From Gautieria morchelliformis (lineage: Eukaryota; Basidiomycota; Agaricomycetes; Gomphales; Gomphaceae): DNA of 64,000 nucleotides. The translations under genes and the position numbers were made by a program. Positions 1 through 64,000 of the stretch are shown piece by piece (positions within the stretch are counted from its first letter, which is position 1; each line of letters begins with the position of its first letter). The stretch is from NCBI GenBank assembly GCA_015179125.1, contig WHVA01000096.1:62001-126000 (forward strand), written 5' to 3'. Under the pieces are notes generated by a model. The model had not been told where the DNA came from and ran no database searches. It saw nothing but the letters and a program-made list of their open reading frames with translations.

Positions 1-620
1 TTACAGTCTCCCATCTGTATCACCTGGCTCCTAAAGGTGCCAAGGATCGTGGCAAAGGCAGTCTTTGCTACGTGATCCGGATGGATCCGGATCTGCTCGT
101 ATGCTTCCGACATATTGAGTTTTGTTCGATACCGACAGCGAGCCATGTCGCTGCGGATGATATCCTGATCCGGGAAGGGTGTGACGTCCTTCACCGTGTT
201 CTCGTTCTGCTGACGCAGATCGAAGACGGTTCGTAATGTACCGTTCTTCTTCGGCACACACAGCATGGGCATGGCCTGCTGCGCAACTGCCGGAATCCAC
301 CACTTTGCAGTGGTGTATCATTATATCTTAGCTGACAGTTCCTCTTGGAAGTGTTCGGGGCATTTTGGTAGTCGATACTGCATATATTTGTTGGGATCGA
401 TGAAATTGATCTCATGGTTGATCTCCCGTTGTGGCGGGAGTTCTAATGGAATTCCACTGACCAGGTCAGTGATTCGTTCCATCCATTCCTCACGGAGGTG
501 AGGAAGGTCATCATCCATTAGGATGATGGTGGTGGTTGGCTTAGAAGCCATTAGGCACTGTGTGTGTCTATTAGGTTCCACGGCGCGTGGAACCGCTTTC
601 CTCTTCCCCATCGCTTTCAC
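1..620 (-). pseudogene. Start of reverse transcriptase of G0
   Basis: Minus-strand reading from 620 gives a segment with LPHLREEWMERITDLVSG and YRLPKCPEHF, the linker just before RT in this gypsy clade. A stop or frame break lies near 321. A second frame then continues to position 1 with the fingers region (KKNGTLRTVFDLRQQNEN, then SEAYEQIRIHP). The catalytic YXDD box lies outside the window. The equivalent G3 segment is 46391-45700. The family role is copying genomic RNA into cDNA in the particle; this copy cannot do so as it stands. Confidence 0.8.
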
Positions 621-698
621 CGTTAGGTGAGAGCGCCTCTCCCTACGGTTGTAGGGTGAGTTTGAGGATGAGTCATCCTGTGACTCATCCTCCTGGCT

Positions 699-1665
699 TC
701 AATGAGCCAGGTTAGGCTTCGGTGCCTGGGTGATCCTGCTCACCCGTGGCCCCTTATCCTCGTTTGTCGATCCATCATCGTCGAATGAAACCTTGCCCAT
801 GGGGATCACTTTGTTCCCCTTGCGGATCGTCCCTGGGCTCGAGAAGTCCAGGGTTATGCCAAATCTCCTTAGGAACGGCGTCTCTAAGATCGCGTCGTAA
901 TATTTGACATTTGCCATGTCGAAATATTCGTCGTATGTTTCACGACCAAATTTGATGGTCGTGTTCGTTCCATAGTTAATCATGGAACGGCTGCCTATGC
1001 AGGCTAGCTGCAGCGTGATTGGCTGCTCCAGGGAGAATGTTTTCATCCCTGTAGCTCGCGTGAACTCAGGGGATAGCAATACCCCTTCGCTGCCGCTATC
1101 TAGCAGGCAGTGGGCTTTTATGCCATTTATTTCCCAGTACCGACAGGGTACGGTTCTCACTGCGTGGGCGCTTTGGCCGCGTCCTGTGTTTGCTTCAGTG
1201 GTGATACACCAGTTCAGCTGCCTTGTCTGGAGTGACCGACGTGCGTGCCGCCATGACCTTCGTGGCGGGTTCGTCCTCCAGCGCAAACCTGATCACGCTG
1301 GACCTGTAGGTGGTGTCCTCCACCTCTTTGTCCCATTCATAATATTGGGATGGCTCTGGATCCCACTCTTCAGTGGGCGCGTCTCCGTTGTCCAGAGTGT
1401 CGTTGGGTTGGGGATCACCCTCCCCCTCTTCATCAATTTGATGGAGAGAATTTTGACCGAGATCCGTCTCCAGATCTTCGGTCTCCTCTTCGTGCCTCGC
1501 GGCCACTGTCCTGATACCGGACTTAAGCCGGGGGCATTCTGCGCTCTTGTGGCCAGGTTGGCCGCATTCGAAGCACGTGGTGCTGCTTTGGCTGCCGCTG
1601 GGCCGATCGTTAGGTCGGCCCGAGGCTTTCACTGGTGGGGCAGGTCGCGGGGACGACCCTGACAC
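699..1665 (-). pseudogene. Zinc knuckle and aspartic protease of G0
   Basis: Two overlapping minus-strand frames make up this stretch. The upstream one (1665-1195) has the knuckle CFECGQPGHKSAEC (C-x2-C-x4-H-x4-C), used in gag proteins to bind genomic RNA, followed by an acidic linker. The downstream one (1286-699) has HCLLDSGSEGVLLSPEF, whose DSG triad is the retropepsin active site, and later DAILETPFLRRFGI, the usual second protease motif. The switch of frame between the two shows at least one indel. G3 has the same arrangement at 47172-46388 and 60660-60552. Confidence 0.82.
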
Positions 1666-3811
1666 TTAAGGCTGTTTAGCTTCAGGCGGGCGTCCACCTT
1701 GTGCTGGGCGTGGGGGCGGCGGCATTTGCACCACTCCACTTCTTGAGAAGAGGCTGGGCCTGGTCAGGCCCACTTGTGTCAACGGCTTGCTCCCTGTGAG
1801 CCGGGCAGCGCTTGGCGTTGCCGCTGCGCTCTCTGCACGGTGCATCCCCACGTTGTATTGGGATGCCTCCTCGATCATTCGGGCCATCTCGAAGAGTTGC
1901 TCTATTGAGCTGCTCTCAGCATTGTAGCCCTTTTTGAGGACTTCGTTGCGCAGTGTCTCGCGCAGCGCCAACACGAACCGTCTCCGGAACGTGTAATCAT
2001 CTGGCGGCTGTATCATACGTGCCGCGTATTTCGTGAGCTCGTTCAGCATCTCCTGAACGTTTTTCATGCCCTGCATGACTGCGTCAAATTTATTCGATGC
2101 GTGATGGTACGTCAGTGTGTGCAGGAACCTTTTTTGAAGGCCTTGCATCACAGTTTCCAGCATCAAGTTGCGGACCTGGCGATCGAAGCATTCTACGTTT
2201 CGAAGGAACCATTCCTGGGCTTCACCAGTGAGGCGAGTGCCCACGTAGCCGACCTGCATGTCTATGCTGGTTGGCCCTAGGAGGCAGTTCATTATCAGCC
2301 ATCGCAAGATGGCTGCCACGAAGATCTCAAACTCTTGGAGGTCATATCCTCCAGCGTATGGCTCGGGGTGAGCCAGTTTCACGCTGGCTTTCACTAGCAC
2401 AGACTTCTCTGGGTCTGTGTCTGCGGCGTCTGCTGACACCGGGCGGATCATCCGTGTGATCCCATCGTACGGCTCCATCGGTACAACCTCAGCCTGATCG
2501 GGGATTCCCTGGCCTTCCATTGGGGCCATGGATCGCTCGTGTGGCTGTGACGCCGCATGGGGCAGGCTGTTGTATGCCCTGATGGGCCCTGGGCCCGGAT
2601 CAGGCTCGGGATCGGGAGCATTTTGTGCTCTCAGGTCCGGGGGCGTTTTGTGCCTGGTATCCCTGGTCAGTCCCGCGTTGTGGATCTGCAGCCTGCTGTT
2701 GTAGGCTGCGCACACCTGCCATGCGTCCTGTACGGCTCGTGTGAGCTGCTCGTCAGGCAGCTGAGTGGTGTGGCTGTGGGCCACCGCTTCCTCAGCATTC
2801 TTCACTAGTAGCTTGAGGGCCCACGTATGGCGGTGTGCGGCTGTGGCCTCTTTACGCTGCCAGTGCGCAACTTCGAGCTCTCAGCTCTTGGTCGTTGTTT
2901 CAGAGTCAGGCTCTGAGGCGACCTGTTCCCTGACGATCTGTTGGATCGTCTTACGACTGTCCGTTGGGGCAGCTGGTTGCTCTTGAGGTTCATTCCTGAA
3001 CCTCACGTCCTGTTCGACCGGGACGGCTGGCAGCGGCATTCGCTGCTTGTCCCGCTCCTTTCGGCACGGGTCTTCCGCGTCGTGACCGCGTTTGTTGGCT
3101 GCGGACTGTCGCGAGCTCGGACATGTTGTGTCGCATTCCCCGTGTGGGTGGAGGGCCTTCTGGACGTCTTCCAGCATGGCTGCGTCTTGCAGCCTGATCT
3201 CTTCCGCCTGGTGGAGTTCCTTGCCGATTGCCATTAAGGCAGAGGCGGCATTGTCAAGCTGCGATGCCAGCTGATCGTGCTTGTGGTGTGTCAGCGTGCT
3301 CCGGTGCAGCGCAGCCTGCACCTGCTTGTTCAGGGCCTCTGCCGTCTCGTACTCGATGGCGTGAGCTCTCGAGCTCTTGCAACTGGAACTCAAGTATTCC
3401 GAGCCCTGACCATCATCTGGGGCTCGCCTTTTTTGCCATCATCGCTCTACTTCGTGAGTGGCGGTTCGAGTCGTGACTTTGTGCCCGTCTCGACGTTGAT
3501 GCTCGGCCGTCTGACAACGGCGAGACTTCTCTGCCCTTTCCTTTGTCTCTGGGAAGCAAGGATTGGGGGGGCGGCGCCGGCTGGTTGCCCGGCGTCGTCT
3601 CTTCCTCGGCCACGCTCGATGAGACGTGGTCGGGGTTTTCCTCGTCCTCTACTGAGGGGACGAGGGCGGTGAGATCTACAATCTCTCTGTCTTCTATCGT
3701 CCTGTTCTCTTGGTCCAGGATAGCATCAGCCGTCGTGTCGCTGGGCTGCGCCTGTGGTGTGGACTGCGAGCTTGTCGCTCGTGTCCGTCTTCGACTGTGT
3801 GGAATCATCAC
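1666..3811 (-). pseudogene. gag polyprotein of G0, broken
   Basis: Three minus-strand pieces (3811-3413, 3393-2881, 2805-1666) line up with the gag of G3. The last piece holds the conserved retrotransposon-gag core: FVAAILRWLIMN, GTRLTGEAQEWFLRNV, FRRRFVLALRETL and SSIEQLFEMARMIEEAS. The N-terminal piece is rich in Ser, Arg and acidic residues and is probably disordered. Frame breaks near 3400 and 2830 mean no complete protein is made. The start at 3811 (MMIPHSRRRTRA) matches the start inferred for G3 near 63920. Confidence 0.82.
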
Positions 3812-3850
3812 GCTCGCAGCCGACAGTAGAAGGTCTACTGGAGGGTCTCA

Positions 3851-5880
3851 ATGATGTTTAGTTGTCAACGCAGCGATCTTTTTCAAGATTGCTTCGAATT
3901 CACAATCGGTTGGTCGCATGGTGATCAACCGCAGGATAGTTCAAAAAGGTGTAAAGATGTCGATCTTAGAACCTTGTATCACAAGGGCACTGCAGAACTT
4001 GACCAAAGTGTGGTATTCTGAATGCTACATAGTGACAGGTAAGAGTAAGATGCGATGGGAACCGCTAGCCGGTTCCCACCCATAAACTATACAGTGGGTC
4101 CCTAAGGGGCCCACTGGGATTATGTAATAACTAGAGTACATGTCTGGTATCTAGGTTACTAGGTGGGTACCCGCGCTTCGCGTGGGGGTTTAGGTCAATG
4201 CATCAGTAAAGTCAAATGCATCGGTAAGGTCAAATGCATTGGGGTAAATAAAATGCATCATGTACAATATATCCTCTTCTCATGTTTCCCATGTCTGTTT
4301 TGGAACCCTTCAAGACTTTGGTGTTATTGCTAACACTTCAATCTATCAGCACGTGTCGTTTACGAGACTCAAAGAATATTAAACAATGCTGCAGCACAAC
4401 TCTGGAAATAATTTAATATTTGTACCTTGGTTGCAATCCGCGTAAAAACTAGTCCAAGTTAATATGGATGGAAGGCAATACGTTTCTTAGCAGCACTGAA
4501 CAATAAACTAAAAGACTGTAGGTTCAAGGACACTATCGGGGTCCAAGCGTATTCCAAAATATAAAGGAATGTACTTAGCAGGCGAGTTTATAAATGGACT
4601 GCCCTGATAATCTACCAGCGCACAGCAATAAAACAAGGGACGAATGAGTTTTAGAAGTGACTTGTGAAAGTCTCTAATCAGGAAAATCGACTGATCAGAT
4701 CATCTCAGGTATTGGAGTGCGAATGGCAAGACTATCAATTGACAGACTCACTCTGTAGAATTACACCCAGAGGATTAGTCCAAGTGGCTAAGCAGAAAAG
4801 TATCTACTTAACAAGGAATTAGACACTAAAGTAAGTGAATAACCCTAGCTGGGATTAGCAGCTTAGTAAGATGCAAGTCACACGAGGTCACGTGGATAGA
4901 AGATGCTGGATTGCTGAATGATGATTCAAGGAGGTCAGAATGGCCTCCTTTTATATTGTAAAATACACAGGATTACGTAAAATGGGGTTCTTCTATCTAT
5001 TAGGCGAGTGATGTCATATGTAAATATTTGCACTGCTGAAACACACCCTCGTAACTATTGCAGTGTGTTTGTGCAAAGGAATTTGAAATAGATAGCCAAT
5101 CACCTTCCCTGGCTTGCACAGCCTTTCACAGCCATACACAGCCTTGCACTGCCCTGCACAGCCCTACACAGCCGCTATGACATCAAGGGACCTATTTGGT
5201 GTCGTAGCGTTGCATTTGGAGGATTTATTCCTCCAATAGGCTTTGTTAAACCTGCACCCTAGTTTTGGCTTTGTACATCTTTGTGTGACTTTGTATGCAG
5301 CCTTGCACAGCCATGGTTGCTATGATGCAAGTCATGTGCCAGCTGGGTTTGAATTGCACAGGCTTGTGTAAGCAGTAGAGGACACAGGCTGAGTTTGAGT
5401 GAGCCAAGGTACCGGAGTTGTAGGTGCTTGAGGAGTTCACGGTTCATGGGAAACTCCGGTCGGAGTTTGAAACTGAGCGGCTGTGGCAGAGTTGTGGACC
5501 AGCGTGGGTGCATAACTCTGCCTGACAGAATAAGGAGTTTTTGAGCCAGGGAAGCCAAGTTAAATGGCGAAAAAATAAGAGGAAATTCAAGGAATATTTG
5601 AACAGAGTTCTCCCAACAATAGCCACGTATATTAGCTACTATCAGCTGGGAAAACAGGGTTTTAAAGCGATTTTAATCCTTTTTTCGTGAGGCTTTCTAT
5701 TAGCAACAGTTCCCACACAATGTCCCCTTTATATCATGTGCTCCCTGTGTGTATATCCTCAGATGATTATAAGCATTTTCACCATATGGGATGTTCATAT
5801 ATACCTATCATCTACTTCATAAAGGTCTGGGTCATATGCCTCATTATCAGCTGGGTTGCCCAAGGTGTAGGGATACCGAC
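3851..5880. other. Low-coding stretch, possible LTR remnants, no gene seen
   Basis: No reading frame here looks like a protein. Bases 3851-4190 are probably leader and LTR of G0, with boundaries unresolved. At 4194-4260 a short unit containing GTCAAATGCATCGGTAAG is repeated about three times. On the minus strand near 4950 there is a TATAAAAG box, compatible with an LTR or promoter remnant, but I found no matching LTR ends or target duplication. The small frames at 5246-5626 and 5687-5884 have no recognisable motif. Confidence 0.5.
5111..5175. repeat. Short degenerate repeat of CACAGCC-type units
   Basis: Units built on CTTGCACAGCC, TACACAGCC and CTGCACAGCC follow each other about seven times, and another such unit occurs near 5303-5312. 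The spacing is 10-11 bases with one or two mismatches per unit. This is a simple minisatellite in non-coding sequence with no visible function. Confidence 0.6.
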
Positions 5881-6480
5881 TTAAGGGCCTTGAGGAGCTT
5901 TGATAAAGTGTTTCTGTTCTGCAACCTGCACTGCGGTTCTCCTAGTGCACCCCAGTATGCGTAGAGTGTTCCCTGGTGTGTAGTGTGCATACACAGATAC
6001 GAACATGCAGACCTCCCTCTCTACATCTGTGATGGTCCTTGCAGCAACTCTAGACATGAAAGTGGTAATGGTCTTGACTGAATCATCAGGTATTATAAGA
6101 TTGCGCCTATTGTCATAATCCACAGGTTTCAAACCTTTGAGAAGGCTTTCATCTCAAAGGACAGAAAAGTGGCTCCATTCCATAGTTGATGTGCCACTTT
6201 GGGAGTCACTGCACTGTCTTGGAACCACGCAGGAATGCCATCAGGAAATCCACCATGAAAGGACTCATCAAAATAATGGAATCCATGCACACCAGACACA
6301 TGTAAAAAGTGAACAGTTTACATGTTACATTCCAGTAGCAATTGCTTGCCCTTGTGCATTGTGAAATAGATCCAATAGTGATCTTGGGGATCCTGAATTT
6401 TGACAATGTGGTTATATCGATATGCCAGCTGATCCTCCGGTGACACTCTCACAGAACCAGAAACAATACCAAAATCAGAA
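5881..6480 (-). pseudogene. Broken unknown gene
   Basis: Minus-strand reading from about 6480 gives a protein-like sequence: EDQLAYRYNHIVKIQDPQ, then a stop at CNM*TVHF (near 6317). The same frame then continues through FHGGFPDGIPAWFQDSAV to a +1 shift near 6135. From there MKPVDYDNRRNLIIPDD runs to the stop at 5881. The total is about 195 residues with one nonsense codon and one frameshift. I do not recognise the family and see no signal peptide, metal-binding cluster or nucleotide-binding motif. The steady amino-acid composition across the breaks suggests a decayed host or transposon gene. It lies just left of the minisatellite at 6512. Confidence 0.4.
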
Positions 6481-6511
6481 ATGGGGGAAGACCCAAAGTG
6501 CAGTTGGATAG

Positions 6512-6850
6512 CATGTCCTCACACGTAACGTGTCCTCACAGGTAGCATGTCCTCACAGGTAGCCTGTCCTCACAGGTAGCCTGTCCTCACAGGTAGCCTG
6601 TCCTCACAGGTAGCCTGTCCTCACAGGTAGCGTGTCCTCACACGTAACGCGTCCTCACGCGTAACGTGTCCTCACAGGTAGTGTGTCCCCAAACATAATG
6701 TGTCCCCACACGTAAGGTGTCCTCACACATAACGTGTCCTCACAGGTAGTGTGTCCTCACATGTAACGTGTCCTCACAGGTAGCGTGTCCTCACACGTAA
6801 CGTGTCTCCACACATAACGTGTTCCCACATGTAACATATCCTCACACATA
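6512..6850. repeat. 17-bp minisatellite, about 20 copies
   Basis: The unit TGTCCTCACAGGTAGCG recurs in phase about 20 times. Variants are ACGTAACG for AGGTAGCG and ACATAACG near the right end. The left copies are nearly uniform (AGGTAGCC type), while the right half mixes AGGTAG and ACGTAA units. There is no coding potential. Confidence 0.93.
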
Positions 6851-6869
6851 TCAGGGACATGTATCAGTA

Positions 6870-7180
6870 TCTATTTTGTGACATATATAAAATAGCAAAA
6901 GAAACCACATTTAAGCAGCTGTTCTTATTAATTTTAGCAAAGTCAGGATAATTCATTGATATCTATATTTTCTTTCAAAAAAAAGATAAAAAAAAACACA
7001 CTACATTAAACAGAAGTTGTTATTAACTTTAGCAAAGTCAGATAATTTATTATTGATATCCATTTGCGAAAAAATGTCAAAAAAATGTACAGAATATTTA
7101 AGTTGGCTGTTATTGAGGTTAGCAAGTTAGATTTATTGATGTCTATTTGCGAAAAAATATCAAAAAAATATACAGGACAT
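6870..7180. repeat. AT-rich tandem repeat, about three 85-100 bp units
   Basis: Three imperfect units each contain a TTAGCAAAGTCAG-like block, then ATTGATATCTAT, then a run such as GCGAAAAAATGTCAAAAAAA. Units start near 6886, 6991 and 7086. The base composition is much more AT-rich than the flanks. No gene is seen. Confidence 0.7.
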
Positions 7181-7895
7181 GGCAGCAGAACCTGGTGTCA
7201 ATTTACAGCCAAAGGCAGAGAAGCCCAGAGACACCCAGAGACACACACAAAGACACCCAGAGCCCAGCCAAAGCAATAGTAAGCCCACCAGTACAGCCAG
7301 AACACAGGAAGACAGCAGTGGGGAGTGCGGTTCTGCAGCATCACTCTCTTTATACCGAGCGAAGGGTCGTGCATGGACCACCCTCGCGTATGGTTGCGAC
7401 AAACGCGAACCGGTCACGTGACCTGCAATGCTGCTGCGCAGCGTCAATGGTCTGGTCTGGGCCAGGGGCTCACGGCTGCGCCGCTCGCTCGCGATTGGAC
7501 TGGTAAGTGGTGCTCGCTCGTGATTGCGCTGGTTAATGGCGCTGGCTCGCGATTGGTCAGCTGAATAAGCTGACAAATCATAGCGACGCCCACAACTACC
7601 CTGACCTGCACGATTCACTTTTTGATTTACAGCAGGCTCCCTACTCTCAAGAGCCTCGAACTGGTTTCCATTGAGGATGTATCGCCCAATCTGCTCATGG
7701 TAGGAGATTCATACAGTTCAATTTCTCAAGCCCAGGCACTAATGCTTCAATGGGAACATCGTCTGAAAACGGATATATGCACCATGCGCCATATCGAGGT
7801 AATTAATGTATCGGTACATCTGACAAATGGAGACTGCTTCTTGTGAGTGGAGTATGGCTCCCCTTCTCATCACACCTCTAACCTATCCCCACCAG
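7181..7895. other. No convincing gene; possible upstream remnants of the GT2 pseudogene
   Basis: 7340-7560 is GC-rich and repeats a CTCGCGATTGG-like word, a CCAAT box on the other strand, so it could be promoter-like. 7636-7807 is flanked by plausible splice sites (ACAG before, GTAATT after) and could be a degraded upstream exon of the glycosyltransferase pseudogene, but its reading frames contain stops and I could not match it to the family. Confidence 0.35.
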
Positions 7896-9040
7896 CATCG
7901 GCCCCGTTTCTCAATACCACGAAAACTCTAAGTACTACTCCACACACAAACCTGCACCAAACCATGCCGTCGACATCTGCCTCCTGCATATTACGATCCA
8001 GATGCCCGTGTACAAGGAGAGTCTGGAGCAGACTATGTGAGTGGGAATGTTCTGGAGACGGTTGTTGTAACCGAGCATGATTGAGCTGAGCTGACATGGT
8101 GTGGTACATTAGCCCGCCCTCCGTGGAGTCTTTGAAGAAAGCGATGTAGATGTATGCGCGACGGGGCGGGACATCGACAATTTTTATTAATGACGACGGG
8201 ATGCAGGTGTGTTGCTATTCATTTTGTTTTTTCTCAACTACACGCCTCGGCACACCTCCTCTGTATTCTCTCCCCAGCTCGGGCTATCATCCCAGCTTCT
8301 TCCCCCTGCCGAGCGTCTTGCGCACCAAGCCTTCTATGCTCAACACAGCACCGGCTGGGTCGCGCGCCCCAAGAACCATTCCCTGCCCAGCTGCCCAAGG
8401 CCAAGGCAGGCCCCCCGCCCCCACCCATGCACTGCGGCTTTGTGCATGCAGACTGCTTCAAGAAGGCGAGCAACATGAACTACGGCCTCACACTGAGCCT
8501 GAAGGTCGAGAAGTTCATGCTGCAGCTCATCAAGGAGCAGGAGCGGGAGCACGTGCAGAGGGCGATAGCGGCAGGGGAGAGCAGGGTGAGTGTGGCGGTG
8601 GCAGGTGCAGGTGTGGGCGCGAGCTCGAACTCGGGACGCTCGGGCGCGACCGCACTCACGACGACGACGTCGAGCAGTGCGCTGATGGCTGTGGATGTGG
8701 ATGTGGAGCTCGACATCGAGGAGTGTGCACTGCACCTGGCTGGCGGTCGATGAGACGTTTGAGGAGATAGGGCGGCGGTGGATGCCGTGGGCAGCGAACG
8801 GGCACGCCATACGTGTGGGCGAGCGTATGCTGATTGTGGACTCGGACACATTGTACCAGAGGATTGCCTCAGGGATGCAGCGTGGGAGCTGGCGGAATCC
8901 CCCCAGGTAGCGATCATTGAGCATGAGTTGGGTGCGTGCGGCTGACGGCGGGGGTTGCTAGCCGCGACTGATTCTGTTTTTCTTTTGGGTACCAGCTGTT
9001 ATGCAGGTCATCTACTTTTTCTCATGTCTTGCATTGCTCT
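7896..9040 (+). pseudogene. Fungal family-2 glycosyltransferase (GT2-like), decayed
   Basis: After a CCCCACCAG acceptor, exon 7896-8036 reads IGPVSQYHENSKYYS and then ITIQMPVYKESLEQT, the opening of the GT2 catalytic domain in large fungal membrane glycosyltransferases. Exon 8113-8206 continues in phase with PPSVESLKKAM, a TAG stop, then STIFINDDGMQ, the acidic nucleotide-sugar site. Exon 8278 onward gives AFYAQHSTGWVARPKN. A frame change near 8400 leads to FKKASNMNYGLTLSLKVEKF. Later come GERMLIVDSDT and, after another one-base shift, SPQVAIIEHE. One premature stop and at least two frameshifts make this a pseudogene. The membrane segments expected after the domain were not found before G1 begins at about 9431. 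Residue-level matches are from memory of the family; the breaks are seen directly. Confidence 0.72.
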
Positions 9041-9430
9041 CATGTCTTGCATCACCAAGAACAGATGCACACCGTTCCCAGATGTCTGTTTGCAGTCTTC
9101 CATGCTCTTTAGCACACGCTCACCCATCCTAGAGGCCCCAAGTAGCCAGCCGATCCAGGTGAGTGTTGATTGATGTCACATCATGTTCACTGACTTAGGC
9201 AGCAGGTAACTGGTGACTGCCTTTGCCTCCTTTCAGCTCCCGGCGCACTGTTGCTGTACTGAAGCAGCCTGGTATGTGGTTCATGGATCCGATCACAGTT
9301 TTTCAGTGATTTTTACCTTAGGTTTCATCGCTATTCTGCCACTCCACTGAAGCACCCTGGTATGGGTTTCACGGATTGGAAAGCGGTATTTCAGTGAGAA
9401 AGTGACCATATAATGAGTGAAAGGAAACGG
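9041..9430. other. Possible degraded 3' exons of the GT2 pseudogene; nothing firm
   Basis: The stretch has splice-like words (CAGGTGAGTG near 9160, CTTTCAG near 9237) but no open frame with recognisable motifs. A phrase around CACTGAAGCACCCTGGTATG is repeated loosely at 9265-9305 and 9346-9390, suggesting a small local duplication. Confidence 0.35.
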
Positions 9431-9447
9431 GGAGCCGAAGCTCGGGT

Positions 9448-10280
9448 TCAAGGAACCCATGGTCCAGGCTTGGCAGGGTAGGCCGAGTGGAAGTCAGTCA
9501 CGATCTCGGATGCATGGCCGAGTTCGGTTGTGAGGACCCATGACGTCTCCTCATCGGTACCTTCATAACCGGCCCAACGGACAAGGTACAGGAGGTTACA
9601 AGGTCTACGGCGTCGGTTGATCTTGGAATCAAGGATCTTGGAAATCTCGTACTTGGTCTCACCGTCAATCTCGACTGGAGGTGGCTGAGACTGAACCCGG
9701 TTTGGAGTGACGTTCGGGGTCGCGGGTTCGAGCATTGAGACATGGAAGACCAGGTGGACTGCCCAAAGGCTGTCCGGAAGCCACAATATGTAAGCTCGGG
9801 ATCCGGCCTGGCCAATGATCTCGAAGGGCCGAGGTACTTTTCAGCCAACTTCTTCGAGGGCCAGGTTGTCCAGAAGAACTGCGCTTTTACAAACGCTAAG
9901 GATCCAATTGCGAACTCGGGGGTGGGAGCACGACGCGCGTCAGCTGAGACCTGGTACCGAGATTGAGTGGATTTGATTTGCTCTTTCAAGGCAGCATGAA
10001 GCTGGTCAAGGTCAACTGCGAAGTCTCGGGCCCAAGAGGAAGCGAGGTCCTATTCAGGGTGAACTGTCAAGTTCAGGTTGTAGCCTTTGTTGGCAAAGAA
10101 CGGCGAAATGCCGGTTGTGGCGCTGGGAGCATTATTGTACGCAAACTCGGCAAGCAGGAGCAACTCGGACCAATTGTCTTGTTGGTAGTTGCAATATACC
10201 CGGAGATATTGTTCGAGAGTTTGGTTTACACGTTTGGTTTGACCATTGCCTTTGGGGTGATAACCAGAGGTAAAATGCAA
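9448..10280 (-). pseudogene. Integrase C-terminus and chromodomain of G1
   Basis: Minus-strand pieces 10280-10050, 9989-9498 and 9786-9448 follow one another with frame changes. The first has FTSGYHPKGNGQTKRVNQ and NNAPSATTGISPFF from the integrase core end. The second has VSADARRAPTPEFAIGS and FVKAQFFWTTWPSKKL from the GPY/F-like region. The third has YEISKILDSKI then NLLYLVRWAGYEGTDEETSW, a chromodomain. In chromoviruses this domain targets integration to modified histones. The closest relative in the window is G2 (56650-58620). Confidence 0.85.
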
Positions 10281-10337
10281 GTTTATGTCGAGAGCTTTGC
10301 CGAGGGAACGGAAAAAGTGGGATACGAATTCCGAACC

Positions 10338-12476
10338 TCAGTCCGATGTCACATGGCTTGGGACACCGTGCTTTGAGAACACATGCAAGACAAACAGGCG
10401 AGCTAGGTCAGCAGAAGTGATCGTGTCATACGTCGGAATGAAGATGCTCTGCTTGGTTAGGCGGCAGACTACCACAAGGATCGCAGTGAATCCCGAGGAT
10501 GCTGGCAACTGCTCAATGAAATCCATGGAGATGGAATTCCACGGTTGCTCCGGTATCGGGAGCTGCTTGAGAGTGCCATAGGCCCGGTGATGCTGTGACT
10601 TCGCACGGGAGCAAGTGGTACAAGACTTGCAGAAGTCGATGACAAAAGACCGAATTGCGGGCCAGGTGTATTCCCGGCGGATTAGGGCAAGGGTCTTGTT
10701 TTGACTGAAATGTCCCGAGAGTACGTGGTTGTGTTTGTACTGAAGTACTCGGAGCTGGAGATCATCGGCATCGGGAATGTATATGCAGCCGTCGTGGCGT
10801 AGGAAGCCGTCGTCGGTTTGCGTCCATCTCGGGTCGGAATGATCTCCGAGATGCCAGCAGGCAACAGGGTCAGATGTCAGGTTGGCTAAGATGTCGGCAT
10901 GAAGCTTCTCAGGGTCCATCATAGTGCTCGCTCGGAGGATGGGTGCAAGCAGGTAAGTTGCCCGGAGTGATTCCAATAATTGTTGGTTTGTGAAAATCGG
11001 TCGGAAGTTTTGCGGATTGACTGAGCCGTAGTCATTACCTCCCTCTTTAAGGTAGACGTCCCATCGTCTAGTTAAAGCGTCGGGTTTCGTACCGAGCTTT
11101 CCAGGACAGAACCAAATAATGAGGTTAAATTGTGAGAGGAATTCGGACCAGCGGGCTTGTTGTTGGGTTAGCAGCTTAGTGGTGGAAACATACTCCAAGT
11201 TTTTGTGATCTGTGACAACGTCGATAGGGGGGCCGGAGCCCTCCAAGTAATGTCTCCAACGTTGAAACACTTCAAATATTGCCAGTAGCTCTTTATCATG
11301 GACATCGTAATTTAGTTCGGCACCGGAAAAAGTTCGAGAGTGGAAGGCGACAGGATGAAGTTCGCCTGCGTCATCGAACAGAGACAGGATCGCGCTGAGG
11401 GCATAATCTGAGGCGTCGGTTTCCACGACCATAGGTCGGTCAGGAACCCAGTGTGACAGGATCGGAGCCGAAGTGAAAGCCTCCTTGAGGTAATTGAAGG
11501 ACTTTCGGCACTCTGCGGTAAATGCCCATGGGGTGCCTTTACGGGTAAGCCGGGTGAGGGGAACAGTGATGTCCAAATAATTGAAGATAAAGCGGCAGTA
11601 AAAATTGGCGAAGCCGAGGAAGGACTGTATGTCTTTGACCTTCCAAGGTTCGGGCCAATCGCAGATTGTTTGGACTTTGTCTTCGGACATGGTAAATCCA
11701 TCGGTAGAGAGCATATACCCAAGGAATTCCACAGAATCACAGTGCCATTCGCACTTATCAGGTTTGGCATAGAGACCGTGTTTCCGAAGACGCTGCAATA
11801 CTTCACGGACATGTTCCCTATGTTTGACCGGGTCATCGGAGTAGATGAGTATGTCTTCAAGGTACACGACGACGCATACATCAAGCATATCTCTGAAGAC
11901 GTCATTCATGAAACGTTGAAAATCCGCAGGACTGGTAAAGCCAAACGGCATGACCAGCCATTCGAAAGAGCTGTAACGGGTCTGGAATGCTGTTTTCCAC
12001 TCGTCGTCTTCGGCGACTCGGACTAGATGGAATGCATGCCGAAGGTCAATTTTTGTATAGATCCGAGCCTTTCGGGGCGCATCCAATAAGTCGGTAATCA
12101 ACGGAAGTGGATAGTGATCTTTCTTCGTAATCTTGTTGAGTGCTCGGAAATCGACACAAAGCCGAAGTTCACCGCTCTTCTTCTTGACAAAGAGGATGGG
12201 GGCTCCATGCCAAGACCGAATGGGCCGAATGTAACCCATATTCAGATGCTCATCTATGAACACTCGGAGCGTAGCAAGCTCCAAGGTAGAGAGTGAATAT
12301 AACGGAGGTTGAGGGGGCATAGCGCTGTCCTCCAGAGTGATCTTGAGATCGTAGGGTCGGTGTGGAGCCAAGGTATCAGCTTTGGACTTGCTGAACACAT
12401 CCGCGAAGTCGTGATACTCCGGCGGGACATCCTTGAGGTCCACAGGTTCGGATTTTGTGGAAGCTGAGCGGGCCAA
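10338..12476 (-). pseudogene. RT, RNase H and integrase start of G1
   Basis: A single 712-residue minus-strand frame. Residues about 1-60 are a linker, with PPEYHDFADVFSKSKADTL typical of the RT entry. RT fingers and palm follow with [18 protein letters not shown] and [13 protein letters not shown]. The active-site box reads VVVYLEDILIYSDD: the first aspartate of the usual YLDD is glutamate. The preceding FGFTSPADFQRF is one residue shorter than in G2. RNase H has VVETDASDYAL and DVHDKELLAIF. Integrase has the H-H-C-C finger ending in FCKSCTTCSRAK, then MDFIEQLP. Although long and open, the altered palm argues against activity. Confidence 0.88.
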
Positions 12477-13000
12477 AGCCTCGGTCTCGGGCGTTGCCAG
12501 ATTTAGCTGGAAGCACTGGGAACCCTCTAACTTGCAGGCACAGTAAAACAGCGTTGAGGAGGACTACCTGAGGGGCCTTCAGACTCGGGGATGGCTCGGC
12601 CGTTGCGGCGCGAGCTGAAGCCGGCGGGGGGTCCACAGGACTGCCCGGAAGGGAAGTTCGGAAAGTAATACTGCCCAATACCCAGTCAATCAACGGATTG
12701 TAGCGGGTGAGCCAGTTGTGTCCGAGAACTACCAAAACAGATGAATCAAGGGGGGTGGCATAAAAGTCTACGGAATGGGTGTGACCATCGGGGAAATGGA
12801 TAGGTAGCTCTACAGCTTCAGTAATTACCGAGTTTGTACTACCATCGAATAAACAGAGCGGGATCGGATCTACGGAACGGGTTCAGAGACTGTATTTACG
12901 GACAAAGATGGATTCTATGAAACAATGGGTAGAGCCGGAATCTACTAGTGCTTTAAAATTTTCATTCAGGACAAGAGACAAGGACAAACTAATTACAAGA
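12376..13000 (-). pseudogene. Aspartic protease region of G1
   Basis: Minus-strand reading gives VVLGHNWLTRYNPLIDWV, the second conserved protease motif, identical in style to G2 (VVLGHNWLTRYNPSIDWV). The DSG-type active site should lie just upstream (12990-12850), where the frame is interrupted: a readable piece around VDSGSTHCFIESIF-like sequence is split by stops. After the protease, low-complexity Ser/Pro/Ala sequence leads into the RT frame. Confidence 0.65.
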
Positions 13001-13844
13001 GAGTTCGGAGAAAAGAGAGCAGAAGCGTTGATTCTTACCTCCCCTACTGTGCAAGTTGAGTCAATGCAACCCTCGGTTTGTGCGGAGGTTGGAGGGTCGC
13101 TGACTATTTTTTTGCGCCCAAAGCCGAAGATTCGGCCTTGTTATCGGCCGTCTTCCCTTCAGAAGCCATTGCAGCCCAAGCCGACGTGGCTTTCGGGCAT
13201 TCTTTCGCACGGTGGCCACTCTGCGCACAGACTAGGCAGAGATTGTTGTCCATGCGACACTGGCGTTCTTCGGGCGTGAGTTTGCCATCCTTGCTGAGCT
13301 TGTTAGCGTAGTCGGGTTTTTTCTGACCCTCGGACGCGTTATTCCCCTCCCTTATACTTGTCCTTGCCTTTTCCGTGATGGTTATTACCGGCGTTGGCGT
13401 TGGAGTTGCCGGAACTTTGACCTTGACGTCGGTCATTGTTCTGGGGGGCTCGGTTTTGGTTGGACTTGTCCTTGGCCTCGGGTTTGGGTGCGGATTGAGT
13501 CTCGCAAGAGGCTTTACCACGACGTTCCCAATACCTTTGGTCAATTTTCTGGAGCAGATCTCGGAGGTCGTCAAGGGATCGGGGTTTGTCGAAATGCACC
13601 ATTTCGTCTTTGATTCACTTCAGCAATGCAAGGTAAGCTCGGCGATGCAAAGCCGAGTCATTGTGCTGAAGCATGGATGCAAGTCTATAGAAGTCGACAA
13701 AAAACCGAGTCGCCTTGTGACTATCCTTCATGACGAGGTTTTCAAGCTCTACCTCAGCATCGGCAGCCTGGTCATAGGGGCCAAAGTTCAGGTAAAGCTC
13801 TTCCATGAAGATACTGTAATCCGAGGCCCAAAGGGGCTCGTTAA

Positions 13845-14862
13845 TTTTGGAATATTATGTTAATAAATGCCTTGGACAAAGATTTATATTGCTTAGTGGT
13901 CTAGACCACTGTATCCGCCTCTTTCTTGTGCTGACTAAGCCTGTCGGGGCGCGTCGAGCACTGATGGAAGAAGGTCACGTGACCGTGCCAATGAGAAATT
14001 GGTGTCGATCCGAAGAATAGTCAAAACAAAAGTGTTCGCTTTTGGGAGAGTATAGAGTGAACAATGATAATAGACTCCTGACGAAGAATCAGAGTAAACT
14101 ATCGAGAACTGAGCTCTGTAGCTATCAAACAAGACTACAGGAATTTCAGGAGGCAGAAATAATCAATTCTGGATAGTTTTGTTCATACATTCATGCTAGC
14201 TATTTATACTATTTTAGTAGTAAGTACTAGTACTCAAGATACTGGATAAATGGGTCGGGAAAGCCGTTTGTAACTAGGGAGTGACTAATTAATAGTCATA
14301 ATGTCATGGGGTGATGGGGATGATGTTGGGATTCTCTGGGCTTTGGAGTAAGGATCTATACCTAGTATACAAAGCCCCTGTCAACATAATACTGAGATAG
14401 TAACCAGTGAGTCGTGTCATGGAGCTGGAATAGAGAATGGTATTATATTTGCCCTGCCTAGCATAAATGCTAGGCTTGGAGATGGGGCCGCTGATTGAAC
14501 GAATGTATTGTGGATGACTTTCTCAGGTCACTCCACAATATACTATATTCCTGCGCAGTCTGTTCCTCTGCGGCTCTTGGTGCCCGCACCCGCTTGGTGC
14601 CTGTGGCCTGGCGCCTATCGACGTCATGGTTGATTCCATCACCCGATAGGCGCGCGGTCCCTGATCAACCACACATGGTCGACCCTCGATCATCTGTATG
14701 CTACCCGATCAATGGGTAACATAGCATCATCAAATCATGTAGGCGTCGTCGTCTATACCGACGTTTGTCGTGGTTGTTGTTTCTATTTCTTTTCTTTATT
14801 TATTAGTTTCTCTTTGTATATATATAGATGAACTGAATGATGTAGTTGCGTCTAACACAACA
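13845..14862 (-). mobile_element. Solo LTR in G1 gag (copia-like ends)
   Basis: A 1018-bp insertion in the G1 gag frame, flanked by the direct repeat GTTAA (13840-13844 and 14863-14867; a one-base ambiguity allows GTTAAT). On the minus strand it starts TGTTGTGTTAGACG and ends ATTCCAAAA, similar to the Copia-B LTR end ATTCCAATA. It holds a TATAAATAG box on the minus strand near 14205. No internal coding region is present, so it is a solo LTR left by recombination between the two LTRs of one element. Confidence 0.75.
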
Positions 14863-14959
14863 GTTAATGGGGTCGTCAGTGAGGAAGGGCTCGAAGTAGT
14901 CGAGAGCCGTTCCCTTGAGGAAGGACAGGACATAGTTCACTTTCACAGAACCATCTCGG

Positions 14960-16201
14960 TGTCATGACACATTTATTTCTCATATGCAGGTGCTCCGTTC
15001 TCCCATTTCTCACTCCACCTCCGTGTTCGTTCCGATCGCTATTGCCGTGTTCGGCAACCAATTCCCGCTGTTTGCGCCAATTACCATAGCCACGCCATCA
15101 ACACACGATCGACGTCTTTGGACTGACTTGGCAGTCATCGCTGGGCCTATCACCTCCTCTGCTCAACCCTCTTTCGATGGTGTTCTGATAATCGGATTGT
15201 CATGACCTGTGTATTTCCTACACCTTGTTATCCCCATTTCCCCTTTCGCCACTCCTCCCCCATGTTCGCTCAGCTTCGCCCTCCACCTCGACCACTCCTC
15301 CCCTATGTCATCTCCGTTCGCCCTTCCTCGCATTTCGCCGAACAGCCATTCGCTGCTCGCATCATTCGCCAGCAGGCACACCATCAAATCACGATCGACA
15401 TCCCTACCCGGCATGATGGCTCATCAGTAGCTCCATCAGCTTCTCGATCCAACCCCCTTTTGGTGTTCATATGAGCAGGGTGCGTTCGCGAGACGTCCTA
15501 CCCGTAGGTCATGTGGGATCAACCCAGTAGATGAAGAACCCATGCAGGGCGGTGTATATGCGGGCCCCAAGACATGATTTCGTACATAGGTGCCTTCGCC
15601 ACCTTCACTCTCCGTCGTTTCATGTTCTCCCTCTTCTCTCAATCTATCGAATGTTTATTTCATCTATGTTGTATCATGACTGTGCACCCCTATCCAACCC
15701 TGACTCGTGACGGCCTCTTTCCTATTCGCTGATACCTTATGAGCATTCGATATAAGTAGTTTACATTCGCATGTATATTCCCCAGTTCAATTATCATATG
15801 TCGTCCATCTTGTGCAAACTTGACCTCGCTGTGATCATCGTCTTGAGCCTTCTCCTGGAGATTTCTATCTTCGACCAGAAGAGGACTTAGGCATCACTGG
15901 TGAGTTCTCATACTTCACCTTCGTTACCTTAGCCTTAGAACTATTTTCTGTGCTGTCGGCGAAGGGATTGTCGCTACTTAGACAGCCCTTCCGTGACACC
16001 TTGCACGTTGCATCGTCAAGTGCCACGGGCTATTTCGCTGCAACTGTAGATAGGGCGAGCTCCGTTCGGGCAACCCTCTTATCTTGTGAACATTCATTGG
16101 TTCACCTATTCACTGAACGGCATACTTATTTGCACAAGTTATTCAGGCATTCGCTGTGTTCACTAATACACGATATTAACGCCTAAAAACCAATCTTGAC
16201 A
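14960..16201 (+). mobile_element. Solo LTR, S-LTR family, copy b (long form)
   Basis: Starts TGTCATGACACA and ends CAATCTTGACA. Flanking 5-mers are CTCGG (14955-14959) and CTCAG (16202-16206), a duplication differing by one CpG to CpA change. Length is 1242 bp. The left 238 bp look like a diverged duplicate of the LTR start, because a second TGTCATGACC begins at 15198. It shares this extension with copy c. Inserted in G1 gag. Confidence 0.88.
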
Positions 16202-16567
16202 CTCAGAATGCTTGGGGTTTGGCACGGAAATTCAACATGCATTGGAGAAGGAAACCTCGGAGTTTTTTCGGGCCTGAGCCGTCAAATTGGTCGGGTTCCC
16301 GAAGTTTCGCCTTTGAGTCGGTGCGGTCTCCTCCACCGAGTCCATTGTCGGCGAGCTTTTCCAAAGCCGCGAGCATTCAGTGCCCAACCTGTTCCTCGCC
16401 GTCTGCCTCTGCATTCAGGTTGGAGTTCGGTCTCGGGGCCTCTGAATCGGGATCGGAATTGTGCTCGGAACTGGAGTCGTTATTGCCGCCATGACCACCG
16501 TCTCCGGGGTCGCTAGGGTCAGGGGACTCACCACGGGGATCCTCAGGAACCTCACTAATGTGTCCGT

Positions 16568-17839
16568 TGTCATGACGCGTTTATTTCTCATACTCAGATG
16601 CTCTGTTCTCCCATTTCTCACTCCATCTCCGTGTTCATTCCGATTGCCATTGTCATGTTTGGCAACTGATTCTCGCTGTTCGCGCCAATTACCATAGTCA
16701 CGCTGTCAACGCACGATCGACGTCTTTGGACTGACTTGGCAGTCATCGCTGGGCCTATCACCTCCTCTGCTCAACCCTCTTCCGATGGTGTTCTGATAAT
16801 CGGATTGTCATGACCTGTGTATTTCCTGCACCTTGTTCTCCCTATTCCCCCTTTCGCTACTCCTCCCCCGTGTTTGCTTGGCTTCGCCCTCCACCTCGAC
16901 CTCTCCTCCTCTATGTCATCTCTGTTCACCCTTCCTCGCATTTCACCGAACGGCCATTCGCTGCTCGCATCATTTGCCAGCAGGCACACCATCAAATCAC
17001 GATTGACATCCCTACCCAGCATGATGGCTCGTCAGTAGCTCCATCAGCTTCTCGATCCAACCCCCTTTTGGTGTTCATATGAGCAGGGTGCGTTCGCGGG
17101 ACGTCCTACCCGTAGGTCGTGTGGGATCAACCCAGTAGATGAAGAACCCATGCAGGGCAGTGTATATGCAGGCCCCAAGGCATGATTTCATACATAGGTG
17201 TCTTTGCCACCTTCACTCTCAGTCGTTTCATGTTCTCCCTCTTCTCTCACTCTATTGAATGTTTATTTCATCTATGTTGTATCATGACTGCGCACCCCTA
17301 TCCAACCCTGACTCGTGACGGCCTCTTTCCTATTCGCTGATACCTTACGAGCATTCGATATAAGTAGTTTACATTCGCATGTATATTCCCCAGTTCAATT
17401 ATCATATGTCGTCCATCTTGTGCAAACTTGACCTCACTGTGATCATCGTCTTGAGCCTTCTCTTGGAGATTTCTATCTTTGACCAGCAGAGGACTTAGGC
17501 ATCACTGGTGAGTTCTCATACTTCATCTTCGTTACCTTAGCCTTCAAACTATTTTCTGTGCTGTTGGCAAAGGGCTCCGAAGGAGCACCTTCGCCAGCGA
17601 AGGGATTGTCGATACTTAGACAGCCCTTCCGTGACACCTTGCACGTTACATCGTCAAGTGCCACGGGCTATTTCGCTACGACTGTAGATAGGGTGAGCCC
17701 CGTTCGGGAAACCCTCTTATCTCGTGAACATTCATTGGTTCACTTATTCGCCGAACGGCATACTTATTCACACAAGTTATTTGGGCATTCGCTGTGTTCA
17801 CTAATACACGATATTAACAGCTAAAAACCAATCTTGACA
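16568..17839 (+). mobile_element. Solo LTR, S-LTR family, copy c (long form)
   Basis: Starts TGTCATGACGCG, has the internal second start at 16806, and ends CAATCTTGACA. Flanks are TCCGT (16563-16567) and TCCAT (17840-17844), again differing only by CpG to CpA. Length is 1272 bp, including a CTCCGAAGGAGCACCTTCGC segment near 17576 that copy b lacks. Same orientation as copy b and 366 bp from it, but with separate target duplications, so the two are independent insertions. Confidence 0.88.
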
Positions 17840-18040
17840 TCCATGACCGACATCTATAACTCGGCGTCGAGACGAGCTCGAAGGCGGAGGGGGGTTGTCG
17901 TAGCGGTGACGGAATGGGGGGTTTTTGGGGTGGTGTGAAGCACTTTGTGCGCGGCGGGCCTCTATGGTGGGGGTGACGCAGCTACCGCGGGCACGGGTGT
18001 AAGATCTAGTGATAGGCATATCAAACAACTGCGTGTGGAG

Positions 18041-18051
18041 AGTTCTGATAT
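18041..18051 (-). promoter_or_regulatory. Self-priming site (PBS) of G1
   Basis: On the minus strand the LTR ends in TTAACA, then GT, then ATATCAGAACT. That block is the exact reverse complement of AGTTCTGATAT (18283-18273 on the minus strand) inside the LTR, which starts 33-34 nt after the TATATAAA box. This is the geometry described for Tf1/Tf2-type elements, in which the 5' end of the mRNA folds back and primes reverse transcription. Confidence 0.8.
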
Positions 18052-18053
18052 AC

Positions 18054-18528
18054 TGTTAAGAACGTAAATCGTACTTAAGACTCAACCTGAGGGCCGAGCC
18101 GAGGATAACCGAAGTTCGGGACAGAGGGCTTGGCTTCAACTTCGTAGGTTGCGCCCACTACAGTGTTCCGCCCTAATTTCGGGAAACGGATTCGGAGACG
18201 GATTCGGCTGGAAGCCAAGGTTCGGAAACGAGGATCAGACAGAGGAGCGGAAGATATGAGGAATCTAAGTCGATATCAGAACTGAGGAATTAGCGTACAT
18301 GACGGGGGGTTTATATACTAATTTGCAAGGAACAGAAAGAGGGCATCAATGCCCGTATCAAGCAGGAAGCAGGGTTGACGGACGATCATCAGAAATGGGG
18401 CAGGACTATCTCGGAATGGGGATCAGGGTGAATGATGAACCGATAGGGAACCCAAGTTAAGCCCAAAGGTTCCCGAGCGAGAACCGAGGCTGAGGCCTCG
18501 GGTCCGGACTCGGGAATGGGTCTTAACA
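18054..18528 (-). mobile_element. 5' LTR of G1
   Basis: 475 bp with inverted termini TGTTAAG/CTTAACA. On the minus strand it has a TATATAAA box (18317-18310), a probable transcription start near 18284 (CAGTTCTG) and a U5 block resembling those of G2 and the solo LTR at 57447 (18156-18132). The gag start lies 26 bp inside the element. Flanking bases (TATAC, GTGAT) do not form an adjacent duplication, though TGATA occurs close to both ends. Confidence 0.85.
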
Positions 18529-19272
18529 GTGATAGAACCACAGGGTCATAAGTGACTATCTCACGGGAACCCAGTGGTCGTCGACTCGAAATGCCTGGTT
18601 CAATCCATTGGTCTTCCATTGTAGGAACCCAGAATACCCATGAGTCAACCCCTGAAACTAACTCATTGAAACTAAACTTTGTCCACTGAAACCGATTCAT
18701 TGAATTTTCAACAGGTTCTATTGGTATTTACACTGGCTATAATGGTTTATATACTGAATCCTCAGTGGGTCCACCCAATAGGATTTATTGGGTTGACTAC
18801 CCACAGTGCAGCAAAACCCATTTTAAACCTCATGTTTTCACCAAGTCTTGCCATGACAAACAACCTGCTCATAATACTACATCCTCTCAAGGTTTTATTT
18901 AGAGTTTTAATTGCCAAAATCCTATGATTTTCCTTGGATTTTCATGGGAGGCCAAATCATGGGATAATTCACAGGTTTGTTATGGTTTTCCCTGTCCAAA
19001 ATATTATAATGTAATCCAACCACTTTTTCCAGTTTTATTAAGGGTTTTTCCTGTGGTAAAAACTTTCCTATGCCCCCAGCACGGAGGCGCTTGTACAGTA
19101 TACTTATTGCCAGAGGATCAACACCGGCAAACACACCAACTCCTTCCGGCAATCCAACCCCGGCACATCACTCCTTTGTGTCTCTCTCAGAGGTAACACA
19201 GGCACACCTCAGTAAGAAATATGGCAAGAGACACCCCCCGAGCAATGAAGAGCTTTAGTAAAAGGGGTTCTG
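18529..19272. other. Non-coding stretch between G1 and the WRAP73-like gene
   Basis: No frame with recognisable motifs. 18650-19000 is AT-richer with short repeats of CTGAAAC and CATTGAA words. 19040-19260 would be the 3' flank of the gene ending at 19273. Confidence 0.5.
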
Positions 19273-21137
19273 TCACGATGGCCCATGTTGTGGCTCCTCG
19301 GTGGCTTCGAAAGCACAGCAGAATGCCGAATTGTCCAGTAACACAAACCCCTTGCCGTGAGGACTCCATTTGACGTTTCGTACCTCGAATTTCTCTGTAA
19401 AACCGATATTACAAGAGTTGTAAAGGGTGTACAGGTAGCACTAACCTGTGGGTATCCCGACGCACTCCGCGATTTCAGTGGGTTTATGCTCTCTGTCTTC
19501 CCATTCTGAATGCCAAGTGTGGACGGCACGAGTCCCGCAACTAAGTAAAAGACTACCCGCTTGAACAGGGTTCCATCGCACGTTCAGGACCGCCTGATTG
19601 TGCAAAAGTATAGAGCGAAGACGCGGGTTGAACGGTTCTGACGGAGTAGGGAAAGCATACACATGTAATGCCGTCGGCGCGTTTTCTAATCCCAGCATAG
19701 GTCACTCAGCATAAGAGTACGAGGCGACCATGCCGTACCGAAACGCGCCATCAACAATGTGCCGTCCACATTCCATTCTAACTGAACTGCACCGCTCCTC
19801 GGGTCAGGCTTTTCTGGGTTAGTGCGGATCAGGGGTACGGATGCTACGCCCTGCACACGGTCATCTGCATTCAAGATAAGTTAGTTATGTCTTCACAAGA
19901 TATGGCCAGACCTACATGGCTGAAAGGCATAACCATGTGTTGACTCTAACCAGTTCAATGGTTCACGCCAAACATTCTGCGAAGCGAGATGATGTTGAAT
20001 GTTTTAAAACGCACAATGACATACCGTTCCTGCAGGGATCCGAGTATGGAGCTCAAGCGTCTTCACCGAGGTCCAACTAAGAGAATTGAGGATGTGGATC
20101 TACGGCAAGAGTTGTTCACAAGGAGGCGTCAACGTCATGGAAGTGCACCTTGTCGTCATATCCGGCCACAGCTAGAAAGGAACCAGATGGATGCCAGACG
20201 ACGCTGCGAATTCCAAGGGCAGGTGCTTGTTCAGGAACAAATGTTGCCAGCAAGTGACCGGCAAGAGTCAGGATGTAAAGTTTGTACTACAGAAACAGTT
20301 CAGAGTGATAAAGACACGAGGAGAAAGCGGCTACCTCCAAAGGGCCCTCCCACACGGCAAGATGGTTGCCGGTAGGAGACAGGGATATTGAGGATAACGA
20401 AGACGAAGGTAAGAGTACATGCTGTATGTTGCTATCAACTGACATGTGCACCAAAGACAAAAAGAAACGAAAGCTCACCCGGGCTAATTTGTATGAGTCG
20501 AGGGCGTCGTAAACACCAAGTGTGTCTTTCGACTTATGCCGCTCGGCAAGAACGAAATACCGACCGTCCTTACGAAAAGTATACCCTTTGTCTGTGTACT
20601 TGGGAAATTGTACATACGTGGCAGAGCCGGTCACCAGGGACCATATTGTCACTCGAAGCTACTTTCACTGAGCGATGTTCAGCTTAGGACAAGAGAAAGG
20701 CGCACCCCCCACTCAGAGAAACACAAGACATGGCGACCGTCAGGGGCCCATTCAGCCTTCGCAAGGCCCTCCACTCCGGCCTCGATCCTTGCGTTCCAAG
20801 TATCATCTCGCATCTTGAAGACGTGAACGACGCCGCGTTTAGCACAGGCGGCAAGAATATGTTCTGAATCAGCAGACCATCCCAGGTGGGTGATCCATCC
20901 TTCAGGCTCTACTGATTTTTTTAGTGGCTGTTTCCCTGCGGCAAGGATCCCGGACGAGGCGGAGTGTGCATTGTCCAGCAGCCAAGTCCTGGCGATCTGA
21001 AATGTATCCGACCGCCGCACGACGATTCTATCTTGGACAGCTGTGAGAATAAACTGGGTTCCTGGGCTGAAACAGACGTGATTATGGGTTTGACTGTAGA
21101 TTTCCGTGAAATCATAGCCTATAGAGGCATGGGACAT
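19273..21137 (-). CDS. WRAP73/WDR8-like WD40 repeat protein, nine exons
   Basis: Exons (minus strand): 21137-20706, 20658-20479, 20421-20335, 20286-20149, 20099-20025, 19976-19916, 19864-19739, 19685-19446, 19394-19273. All eight introns are GT-AG and 47-57 nt, and the exon total is 1461 nt, giving 486 aa with no internal stop. WD-type stretches follow the WRAP73/WDR8 order: WITHLGWSADSEHILAACAK, AEWAPDGRHVLCFSEWG, TFRKDGRYFVLAERHKSKDT, ISLSPTGNHLAVWEGPLE, VVWHPSGSFLAVAGYDDK, IHILNSLSWTSVKTLELH and VKWSPHGKGFVLLD. In fungi and animals this protein acts at spindle poles or centrosomes as a beta-propeller scaffold; that role is taken from the family. The start at 21137 is the first Met and leads straight into the conserved N-terminus. 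It is the clearest intact host gene here and is divergently transcribed from the glutaminase at 21482. Confidence 0.92.
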
Positions 21138-21481
21138 GGCGTCCCGATGTTGTGAAGGCCGAGTGAGAACGCGTCAAGAACGCGTCCACATCAGAACAGG
21201 CCCGGGCCGCCTCCAACTCCGACTGGCCGTTGTTAATTATACAAAGTGCCTTGATGGTAGGCCACCGCCTTCCCTAATGCCTGTGTAGATATTGGACAAG
21301 CAGGCAGGATAGCCTTTGCTGATGATCGATGATCTGTTGGCGTCTACAGTAGTCTTCTCATCATCTCAGTTCCGGATTGCATAAAACTTTTCCTCACTCG
21401 GATGCAGTTAGCCTTTCTCCTTTAGACTTTGCCAGAATCCTGTGCGATTAATTGTGGGTGTGGTAGATCCCCAAACCCAAG
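21138..21481. promoter_or_regulatory. Divergent intergenic region between the WRAP73-like gene and the first glutaminase
   Basis: 344 bp separate the two start codons, so this region must hold both promoters. I see no clear TATA box at a fixed distance from either start. No other gene is present. Confidence 0.5.
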
Positions 21482-24400
21482 ATGACACTCTCTTTTCGTT
21501 TTCTATTAATCGTCACGGTGGCAGCTCAGGCCTTAAGGTGGACTGTTGCCCAAGTCGTAGGCCCGTCATGGACTGTGAGCGGTTTATTATATAACTACTG
21601 AACTAAACAGTTCAGTTGGACATCTAGGCGTCGCCATTCCACCCACATGCAATTCCTCTCGCTGTCCGTTCTCCCTACCTGAATTGCTGGGCAGCCGGCG
21701 GGAACGGCTCCCAACCTATTTCTAACCAGTGGCCTACCCTCTGGGACATGTCAGGCATACTAGGATGGGCGGTTTTCGTCCGAGTCGACGGCATTGCATA
21801 CAGAATCCTAGGCCAGGCTCCCCTGACTAATGGCGCACAGGTCGCGAACCAGACCGGATTCTCTTTCTCTGCCACACAAAGCAAATTCGTTCACACGGCG
21901 GGAAATGTCATGGTCACCACCAATTTCATTAGTCCTATTGAGGTGTGTAGAGTTGTGCATTGGCACGCGTGTGAGAGAATGAATTGTTGTTGGTCACAGC
22001 CCACGAACCTTGTACTTCAATCGCTGCCTGCGATTTATTTGGCAATATCCACTCAATCGACAGATGGCCGTCCACACAGCATTCAAGTCTATTCTGATAT
22101 CAGTGCTGGTACGTTGTCTAAGTGTTCTTTACTGTAATCACGCGTATAGTCTCACTGGCCTCGCGCGGCAGAATGGATCAGCGGTGATGACACATTGACG
22201 GCTCAGTGGAGCACAAATACAACTTCCTCATCTGTCATCCATAGCGTGCACCTCGGGATAACTCAACCATTCGCCGTCCTCAAAAATCACATCCAAGATG
22301 CTACAGCTTATTATGGTACAATGAACGGCGGTGCCGTCACGTGGCAGACATCGGCTGTAAGTACTTGAAGTCCTAGGCCAGAAAATCGCTCGTTTACATT
22401 CTGTTTAGGATGTGATTTCACGAAGTCAGTTCATGGGCTCAGGTCAGCTTACGAACACCAGTGACACAAATTTTCGGCCAGTTTCGCAGTAAAGCCCATC
22501 ACTTCAACCTTTCTTCTGTCTGATCATAATCTCCCCAAAGGAACTTTCCGGTGTTTGCCCTCTCAACGGACCTGGGCATGGTTGCTAACTCTAACGGCCC
22601 AGTGGTTTTCGCCTTGGGCCTGATCAGAGATCCCGCAATTCAAAGTCTCTCTGATACGGGGCAGCCGGAATGTTAGTAACTGAGCAATAGGTGTAACCTT
22701 GTCACGACTGAAACTTGATCCAGCACGGTCCCTATATTTTTGGACAGCGTTCTCCACACCCATCGATGCTGTGAGTCTCTAACTCAATCACAGCGTTGCT
22801 GGTAGTCGTTAAACCCATGCTATCGGTCACATGTAGATCGCTCAATTTATTTCTGATTTCTCTCGTGCTGCTTCTGCGGCCAACAGCTTTGATTCCAATA
22901 TTCGGAACGCGGCTATGGCTGTATCCAGTGATTACGCAGATCTTGTCGATCTGTCCACTCGTCAAGTATATGGCATGATCGAGATTACCGTAGGAAAAGA
23001 TGCCAACGGGAACTGGAATACAAACGACATACAGGCATTTATGAATGATGCTGGTGGTGGGTCAGTGCTTTCCACACAAAAAATCAGGCTTGCACCGGTA
23101 ATGGTTTCGATATGTTTTCGTCAGTGTTAGCACGGTCGACATCATATATCCCGCCTTCCCGCTCTTTTTACAGACAAACCCTGTCATTGCTGGTGCCCTT
23201 TTGAAGCCATTGCTTCAATGGCAACAGGGGAATGGGTATCCGAATCCTTTTGCCGCTCATGATCTTGGTACTTCACTGCACGGGTCAGCGGCACATAAAT
23301 GACAATTAACGTGTATGTTCCCAGGGACACTGTATCCAAATGCTGTGGGAGATCCGATGGATAATACTGTGATGCCCGTTGAGGAGTCTGCCAATATGCT
23401 CATTATGACACTAGCCCAGGTCAGGTTGAATGCGTTCACACGTCTTTCAAAAGCACCTACGTTAACGTCGTTTAAATTTGTAGGCCCGTGCCTCTGGGGA
23501 CGGAACGTTGGTGTCAAATTACGTAGGATTATCTTGAAGGATTGCATTGTCACTTGACCCTGAGACACTTCGATCACCAGTATAACGTTCTTGATAAGTG
23601 GGCCCAGTATTTGGTCTCCAACGCGATGAACCCCGGTGATCAGTATGTCGTTGATTTCTGTAGCTTATTGTCACCCACTAAACAATCACAACAGGGATTT
23701 CACAGATTCATTCCTTACCGGCTCAGTAGTGAATGACACTAATCTGGCTCTGAAAGGGATCTTAGGGATTCAGGTGGGTTCTTCCACCCCCTTGCCATTT
23801 AGTGGCACTGTTCAGTTCGGATTAGGCAATGGCTGGCATAGCAAGCGCCATGAATAACACCGATGCAGCAGCTAACTATAGTGTATGTCTTCCTATATCT
23901 CCGTAAATGGAGGATTTCATCCTCGGTGCTCTTGTGATCTAGAGCATAGCGTCTACGTTGCTGAATCAGTGGCAAAGCCTAGCATTCTCTCAGGACGGAA
24001 GCCACCTCGTCCTAGGATTCGGAAACATCTCCTCGTCGCTCAGTTTACCATACAATTTATACGCAGACAAGCTGCTCGGACTCAATTTAATTCCGCAGAC
24101 TGTACGTTGTCGGGTGAGCACCCACCAGCCCCACTGACACCTTTCTGTAGGTGTACGATAAAGCAGCCGCGTTTCTGAAAACACAGACCCGTAAGATTCG
24201 GTTCCTGGTAAATATACAGAGCTCCCTGACGGCGACATTTAATAGAAACGTATGGTGTGGCTCTCGACTCTCGTTCTGCCAACGCAAGCAAGACAGGTTC
24301 GTCGCTGACTTGTACGATAACGTACGCCGCTGATCATTTATTAAGATTGGGCATTGTTTACGGCTGCTGCATTGACGGACACAGATGCAAGGAACACACT

Positions 24401-24879
24401 CATTTCATCTGTCAGGAAATATGCAGCCAACCAGTTGGCTCACGTTCCATTCTCCGACTTTTATGATGTATCACAAGGGGCCCGCATATCATTTCAAGCA
24501 CGTCCGGTTCAAGGCGCCATGTACTCTGTCCTGGCCCTCCAGTAAGTAATGGCCAGAATTTCAGCGTCCTGCATTAGTATCCATAATTTGGAATGGTCGA
24601 TATAGAGCATCAACCAAACCCATCGTTATCCCCCCGCCATCACCATCGACGACTAGTCCTTCGTTACCCTCACCTTCATTAGGCCTATCTCCATCAGCCT
24701 CGCCGAGAAGTAAGTTGTTCGGTCTTGTGTTACATCTCCGAGTCCTCCGACGGATAACTACTGATGAACTGCAACCAATAGATGCAGCTGCACGAACCCA
24801 GGTGGTGTCCCACAATTTGGTGGGTGAAACCTGTTCCTGCGTGATAGTAACTGAACACAGTATATTTCATAGTTTATGA
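21482..24879 (+). CDS. Secreted GtaA-type glutaminase, 19 exons (copy 1)
   Basis: Exons: 21482-21574, 21628-21942, 22000-22108, 22172-22356, 22409-22488, 22541-22671, 22724-22770, 22837-23060, 23125-23267, 23325-23419, 23484-23522, 23581-23642, 23695-23773, 23826-23882, 23943-24101, 24151-24190, 24246-24296, 24346-24541, 24606-24879. All borders are GT-AG and phases agree throughout (2379 nt, 792 aa). The N-terminus MTLSFRFLLIVTVAAQAL is a signal peptide. Landmarks of the GtaA family are VRSPYLNCWAAGGNGSQP, QSLPAIYLAISTQSTDGR, SDYADLVDLSTRQVYGMI, PVEESANMLIMTLAQ, GIASAMNNTDAA, TYGVALDSRSANASKT and DWALFTAAALTDTDARNT. Family members hydrolyse extracellular glutamine to glutamate and ammonia. 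The last exon is least certain: GTAAGT near 24710 and CAATAG near 24782 could mark one more intron. The downstream tandem copy starts at 25819. Confidence 0.9.
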
Positions 24880-25818
24880 TGCTAACCATAGCACTCGGGA
24901 TCACTGCGGGCGCTCTCTAAGTCTTTTATAGCGCAACTTGGCACATGTATGCCGTATAGTCTTGAGTTCTTGCTGTACTGGAGACGTTATATAATTATGG
25001 AAGATTGTAATACAGCTTTGCGTGTGGCAATGGATGTTCTACCACTATAACTACATCCATGGGGCTCTTCTAAAGCCCTCGCTCGTCCTGACCAGGCGTC
25101 GAACCGTGTTGCTTATACCCCAATACAGGCTCGAGACTCAAACATAAATAATTGCATACTGTAAGTGGAAATAACGTTGTTGAACTTCAAGTTCGCTTCA
25201 ACTTGAAACGATTCGGACAGAGCTATCACTCTGCCATCGTAGGGGGGATCCATAACATAACTGATATTGTACGAGTTTGACCTCAAGTCCCGCACATGCA
25301 TGCACGAGTCGAACGGGTGGCGTAAAGCCTCCCCCCGCGTATATGCCAGTGTGTTGAGAGGCATCCACATGATGTCCCAGTCAATGCTGCCTTCCACGTA
25401 CTAACGAGACTGCCTCGGAGGCTCCGGAAGTGATTCTGAGCAGTCTGTTTCGGAACATGTCGGAACAGCACACCGTAGCATAGCATAAACAGCTACTTAG
25501 ACTCTCACTGCCAACTGGCTATTCATCAATCTCGGAAACAAATTACATAATACTCCGCCAATGCTGCAGCGCCCGCGAGCGCTTCAAGCGCGAACGCGTA
25601 TCCAACCCAGCTTCGTTGCCGGAGTGATCATGATATGAGCCTCAACCGCGTGGGCGGTGGGACTAGTAGTACTGGGTGGGCGGCAGGAACAACCGCGCGC
25701 CTAATACTCATTTCCATTTGTTTACTATACGTAAGTGCTTAAACTCCTCTCTTGACGATGAACCCAGGTATTCCCTCTTAATTTCGAGTGTTTTTGTAAT
25801 ATCGACGGGTCACTTACC
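24880..25818. other. Intergenic region between the two glutaminase copies
   Basis: A minus-strand stretch at 25397-25113 is open for 94 codons and reads plausibly (EGSIDWDIMWMPLNTLAY) but has no family I recognise and no clear exon partners. The last 100 bp before 25819 are the promoter of copy 2. Nothing else seen. Confidence 0.4.
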
Positions 25819-28800
25819 ATGATTCTCGCTTTTCGGTTTATCTTTGTGGCCGCTCAGGCTTTAGGATGGGCTTCCGCCCAAGCCGTAGTCGGCCCAATCT
25901 GGACTGTGAGCGATATCTCCTCACAAATTACTGAACTAAGACCTTCTAGGCATCACCATTCCATCCCCATGCAATTCCTCTCGCTGTCCGTTCTCCCTAC
26001 CTGAATTGCTGGGCAGCCGGCGGGAACGGCTCCCAACCTATTTCTAACCAGTGGCCTACCCTCTGGGACATGTCAAGCGTCTTTGGATGGGCGGTTTTCG
26101 TCCGAGTCGACGGCACTGCATACAGGATCCTAGGCCAGGATCCTGCAGATGGCCCACAGCAGGTCGCGAACCAGACTGGATTCTCCTTCTCTGCCACACA
26201 AGCAAATTCGTCCACACGGCGGGAAATGTTACGGTCACCACCACCTTCATTAGCCCTATTGAGGTGTGTAGGGTTGTGCATGGACGCGTGTGTGAGAGAA
26301 TGAATTGCTGTTGGTCACACAGCCCACGAATCTTGTACTTCAATCGCTGCCTGCGATTTATTTGGCAATATCCACTCAATCGACAGATGGCCGTGCACAC
26401 AGCATTCAAGTCTATTCTGATATCAGTGCTGGTACGTTGTAGAAGCGTTCTTTACTGCAATCACGCGTATCTTACTTGCCTTGCGTTGCAGAATGGATCA
26501 GCGGTGACGACAATTTGATGACCAAGTGGAGCACGAATACTAGCTCCTCATCCGTCATCCACAGTGTGCATCTCGATCCACCCGAACCATTTACCGTGAT
26601 CAACCACCATGTTCAAGACGCTACAGCTTATTATGGCATGATGAGCGGCAGTGCCGTCACATGGCAGACGACATCTGTAAGTAGAGTCCACACAGAAAAT
26701 TCCTCGTTTACATTCTTTTTAGGACTCGAGCACACGAAATCAGTTTCTAGCTTCCGGTCACCTTCCCAACACCAGTGACCCAAACTTTCAGCCTGTTGGG
26801 AAGTAAGGATCACCATCTTCAGTTTCTGTTTGTCATCTGACCATACTGCTCATAGGAATGGGAGATTTCCGCTGTTCGCCATCTCATCAGACCTGGGCAT
26901 GGTTGCTAGTTCCAGCAGCCCAGTGGTTTTCGCATTGGGGCTGATTAGAGACCCTGCAATTCGGACTACTTCTGTCACCGGGCAGTCTGAAGGTATATGA
27001 CCACCCGCTGTATGGGGCACCTCATAATCTTGGGTCTTGATTTCAGACCGGTCATTATATTTTTGGACGGAGTTCCCCAGTGCTTTCGATGCCGTGAGTC
27101 TTGGACAGCAGCTCGCTGCTTTATTCAGCGTTCCTGATGTGATAGGCTACTTGTGGTGCCTGTAGATGAACCACTTCATTTCCGATTTCCCTCGTGCAGC
27201 CTCTGCCGCAAATAGTTTTGATTCGAACATTCGAAATGCAGCTGTCGCAGTTTCAAGCGACTATGCCGACCTTGTTGACCTGGCTACGCGTCAAGCGTTT
27301 GGCATGGTTGAGATTACTGTAGGAAAAGATGCCATCGGTAATTGGAATACGAGCGATGTACAGGCTTTTATGGCTGACATTGGCGGGTAGGTCTATTTTG
27401 ACGTGTTCTGGGTTGGGTGTTGTCTGACTATATGCATTATATGCATTTCAGAAGTGCGAGCGTCGTCGATATGATGTTCCCCGCTTTTCCACTCTTTCTT
27501 CAAACGAACCCTGTGATCGCCGGTGCTCTTTTGAAGCCACTGCTGCAGTGGCAACAAGGGGGCCACTATCCACATCCTTGGGCCACGCATGATCTTGGTA
27601 CGCCGTTGCATTCCCATCCCCTTGGACCCTCGGGAACGATTGGCTAATCAAACGTAACACAGGCACACAGTATCCAACAGTTACGGGCGATACGAATGGG
27701 TTCATGATGCCTATAGAGGAGTCTGCGAATATGCTGATTATGACACTGGCACAGGTACGTGGCAGCTAATATATGTTCCTGGAGGTATAATTCTCTAAAT
27801 CAGGCTGATTTCATATTATAGGCACGCGCGTCTGGAGATGTGACGCTGATTTCTAATTATGTGGGATCATCCTAGATCGCAGTATAATAACTTTATTCTA
27901 ATTATTCCTATCCAGTATCGCATTCTTGATCAGTGGGCGGACCAATACCTCGTTTCTAACGCTATGAATCCCGGTGATCAGTATGTCGCCATTCCTTGCC
28001 ATGGGTCTTCATTTTTATGCTTATGCCAACTATTTTAGAAATTTCACAGACTCAATTCTTACGGGTCCTGTCGTGAACGACACTAATTTGGCTCTAAAAG
28101 GAATCTTAGGCATTCAAGTGAGTTTTGTCCTTCAGTTTTTAACTCTGTTAAATTCGGACTAGGCCATGGCCGGGATAGCCAGTGCTATGAATAACACTGA
28201 CGCAGCAAATAACTACAGTGTATGACAATTTATCTTCTTACCTTGGAAGTATCTTATCATTGGTGCTCCTCCCGTGCTAGGGAATAGCATCTACGTTGCT
28301 GAATCAGTGGCAAAGCCTAGCATTCTCTCAGGACGGAAGCCACCTCGTCCTTGGACTCGGAAACACCTCCTCATCGCTCAGTTTACCGTACAATTTATAC
28401 GCAGACAAGCTGCTCGGATTCAATTTAATTCCGCAGACTGTACGTCGTCGGGTGAGCATCCACCAGCCTCACTGACACCTTTCTGCAGGTATACGATAAA
28501 GCAGCCGCGTTTCTGAAAACACAGACCCGTAAGATTCCCGATGAAAATATAGAGCTCACTGATTGCGCCACCTGATAGAAACGTATGGTGTGGCTCTCGA
28601 CTCTCGTTCTTCCACCGCAAGTAAAACAGGTTTGTCGCTGACTTGTACCATAAAGTACGCCGCTGATCATTTATTAAGATTGGGCATTGTTTACGGCTGC
28701 TGCTTTGACGGACACAGATGCAAGGAACACACTCATTTCATCCGTCAGGAAATATGCAGCCAACCAGTTGGCTCATGTTCCATTCTCCGACTTTTATGAT

Positions 28801-29053
28801 GTATCGCAAGGGACTCACATAGCATTTCAAGCACGTGTGGTTCAAGGCGCCATGTACTCTATCTTGGCCCTCCAGTACACAATTTCTTCAAGTCTAATTT
28901 CTTAGTAAACTAACTTGGGATGTGATTGACAGAGAGCCGTCGAAGCCAATTGTTCCGCCTCCCCCGTCTTCAACGAACACTTTGGCGTCGTCTCCGCAGA
29001 GTGGGTTGTTTGTGTCTTCCCTTACGTCTCTACTCACCGATATGTTGTCATAG
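25819..29053 (+). pseudogene. GtaA-type glutaminase, tandem copy 2, one frameshift
   Basis: The same 19-exon plan as copy 1: 25819-25905, 25950-26263, 26323-26431, 26492-26676, 26723-26802, 26856-26992, 27047-27093, 27166-27386, 27452-27597, 27663-27754, 27822-27860, 27916-27980, 28039-28117, 28163-28219, 28281-28439, 28489-28528, 28579-28629, 28679-28874, 28933-29053. Signal peptide MILAFRFIFVAAQALGW. Exon 2 is 314 nt where copy 1 has 315: CACAAGCAAATTC near 26198 lacks one A compared with CACAAAGCAAATTC. This shifts the frame and ends translation at 26301-26303, removing most of the protein. All other exons and splice sites remain compatible with a 741-aa product, so the break is recent, or an assembly error, and expression should be checked. 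The tail SGLFVSSLTSLLTDML is hydrophobic. Confidence 0.87.
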
Positions 29054-29534
29054 ACGCTGCTGTAGCTGGGAGATTAACTACTTCGGTTAGTACAGTTAGG
29101 CCTGCCAACCCCTATAATATCTGATCACTGTGCTCGCGGTAGCTGTACACAATGGTCTCCGTTGCTTCTCTTATGGCAGCAGGCTGGTCGGTCAACATAC
29201 TATGATTTTTCGCGGGGAGTAACTGCTTGGAATGTAGCCATGTTTTGGTAGATCAGTTCTGCAACTGCAGATAATATATTATTGTATAAACAAATACCGA
29301 GGGCAATCGTTAAACAAGGTCGAGCATATGATCGCAAATATTGACTACGAGTCATGCCTGTCAGAGACAATGGGTTACTCGGTTGTGCAGGGGGAGCCAG
29401 GGGGAAAATACAAGGGTGGTTTCTTCACGATATGCCAGGGGAACTACAATCAAGCTGAAGAGGATGAGAAATGTCCACAATCTGGGGGGGAGGTGGGCGG
29501 GTGGCCTGGGAGAGACATGTATTTAACCACTTAA
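29054..29534. other. Intergenic; no gene seen
   Basis: Short frames at 29328-29534 are low in information. This is the 3' flank of the second glutaminase and of the pseudogene at 29535. Confidence 0.5.
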
Positions 29535-32440
29535 TTAACCCACTTGTGCTACATATGGACCATGATCAGCCAAGAAACCATTGCCAGAGTGCGGACAGCT
29601 GAATTTAGTGCAGTCTTTGAGGACAACAAAGATGTAGTGCTGATTTTCTGCAGGTGGGAGATTGGAGAACTGGGCAAGAATGGCCACAAGACCATGGTTG
29701 ACACTCTGTTGTGAACCACTGACAAACTGAAACATGTAAAGATGTCCAGCATGGACAATGAAAGAGTCAATTGCAACCTGGTTCGCAGTGAGTGGCACAT
29801 AATAGATATTCTCCTCAATCACAATTTTTGGTTCACTGTGACCATATGCCTGAGGGTGTGATGGCACGACAGAAAGAGAAATAGGGGGGTGTCCAGCATT
29901 CAATGCTTCTCCCAGGGCTTTGCCGAACATGGAAGTTGCCGAGAAGTCACCAAAACACAGTGTGCAAGCGAGAACAAGTGTTATTAGAGCAAAACATTGG
30001 CTTTGCATGAATTGCGATTTTCTTGACAAATTGCTGTTGGTACTGGGATTTAAAAATCAGGCCCATCATCCCACCGGCACCTGGCACCTGAGAAAAGTGT
30101 TTTATCATATCAACATGGTCTTTCTCTTCCCATTTCCAGAGTTGGGTAAGAAGTTGATGTCTTATAAATGCCAAGATAGGTCTGACAATGTATTTGCAGC
30201 TTTCTGAATCTGTGTCATGACCTGTCTATTTCTCTTACCCCACTGCCTCTATGTTCCCCCTCGTCACTCCCTAGCATCTTCACCAGAGTTCGCCTCACCC
30301 TCCGACCACTCCTCCTCTACATCCACTCTATCCGCTGTTCGCCCCATTCTCCGAACCGCTATTCGCTGCTCGCACATTTCGCCAGCAGGCACGCCATCAA
30401 ATACGATCGATACCATTTACCCGGCACGATGGTTCATCACTAACCCCATCATCTTCTTAATCCAACCCCTTTGGGTGTTCATATGGCCAAAGCGTGTTCG
30501 CGGGATGTCCCTTCCGAAGGTCGTGCGGGATCAACCCAGCAGATGAAGAACCCATGCAGGGCGGTGTATATGCGGGTCCCAAGACATGATTTCGTACATA
30601 GGTGCCTTCGCCACCTTTACTCTCTCGTTTCGTGTTTGCACTCTTCCCTCACTCTATTGTATGTTTATTCCATCTACTTAGTATCATGACTGTGCACCCC
30701 TATCCAACCCTGACTCACGACGGCCTCTTTCCTATTCGCTGATACCTTATGAGCATTCGATATAAGTAGTTTACATTCACATGTATATTCTCCAGTTCAA
30801 TTATCATACGTCGTCCATTTTGTGCAAACTTGACCTCACTGTGATCATTGTTTTGAGCCTTCTCCTGGAGATTTCTATCTTCAACCAGAAGAGGACTTAG
30901 GCATCACTGGTGAGTTCTCATACTTCATCTTCGTTACCTTAGCCTTCGAACCATTTTCTGTGCTGACGGCGAAGGGCTCCGAAGGAGCACCTTCACCGGC
31001 GAAGGGATTGTTGCTACTTTAGACAACCCTTCCGTGACGCCTTGCACATTACATGGTCAAGTGCCACGGGCTATTTCGCTACGACTGTAGATAGGGCGTA
31101 GATAGGGCGAGCTCCGCTCGGGCAGCCCTCTTATCTTGTGAACATTTATTGGTTCACCTATTCGCCGAACGGCATACTTATTCGCACAAGTCATTCGGGC
31201 ATTCGCTGTGTTCACTAATACACGATATTAATGCCTAAAAACCAATCTTGACAATCTGAACAGTGGACCACACAGAGTTTGTGAGAGATATCCTCTATGT
31301 GCAATCCTCCTTTCCCATCAAGGAGGGGGCATTCAGCATGCCCTTGGTTGTATTGAGAGTGATCACCTTCTCCCGCTCAGCGTAGAATCACTGAATTTCG
31401 GTTGGTGAAAGTTTCAAGCACTGGTGCGCAGTTGGGCCTGCATTGTCAAAGCATTTGAATATGTCATTATGTAAGCTTGCGGTGGGGATAGAGTCTCTTC
31501 TCTCTGCAGGATGGTGTCACATGAGCCTCTGCATCTCCAAATGCACAACCACTCATGCCTTTTCCAGCTCATCCCTTGTCCATGGATCCATGATGACCAG
31601 TGAGGGCTGTCATAGCTGATGGAGTTTTTCCCAGCATTCTTGTTTCAGAGAGGTGACATAGAGTGGGAAAAGGCTGTAAAATGGGTGGTGAACTGCGGCG
31701 GGCAGTGGATCAGAATCAGCTAAATCCACAAAACACCATGTGTATGGGGCACATGAACTATGCACTGGGTTATAAATCTCCACATCAGTGTCTGAGAATA
31801 AATAAAACACTTTGTCTAGGCACCAGATGACCAACTGCTTCTGTCTGAGGCAACGACTAAATGTGTAGTGAATCCATAAGGTTTTCCCTGCACACATAAC
31901 CCCGGTTACAACCAATCAGGATCCTTGCCCTAAGGCCCCAGCCCTCATGCTTCATTCCTTTCGCGCGGTTGGGACATGTATGTGATCGCAGAAGCCCACC
32001 AGTACTCATCTGGGATGAACTGGCATACAGCCTAAAGCCAGCATATGAACTTATGTATCAAACAGGTCCACAAGAAGAACGCCACACATGGGAGGAGCAT
32101 TGTCTTGCTGTGGGATGCTGCATTTCAACTTCAGCGCCAGGATCCGAGCACACCTGCCTGTCAGTATCAAAGATACCAGACCCTGGACTGAAAATGAGTG
32201 CCTCAGAATGCTTCGGATGTCATCAAATTCACAAGAGCGCCATAACATCCCAGGATGAACCACGCCTTCCAGTTCGTCGAAAGACCACGGTGCAGGAGAA
32301 CCCCGAAACTTGAAAGCTTAGCTTGCAAGAACAAAAGGTAACTGCCCACAGCCACGAATGTTGTTGTTAATAAGAGTAAAAACATAAATAGGAAGTTATT
32401 CTCAATAAATCGTTGAGTGTGAGTTGCTATAAACATTTGT
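29535..32440 (-). pseudogene. P-loop NTPase with REase-like C-terminus (Crinkler/RHS-like family), split by a solo LTR
   Basis: Minus-strand reading from about 32440 is poorly preserved until 31915, where LVVTGVMCAGKTLWIHYTF gives a Walker A motif (GxxxxGKT) followed by VIWCLDKVFYLFSDTD. 31480-31254 has DIFKCFDNAGPTAHQCLK and several stops. The solo LTR 31253-30213 interrupts next. The frame resumes at 30212 with RHQLLTQLWKWEEKDHV and FSQVPGAGGMMGLIF. The final part to 29535 has IYYVPLTANQVAIDSFIV then LYMFQFVSG, resembling the D...QxT core of REase-fold domains at the C-terminus of many basidiomycete P-loop proteins. Stops and shifts make it a pseudogene. The family name is an inference from these motifs. 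Confidence 0.55.
30213..31253 (+). mobile_element. Solo LTR, S-LTR family, copy d (short form)
   Basis: 1041 bp from TGTCATGACCTG to CAATCTTGACA with the exact duplication ATCTG (30208-30212 and 31254-31258). It lacks the 238-bp leading extension of copies b and c. It splits the NTPase-like pseudogene. Confidence 0.92.
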
Positions 32441-32654
32441 GCATCAGTAGTGGCCAGATGGAGTTACAAATTAGTGCTAGCCCTGCCGCCATTGTGCATC
32501 CTGCTAGTAGGTCTTACAGTGCACTGTACAGTTGCTTGTAATCTTATGCAATAGTGATCTTGTACCTCTCCCAATGGTCTCTCCTCCAGTCGGTGGACAA
32601 GCATGCAGAACTTTGCAGGCTACCACAAGAGCTGAGACAACATGGCAAGGCACT

Positions 32655-33022
32655 TGTCAAGATTGGATTTTAGGTGTTAATATCATGTATTAGCGAACAC
32701 AGCCAATGCCCAAATGATTTGTGCAACAAAATGTGTAGTTCAGTGAATAAGGTGTGCGAATGAATGTTTAGAAGGTAAGAGGGCTTCCTGAACGAGGCTC
32801 ACCCTCTCTACAGTCATAGCGAAATAGCCCGTGACACTTGATGATGTAATGTCCAAGGTCTCATGGAAAGGATGTCTAGTAGTAACACTCCTTTCACCGG
32901 CAATGTGAGTAGCGAATAACTGTTCGGTGAATTCGGCGAAGAGCGAATGGAGCAAACATAGAAGTGGAGTGATGAAAGAGAAAGTGGAGTTACTGGATAC
33001 AAGAAATCAATGAGTCATGACA
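32655..33022 (-). mobile_element. Solo LTR, S-LTR family, copy e (internally deleted)
   Basis: Starts TGTCAAGATTGG and ends GAGTCATGACA on the plus strand, so it is a reverse copy of only 368 bp with the middle missing. Flanks are GCACT (32650-32654) and GTACT (33023-33027), one mismatch. The right flank continues as gypsy-A integrase sequence, and 32640-32654 (CATGGCAAGG) matches the equivalent part of gypsy-B at 41766, so the LTR landed inside gypsy-A. Confidence 0.8.
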
Positions 33023-33182
33023 GTACTACAACCAATGCCGGGTTCCTGCCCTGGAGTACCAAGTCAGAGACAAGGTATATTTAGAAGCAAGTCACATCCG
33101 CACCACACGCCCTTCACAGAAGCTTGCCCACCGCTACCTTGGGCCCTTCACAGTGATGCGGATGGTTGGACGGAACACATAC

Positions 33183-33441
33183 TGTTGGAGTTCAAGCATG
33201 ACCTATATGCATCTCAAACTCCACTGGCGCGGTACTTGAGACGCGTGTCGGAGTTCACATCTTTTTTCCTCAGTCTATCACAATCATCTGTGAGACTGAG
33301 GTAATGTGATCTCACCTAGTTGCCTTTATTCATATGTATTGATACACCTGTACCTAGATCTAACCAGTCGGTACAGGTATATACAGTCTATCACAATCAT
33401 CTGTGAGACTGAGATCTAACCAGTTGGTACAGATTCCAATA
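33183..33441 (+). repeat. 5' LTR of Copia-B
   Basis: 259 bp. It contains a palindrome CTCAGTCT...AGACTGAG (33269-33300) whose core recurs at 33384-33413, giving two potential hairpins about 105 bp apart. See the LTR of Copia-C for the same layout with different sequence. Confidence 0.95.
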
Positions 33442-33452
33442 GGTTATGGGCC
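33442..33452 (+). promoter_or_regulatory. Primer-binding site of Copia-B (initiator tRNA-Met anticodon arm)
   Basis: GGTTATGGGCC begins immediately after the LTR. It is complementary to the anticodon stem-loop of eukaryotic initiator tRNA-Met, the site used by Drosophila copia through a cleaved half-tRNA. Confidence 0.8.
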
Positions 33453-33593
33453 TTCCGTCCTCGCTTTAGTCAATCACTACCACGCTTGGAAGATCACACT
33501 TGCCTACGTATCGCTTCTTCGATTCGTATCGAGACCTTTTTGAACGCATATATCCACTCTAATCCCCCACGCTACCACCCTCGTGCCATCACA

Positions 33594-36500
33594 ATGGTCC
33601 TTGAGTACAATGTCAGAATCAAGGACGTCGAGAAGCTGAAAGAGGGGACCTGGCTGCAGTGGTCGAGGGACATGGAATTTGCGTTCATGGAATCCGGCTT
33701 CATGGGCTTCATTGATGGATCCGTCGATGTGCCAACCGATGCGAAGAAACTGTCTGAGTGGAGACAGATCAATGTTCGTATCGTTGGCATGCTCGGAAAA
33801 CACGTCGATAATTCCCTTCGCCACCTCCTCGATCCCACCCTGACTGGAAAAGAAGCGTGGGACAGACTGAAAGCTGAAGCTCACCAAGGTGGGATGATCA
33901 TGAAGATCAATGCTATCAACTCTGCCATGTCTGCCAAGTTCTCTGACCTCAACAGCACTCCCCGAACCATCTCGGAGATTGAGGATTTCATTTCCGACCT
34001 CTATGAAGGTGGAAGAGCGCCGTCTCAGGCTGAATTCACAATTCTTGTCTTGATGAGCGCGCTACAGGACACTCAGCTTGAATGGGTTCGAAAACACCTC
34101 CTGGCTGGCTTCTCGAGTGCGAGGACACCCCCCAGCAAAAAGGATGTTATCGAGATGATAAACCTGGGCGCGCGTGAAAAGACTCACCTCAAGAAAGCGA
34201 ATGTTGCTAAGGGGGATCGTCGGGACAGGGTGAAATGCAGGAACTGTGGGAAGAATCACCCCTTTGAGCGCTGCTGGAAGAAGGGTGGAGGTGCGGAAGA
34301 CCAAGCTCCAGAATGGTTCAAGGAGGCTCAGAAAAAGAAGTCCGATGGTGGCAAGAAGAAGAAGGTTGAGAAATCGAACGTGGCCGCTGACTCATCTGAT
34401 TCCGATTCTGCGGCTGTGAACCTCGCTATCGATGTCGATGGTGCTCTTGCTGATGAATCCCATCTGAATGATGGCTATTACTCCTGTGCTGCCATAGAGG
34501 ATCCGACTGACTCCAACCCCCGATCCGCTGAATATCCACAATGTCAACAAGTTCCCTTATGATAGTGCTCACCTCGTCACTGAACTCTCGCCTTGGTGCG
34601 CTGACTCTGGCTGTACCGCACATGTATCTCCCATATGGTCTGACTTCTCAAGCTTTGTCCCCATTGACTGAAGGATACATGGTGTTGGTGGTCAATATAT
34701 TGCTGCGATCGGTAGTGGCACCATTCGTGTGCGCTGCAGAAAGGGGAGAAAATTGATGCTCCACAATGCTCTTTACGTCCCTGAGGTTACGCTGTGCTTG
34801 ATATCGATCGTGCGCCTAGACGATGATGGCCTGTTTGCTGCTTTCGGTGACGGCCGCGTTGCTATCAAAACCCAAAACGGCAAAATTATGGCAGAAGGTG
34901 CTAAGATTGGTACAGACCTCTATTACATATCTGGTGACCCCAAGGCTATCGCTGAATCGGCCAATATTGCGCGTGCCGCTCCCGACCTTGAGACCTGGCA
35001 CAGACAACTCGGCCATTTGAACTACTCTTTGATTATCAAAATGGCTAAGTCCGGTATGGCGGAAGGTATGCCTGTTGATCTGTCCACCCTCCCCCCCATT
35101 TGTGAACACTGTGTCATTGGCAAGCAGACGAAATCGCCTGTTCCGAAACTCAGGAAGGGGGTGCGGGCGAAGAGGCGGCTTGAGAAAGTCTTCTCGGACA
35201 TTACCGGGCCTGAGGATGTTGGCAGCGCAACTGGGGACAGATATGTTCTAAACTTTATTGATGACTACACGAGCATGTCCTGGCTATTCCCGCTTAAGAA
35301 GAAATCGGATGCTACTGCTGTCTTCAAGGATTGGCTCGCGCTGGTTGAGAGGGAGAGCAACAAAAAGGTACATACCTTTTGCACCGATAATGGGGGTGAA
35401 TACACCTCCGATGCATTCGAGACATACCTAAAGCGTGAGGGCATCCGTCACCAGACAACTGCCCCTTACACCTCGGCGGAGAATGGCTGTGTGGAGAGAT
35501 GTCACCGCACCGTAATGAACTGCGCCCGTGCTATCAGATCTGACACGAAGCTACCGCCGAGCCTATGGGCTGAATATGTGAGAGCTGCCGCATACCTGAA
35601 GAACAGGACACATACCAGGACCCTGAAAGGTCTGATGCCATATGAGATGTGGTTCGGTGTACGACCGGATATGTCACATCTACGGGAGCTCAGGTGCTGG
35701 GCATGGGTACACGTCGCCGGTGAAAACCCGAAGATCTATAATCGGTCTATTGAATGCGTTCTCGTTGGCTACTCAGAGACTTCGAAGGCTTACCATTGCC
35801 TGGAGTGACAATCTGGCAAGATCCATGTCACACGCAACGTAGTCTTTGCGGAGAGCCAGGACTCCCGACCCAGGAAGCTACACCCTGGTGTTGTCGTGAA
35901 TGTGGACGTGATTCCAGAGACTGACCCTGAACACGATGAGGTCACTGATCCTGCCCACTGTACTGACAACGCCGACGTACCAACCAATGCTCCCGCTGAG
36001 GTGCTGCTGCGGCGTTCCGCCCGTGTACCTAAAGTATCTGCTGCGGGCGCGGCGATGCGAGGCCTGTCCTATGAGTCAATAATGGACAGGACGCTCAGGG
36101 AAATGCGAGAAAACAAAGTACAAACTCAAGGGGGTGCACCGTTGGATAGCAAGGAAGTGGGCGTCTTCGTGGCTGAGTCCGAAGATGAATGGTGTTACAT
36201 CGGTGAGGTGGATGACCCCAAGACGTATCGAGAAATCCTACAGAGATCAGATGCCCCACAGTGGGAGTCGAGTATGAGTGAGGAAATGCACTCACTGTCA
36301 AAACACGGTGTATGGGATCTTGTTCCACGGACTGAAGTCCCTGACGGTCATCGTGTCATCCCATCCAAATGGGTGTTCCTGAGGAAGAAAGATGTCGCCG
36401 GCACTCCTAAGAGGTTTAAGTCCCGTGTGGTGGCGAAAGGTTTTGTCCAAAGGGCCGGTATCGACTACACGGACACCTTTGCTCCTGTTACGAGGATGGA

Positions 36501-37803
36501 GTCCGTACGTGCAAGACTGCACATTGGCGCCGCGATGGATTGGGAGATCCACCAGATGGACATCAAAACCGCCTTTTTACACGGAGAGCTGGATGATGCG
36601 GTGTATATGGAGCAACCAGAAGGGCACGTTGTGAAAGGAAAAGAAACTCACGTTTGTCGGCTGAAAAAGACACTCTACAGTCTGGTACAGTCACCGCGGC
36701 TGTGGAATGCTAGACTTAACAAGGCCCTGGTGGAGGAGATGGGTTTTACTAGGGTCGCAGCAGACCACTGCGTATACACACGCACCACCAAAGATGGGAC
36801 CTCCATTCTTGCAATCCATGTCGATGACATCTGTGCGGTGGCGAGTACCACGGCAGAAATGGTGAGGGTTAAGGCCGATGTTGGCGCGATCTTTGACCTT
36901 GTGGACCTTGGCAAGGTCCATCACCTCCTCGGCATGGCTATAAAAAGGGACAGGGCTGCGAGGACAATATCCCTGTCTCAGCGTGCCTATATCGAGACGA
37001 TCACAAGGCGGTTGAACTTACAGAATGTGTATGCCAAATATACCCCCCTTGACCACACCGTCATACTATCCAAAGACCTGTGCCCTAAAAGTGAGGAAGA
37101 GGTGAGGGGCATGCAGAAGGTCCCCTACCTCACTGCCATTGGATCCATGATGTACGCGGCAATGGGCACGTGGCCGGACATCTCCTTCGCGGTATCTCAC
37201 CTGAGCCAATTCAGTGCCAACCCTGGTCCTGCGCATTGGACACAAGCCCAGAGAGTCATCACTTACCTATACACGATGCGTGATGTGGAGCTCATCCTAG
37301 GTGGGAGAGACGTTCGCCTATCTGGGTGGGTAGACTCGGACTGGGCTTCTGACCGAGATGACCGTAGATCTACTGCCGGCTACCTATATTCTTTAGGTGG
37401 TGGCCCGATCTCGTGGAGCTCGAAGAAACAACCCATCGTAGCGACGTCCAGTGTCGAAGCCGAATACATGTCGTGCTCGTATGGCACCAAGGAAGCGCTA
37501 TGGCTAAGATCGTTACTGAAACTCATTGGTTTTGAACAAAAGGGGGCCACTAACATTTTGTGTGACAACATGGGCGCGATTATCCTCACCAAAGATCCCA
37601 CTTTCCATGCAAGGACAAAGCATATCGATGTCGCTCACCATTTTATCCATGAACGTGTCGCGCGCGCTGAAGTCGGCTTTACGCATGTTCCGACAAGAGA
37701 AAATTCCGCGGACATCCTTACCAAAGCTTTGAGCCGTCCGATCTTCAGCTACCTACTCAACAAGATAGGCCTCCGAAGATCGACCGGCGAGGTCATCGCT
37801 TGA
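33594..37803 (+). pseudogene. gag-pol of Copia-B, interrupted
   Basis: Gag likely starts at 33594 (MVLEYNVRIKDVEKLKEG) and contains the knuckle CRNCGKNHPFERC (a shortened CCHC) near 34237. The protease DSG-like CADSGCTAH sits at 34590-34615 in a shifted frame. Integrase follows from 34990 (HRQLGHLNYSL, CEHCVIGKQ, FCTDNGGEYTSDAFE, TSAENGCVERCHRT). The frame ends with TGA at 35806-35808, where a CGA codon is expected (HCLE*QSGKIHVTRN). RT runs from about 36360 (PSKWVFLRKKDVAG, DIKTAFLHGELDDAVYM, AIHVDDI). RNase H has DSDWASDRDDRRSTAGY and SVEAEYMSC. The stop at 37803 just precedes the polypurine tract. Confidence 0.9.
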
Positions 37804-37811
37804 GGGGGGTG

Positions 37812-38070
37812 TGTTGGAGTTCAAGCGTGACCTATACGCGTCTCAAACTCCGCTGGCGCGGTACTTGAGATGCGTGTCGGAGTTCACATCTTTTTTCCTC
37901 AGTCTATCACAATCATCTGTGAGACTGAGGTAATGTGATCTCACCTAGTTGCCTTTATTCATATGTATTGATACACCTGTACCTAGATCTAACCAGTCAG
38001 TACAGGTATATACAGTCTATCACAATCATCTGTGAGACTGAGATCTAACCAGTCGGTACAGATTCCAATA
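37812..38070 (+). repeat. 3' LTR of Copia-B
   Basis: Same length as the 5' LTR. The seven differences are all CG in one LTR and TG or CA in the other. Confidence 0.95.
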
Positions 38071-38388
38071 CATACTGCCTCTGACTTCCGATGTCCATGT
38101 CCTGCCTCCACCCCATCTTCAACATAGTGAAGTTACTCCTGGCACTTGAGGACCCAATTCCAGGTCAGAAGGCTCGTCCGCCACCTCCACCAGAAATCAT
38201 AGATGGGGAAGAGCATTATGTGGTGGAACGGATCCTGGACAGCCGGTTCATGTGAGGATGACTCCAATTCCTCGTGAAATGGGAAGGATATGGATACGAG
38301 GAGAATTCGTGGGTCCCAGAGCAAGATGTCTCTGCTCCGGAAAAACTCCAAGACTTCTACAGGACACAGCACACTAGAGGGGGGGTGA

Positions 38389-38861
38389 TGTCAGGGGACA
38401 CCCTGTTTTCCAGTTCTGACACCACATCAAGTTCCGACTCCATTTCCAACTCTGCTTCTGGTGGCAATTCCATCTCCGGTTCCGCTTTCGGAAATGATTC
38501 TGCTTCGGGGAGAACTTCCACCAGTTCTGTTTGCTTTGCCAATTCCACTCCACTTTCTGACTTCCGCTCTCAGAACAGTGTTGGAAGTCAAGTGACTCAC
38601 GTAGTATGTGGCATCAAGGGTCAATGGAGGTCAGGGGGATTCAGGGTTGATGGCGAGTGCAAGTGTTGTCCCTGGCTGCGGAGTGTAGTATAATACAGGC
38701 TCGCTGGCATTGGGGGTCCTTAGACTTTTCTCTTCAGATTTCCCCTTGTCAGGTGAGAATCCCTTCTCTTGTATACTCTGGTCATTTATACATACTTTGG
38801 ATTTCCCTTTTTCAGTTGTATGGTAGTGTGACCTCCACAGCCAGCTAGGGTTGCCCTTACA
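38389..38861 (+). repeat. 3' LTR of gypsy-A
   Basis: 473 bp, TGTCAGGGGACACC to CCCTTACA, homologous to the gypsy-B LTR (42317-42806). It is rich in CCGACTCC/TTCC pyrimidine words, which generate spurious Ser-rich reading frames. Confidence 0.88.
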
Positions 38862-39330
38862 TCGTCCATCTCCCATTTCTTCTGGAGTGAAAGGCTCCTC
38901 ATCCATGCATGTGGTACTGAGCTCAGATAATGTGAGGCTGGTGAGATCTACAGGAGAGAAATGAAATTCAAAAAGTTGTCGAAGCTTCTAAAGTGGCCAG
39001 AAGTGATTGCCAACTTGGTAATTGAGGGCAGCTGAAGTAGCCAGTGAAGGAATTGTCTGAGCTCTACTGCCAATGTGTGCCAATGCAGTGGCCGAACATC
39101 TAGTTCCTGTAGGTTTCCCAGTTTGCGCAATACCAAGGGGAGTGTTTTATTGGTCGCCATCCAATACTTCCCACAGGTCTCACAGGTCTTATCATATAGC
39201 TGCAGCTCCCAAATGTACCCGGAAAGATGAGGAGATTAGAGTAAACTTGATCCAGTGGCATGCTGAGTGACAAAGCTGCTGCACAGGCATGTCCAAATAG
39301 TAAACATGACATGTTGAAAGAGGCGATGTT
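38862..39330 (-). pseudogene. Fragment of a leucine-rich (F-box/LRR-like) host gene
   Basis: Minus-strand reading 39160-38948 gives LVLRKLGNLQELDVRPLHW then FLHWLLQLPSITKLAI, with Leu spacing like LRR proteins paired with F-boxes in basidiomycetes. It continues to TLSELSTTCMDEEPF at about 38870 and is cut by the gypsy-A LTR at 38861. No start, F-box or complete repeats are visible. Assignment to a family is weak. Confidence 0.4.
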
Positions 39331-39426
39331 GGCATAAGGGAAGCCATGAAGTGCAAACCAGTGAGCATGTGCACAGAGCATCACATGCATGCAGGTCATG
39401 AATCCACGATAGTTGCTGGGCCTTGG

Positions 39427-39461
39427 GTAACTATTGATGATTGCCCATTATCAATAGTTAC
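39427..39461. repeat. Perfect 12-bp inverted repeat (hairpin)
   Basis: GTAACTATTGAT (39427-39438) and ATCAATAGTTAC (39450-39461) are exact reverse complements with an 11-base loop, 36 bp outside the left arm of the large inverted repeat. Confidence 0.85.
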
Positions 39462-39497
39462 GCGACTGTGAGGCCCAGTGACTATTAATGCCACAAA

Positions 39498-40537
39498 CTT
39501 GGCCTTCGCAAGGGCAGACTTGGCTTCTGAAAGGGTGGAGTCCATGCGGTCTTGGAACTCATTGACTGTTCGAGTCGGGACTCTGCCTGGCGTGGCTTGA
39601 AGCCCATCTGCGGATGTCGTCTGGAGTCGAGCATGAAGGGAGTCTGCTGTGTGGTGGAATGTACATGGTTGTTGTATTGGAATTCCGCCAGTGGAAGTAG
39701 CTCATCCCAGTCATCCGGCCTCTCATTGACAAAGAGGCGGAGATATTGCTCCAGCTCCTGATTGACCCGTTCTGTCTGTCCGTCACCCTGCATGTGGTAT
39801 GCTGTGGTGGCAGCCAGCTTTATTCTGAGCAGGCGGTAGAGCTCTCATGTCAGTTCCATGACGAACTGTGGACCTCGGTCAGAAACGACTTGCTTCAGGA
39901 GCCCATGTAACTTCCAGATGTGCACAAGGAACAGGCGGGCCACTCTGAGGGCCGTGATTGTTGTGTGGGTCAGAATGAAGTGGGACGCCTTGCTTACCGA
40001 GTCCACAATGTTCATGATTGCATTGTAGCCATGAGACACTGGGAGTTCAATGATGAAGTTGACACTGATGGTGTCCCAGCAGGATTCTGGAATTGGGAGT
40101 GGAACCAGCTCTCCAATGGGCGGATGTCACTGTGCTTTGGTCCTGAGGCAAAGGTCGCATGTCTTCACCTACTGCCCAATGTAGCGGGACATCTGAGGCC
40201 ACCAGTAGTTCTGAGCCACTAACTCCAGCATCTCCACCTGCCAGCATTCCCTGCGACCCGGGTGTCATGGTGTTGGGACATGATGTGGCAGCGAAGGTCC
40301 ACCCCATCCGGAACATAGACCTTGCCCCTGAAGTGGAGCAACCCATCACGTTCTGACCACTCTGCTGCCCCTACTGACTGTGAATGCCCCTTCCGCAGCT
40401 CCTCCACCACCTTCACCACCAATTCCTCCTTCTCTCCACTCTGTTACTGCCTCTGGATGTCCTGGAGCATTTCTGCTTCCACCCCAACTGCAGTCACTCC
40501 TTCGAAGGCACGGATTGCAAAGAGGCTTGGGTGGAGC
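39498..40537 (-). mobile_element. Reversed gypsy-B-type fragment (left arm of a large inverted repeat)
   Basis: Its reverse complement matches 40720-41759 through RNase H end and integrase. Translations include [19 protein letters not shown] and [19 protein letters not shown]. Many substitutions separate the arms, so they are diverged copies and not a recent fold-back duplication. The breakpoints are sharp: homology stops at 39498 on the left and at 40537 on the right. Confidence 0.85.
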
Positions 40538-41019
40538 AACCTCGAGTATTTCCGCACATCCAAGAAGTTGAACCGACGACAAGCGCGGTGGTCCCTGCAC
40601 CTGTCCCGGTTCGACTTCATGCTCCACCACCGCCCCGGCCGCACCATGGGCAAGCCCGATGCCCTATCCCGCCGTGCGGATCATGGAAGCGGAAGTGGAG
40701 ACAATGCGGATATGACACTGCTCCGCCCAAGTCTCTTTGCAATCCGTGCCCTAGAGGGAGTGACTGCAGTTGGGGTGGAAGCGGAAATGCTCCGAGACAT
40801 CCAGAGGCAGTAACAGAGTGGAGAGAAGGAGGAATTGGTGGTGAAGGTGGTGGAGGAGCTGCGGAAGGGGCATTCACAGTCAGTAGGGGCAGCAGAGTGG
40901 TCAGAACGTGATGGGTTGCTCCACTTCAGGGGCAAGGTCTATGTTCCGGATGGGGTGGACCTTCGCTGCCACATCATGTCCCAACACCATGACACCCGGG
41001 TCGCAGGGCATGCTGGCAG

Positions 41020-42159
41020 GTGGAGATGCTGGAGTTAGTGGCTCAGAACTACTGGTGGCCTCAGATGTCCCACTACATTGGGCAGTATGTGAAGACATGC
41101 GACCTTTGTCTCCGAACCAAAGCGCAACGACATCCGCCCGTCGGAGAACTTGTTCCGCTCCCGATTCCCGAATCCTGCTGGGACACCATCAGTGTCGACT
41201 TCATCGTTGAACATCCAGAGTCTCATGGCTACGATGCGATCATGAACGTCGTGGACTCGGTAAGCAAGGTGTCCCACTTCATTCCGATGCACACGACGAT
41301 CACGGCCCTCGGAGCCGCCCGTCTGTTCCTTGCACATGTCTGGAAGTTACATGGGCTCCCGAAGCAAGTTGTTTCCGACCGAGGTCCGCAGTTTGTCACG
41401 GAACTGACTCGGGAGCTCTACCGCCTGCTCGGCATAAATCTGGCTACCACAACAGCGTACCATCCACAGGGTGACAGACAGACGGAACGGGTCAATCAGG
41501 AGTTGGAGCAGTATCTCCGCCTCTTTGTCAATGAGAGGCAGGATGACTGGGATGAGTTACTTCCACTGGCGGAATTCCAATACAACAACCATGTACATTC
41601 CGCCACCCAACAGACTGCCTTCATGCTTGACTCCAGACGGCACCCGCGGATGGGCTTTGAACCACGCCAGGCTGAGTCCCGACTCGAGACGGTCAATGAG
41701 TTCCAAGACCACATGGACTCCACCCTTTCGGAAGCCAAGTCGGCCCTTGCGAAGGCCAAGGATGACATGGCAAGGTACTACAACCAACGCCGGGTTCCGG
41801 CCCCGGAGTACCAAGTTGGAGACAAGGTGTATCTAGATGCAAGTGACATCCGCACCACACGCCCTTCGCAGACGCTTGCCCACCGCTACCTTGGGCCCTT
41901 CACAGTGATGCGGAGGGTTGGACGGAATGCATACCGCCTCCAACTTCCGATGTCCATGTCCTGCCTCCACCCCGTCTTCAACGTGGTGAAGTTACTCCCT
42001 ATGCTTGAGGACCCAATTCCAGGTCGGAAGGCTCGTCCACCACCTCCGCCGGAAATTGTAGATGGGGAAGAGCACTATGTGGTGGAACGGATCCTGGACA
42101 GCCGGTTTGTGCGAGGACGACTCCAATTCCTCGTGAAATGGGAAGGGTATGGGTATTAG
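41020..42159 (+). pseudogene. Integrase and chromodomain of gypsy-B
   Basis: The 379-codon frame opens in the zinc finger ([26 protein letters not shown]) and goes through the D,D-35-E core: [51 protein letters not shown]. It then passes [15 protein letters not shown], the C-terminal [12 protein letters not shown] and [19 protein letters not shown], and the chromodomain [24 protein letters not shown] at about 42157 replaces the GAG seen in gypsy-A (YEENSW) and truncates the chromodomain. The upstream part of pol is missing. Confidence 0.88.
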
Positions 42160-42316
42160 GAGAATTCGTGGGTCCCAGAGCAAGATGTCTCCGCTCCAGA
42201 AAAACTCCGTGAGTTCTATAGGACACACCCCGGTGCCCCTCGCCAAATCTGCTTGCTGGCATTTCAATGCCTCGTGTCCCGTGCTTCGAGGACGCAGCAT
42301 GCTAGAGGGGGGGTGA

Positions 42317-42806
42317 TGTCAGGGGACACCCTGTTTTCCATTTCCAGTTCCGACACCACACCCAGTTCCGACTCCATTTCCGACTCCACTTCCAGTTCCG
42401 ATTCCATCTCCGCCTCCGCTTTCAGAAATGATCCCGCTTCTGGGAGAACTTCCACCAGTTCTGTTCGCTTTGCCAGTTCCACTCCAATTTCCGACTTCCA
42501 CTCTTGGAACAGTGTCGGAAATCAAGCGACTCGCGTAATAGGTGGCATCAAGGGTCAATCAAGGGTCAGGGAGGTCAGAAGGATGCAGGGTTGATGGCGG
42601 GTGCCAAGTGTTGTCCCTGGCTGCGCAGCGTAGTATAATACGGGCTCGCTGACATTGGGGGTCCTTCGACTTTTCTCTTTGGATTTCCCCTTGTCAGGTG
42701 AGAATCCCCTCTCTTGTATACTCTGTTCATTTATACATACTTTGGATTTCCCCTTGTCAGTTGTGTGGTAGTGTGATCTCCACAACCAGTCAGGTTTGCC
42801 CTTACA
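42317..42806 (+). repeat. 3' LTR of gypsy-B
   Basis: 490 bp, TGTCAGGGGACACC to GCCCTTACA. A minus-strand open frame crosses its right end into G3 tail sequence and is a chance fusion. Confidence 0.88.
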
Positions 42807-42999
42807 GTCGGGATGGACGATGGCTAGGCCATTCTTCCATCCCACGATCTTCCAATGCTCCTCCGTTGCGGCTGGAGCACTGAGGATTGCTGCCACCCCT
42901 TGCTTGGGGGCTGCTGGTGGTGTTGTGGACGTCGAGTGATCGACGTCGATTCCGTCTTTGGCTGTCATCACCTTCGAGAGAAAATGATAGGGTGATGGT

Positions 43000-43640
43000 G
43001 GTTGCTTCTCAAGAAGCGATACACCTCGGAAAGATCCGAGGTGAAAATTTAAGCGACGCCGTCGGCAGGGTCCAGTGTCTCACGTGATCTGCATGTGACT
43101 GACATGACCTGGTGTCTTTTGGGCAGGTCACGTGGTTTAGTCACGCCCTGGAGCTCTAGGTAGTGATCTAGAGCTTCCAGGTCTTTACACGCTGACATGG
43201 GCTCCCATGTCACGTCGCCAAGGGTCCATCGGACCTGAAATTCCAGGTCCTTGGAATTTATCCATCTATGGGATAAAATTTCGTCGACGAGCCATTCCTC
43301 TTCATTGTTCGTGCTGAAGTCGTAGAACGACTTCGCTTCTCAACGAGGGAATAGGTCGTCGTTGTTGGCCTCATATTGTCGTATGAGGCTGGTGTGGAAG
43401 ACAGGTGTGACGCGCCTGTTCTTCAATTCATCTGGTAGCTTGAGAGTTACCGTCGAGGCCTCGTTGTGGGCCTCGATCACGCAATATGGGCCAATGTATC
43501 ACGGCACCAGCTTCCTGGCCCTTCCTTTGGGCAGGGTCAGGTTCTGAGTGGATAGGTATACGCGGTTGACGACCGCATACGTGTCGCTATCTCAGTGTTT
43601 CTTATTTGCGTGAAACACCTGCCCTGCGTCACTTGGTGCT
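43000..43640 (-). pseudogene. Integrase C-terminus and chromodomain of G3
   Basis: Reading the minus strand after the integrase gives YAVVNRVYLSTQNLTLPKG, VTLKLPDELKNRRVTPVFH and a chromodomain EEEWLVDEILSHRW, LEFQVRWTLGDVTWEPMSA, LEALDHYLELQG. At least four in-frame stops interrupt it, several at positions where CGA is expected (for example before YIGPYCVIEA and DSDTY). Confidence 0.75.
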
Positions 43641-44688
43641 ACAGTATGGCATCATGCGCCATCATCAGGTTCCGGCGAGCCTGTTGTGTGAACCGGGACA
43701 TTCCCTTGAACGGAGTGTCCGTTGTCATGGGCATGTCTATCCGTGGCATGTACCCGTGGTTCAGCTTGAAGGGAGTGAACCCTGTTGTGGCGCTGACGTT
43801 ACTGTTGATGGCCACTTCGACCATTGGGCACTTGTGTGCCCAGTCCTTCTGGTTGTCTCTGACGACCGTCCGTAGGATCTGTCCAATCGAGCGGTTGGCC
43901 TGCTTGGTGGCTCCATCTGTTTGTGGATGGAATGCGGTAGCCATGAGGAGTTTAGTCCCCATGAGCCGCTGAAGTTCACGCCAGAAGATTGATGTGAACT
44001 TTGAGTCTCTATCAGAGATGATGGAGTCGGGAAGTCCATGGAGCCTGATGACTTCCTTGAGGAATAGCCAGGCTACTTCCTTCGCTGTGACCCTCATCGT
44101 TGTTGGGACAAGGTGGACGTGCGAAGTCAGCCTGTCTATGATTACCCTGAGGTAATCACAGCTGTCTGGGATGAGCAAGCTATGCAGCAGGCCCTTGGGC
44201 TTCTGGGTGCCAGTTTTGTTCATCTGGCACCTCGCGCATGAGATGCAGAACGTCTCGATGTCGGGGCCCATGCCTTGCCACCAGTATGCTCTTCGAATAT
44301 AATTCGAAGTCTTCATGTGGCCGTAGTGACCCACGGTCCTGTGTGGGTGATCGATTATGATTTCGATCAGCCTCCTTCCCCCATGAAAAACAGTCTGGGG
44401 GACAGCAATGACATCTCGCTTGAGCTGATTTTTCGTCCATATCAGCCCATCCTTGATGCCGAACCTTGGGTGGGCATCCGGGTGCACCATGATCTTTGAG
44501 AACATGGTGTCTTCGTGGTATGCATTGTGCAGGACCTTTGGCAGGTCCATGTCGCCTTCGGCACTCATGTGCAGGGGCATACTGTCATTGCCTGCTGCAA
44601 TGGCATGGACGTCGTCATCGGTTTCTGGGGCGACATCCATCTCTGGGGCCCGTTTGGGACCTCCATGCAGGGCAGTGGCCTCGGCCAT
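43639..44688 (-). pseudogene. Integrase of G3
   Basis: A 349-codon frame. The H-H-C-C finger (HRTVGHYGHMKTSNYIRRAY, CISCARCQMNK) is followed by RVIIDRLTSHVHLVPT, DSIISDRDSKFTSIFWRELQ, ATAFHPQTDGATKQANRSIG and NSNVSATTGFTPFKLNHGY. The first core aspartate region is altered (VIIDRLTSH where FVDRLTK or similar is usual). The stop at 43639 lies inside the C-terminal domain, so the enzyme is truncated. Confidence 0.85.
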
Positions 44689-46391
44689 CTATGCCTCCAT
44701 TTTCTCTGCGAGGCGGGTCGACCGCCTCGGGGTTGCTGCCCATACTTCGATGTATGGATCAGTGGGCAGTAGCTCTCCATCCGGATCAAGGCATTTGTCT
44801 GCATTGACAAATACGTGCTCTGGATGTCGATCGTTGCTCGTGTTACTCTCATAGTATCGAGAGAGACAGTCCACGACTTTGTTCTCGACACCATCGACAT
44901 GTATGGTGTTGAAGTTGAAATGGGAGAGGAACTCCCACCATCTGACCTGTCGGTCGGATAGGTTCTTCTGGGTCTCGAAGTATTCGAGACCCTTGTGGTC
45001 AGTTACTAGGGTGAACTTTCGCCCTAGGAGCTTGTCCTCCCATTTCATCAGGGCCTCGAGCACAGCGATCGTCTTGTGCTCGTGGGTCCTGTAGTGCTGT
45101 TAGGCCATGCTGAACTTCTTTGACAAGAAGCCCACTGGCCGGCATGTTTTCCAGTCGGGGCCCTGGCCGTATATGGCACTGACGCCTGACTTCAAACCAT
45201 CCGTGATGACCCAGATAGGGTCATTGCTTCGGGGGTCTACTGGCCGCAGGATGGGGGCCTTGCAGGCCAGTGCCTTTATGCTTTGCAGGCACTTGTCCAG
45301 CAGGGGCGTCCATTCTAATGGCCGGTTATTGCGAACACACCCTGATAACGGGGTGGTGTATGCACTCACATCTGGCATATAATGTGCCAGGTATTGTACC
45401 AGTCCGAGGAAGCGTTGGACGTCATTGAACGTCCTAGGCCTCCTCCATTCGCAGATGCGTTGCATTTTGTCTGCATCCACATGCACGCCTTGGCCGTCTA
45501 TGATGTGGCCAAGGCACTCCATACATTCTGAGTAGAGATCTACTTTCTTCTTGCTCAAGAAGAGGTGGTTCTTGCATAGTCTGTCGAAGACTATGCCGAG
45601 GTGTTCTTTGTGCTCCTTTATGGAGTGTGAGAAGACAAATATGTCGTCCATATACACGTGGACAAAGCAACCTATGCAGTCGTGGAAGATTGCTGTCATC
45701 AGACGTTGGAACATTGATGGCACGTTGCAATCTCCCATCTGAATAACTTGACTTCGGATGTGCCAAGTATCGTTGTGAAGGCTGTCTTTGCGACATCTTC
45801 AGGATGGATCCGGATCTGCTCGTATGCTTCAGACATATCGAGCTTCATCCAGTATTGGCAGCGCGCTATGTCACTGCGGATAACGTCTTGGTCCGGGAAG
45901 GACGTAATGTCCTTCACCCTATTTTCGTTCTGCTGTTGCAGATTGAAGACCGTGCATAGCGTGCCATTTTTCTTTGGCATGCAGAGCATTGGCACCGCTT
46001 GGTGTGCCACTGCTGGTATCCACCACCCTGCGGTGGTGTATCTTTCCAGTTTAACAGAAAGCTCTTTGCAGAAGTGCTCTGGGCACTTCGGCAGTCGATA
46101 CTGCATGCGTTTGTTGGGATCAATGAGATTGATCTCGTGGTTGACCTCCCGCAGAGGTGGGAGTTCAAGTGGGATACCACTGACGAGGTCAGTGATCTTT
46201 TCCATCCATTCCTCGTGCAAGCGAGGAATATCATCATCCGTGGGGACGATGTCAGCAGAGCGAGATGCCATGAGCGCGGGAGCACCTTCTTCTTCCCCAA
46301 CGCCTTCATCATCAGATGGGCGCATCTCTCCCTGCGTGTATAGGGAGAGCTTGAGGATGAGTCGCGAAATGACTCGTCCTCCTGGCTTCAC
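44689..46391 (-). pseudogene. RT and RNase H of G3
   Basis: 46391-45699 holds the RT start (LHEEWMEKITDLVSGIP, PKKNGTLCTVFNLQQQNEN, KLDMSEAYEQIRIHPED). 45738-45100 continues in another frame with the active site VHVYMDDIFVFSHSIKEH, FLGLVQYLAHYMPD and VITDGLKSGVSAIYGQG. 45063-44689 holds RNase H (HKGLEYFETQKNLSDRQVRW, VDCLSRYYE). Here the palm reads YMDD, so the catalytic box is kept even though the frame is broken between segments. Confidence 0.86.
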
Positions 46392-47172
46392 TGGGCTTGA
46401 GTGGACTGTGGTCCGGAGCTGAGCCTGCTCACCTTCGGTGCCTGGTCCTCTTTCGACAAATCTTCGTAAGATACTTTACCTGTGGGGATTTTTTCGTCCC
46501 CTATACGAATCGTCCCTGAGCTGGAGAAGTCTAGGGTGATGCCTAGTTTCCTCAGGAAAGGTGTTCCAAGGATCATGTCATAGTATTCGACATTTGCTAC
46601 GTTGAAATACTCGTCATAGAGTTTACGACCAAATTTAATGGTCGTGTTTGTTCCATAGTTGATTGTGGAACGACTACCGATGCATGCCAATTGCAGCGCA
46701 ATTGGCTGTTCTAGGGCAAACATCTTCATGCCTGTGGCCCGCGTGAATTCAGGGGAGATCAATACCCCTTCACTCCCACTGTAGAGGAGACAGTGGGCCT
46801 TCACGCCATTGATTTCCCAGTACCCCAACAGGGTACGGTTCTCATGTCGCGGCCGTGCGGGGCGCGGTCACTGCTTGCTTCGATGGTGATACATCAGCTC
46901 GGCCGCCTTGTCAGGGGCTGCCGCTGTGCAGGCTGCCATTACTTTGGTGGTCCCATCGTTGTCCGGTGCGACTCTAATCGCACTGGACCTGTATGCGGTC
47001 TGATTATCCGCTGTTTCTTCGTCCCAGTCATAATACTGGGATGGCTCGGGCTCCCATTCATCTATGGGAGCCTCTGCATCTATCTGATCCTCATCATTTT
47101 GAGGTTCACCCTCCCCCTCTTCATCGATTTGCGGAAGAGGGGTGTGGTCGGGGTCCGTGTCCGGATCCTCGT
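46388..47172 (-). pseudogene. Gag end and aspartic protease of G3
   Basis: 47172-46850 reads an acidic linker (QIDEEGEGEPQNDEDQ, EWEPEPSQYYDW) and continues the gag frame interrupted at 60552. 46828-46388 has INGVKAHCLLYSGSEGVL: the active-site DSG is YSG, a loss of the catalytic Asp. The second motif is MILGTPFLRKLGITLDFS. The changed triad alone would inactivate the protease. Confidence 0.82.
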
Positions 47173-47717
47173 TGTAAGAACCCGGCCTTTGGCTGGTTAC
47201 TTACCGGTATAACTTTCTTCCGAGCCCAAGCCTTGTGATACTCGTGCCCGAGTACATATGATTCTTATCCTGCGCCCGAGCCTGAGCTAGAGCTCATATC
47301 CGACCTTGATCCCCTGCCCGTATCCCCTTAGTTACTGATTCTGCTCCATCACGCATCATTCACATATTACCTCGCCCTGACCTCGCCCTGATCTCCACTA
47401 ATATGTTCGCCCCTGACTCGTACCCTCGCCCCGTATATAAACCCTCCTGTATGCATTCCTACTCCTCAGTCTGAAAATCAACTATCGTATAACTTCGATC
47501 CCTAGCTAGTTTCTAGACCTCGCCTCTTAAGCCAAAACCTTGCCTCTTATTCGTTTGCCTCCGAAGTTGGGACTCGTGCGTAGGGTCAGCGCAGCACATA
47601 AGCTGAAGCCTAGTCCCTCTCCGACTTCCCCATCCAAACCTCGCCCCGTAACCTCGGACCGTACCTCAGGTTTCGCTCCCGACCTTGGTCAACCTTACGA
47701 CGGATCGTATCGTAACA
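47173..47717 (+). repeat. 5' LTR of G2
   Basis: 545 bp. TATATAAA box at 47434-47441 and probable transcription start at 47467 (CAGTCTGAAAAT), 33 nt downstream. The U5 part has the block GGTCAGCGCAGC...TAAGCTGAAGCC (47584-47610), shared in form with G1 and the solo LTR at 57447. Confidence 0.96.
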
Positions 47718-47719
47718 GT

Positions 47720-47731
47720 ATTTTCAGACTG
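47720..47731 (+). promoter_or_regulatory. Self-priming site (PBS) of G2
   Basis: ATTTTCAGACTG, two bases after the LTR end, is the exact reverse complement of CAGTCTGAAAAT (47467-47478), the predicted 5' end of the transcript. No TGG-type tRNA primer site is present here. Confidence 0.85.
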
Positions 47732-47761
47732 CTTACACCCTACATATCCCTTTTCTTCACT

Positions 47762-48990
47762 ATGTCCATGATAACTCGTTCTCGCACCCTTCGGGGTATA
47801 TCAGAACAACGACGTTTCTCGGAAGCCCCCGACGATTCACCACTGTCCCCGGGGATACCCCTTGCAGACCCCGCCGAGCCTAGTAACAAAGGCAAAGGTA
47901 GGGCTGACCCCGGTCACCCTTCAGGTGATCCAGGTGATGGCTCTGGAGGTTCTGACAACGATCAGGACCTCCCCAACCTGCCGCCCGAGGACCTCGGTGA
48001 CCTCGAGGACAACGAGCTTATGCGTCGGGTGTTCATCAAACTCGCGAAACCTCATGAGTCCGAAGCACGAGCCAAGGTCAAGGAACCGGATAGTTATGAC
48101 AGTACTGACCAGGCCAAGCTTCGTACCTTCTTCCTTCAATGCGTACTCAACTTCCGAGATCGTCCCACAGCGTTCAAGACTGGGGCCTCGAAGGTGCAGT
48201 ATGCTATTTCTTACCTGTCCGGCTCAGCTCTACAGTATTTCGAGCCAGCGATCCTCGGCGAAGTCCAACCTGAGCCAGATTGGCTCGAGGACTGGGACAG
48301 CTTCAAGGCCGAGCTCGAGCTCAACTTCGGCCCATACGACAACGCTGCCCAAGCCGAGATTGACCTCGAGAAGATCGTTATGAAGGAGCACCACAAGGCC
48401 ACGCGATTCTTTATCGACTTCGCCCGAGCTTCGACTCGGACTCAGTGGAACGACGCGGCCCTCCAACACTTCGCCTACAAGGGCTTGGCCAAACGAATCA
48501 AGGACGACTTACTTCACTTCCCTCGATTCCACAGCCTCGCCGAGCTTAGGAACTTCGCGCTGGAATGCGACAGCCGTTACTGGGAGCGTAAGGAGTATGA
48601 CGCCATGATCAATGGTCGTAGCTCCCAGCCTGCACGCGCCACTAATCAGTCCAGCAGCAATGCCACTAACAACAACCAGTCTTCCAGCGGTTCCAACAAC
48701 AATAAGAACCGCAACAAGACTAACAACAACGGCAAGGGTTCCAACAACAACTCTTCGAACAACAAGAGCCAGCCCGACATATCGAGCAAGCTCGGGAAGG
48801 ATGGCAAACTACTTCCCGAGGAACACCAACGTCGGTCGACCAAGGCCTTGTCTACTTTGCGGCACCAAAGGCCACATCGTCAAGGACTGCCTGAAGAACA
48901 AGTCTACCAGTGGTAGCGGTTCTAAAGGTCGGGCAGCGAAGACCCCCAACGAGGGGACTTCGGCCTCCATCACAGAGGTGAAAAAATAGG
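47762..48990 (+). pseudogene. gag of G2 (one frameshift)
   Basis: The likely start is MSMITRSRTLRGISEQRR at 47762; the frame is also open upstream into the LTR, which is not needed. Core segments are KVKEPDSYDSTDQAKLRTFF, YLSGSALQYFEPAILGE, ELNFGPYDNAAQAEIDLEK and RNFALECDSRYWERKEYD. An Asn/Ser-rich linker follows. Near 48835 the frame shifts: the knuckle CLLCGTKGHIVKDC (C-x2-C-x4-H-x4-C) is in the +1 frame, ending at 48989. Gag packages the RNA and forms the particle. Confidence 0.86.
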
Positions 48991-49039
48991 TAGCAACCTC
49001 GGAACCACACGATCCGAGGATTGCGGTAACCTCACCCGT

Positions 49040-49579
49040 GTGCTCAGACTCAGTGCCGCTTCTCATTCATTGTCCAAAGATTCCCTTAATGTAGATCTAA
49101 CCTCGCCTTCGCTTCCCAACGTCACTTTTGTTGCACTAGTTGACTGCGGGTCCTCAGATTGTTTTATTGAATCCAGATTTGTCCAGAAGTACTCTATGCC
49201 TGCTTATCCTGTCTCTCCTATACCCTTGAAACTATTTGACAGTAGTACTAACACTACCATTACCCAAGCTCTAGACCTCTGTATCTGCTTTCCGACCGGC
49301 GAACAACAATGGGTTACCTTCTACGTAACCTCGCTCGACTCGAGTTGCTCGGTGGTACTTGGCCACAACTGGCTCACCCGCTACAATCCGTCGATTGACT
49401 GGGTATTGGGCAGTATTACTTTCAAGACCATCGACCTAACTACGACTCCAGCAACCACGGCGACGTCAGCCCGCTCAGCTTCAGCTACGACTTCGACCTT
49501 GCCTACGGCATCTTCGCCCCCGCCTTCGACCTCGCCTCAGAACTCGCCTCCGAAGTTGCAAGCACCGCTCGTTCCCTAA
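49040..49579 (+). pseudogene. Aspartic protease region of G2
   Basis: FVALVDCGSSDCFIESRFV holds the active site in the form D-C-G in place of D-S/T-G. VVLGHNWLTRYNPSIDWV is the second motif. A Thr/Ser/Pro-rich linker leads to the stop at 49579, followed by RT in the next frame at 49611. Whether DCG is functional in this lineage cannot be told from one copy. Confidence 0.8.
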
Positions 49580-49610
49580 TCAATGCACCCGCTTTCATGG
49601 CGCATCTAGA

Positions 49611-50982
49611 TTGGAAGGGTCCGAAGTGTTTCAGCTCAATCTGGCCTCGCCTGAGCTCCTCGCCCAAGGAGCAACATCGGGAGAAAGCTCTTCTGAGCTT
49701 GCTGAGAACGTTAAAAAACATGTTCCCGAAGTATATCACGAATTTGCAGATGTGTTCAGCAAAGCACGCGCTGACACTCTAGCCCCCCACCAACCGCACG
49801 ATATCAAGATCAACCTTGAAGAAGGGACCTCACCGCCTATCGGTCCCATCTACTCTCTCTCAGCTTCCGAACTCAAAGCACACCGCGAGTTCATCGACGA
49901 GCACTTGAACATTGGTTTCATCCGACCTTCGCGCTCGCCTCATGGTGCACCGGTATTGTTTGTCCGCAAAAAAGATGGCTCACTTCGGTTGTGTGTCGAC
50001 TTCCGAGGTTTAAACAAGATCTCGAAAAAAGATCGGTACCCATTACCATTGATTGCTGACTTACTTGATGCTCCAAAGAATGCTCGCATCTATACGAAGA
50101 TTGACCTCCGTCACGCTTACCACCTTGTAAGGGTGGCCGAGGGTGACGAATGGAAAACCGCCTTCAGGACTCGCTACGGGTCCTTTGAATGGTTGATTAT
50201 GCCATTTGGTCTCACTAACGGCCCTGCTGCTTTCCAGAGATTCATGAACGAGATTTTCGCCAACCTTTTGGACGTTTGTGTGGTGGTATACTTGGATGAC
50301 ATTCTAATCTACTCCAGTGACCCCTCCAATCATGTTGAACATGTCAAGGAAGTCTTGCGACGACTGCAACTCAACAACCTCTTCGCCAAAGAAGACAAAT
50401 GCGAGTTTCATCCCGACTCGGTTGAATTCCTCGGCTACATACTCTCTCCCGAGGGCCTCACTATGGCGGACGACAAGGTAAAGGTCATTCAAGACTGGCC
50501 TGAACCTCACATAGTTCGCGACATCCAGTCTTTCCTACGTTTCGCCAACTTCTACCGACGTTTCATTCACAACTACTCCGACATCACCATCCCTCTCACC
50601 TGACTCACCCGCAAGGGTACCCCTTGGAACTTTTCCGAGGATTGTCGACAGGCTTTCAACCTGTTGAAGAAGACATTCACTACCGCTCCTATCCTTACCC
50701 ACTGGATTCCTGACCTTCCACTAATCATAGAGACTGATGCTTCGGATTATGCCTTAGCGGCAATCTTATCACTGCGAACCTCGGAAGGCGAACTTCACCC
50801 CGTCGCTTTTCACTCCCGCACATTCACCTCTACTGAGCTCAACTACGATGTTCATGACAAGGAGCTCCTGGCAATCTTTGAAGCGTTTCAACGCTGGTGA
50901 CACTACCTCGAGGGCTCTGGCGACCCTGTCGACGTTATCACCGATCACAAGAACCTTGAATACTTTTCAACAACGAAGCTCT
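49611..50982 (+). pseudogene. RT and RNase H N-terminal half of G2
   Basis: RT runs [69 protein letters not shown] and the palm [14 protein letters not shown], all intact. TGA stops at 50601-50603 (LT*LTRKG) and 50898-50900 (RW*HYLEG) interrupt it; G1 has Arg at both places. RNase H (IIETDASDYALAAIL, DVHDKELLAIFEAF) reaches [11 protein letters not shown], where Copia-C is inserted at 50983; the frame resumes at 56247 with TRRQAWWSEYLSQF. Confidence 0.88.
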
Positions 50983-51480
50983 TGTTGGGTGCATTTATGC
51001 TCCTGCACCAAAATCAAGCATAATATATCCAATTTGTTGTGTGGCCTTCCAATTTCTTCTCACATTGTTCTTGTATTATGCATCCATTTCTCTGGTTATT
51101 TTCGAAATTTTCCACTCATTCCTTATCTCTCTATTTCATCTTGTTATTCCTACTTTCACAAGCGGCTGCACCCAGCGGAGTCTGAAATGACTTCGACGCG
51201 CGAGCTCTTGGGCGCTAAAGGGCCGGGTAGTAGTACATGCGCAGTGGAACACATTTCCCCCTCTCTCAGTGACCACTAAATTCACTGAGAGAGGCAAGTA
51301 AATTAGTCTAGTAGTCTTTGCATTTATTGACCTAGAAATCCTCTATAGTGAATTGATTTCTAGGTAGTGTATAATATATTTACAGTGACCACTAAATTCA
51401 CTGAGAGAGTGAATTGATTTCTAGTCTATTCTTTTGAATAACAAGTCCATACCTACTGCCTATAATTCCTGTCCTCTACA
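50983..51480 (+). repeat. 5' LTR of Copia-C
   Basis: TGTTGGGTGC to CCTCTACA. A perfect 11-bp stem CTCTCTCAGTG/CACTGAGAGAG (51261-51293) has most of its sequence repeated at 51383-51410, giving the same two-hairpin layout as in Copia-B. Confidence 0.97.
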
Positions 51481-51493
51481 GGGTTATGGGCCC
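51481..51493 (+). promoter_or_regulatory. Primer-binding site of Copia-C, overlapping the start codon
   Basis: GGGTTATGGGCCC is complementary to the anticodon stem-loop of eukaryotic initiator tRNA-Met. The ATG at 51486-51488 inside it pairs with the CAU anticodon and is also the first codon of gag-pol. Confidence 0.82.
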
Positions 51494-54400
51494 CGGAGAC
51501 ACTTCTGAGAAGCTGTTGGGTGTTGAGAAGCTTGCTACTGATGGAAGTAATTGGCCATTGTGGCGAGCCACTCTCATCAGCTATTTCGAGTCCAAAAATC
51601 TGCTCAAGCATGTAGAAGGGAGAGTCACTCGACCTCCCGATCCTCCAGTCATGCCCCCAGGCCATATTCTAACAGAAGCTGAGGAAACTCAGATGGATAA
51701 GGCCGAGGAGAAGCTGGAGAGATACCTTGCTAGAGAAGGACAAGCCAAGACCCAAATCATCGTCTCAGTGTCAGAGTCATTAGCCCTGATGCTACAGAAG
51801 CAGAAGACAGCAAAAGAGACTTGGGATGCACTGGTCAATGAAATGACCAAAAAGCCCAAGATGGTCCTCACCAGCCTGCAGAGACAACTCCGCAGTATGA
51901 GATGTCCTGAGGATGGAGACTTGAGAGATCACTTGGACAAGGCCCAAGACCTATATGCTCGTCTTAATGAGATGGGAGCTAGAGTTTCTGAAGAAGAATT
52001 CATGGACATAATCCTTGCGTCACTTCCACCATCCTATGAGGCAGTCATGAATGCCCTTACAACTTCGCTTGAAGAATGCGGGATGCCATTGGTCCCTGAT
52101 AATATTATTAGGGTACTAAAGGCTCAGTATGACAGGAAGAAAACACTCCCGCAAGAAGAGCAGGTGTTTATTGGTTCATCTACTAAGAAGGACCAGAAGG
52201 GGCAGAAGGCGCATGTATGCACCAACTGCAAAAAGCCTGGACATTCCATCGAAAATTGCTGGGCTAAAGGAGGTGGTAAAGAAGGTCAAGGACCACGTCA
52301 GAAGAAGAAAGCCAAAGGCAAGAAGAAGAAGAAGGGTAAAGCAAAAGCGAATGTTGCCGAAGAAGAGTCTACTTCTGAGGAAAGTGGTGATGGGCATCTT
52401 GCCTTCACCAATTTCGACGAGTGCTCTAATTTCAATTTGAGCACATCCTCAGGAGTTATAGTCATACTCGACACCGGAACGACATCGCATATGACTCCTC
52501 ACAAAAATTTATTGAGGAACTACTGTCAATTCTCACAGCCGAGGACTATCCGAGCAGCCAACAAAGGTACCTTTGATGCCTTCGGCTCAGGACTGCTCGT
52601 ATTATCCAATAAGGTTGGAGATAGAACAGTAGAAGTCACGTTGCAAGATACATACTATGCACCCAAAATTGCTGCTACCCTCGTCTCGATCGGTCGGTGC
52701 GATGATGCTGGCTACGACATTCGACTCGGTGGCCAGAAATGCACAATATCTAATGCTGCTGGAAAAGTATTGATGCAAGCACCGAAAGTCAATGGCTTAT
52801 ATCGACTAGACCTCCAGTCACCAAGTGCTCAAGCCCATATGTGTTTATCTGCCATGGAAATTCATCAAAAGATGGGGCACATCTCGCAGAAGTCCCTACA
52901 ACATCTATTAAATCATGGCATGATATTGGGCATTGAACTGAGCTCCACAGGCGATAGAATTGTCTGTGATGCGTGTATTCAAGCCAAGATTGCGCGCAAA
53001 CCTCTTCCTCGAGAACCCAGAGACCGAACATCAAAATTCGGTGACAGAATTTATTCTGATGTCTGGGGACCTGCAAGACACCTCACGATCGATAAGAAGT
53101 CATATTATGTCTCCTTTATCGATGACTACTCAAGAGAATCGGTGATCTATCTCATGGCGAACAAATCAGAAGCATTCTCAAAGTACAAGCTCTACGAGGC
53201 TTTAATGCTTCGACAGAGAAATGTGCACATCAAGGCACTTGTTTCTGATCGAGGGGGCGAGTATATGAGCTCTGAATTCGAACAGCATCTAGCCAAACAA
53301 GGCACGAAGCATCAGTTGACGGTACACGACACACCAGAGTCCAATGGTGTTGCGGAACGCCTGAACCGAACTCTCACTGAGAGAACTCGTGCCATGCTGC
53401 TAGAATCAGGCCTTCCTAAGATATTATGGGGCTATGCGATACAGCATGCCAATTATCTTAGGAACAGGACGCATACAAGAGCTCTACCAGATAAAACGCC
53501 CTACGAGATGATTCACCATGAAAAACCGAATCTCAAAGACATTCACGCGTGGGGAACTGAAATTTACGTTAAAATCACTCAGGGAGATAAATTGGCAGCT
53601 CGTGCCAAGAGAGCTCGGTGGATAGGAATTTCTGCGCAGAGCCATGGTCATTATGTTTATTGGCCTGACTCGCACAAAGTTTCTGTCGAGCGGAACGTTG
53701 TCTTTGATTCAGAAATGAAGAAGGGAAAGGTCCCAATCATTTCTATTGAGGAATCCAAGCTACCTACGTCTAAAGAAGAGAAGAAGGCCATTCCGGCATT
53801 AGTGCCTGTGCCCGGTCGCTTAGTCAGCGAAGAGGCAAAGATCGAAGAAATTGATGAAAGTGCACCGGAAGAATATCTTGAAAAGCTGCAACCTATTCAG
53901 GGAGTTGATGACAGACCTAGAGAAGCTGAACCGATAAGGAGAAGCGAAAGGATCCGTCAACAACAAGTGCAGCCGGCCCCATCAGGTCCCGTGACAAGAT
54001 CTCAAACTCAGAGACAAACTGGCGCACATATGACTACGCTAGCTTACGAGGACGTTGAGGACCATAAAGAAGTTTTATTCGACCAAGAATTATCCTCCGA
54101 GATTGATGGCATCAGTAGCTATGAGTGTGCCATCAGTGCGTTTCTAACCGACGGTCAAAACAATAACAAGGCGCCGGATTTGAGTCAAATTGAACCTAGC
54201 AATGCAGACGAAGCTCTGAATAATCCTATGTGGAAGAAATCAATGGACAAAGAGTATGAGGCCCTAATCGACAAGGGAGTGTGGGAAAGAACCAAACCAC
54301 CTCCTGGAGCCAACATTGTCGGCAACAAATGGGTCTACCTTTGGAAGCGTAATCCAGAAGGGAAACCAATAGTACCTAAATCGAGAATGGTCGCCCAAGG

Positions 54401-55730
54401 CTTCACGCAGAAGTTTGGAATCGACTATGATGAGACATACTCACCTGTTGCTCGGTTATCCTCCCTACGGATCATATGCGCCATTGCTGCTAGGAATGAC
54501 TGGCCTATTCATCAAATGGACGTGGACTATGCATACCTCAATGCTACGTTGCCCGAACCTATTTACATGAAGCAGCCGTATGGATATGAGTCAGGAGACA
54601 AAGGCGAAGTGCTACTTTTGAAGAAAGCACTCTACGGCCTCAAGCAATCTGGAAGAGAATGGTACAAACGTCTAAGTGGTGAATTCCACAAGTTAGGATT
54701 CACTACGTCAGCCACAGACGGGGCTGTATTTTATAGACGTGGCGGAAAGGGGCATGTGATCATTGCAACAGCTGTGGACGACCTTACCATCACAGCTGAG
54801 AATCAGTCAGTCCTGGACGAAGTCAAACGAGATCTTGCTCAGGTCTTCAGTATGAAAGATCTAGGCGAGATTCATTGGCTATTGAATCTCAAAATCGAAA
54901 GAGACTGGCAGAAGAAGACCATTGCAATTTCACAACCTGCATACATCGAGAAGATCATCAAAAAATTTAATCTCGAAGATGCAAAGACTTATGCTACGCC
55001 TCTTGATCCAGCCGTAAAATTATCTAAAGACCAATGTCCTTCTACAGAGAGAGGCAAGAAAGCCATGTCGAAGTTTCCATACAGGCAAGCTATAGGATCA
55101 CTGATGTGGGCGGCTGTAGCCACTCGACCTGACATTGCATTTGCGGTGTCATTACTCTCGCAATTCCTTGAAAATCCAGGTGGCACACACTGGAATGCAG
55201 TCAAACGTGTCTTCAAATATTTGAAAGGCACGAAGCATTACAAGCTCACACTTGGAAGAAATCAAGACGGCTTGATGGGGTATTCAGATGCGGATTGGGG
55301 TTCACAGAGTCATAGGCGTTCGTATTCGGCATACTTATTTCAGATTGATGGAGGCACTGTTTCATGGAGTTGCCAGAAACAGTCAATAGTAGCCCTCTCA
55401 TCAACTGAAGCCGAATTCGTCGCCCTGACCCATGCGGGCAAAGAGACTCTTTGGATGCGCCATTTTATTTCTGAAATATTCCAACCACTGAACAGACCCA
55501 TCCAAGTTTATTCAGACAATCAATCAGCCATTGCCATCACGTATGGCACCCAACAACACACGAGAACCAAGCATTTCGACATCCGATTATATTTCCTTCG
55601 AGATATAATCAAAAATCAACAAGCCAAGCTCGTTTATTTGCCAACCGAACAAATGTTGGCAGATATCCTCACTAAAGGACTTCCTAGTCCTAGAGTGAAG
55701 ATTCTCAACGAGCAAATCGGAATATATTAA
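51486..55730 (+). CDS. gag-pol polyprotein of Copia-C
   Basis: One 1414-aa frame. Gag is residues about 1-300, with NWPLWRATLISYFESKNLL and the knuckle CTNCKKPGHSIENC near 245, then a Lys-rich stretch. Protease is near 328 (ILDTGTTSHM). The integrase finger is at about 459-500 (HQKMGHISQ, CDACIQAK) and its core has YSDVWGP (525), SDRGGEYMSSEFEQH (588) and ESNGVAERLNRTL (618). RT runs from about 947 (NKWVYLWKRNPEGKPI, HQMDVDYAYLNATLP) with catalytic TAVDDLTI near 1096. RNase H has SDADWGSQSHRRSYSAY and STEAEFVAL (1267-1305). All catalytic residues I can place are present. The start lies inside the PBS; the next Met is 54 residues further and would cut gag. Confidence 0.97.
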   Translation: MGPGDTSEKLLGVEKLATDGSNWPLWRATLISYFESKNLLKHVEGRVTRPPDPPVMPPGHILTEAEETQMDKAEEKLERYLAREGQAKTQIIVSVSESLALMLQKQKTAKETWDALVNEMTKKPKMVLTSLQRQLRSMRCPEDGDLRDHLDKAQDLYARLNEMGARVSEEEFMDIILASLPPSYEAVMNALTTSLEECGMPLVPDNIIRVLKAQYDRKKTLPQEEQVFIGSSTKKDQKGQKAHVCTNCKKPGHSIENCWAKGGGKEGQGPRQKKKAKGKKKKKGKAKANVAEEESTSEESGDGHLAFTNFDECSNFNLSTSSGVIVILDTGTTSHMTPHKNLLRNYCQFSQPRTIRAANKGTFDAFGSGLLVLSNKVGDRTVEVTLQDTYYAPKIAATLVSIGRCDDAGYDIRLGGQKCTISNAAGKVLMQAPKVNGLYRLDLQSPSAQAHMCLSAMEIHQKMGHISQKSLQHLLNHGMILGIELSSTGDRIVCDACIQAKIARKPLPREPRDRTSKFGDRIYSDVWGPARHLTIDKKSYYVSFIDDYSRESVIYLMANKSEAFSKYKLYEALMLRQRNVHIKALVSDRGGEYMSSEFEQHLAKQGTKHQLTVHDTPESNGVAERLNRTLTERTRAMLLESGLPKILWGYAIQHANYLRNRTHTRALPDKTPYEMIHHEKPNLKDIHAWGTEIYVKITQGDKLAARAKRARWIGISAQSHGHYVYWPDSHKVSVERNVVFDSEMKKGKVPIISIEESKLPTSKEEKKAIPALVPVPGRLVSEEAKIEEIDESAPEEYLEKLQPIQGVDDRPREAEPIRRSERIRQQQVQPAPSGPVTRSQTQRQTGAHMTTLAYEDVEDHKEVLFDQELSSEIDGISSYECAISAFLTDGQNNNKAPDLSQIEPSNADEALNNPMWKKSMDKEYEALIDKGVWERTKPPPGANIVGNKWVYLWKRNPEGKPIVPKSRMVAQGFTQKFGIDYDETYSPVARLSSLRIICAIAARNDWPIHQMDVDYAYLNATLPEPIYMKQPYGYESGDKGEVLLLKKALYGLKQSGREWYKRLSGEFHKLGFTTSATDGAVFYRRGGKGHVIIATAVDDLTITAENQSVLDEVKRDLAQVFSMKDLGEIHWLLNLKIERDWQKKTIAISQPAYIEKIIKKFNLEDAKTYATPLDPAVKLSKDQCPSTERGKKAMSKFPYRQAIGSLMWAAVATRPDIAFAVSLLSQFLENPGGTHWNAVKRVFKYLKGTKHYKLTLGRNQDGLMGYSDADWGSQSHRRSYSAYLFQIDGGTVSWSCQKQSIVALSSTEAEFVALTHAGKETLWMRHFISEIFQPLNRPIQVYSDNQSAIAITYGTQQHTRTKHFDIRLYFLRDIIKNQQAKLVYLPTEQMLADILTKGLPSPRVKILNEQIGIY

Positions 55731-55743
55731 GCTTGAGGGGGCG

Positions 55744-56241
55744 TGTTGGGTGCATTTATGCTCCTGCACCAAAATCAAGCATAATATATCCAATTTGTTG
55801 TGTGGCCTTCCAATTTCTTCTCACATTGTTCTTGTATTATGCATCCATTTCTCTGGTTATTTTCGAAATTTTCCACTCATTCCTTATCTCTCTATTTCAT
55901 CTTGTTATTCCTACTTTCACAAGCGGCTGCACCCAGCGGAGTCTGAAATGACTTCGACGCGCGAGCTCTTGGGCGCTAAAGGGCCGGGTAGTAGTACATG
56001 CGCAGTGGAACACATTTCCCCCTCTCTCAGTGACCACTAAATTCACTGAGAGAGGCAAGTAAATTAGTCTAGTAGTCTTTGCATTTATTGACCTAGAAAT
56101 CCTCTATAGTGAATTGATTTCTAGGTAGTGTATAATATATTTACAGTGACCACTAAATTCACTGAGAGAGTGAATTGATTTCTAGTCTATTCTTTTGAAT
56201 AACAAGTCCATACCTACTGCCTATAATTCCTGTCCTCTACA
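55744..56241 (+). repeat. 3' LTR of Copia-C
   Basis: Same 498 bp as the 5' LTR with no difference seen. Confidence 0.97.
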
Positions 56242-56246
56242 GCTCT

Positions 56247-58256
56247 TGACCCGTCGACAAGCTTGGTGGTCAGAATACCTTTCCCAATTCAACCTCGCCA
56301 TCCGTTTCCGACCTGGTCACCTCGGAATGAAGCCTGACTCTCTCACTAGACGATGGGACGTCTACCTTAAAGAGGGGAATAGCGACTATGCCACCATAAA
56401 CCCACAGAACCTACGGCCAGTGTTTACTCAACACCAGCTGGCATCGTCCCTTAGAGCTACTAACCTCGCTCCCGTCGTACTCCGAGCCGCTTCGCTGCTT
56501 GATACCGAGCAGATCCGAGCTGACATACTAGCGAACCTCCCCTCGGACCCCATAGCCAAGTCGCACCTCGGCTTGGGTGATGACCCGAGGTGGACCACAG
56601 ACCCTGAGGGTTATCTCAAGCTTGACAACCGAACCTATGTTCCAGCGGCCCAAGACCTTCGACTTCACATCCTGCAATACAAGCACGATCACATTCTCTC
56701 GGGACACTTCGGGGTCAACAAGACCTTGGAGCTGATCCGACGAGACTACACTTGGCCAGGGATTAGATCCTTTGTCAAGGAGTATTGCAAGACGTGTACC
56801 GCGAAGCAAGCCGCAACGTCACAAGCCCTATGGTCTCCTTAAACAACTTCCAGTTCCAGAGAAGCCTTGGAATTCCATCTCTATGGATTTCATTGAGCAG
56901 CTTCCCCCTTCATCCAAGTTCACCTCCATACTAGTGATTGTTGACCGCTTCACTAAGCAGGTTATCTTCATTCCAACCACCGACAAGATAACTTTGCAAG
57001 AGCTCGCTCACCTCTTCGTCCTTCATGTCTTTTCCAAGCATGGAGTCCCCTCGCACGTCACCTCGGACAGGGGTTCCGAGTTCGTCTCGCACTTCTGGTG
57101 TTCTCTAGGGAAGTCCTTGGACATGCGGTTGCATTTTACCTCGGGATATCATCCCGAGGGTGACAGTCAAACCGAGCGTGCTAACCAGACCTTGGAACAG
57201 TACTTCAGGATATACTGCAACTATCAACAGTCCAATTGGGCTTCACTCCTTCCCCTCGCCGAGTTCGCTTACAACAATGCGCCTAGCGCAACCACCGGCA
57301 TATCCCCATTCTTTGCTAATAAGGGTTACCACCCGAACCTCGCAGTCCACCCCGAGCGCGACCTCACCTCGGCACGAGCTCGAGACTTCGTGGTTGACCT
57401 GGACGAGCTACACCAGGAACTTCACCGCGCCATCCTCGAGGCTCAGTGTTACGACCATTCATTTCCGACTTCCGACCTTCAGTTCCGCAACACTTTCCGC
57501 CCCTCCGATATTTCCGACATTCCACCCATTGTTCTATTCCCTTGTTCTTTCGACTCTATTACTCGGACCCACCGGACCCGCTTCATCGTTCATCAAAACC
57601 ATATGTCCGGTCACCCTTGTAGTTTCGTTGTCAGATATGTTTTCCCGACCCCTTGTTCTTTGCCATTGTTCTACCTTACCCTGAACCCCCCTTGTAGTCC
57701 CATTGTTCCCAATTAGTTAGTTCCCACGCATTGTCTACTCGACTTCCACTTCCCCCGGAACTTGCTTAGTACTATCCCATTACCTGTTGTCTCAGCTCTT
57801 TGTATAAAAGCCTGTCATGTATGTCTGTTATTCTGCAATCAGATTATCGCCTTCAATACTTGATTTCCTTCGCTCCATCTCCTGTTCTTAGTACAGCAAG
57901 TCTAGCAAGATCTCAGTCTCTCTCCGCCTTCCGCCTCAGTTCCGACTCAGGTTCCGACCAACCTTTGGTTCAGTACCTTCCGACTTCCGACTCAGTTCCG
58001 AAATACTTAGGACGATAGTTCATTGGGGGCGCAACCTATAAGTTGAAGCCGCTGTCCTTTCCAGTTCCGACTTAGTGGAAATCTCGATACGTAACACTCA
58101 GAAGACCTACCAAGCCTCGGCCGATGTTCGCCGCAAACCCGCTCCTGATTTCCAAATCGGATCCCTCACCTTTGTAAAGGCACAGTACTTCCGAACAACT
58201 CGGCCTACCAAGAAGCTCGCCAAGAAGTTTTTGGGTCCTTTTGAGATCATTTCCTG
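56247..58256 (+). pseudogene. RNase H end and integrase of G2, split by a solo LTR
   Basis: 56247-56842 continues RNase H (RFRPGHLGMKPDSLTRRWDV) into the integrase finger (HILSGHFGVNKTLELI, YCKTCT), where a deletion removes part of the finger and shifts the frame near 56800. From 56850, LLKQLPVPEKPWNSISMDFI, VIVDRFTKQVIFIP, HVTSDRGSEFVSHFW and HFTSGYHPEGDSQTERANQT give the core. The solo LTR interrupts at 57447. The frame resumes at 58102 (KTYQASADVRRKPAPDFQIG, VKAQYFRTTRPTKKL) and stops at a TGA near 58256 (EIIS*AG), again a likely former CGA. Confidence 0.85.
57447..58096 (+). mobile_element. Solo LTR in G2 integrase (chromovirus type)
   Basis: 650 bp from TGTTACGACC to ATACGTAACA (7-bp inverted ends TGTTACG/CGTAACA), with the exact duplication CTCAG (57442-57446, 58097-58101). 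It has a TATAAAAG box near 57814 and the U5 block GGGCGCAACC...TAAGTTGAAGCC (58026-58050) resembling those of G1 and G2, so it comes from a related chromovirus family with no full copy in this window. Confidence 0.93.
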
Positions 58257-58296
58257 AGCGGGTACTCACTCCTTCACCCTTCGACTTCCAGAACAC

Positions 58297-58620
58297 ATGC
58301 ATTCAGTCCATCCAGTATTCCACATATCCATGTTAGAACCAGCCTCGCCCAACACCATCCCGAACCGAGTTCAGCCTCCTCCACCCCCAGTCGTCATCGA
58401 CGGCGAGCCCGAGTTTGAAGTCTCGGAGATCCTCGACTCGAAGATCGATAATAGATGGAAGAGCTGCAAACTGCTGTATCTTGTTAGGTGGACTGGTTAC
58501 GAAGGTACCGACGAAGAAACCTCGTGGATCCTCGCTTCCGAGCTTGATCATGCCTCGGAGCTGGTCACCGATTTCCACGAATCTTATCCGGGCAAGCCGG
58601 GACCTTTGACTGCTCTATGA
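58297..58620 (+). pseudogene. Chromodomain of G2 pol
   Basis: Reads FHISMLEPASPNTIPNRV (the C-terminal integrase edge), then FEVSEILDSKIDNRW, LLYLVRWTGYEGTDEETSW and ELVTDFHESYPGKPGP. In frame it follows the TGA near 58256. Chromodomains of this class direct integration to heterochromatin marks, in keeping with the dense nesting around it. It ends 113 bp before the stop of the antisense gene, so the two units converge. Confidence 0.88.
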
Positions 58621-58732
58621 TCATTTCCTTGTTTAACCCCCATGAACCCAGTAGTTAGATAACAAAATCCCCTCACAACCGAACAACAAAAATCAATAAA
58701 ATCCAAGAAATTCCATTATTTCCCTTAGTAGT
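58621..58732. other. Convergent 3' spacer in G2
   Basis: A-rich spacer between the end of pol and the stop codon of the antisense gene. It likely holds the 3' ends of both transcripts: AATAAA occurs at 58694-58699 on the plus strand. Confidence 0.45.
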
Positions 58733-59726
58733 TTACTCCAACATCCTCATATCCTCTCCCTCACTCTCCTCGCTACCCTTGCCTGACTCCTCCTCATTAC
58801 TACTGCTACTTCGCTCCACCAGACCCCCATGTCCCCCATAATCCACCAAGTCCCTCACCCCCTGCATCCGCTTCAAGTAATTCCGCCTCCTCCTTATCCT
58901 CATGAACTCCACATCCACCCGGTTCATCCTATCATTCGCCGCCCTAAACTCCCCCAACAACTCACACACCCTTTCCCCAACCTCGCCAACCTTCTGTCCC
59001 ACGTCCCTCACCGCCGCTATCAACTCCCTCATCTCTGCACTTCGCTCTGACCTTTTCGTCTTCTTGTCTTTCTTCGCCCTCCGACCTTCCACCTCGGTTT
59101 CCTCCACCTCGGCTTCCTTCCCCTCACTATGTCTCGCTCCCTCTGACCCCTTACCCTTCTCCTCACTCTGCCTCGCTCCCTCTGACCCCTTACCCTTCTC
59201 CTCGCTCAACCTCGCTTCCATCCGCTCCACCTTCGTCTCAAGGTTCCGCTCGACCCAGTCACTTGAGTCATCGTCCTCTGCAACCTCGTCCCGAACCTTG
59301 GCCTCTTTCCTCGTCCTCGGTCCATCCTCGGTGTCCTCGCTCCTCGCCCGCTTCTTGCCTATGGCACTCACCTGACCTTTTCCTGGGGTCGCCTTGCTGT
59401 GACGACCATGGGCTATACTACAGCCCAAGGAGCGTGTCCTGCACCACACGCAGGCACCCTGGTCGGTGAGGCCGAAGTCGAGGCTAACGGCCCGAAGGCA
59501 CGTATAGTTGCGCTCTTCGCAGCGCGCGCACCTCGCCTCGGCCTTGGTCGCGAGTTGCCACTCACGAGGTCCTCCGTCGGCAAGCTTGTACCCGTATAGG
59601 GACAAGTCTGTAGGGTGGTACGAGAACAACATGCGTTTATACTGTACAAGTCAGCAGCGTCCATGACCAGACAACGATGATACTCACCTTCTTGCCGTTG
59701 GGCCCTTCCTGCCACGGTTTCCGCAT
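58733..59726 (-). CDS. Antisense gene inside G2: Zn2Cys6-like cysteine cluster plus charged coiled-coil-like region
   Basis: Two exons on the strand opposite to G2: 59726-59688 and 59641-58733, joined by a 46-nt GT-AG intron (59687-59642) with a CTGAC branch-like word. The product is 315 aa. Exon 1 reads MRKPWQEGPNGKK and flows into YKRMLFSYHPTDLSLYGYKL. Residues about 51-86 hold CARCEERNYTC and CVWCRTRSLGC, that is C-x2-C-x6-C, 15 residues, C-x2-C-x6-C, the layout of fungal Zn2Cys6 clusters with a long loop. A basic patch (KKRARSEDTEDGPRTRKEAK) and two near-identical SEEKGKGSEGAR units follow. A Lys/Glu-rich stretch and a heptad-like region (AVRDVGQKVGEVGERVCELL) come next, then an acidic Ser-rich tail. 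No stop or shift is seen although G2 pol has several. The start could lie further upstream if the TGA near 59764 is a mutated codon. Function is unknown; DNA binding is inferred. Confidence 0.75.
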
Positions 59727-60007
59727 ATCTATGGCCCCCGCATCCTTGATGGGTCGCGGGACCACGTCGGGTCGAACGCGTTGTTCGTGCTGTTTTCATC
59801 GATAGCAGAGTTGAAGAGGGCTTGAGGGTGCACCATATTCGTTGGCACTTGGGTTTGCTGCCTCCTACCCACCCTTTTATCTAACCTCGGCTACGATTAA
59901 GCTTCGCCTTTCCGGCGACTTAACATCAGGCCGGGATCTAGATTCGAGGATAGGCGAACCTTGTTCATATTACGGCCTCGAGGGTCTTGGCCATAAGGAG
60001 GGGATAC
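59727..60007 (-). promoter_or_regulatory. Probable promoter and leader region of the antisense gene
   Basis: 281 bp between the antisense start codon and the 3' LTR of G2. No coding frame of the element is left here. A weak TATA-like word, GATAAAAGG, lies on the minus strand near 59880. The plus-strand purine tract for second-strand priming closes the region at about 59996-60007. Confidence 0.4.
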
Positions 60008-60546
60008 TGTAAGAACCCGGTCTTTGGCTGGTTACTTACCGGTATAACTTTCTTCCGAACCCGAGCCTTGTGATACTCGTGCCCAAGTACATATGATTCT
60101 TATCCCGCGCCCGAGCCCAAGCTCATATCCGACCTTGATCCCCTGCCTGTATCCCCTTAGTTACTGATTCCGCTCCATCACGCATCATTCACATATTACC
60201 TCACCCTGACCTCGCCCTGATCTCCACTAATATGTTCGCCCCTGACTCGTACCCTCGCCCCATATATAAACCCTCCTGTATGCATTCCTACTCCTCAGTC
60301 TGAAAATCAACTATCGTATAACTTCGATCCCTAGCTAGTTTCAAGACCTCGCCTCTTAAGCCAAAACTTTGCCTCTTATTCATTTGCCTCCGAAGTTGGG
60401 ACTCGTGCGTAGGGTCGGCGCAGCACATAAGCTGAAGCCTAGTCCCTCTCCGACTTCCCCATTCAAACCTCGCCCCGTAACCTTGGACCATACCTTGGGT
60501 TTCGCTCCCGACCTCGGTCAACCTTACGACAGATCGTATCGTAACA
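60008..60546 (+). repeat. 3' LTR of G2
   Basis: 539 bp. Relative to the 5' LTR I count about 22 substitutions, roughly 17 of them at sites where one or both copies show TG or CA for an inferred CG, plus a 6-bp deletion near 60123. Confidence 0.96.
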
Positions 60547-60551
60547 CTCGT

Positions 60552-63500
60552 CGTCACCATGTCTTGTGGCTGCTGTCCATATGCCAGACTTGAGCCGTGG
60601 ACACTCTGCTTTTCGGTGCCCTGGCTGGCCACATTCGAAGCATGTGACGCTGCTCGGAGCATTGCTGGGTCGATCTGGTGGTCGACCCGCTGGTTTTGGA
60701 GGGAAGTTCGGTTTTGACAAGCTTCCCGATGCCTGAGGCTGTTTAGTCTCAGGTGGCCATCCCGCCGGGACAGGACGGGGCGGTGGTGGACGTTGGGATG
60801 TTCTGCTCCTCTGAAAAGGGGCAGGCCTGCTCGGGCCTGTCTGCGACGCCGGTTTGCTCTGCGCGAACCGTGATGCGCTGGCTGTTGCCGCTGCGCTCTC
60901 TGCCCAATGCATCCCCATGTTGTATCGGGATGCTTCCTCGATCATGCGGGCTGCTTCAAAGAGCTGCTCGATAGAGCTGCTTTCCGCATTGTAGCCCTTC
61001 TTGAGGACCTCATTGCACAGTGTTTCGCGCAATGCAGACACGAACCGTCTCCGGAACGTGTAGTTGTTGGGTGGCTGTATCATGTGAGCTGCGTATTTCG
61101 TGAGATCGTTCAGCATTTCCTGAATGGTCTTTGTGCCCTGCATGACCGCATCAAAGTGGTGGTATGTCAGGGTGGGCAAGAACCAATTCTGCAGGCCCTG
61201 CATCACCGTTTCTAAGGTCCAATCGCGGACCTGGCGGTCGAAACATTTGACGTTTCGAAGAAACCATTCTTGGGCCTCGCCAGTGAGGCGAGTGCCCACG
61301 TACCCGACCTGCATATCAATGCTGGTTGGTCCTAACAGGCAGTTCATCTTGAGCCATCTCAAGATGGCCGCGATGAAGAACTCGAACTCTTCGAGGTCGG
61401 ACCCTCCTGTGTATGGCTCGGGATGGGCCAGCTTTATGCCGGCCTTTGCCAGCGCGGACCTTTCAGGGTCCGTGTCTATGGTGTCGGCCATCGCGACGGG
61501 TATCATTCATGTGATACCGTCGTATGGCTCTTGCGCGCTTTCTGGCTGGTCCAGTATGCCCTGGCGCTCAGTTGGCGCCATGGACCAGTCATGCGGCTGT
61601 GATGTCACACGGGCCATGTCAGTATAGGTTCTGACTGGGGCCGGGTCTGGCTCTGGGCCGGGTGCCTCAGGTGCGTGGGTTACTGGCGGGGGCGTGTGAC
61701 GTGTGTCACCCGTCAGTCCTGTGTTGCGCAGGCACAGCCTGCTATTGTAGGCTGTGTGCGCTTGTCGTGCATCCTGTACGGCACGCGTGAGCAGCTCGTC
61801 AGGCTGCCGGTCAGTGTGGCCTTGGGCCATGGCAGCTGCAGCATTCTGCGCTAACAGCTTGAGAGCCCATGTGTGGCGACGTGCCGCACTGGCTTCTTTC
61901 CTTTGCCAGTGCGCAGCCTTGAGCTCCAGGCTCTCCGTCGTGGTCTCAGAGTTGGGCTCTGAGACAACCTGTTCTCTGATGATCTGTTGGATCATCTTGC
62001 AGCTGTTCGTTGGTGCAGCCGGTTCTGCATGTGATTCACTTCTGAATCGTACGCCTTTTTCAACAGGGGTGGCTGGCGGTGGCATGCATCGTTGGTCCTG
62101 CTCCTGTCGTCGTTGGTCGTCGGGGGGGCGAGCCTGTTTGCTCACCGCGGCGTGGGGTGCATTCCTGATGGACGCTATGGGCTCTTCGTGTGAGCGAAGG
62201 GCTTTTTGCACATCTTCTAGTGATGCCGCATCCCGTTTTCGGATCTCCTCTGTTTGGTGGAGTTCCTTACCAAGCTGCATGAGGGACATTGCGATATCGT
62301 TGAGACACGACAATATGTGCTCATGCTTATGGCCTGTGAGCATGTTTCGGTGCAGTGCGTCCTGTACTTGCTTGGCCATCATGTCCGCCATCTCATCGTC
62401 AATGCCATGCATCCTTGAGCTTTTGCGACTCGAGCTTGAGTATTCCGAGGCTTGCCCGTCATCGTTGGGCGCTCGTCTTTTGTGTTGTCGTGCCCCTTCA
62501 GGGACGACGGTTGTCGCTTGACTCCGTGAGCGGCGGGCTGAGTTTCTCCTTCGAGATTGTATCGAAGCATGCCCCGTGTAAAGATTGGTTTTTAGGCGTT
62601 AATATCGTGTATTAGTGAACACAGCGAATGCCTGAATAACTTGTGCGAATAAGTATGCCATTTGGCGAAGAGGGTGAACCAATAAATGTTCACAAGATCA
62701 GAGGGCTGCCCGAACGGGGCCTGCCCTATCTACAGTTGTAGCGAAATGGCTCATGACACTTGATGATGCAACGTGCAAGGTGTCTCGGAAAGGTTGTCTA
62801 AGTAGCAACAATCCTTTTGCCGGCGAAGGTGCCCCTTCGGAGCCCTTTGCCGACAGCACAGAAATAGTTCGAAGGCTAAGGTAACGAAGATGAAGTATGG
62901 AAACTCACCAGTGATGCCTAAGTCTTCCTCTGGTTGAAGATAGAAATATACAGGAGAAGGCTCAAGACGATAGTCACAGCGAGGTCAGCTTTTTGCACAA
63001 GATGGACATATGATAATCGAACTGGGGAATATACATGCGAATGTAAACTACTTATATCGAATGCTCGTATGGTAACAGCGAATAGGAAAGAGGCCGTCAT
63101 GAGTCAGGGTTGGATAGGGGTGCGCAGTCATGATACAAATAGATGGAATAAACATACAATAGAATGAAAGAGGGGTGCGAACATGAAACAACGGAGAGGA
63201 AAGAGGGCGAAGGCACCTATGTATGAAAACACACCTTGGGACCCGCATATACACCACCCTGCATGGACTCTTCGTCTGCTGGGTTGATCCCACATGACCT
63301 ACAGGTAGGATGTCCCGCGAATGTATCCGGGCCATATGAACACCTAAAGGGGTTGGATCGAGAAGGTGATGGGGCCAGTGATGAACCATCATGCCGGGTA
63401 AATGGTGTCGACCGTGTTTGATGGCGTGCCTGCTGGCGAATGATGTGAGCAGCGAATGGTTGTTTGGAGAATGGGGCGAACAGCGAATGGAGTGAACATT

Positions 63501-63911
63501 GAGGAAGGGTGGTCGAAGGGTGGAGCGAACTCAGGCGAAGATGCAGGGAGAGTGGCGAGGGGGAATGTAGAGACAATGGGGTAAGGGAAATAGACAGGTC
63601 ATGACACCCCGCTCTTGAGGCTCTGCCGTCTGATGATGGTGAGACGTCTCTACCCTTGCCCTTGTCCCAGGGCCAGGGGGAGTGGGTGGGGATGCCAGAT
63701 TGTTGTCTATCGGTATCCCCTCTTCGGCCACGCTGGGTGACACGTGGTCGGGTCCTTGCTCCTCCTCAATTGGGGGGACAAGCGCGGTGAGATCTACGAT
63801 CTCTCCATCTTCCAGCATCCTGGACTCTTGGTCCAGGGTAGCGTCAGCCGTTGTGTTGCTAGGCTGCGCCTGGGGGGTTGTCCCCGAGCTAGAGGCTCAC
63901 ATCCTTCTTTG
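60552..63911 (-). pseudogene. gag of G3, split by a solo LTR
   Basis: 63911-63607 is the N-terminal part (GEIVDLTALVPPIEEEQGPD, then RASR). The solo LTR 63606-62577 interrupts. 62576-62413 continues (RRRNSARRSRSQATTVVPEG, KRRAPNDDGQASEYSSSS). 62412-61507 has the coiled region KQVQDALHRNMLTGHKHEH. 61506-60552 has the gag core SDLEEFEFFIAAILRWLKMN, GTRLTGEAQEWFLRNVKCFD and TFRRRFVSALRETLCNEV, and the knuckle CFECGQPGHRKAEC. A stop separates 61507 and 61506. The frame runs straight into the target duplication of G2 and resumes at 47172. Confidence 0.86.
62577..63606 (-). mobile_element. Solo LTR, S-LTR family, copy f
   Basis: 1030 bp on the minus strand, from TGTCATGACCTG (63606) to CCAATCTTTACA (62577), with the exact duplication CCCCG (62572-62576, 63607-63611). 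Short form, lacking the 238-bp extension. Excision restores the G3 gag frame. Confidence 0.92.
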
Positions 63912-64000
63912 ACTGCATGGAATCATCACGCTCGCAGTCGACAGTAGAGGGTCTACTAGATGTTCAACGGTAAACAGCCATCAACACCACGATCTTTTTC

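What the first reader, a model, noticed from the sequence alone, without database searches (positions are those of the whole stretch)
58733..59726. Retrotransposon G2 carries an antisense, spliced zinc-cluster gene
Between the chromodomain and the 3' LTR, on the opposite strand, two exons joined by a clean 46-nt intron encode 315 aa with C-x2-C-x6-C...C-x2-C-x6-C, a basic patch, a heptad-like region and an acidic tail. The frame is fully open while pol of the same element has several stops, which suggests selection or recent origin. LTR elements normally encode only sense proteins. An intron is expected to be lost from sense genomic RNA only if it lies in sense orientation, so an antisense intron can survive retrotransposition, as it does here. 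The gene may be a captured host regulator that controls the element or its host.
Basis: partly seen in the sequence, partly recalled or inferred. Interest (0 to 1): 0.88.

Follow-up and report, generated by a model that had tools for sequence, protein, structure and literature searches.

The report
Antisense spliced gene in mushroom retrotransposon
A jumping element repeated many times in a mushroom-forming fungus carries, on its opposite strand, an extra intron-containing gene that natural selection has kept working, much as some human retroviruses hide a regulator gene on their reverse strand.

Summary
The window lies in the 122-Mb genome of Gautieria morchelliformis. A complete but twice-interrupted chromovirus (47173-60546, TSD CTCGT) carries, antisense between chromodomain and 3' LTR, a two-exon gene. 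In 41 compared copies the model is: exon 1 (207 nt in 33), a phase-0 intron of 46-48 nt with preserved splice signals, and exon 2 of about 284-302 codons. It encodes two C-x2-C-x6-C half-clusters, basic patches, a heptad helix and an acidic tail. A zinc-region pattern occurs at 203 genomic sites (control 0). In the 20 stretches read with flanks, the gene is tail-to-tail with the chromodomain in 20. Pairwise dN/dS is 0.20 (in 19 matched copies 0.215, against 0.180 for integrase-chromodomain), and wrong frames look unconstrained. So it is a genuine element gene. [quoted passage not shown] HTLV HBZ is the retroviral analogue). This looks like a spliced basidiomycete variant with no relative found in the databases searched. 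Its function as a nuclear, dimeric regulator of the element is inferred.

The parts
47173..60546 (+). Host element 'G2': Ty3/gypsy chromovirus, complete with both LTRs and TSD CTCGT on both sides
   Evidence: LTR-LTR BLAST 95%; boundaries and TSD; RVT_1, rve and Chromo
47173..47717 (+). 5' LTR (TGTAAGAACC...CGTAACA)
60008..60546 (+). 3' LTR; 4.1% divergent from the 5' LTR
49440..50603 (+). pol, reverse transcriptase part (Pfam RVT_1 E 1.4e-38); ends in a TGA that interrupts the frame
56736..57446 (+). pol, integrase part (Pfam rve)
   Evidence: read up to the nested solo LTR
58258..58620 (+). pol C-terminus with chromodomain; its stop is 112 nt from the stop of the antisense gene (tail-to-tail)
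   Evidence: Pfam Chromo E 8.6e-08
58733..59641 (-). Antisense gene, exon 2 (302 codons plus stop): zinc-cluster-like region, basic patches, heptad helix, acidic tail
   Evidence: multi-copy; dN/dS
59642..59687 (-). Antisense intron, 46 nt, phase 0 (GTGAGT...CTGAC...CAG)
   Evidence: splice signals preserved in 41 copies while interior positions vary
59688..59836 (-). Antisense gene, exon 1 from the conserved ATG; here 149 nt (58-nt deletion, frameshift, stop); 207 nt in 33 of 41 copies
59873..59881 (-). TATA-like GATAAAAGG, 45-47 nt upstream of the ATG, candidate promoter of the antisense gene
   Evidence: 20 of 21 copies with enough upstream sequence
50983..56241 (+). Nested Copia element interrupting pol (TSD GCTCT); not part of the gene
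57447..58096 (.). Nested solo LTR interrupting pol (TSD CTCAG); orientation not determined

Best explanation
Shown by comparison: the region is a genuine protein-coding accessory gene of a chromodomain Ty3/gypsy element. It is encoded antisense between pol and the 3' LTR, interrupted by one small intron, found beside at least 122 of the 150 best chromodomain matches, and kept by purifying selection while the element multiplied (my confidence in this part about 0.95). Inferred: it is transcribed from its own TATA-type promoter just inside the 3' LTR and spliced. It makes a nuclear protein of about 360 aa that dimerises through the C-terminal coiled coil, contacts nucleic acid through the cysteine cluster and basic patches, and acts in trans on the element. 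The likeliest job is regulation of LTR transcription and copy number, in the manner of HTLV-1 HBZ (this mechanism about 0.4). Because splice signals are strand-specific, the intron is invisible to the sense genomic RNA and so survives each round of retrotransposition.
For: Multi-copy: 133 matches in a capped list; 203 sites of the zinc-region pattern against 0 control. Linked: 20 of 20 stretches have the gene tail-to-tail with the chromodomain, 19 of 20 with an LTR on its other side. Of 150 chromodomain hits, 122 have the gene or a piece of it beside them in the proper orientation (97, 12, 12, one; all lists capped). Coding: NG86 dN/dS 0.20 over 817 of 820 pairs, 0.34-0.39 in the closest bins and 0.19 at dS 0.3-0.5. 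Spectrum-matched ratio 0.43 for variants shared by copies and 0.72 for singletons; wrong frames 1.15-1.49. In the same 19 copies the gene gives 0.215 and integrase-chromodomain 0.180. Splicing: 38 of 41 copies GTGAGT (plus one GTAAGT), 41 of 41 YAG, 41 of 41 CTGAY (40 at the same place), and retention breaks the frame in 41 of 41. Co-evolution with pol: r 0.855 over 16 copies, 0 of 2000 permutations. Protein: six Cys intact in 40 of 41; heptad M-L-V-V-V-V-V-L-F-A-M in 13 of 16, one change each in the other 3; helix 179-269, pLDDT blocks 87-96 over residues 201-260. The three copies with LTR divergence of 0-0.2% (L040, L042, L043) have uninterrupted antisense genes. TATA-like element in 20 of 21.
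Against: No expression data: transcription, splicing and protein are not shown. The zinc-cluster fold is unproven (pLDDT below 50 over residues 1-125; no Pfam match). Elements without the cysteine region exist: C182 (L064, 210-nt in-frame deletion) and C404 share one junction, and C352 (L065) has a related deletion that shifts the frame. Their chromodomains lie in open frames of 1249, 335 and 1063 aa, so that region is not needed in cis by every copy. Selection is weaker than on pol for shared variants (0.42 against 0.18). The distance correlation is only 0.37 with L029 included. Fifteen of 41 copies, the window included, are broken in the gene model, in a sample biased towards intact ones. 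L042 and L043 have a stop in the pol part examined, so a young, intact antisense gene does not prove an autonomous element.
Confidence: 0.6

Rival explanations
1. The protein is real but is an accessory of the replication or integration complex (nuclear entry, chaperoning, target-site choice with the chromodomain) rather than a transcription regulator.
For: Pairwise constraint similar to integrase; nucleic-acid-binding look (basic patches, six Cys); zinc-deleted elements could be helped in trans by intact copies.
Against: An antisense promoter would make it independently of the particle proteins; acidic Ser/Glu tail and coiled coil resemble regulators more than particle proteins (inference).
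Confidence: 0.25
2. The protein protects the element from host silencing (anti-silencing or chromatin factor) or serves the host after co-option.
For: Nuclear-type composition; chromodomain element; gene kept over long divergence.
Against: The 20 copies read with flanks sit inside elements; no separate host copy was recognised, within capped lists; no direct test.
Confidence: 0.15
3. The functional product is the antisense RNA (double-stranded RNA with the pol 3' end); the ORF is incidental.
For: The gene is convergent with pol, stops 112 nt apart, so an antisense RNA could overlap pol; antisense RNA roles are discussed for plant elements (PMC7264820, passages).
Against: Selection acts on the reading frame, only the correct frame is constrained, and the six Cys are kept in 40 of 41 copies.
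Confidence: 0.1
4. The ORF is a chance opening in a recently captured or random sequence.
For: The middle of exon 2 is charged and repetitive.
Against: dN/dS 0.20, splice signals preserved, 203 pattern sites, wrong frames unconstrained.
Confidence: 0.01

Closest known systems
brtn of Boty-like chromoviruses, Botrytis cinerea / Sclerotinia (Zhao et al. 2011)
   Same: Fungal Ty3/gypsy element with chromodomain and an additional antisense gene placed between pol and 3' LTR (PMC7264820 section 5; PMC4227169 and PMC8365987 passages).
   Different: Ascomycete. The original paper is not in the library and was not seen, so homology, splicing and domain content of BRTN could not be compared.
Plant Retand/Grande/RIRE2 antisense ORFs (aORF-3R, TRP28 domain)
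   Same: [quoted passage not shown] Grande gene23 has its own upstream promoter (PMC11963269, PMC7264820, passages).
   Different: Retand is a non-chromovirus plant lineage; TRP28 (PF04195) is not matched by our protein. The word intron does not occur in the text of either paper.
HBZ of HTLV-1 (and APH-2 to APH-4)
   Same: Antisense gene expressed from the 3' LTR side, with a spliced form; nuclear bZIP protein with an activation domain that represses the viral LTR (PMC10186651, passages).
   Different: Retrovirus; bZIP instead of a Cys cluster; transcription starts at several positions within the 3' LTR, whereas here a TATA-like box lies between gene and LTR. No homology claimed.
Fungal Zn(2)-Cys(6) transcription factors (PF00172)
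   Same: Two C-x2-C-x6-C halves, basic patch, coiled coil, acidic tail.
   Different: 15-residue linker between halves; no Pfam match; 0 of 16 fit the PROSITE signature as recalled.

Membership tests
Chromovirus (Ty3/gypsy) | RT, integrase and C-terminal chromodomain in sense pol between LTRs | tested here: met
   RVT_1, rve and Chromo, LTR pair with TSD
Antisense accessory gene between pol and 3' LTR (aORF-3R) | Antisense ORF between pol end and 3' LTR | tested here: met
   20 of 20 stretches tail-to-tail with the chromodomain, 19 of 20 with an LTR beyond
Antisense accessory gene between pol and 3' LTR (aORF-3R) | Present in most copies and conserved like gag-pol | tested here: met
   122 of 150 best chromodomain hits, capped lists; dN/dS 0.215 against 0.180, though shared variants show weaker constraint than pol (0.42 against 0.18)
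Antisense accessory gene between pol and 3' LTR (aORF-3R) | Transcribed antisense | not testable with these tools
   No RNA data; only a conserved TATA-like box
BRTN family (Boty) | Sequence homology to BRTN | not tested
   Zhao et al. 2011 not held; the only database hit is P0001, and one search had none
TRP28-containing aORF (Retand) | PF04195 domain | tested here: not met
   No Pfam family at E up to 1 (window copy) or 10 (L061)
Fungal Zn2Cys6 transcription factor | PF00172 match | tested here: not met
   No match
Fungal Zn2Cys6 transcription factor | PROSITE PS00463 spacing (pattern recalled) | tested here: not met
   0 of 16
Fungal Zn2Cys6 transcription factor | Binuclear zinc binding and DNA binding | not testable with these tools
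   Needs protein; the single-sequence model is uninformative there
HBZ-like antisense regulator (works like) | Antisense, spliced, nuclear dimerising factor acting on its own LTR | tested here: inconclusive
   Antisense arrangement and intron supported by comparison; heptads; nuclear action and LTR effect untested

The most novel reading that the evidence does not exclude
A fungal chromovirus has independently evolved an HBZ-type system: an intron-bearing, antisense-encoded, dimeric zinc-cluster regulator that is made from resident copies and controls LTR activity in trans. The few zinc-deleted elements could then act as natural dominant-negative or escape variants.
Probability: 0.3. Interest if true: 0.82.

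Novelty: new variant of a known kind. Interest (0 to 1): 0.62.

Why it matters
In the papers seen, antisense genes in LTR elements come from flowering plants, deltaretroviruses and one ascomycete element, and their function outside retroviruses is unknown. A selected, multi-copy, intron-bearing example in an agaricomycete gives three things: a natural test of whether such genes regulate their elements, a clean case of an intron that retrotransposition cannot remove, and a warning that repeat masking hides real element genes. Only one annotated protein of this genome, a chimeric model, was found by similarity to the gene, against 203 genomic pattern sites.

Tried and rejected
Rejected: chance ORF; isolated host gene fortuitously inserted; strict need for the cysteine region in cis.

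Led nowhere: protein database searches with the window protein, a 16-copy profile (7991 candidates scored) and the zinc region alone (41 candidates) found only P0001, a chimeric model of this same genome that shares the last 88 aa. A viral-contig scan had 23 pattern matches and no relative. Pfam and PDB sequence searches gave nothing usable. Single-sequence AlphaFold2 resolved only helices, so no fold search was run. The related pol at window 9448-12563 (minus strand) shows no recognisable LTR or antisense gene after its chromodomain, so it says nothing about other families.

A second multi-copy gene with two C-x2-C-x6-C halves (L023) was considered as a relative and left open: 98 matches, no demonstrated homology.

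Biases: the 41 copies are the window plus 40 others taken from the top or hand-picked from the middle of a score-ranked list, so they favour intact genes. The 20 stretches are top-ranked too. L028 was dropped from the pol control for low coverage (19 of 20 used); the poorly aligned L029 was kept there. L025, L028, L034 and L029 were left out of the r 0.855 figure (16 of 20 used); r was 0.37 with L029 kept. In one search, 817 of 820 pairs entered, and 37 of them fall outside the printed dS bins.

Full report
What is there. The window is G000:C1070:62001-126000 of a 122-Mb, 1113-contig assembly. It is almost certainly Gautieria morchelliformis (Gomphales): the only protein-database hit, P0001, carries that name, and its contig is 224,801 bases long, exactly the length of C170, where its best matches lie. 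The finding sits in a Ty3/gypsy element with LTRs at 47173-47717 and 60008-60546 and the 5-bp duplication CTCGT on both sides. Pol carries RVT_1, rve and Chromo. Pol of this copy is broken by a TGA at 50601-50603 and a frame break near 56736-56842. Two later insertions interrupt it: a Copia element at 50983-56241 (TSD GCTCT) and a solo LTR at 57447-58096 (TSD CTCAG). The antisense gene ends 112 nt from the pol stop, tail-to-tail.

The gene model. The window was compared with 40 other copies. Exon 1 starts at ATG GTG in 40 of 41 copies and is 207 nt in 33 (206 in 3; 205, 204, 201 and 149 in one each; one has no start). The intron is 46 nt in 35, 47 in 4 and 48 in 2. In the 26 copies with an uninterrupted model, exon 2 runs 284-302 codons in 25 and 340 in one. 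The intron has GTGAGT in 38 of 41 copies (the others GCGAGT, GTAAGT and ATGAGT), YAG in 41 and a CTGAY branch-like motif in 41 (40 at the same distance), while several interior positions vary. Keeping the intron would break the frame in 41 of 41 copies. In the copies translated, the TAG counted as an internal stop is the 3' splice site itself. A TATA-like GATAAAAGG lies 45-47 nt upstream of the ATG in 20 of 21 copies with enough upstream sequence. Fifteen of the 41 copies, the window included, are broken somewhere in the model. The sample favours intact copies.

Is it a gene? Yes. Pairwise NG86 over 817 of 820 pairs gives mean dN 0.062, dS 0.310, ratio 0.20. The ratio is 0.34-0.39 in pairs with dS of 0.02-0.1 and 0.19 at dS 0.3-0.5, as expected if selection acts in the multiplying lineage and relaxes after insertion. 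With a null matched for base change and CpG context, the ratio is 0.43 for variants shared by two or more copies and 0.72 for singletons; the two wrong frames give 1.15-1.49. Exon 1 is constrained too (0.43 shared). In 19 copies where both could be measured, the gene gives 0.215 and the integrase-to-chromodomain part 0.180. By shared variants pol is more constrained (0.18 against 0.42), and by singletons slightly less (0.89 against 0.75). All six cysteines are intact in 40 of 41 copies, L049 having lost one.

Does it belong to the element? In 20 of 20 fetched stretches the gene is antisense and tail-to-tail with the chromodomain, and in 19 of 20 an LTR follows on its other side; L035 shows none within the stretch. 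Of 133 matches, 73 have a listed chromodomain hit tail-to-tail within 400 nt, median gap 120. In reverse, 122 of the 150 chromodomain hits (150 scored of 2906 candidates) have the gene, or a piece of it, in the proper orientation: 97, 12, 12 (within 2.5 kb), and one read directly. The remaining 28 are unresolved because the partner lists are capped. Zinc-region pattern sites number 203, against 0 for the reversed pattern. Gene and pol distances correlate at r 0.855 in 16 copies after dropping the poorly aligned L029, and at 0.37 with it. LTR pairs differ by 0-6.3% in 11 copies and by 4.1% in the window; 7 of the 11 show a 5-bp duplication in the printed flanks. The three youngest (L040, L042, L043) carry uninterrupted antisense genes, although L042 and L043 have a stop in the pol part examined.

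The protein. About 360 aa: a 69-aa N-terminus from exon 1; a conserved block ending in C-x2-C-x6-C-x15-C-x2-C-x6-C (16 of 16 aligned copies); basic patches; a helix with a 3-4 hydrophobic repeat M-L-V-V-V-V-V-L-F-A-M (13 of 16 copies, one change in each of the others); an Arg-rich stretch; and a Ser/Glu tail. A single-sequence AlphaFold2 run gives a helix over 179-269 (pLDDT blocks 87-96 over residues 201-260, 67-70 just outside), a shorter helix at 126-154, and no reliable structure (below 50) over residues 1-125. No Pfam family matches, and the Zn2Cys6 signature, as I recall it, is not met. 'Zinc-cluster' is therefore a resemblance only.

Variants. L064 (C182) lacks the whole cysteine region through a 210-nt in-frame deletion between GGCCGAGG repeats, measured against L017. 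The junction, with up to 3 mismatches, occurs at two places, C182 and C404. L065 (C352) has a related but frameshifting deletion. The chromodomains of these three elements lie in open frames of 1249, 335 and 1063 aa, so the cysteine region is not needed in cis by every copy. That fits a protein supplied in trans, or a partly dispensable one.

How it most likely works (inferred). A promoter just inside the 3' LTR drives an antisense mRNA; the intron is removed; the protein enters the nucleus, dimerises and binds nucleic acid; and it adjusts LTR transcription or copy number. The sense genomic RNA carries the intron in the unreadable direction, so it is copied faithfully. HTLV-1 HBZ works this way in outline: antisense, spliced and unspliced forms, nuclear, zipper-containing, lowering viral expression (PMC10186651, passages). 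A role in the replication complex is the main rival.

What is known. [quoted passage not shown] PMC11963269: passages; PMC8365987 and PMC4227169: passages on brtn). The original brtn paper (Zhao et al. 2011) is not held and was not seen. My searches for such a gene in a basidiomycete element (listings: 25 of 249 papers; 20 of 72; 15 of 50; 15 of 41; 4 of 4) showed none by title and abstract start. This covers open-licence papers only.

Limits. No RNA or protein evidence exists here. Protein searches returned only P0001 (none), while 203 pattern sites lie in the genome, so those databases are close to blind to masked repeat genes. Absence of relatives in other fungi is not established, and the origin (host capture or otherwise) stays open.

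Noticed in passing
L023:962-2403 (minus strand), G000:C359; 98 matches in the genome: A second multi-copy, apparently multi-exon gene with two C-x2-C-x6-C halves (weak Zn_clus, E 1), near Copia-like gag-protease sequence. Its N-terminal part is fused to the C-terminus of the antisense gene in the annotated protein P0001 at C170.
   Followed up: partly
G000:C182:112500-113950 (L064), C404:70576, C352:108830-110050 (L065): Elements whose antisense gene has lost the cysteine region: a 210-nt in-frame deletion between short repeats, and a related frameshifted deletion.
   Followed up: partly
window 59116-59216: A 39-nt-spaced direct duplication inside exon 2 (repeated EEKGKGSEGAR unit), one source of exon-2 length differences between copies.
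   Followed up: no
window 9448-12563, minus strand: A related chromovirus pol (about 72% nucleotide identity over integrase) with no recognisable LTR or antisense gene behind its chromodomain.
   Followed up: partly
window 60463-61506, minus strand: A gag-like ORF with a CCHC-type motif (by eye) of what looks like another element, beside the 3' LTR and on the opposite strand.
   Followed up: no
window 6441-6897: A tandem array with a 17-bp period (18 overlapping register copies).
   Followed up: no
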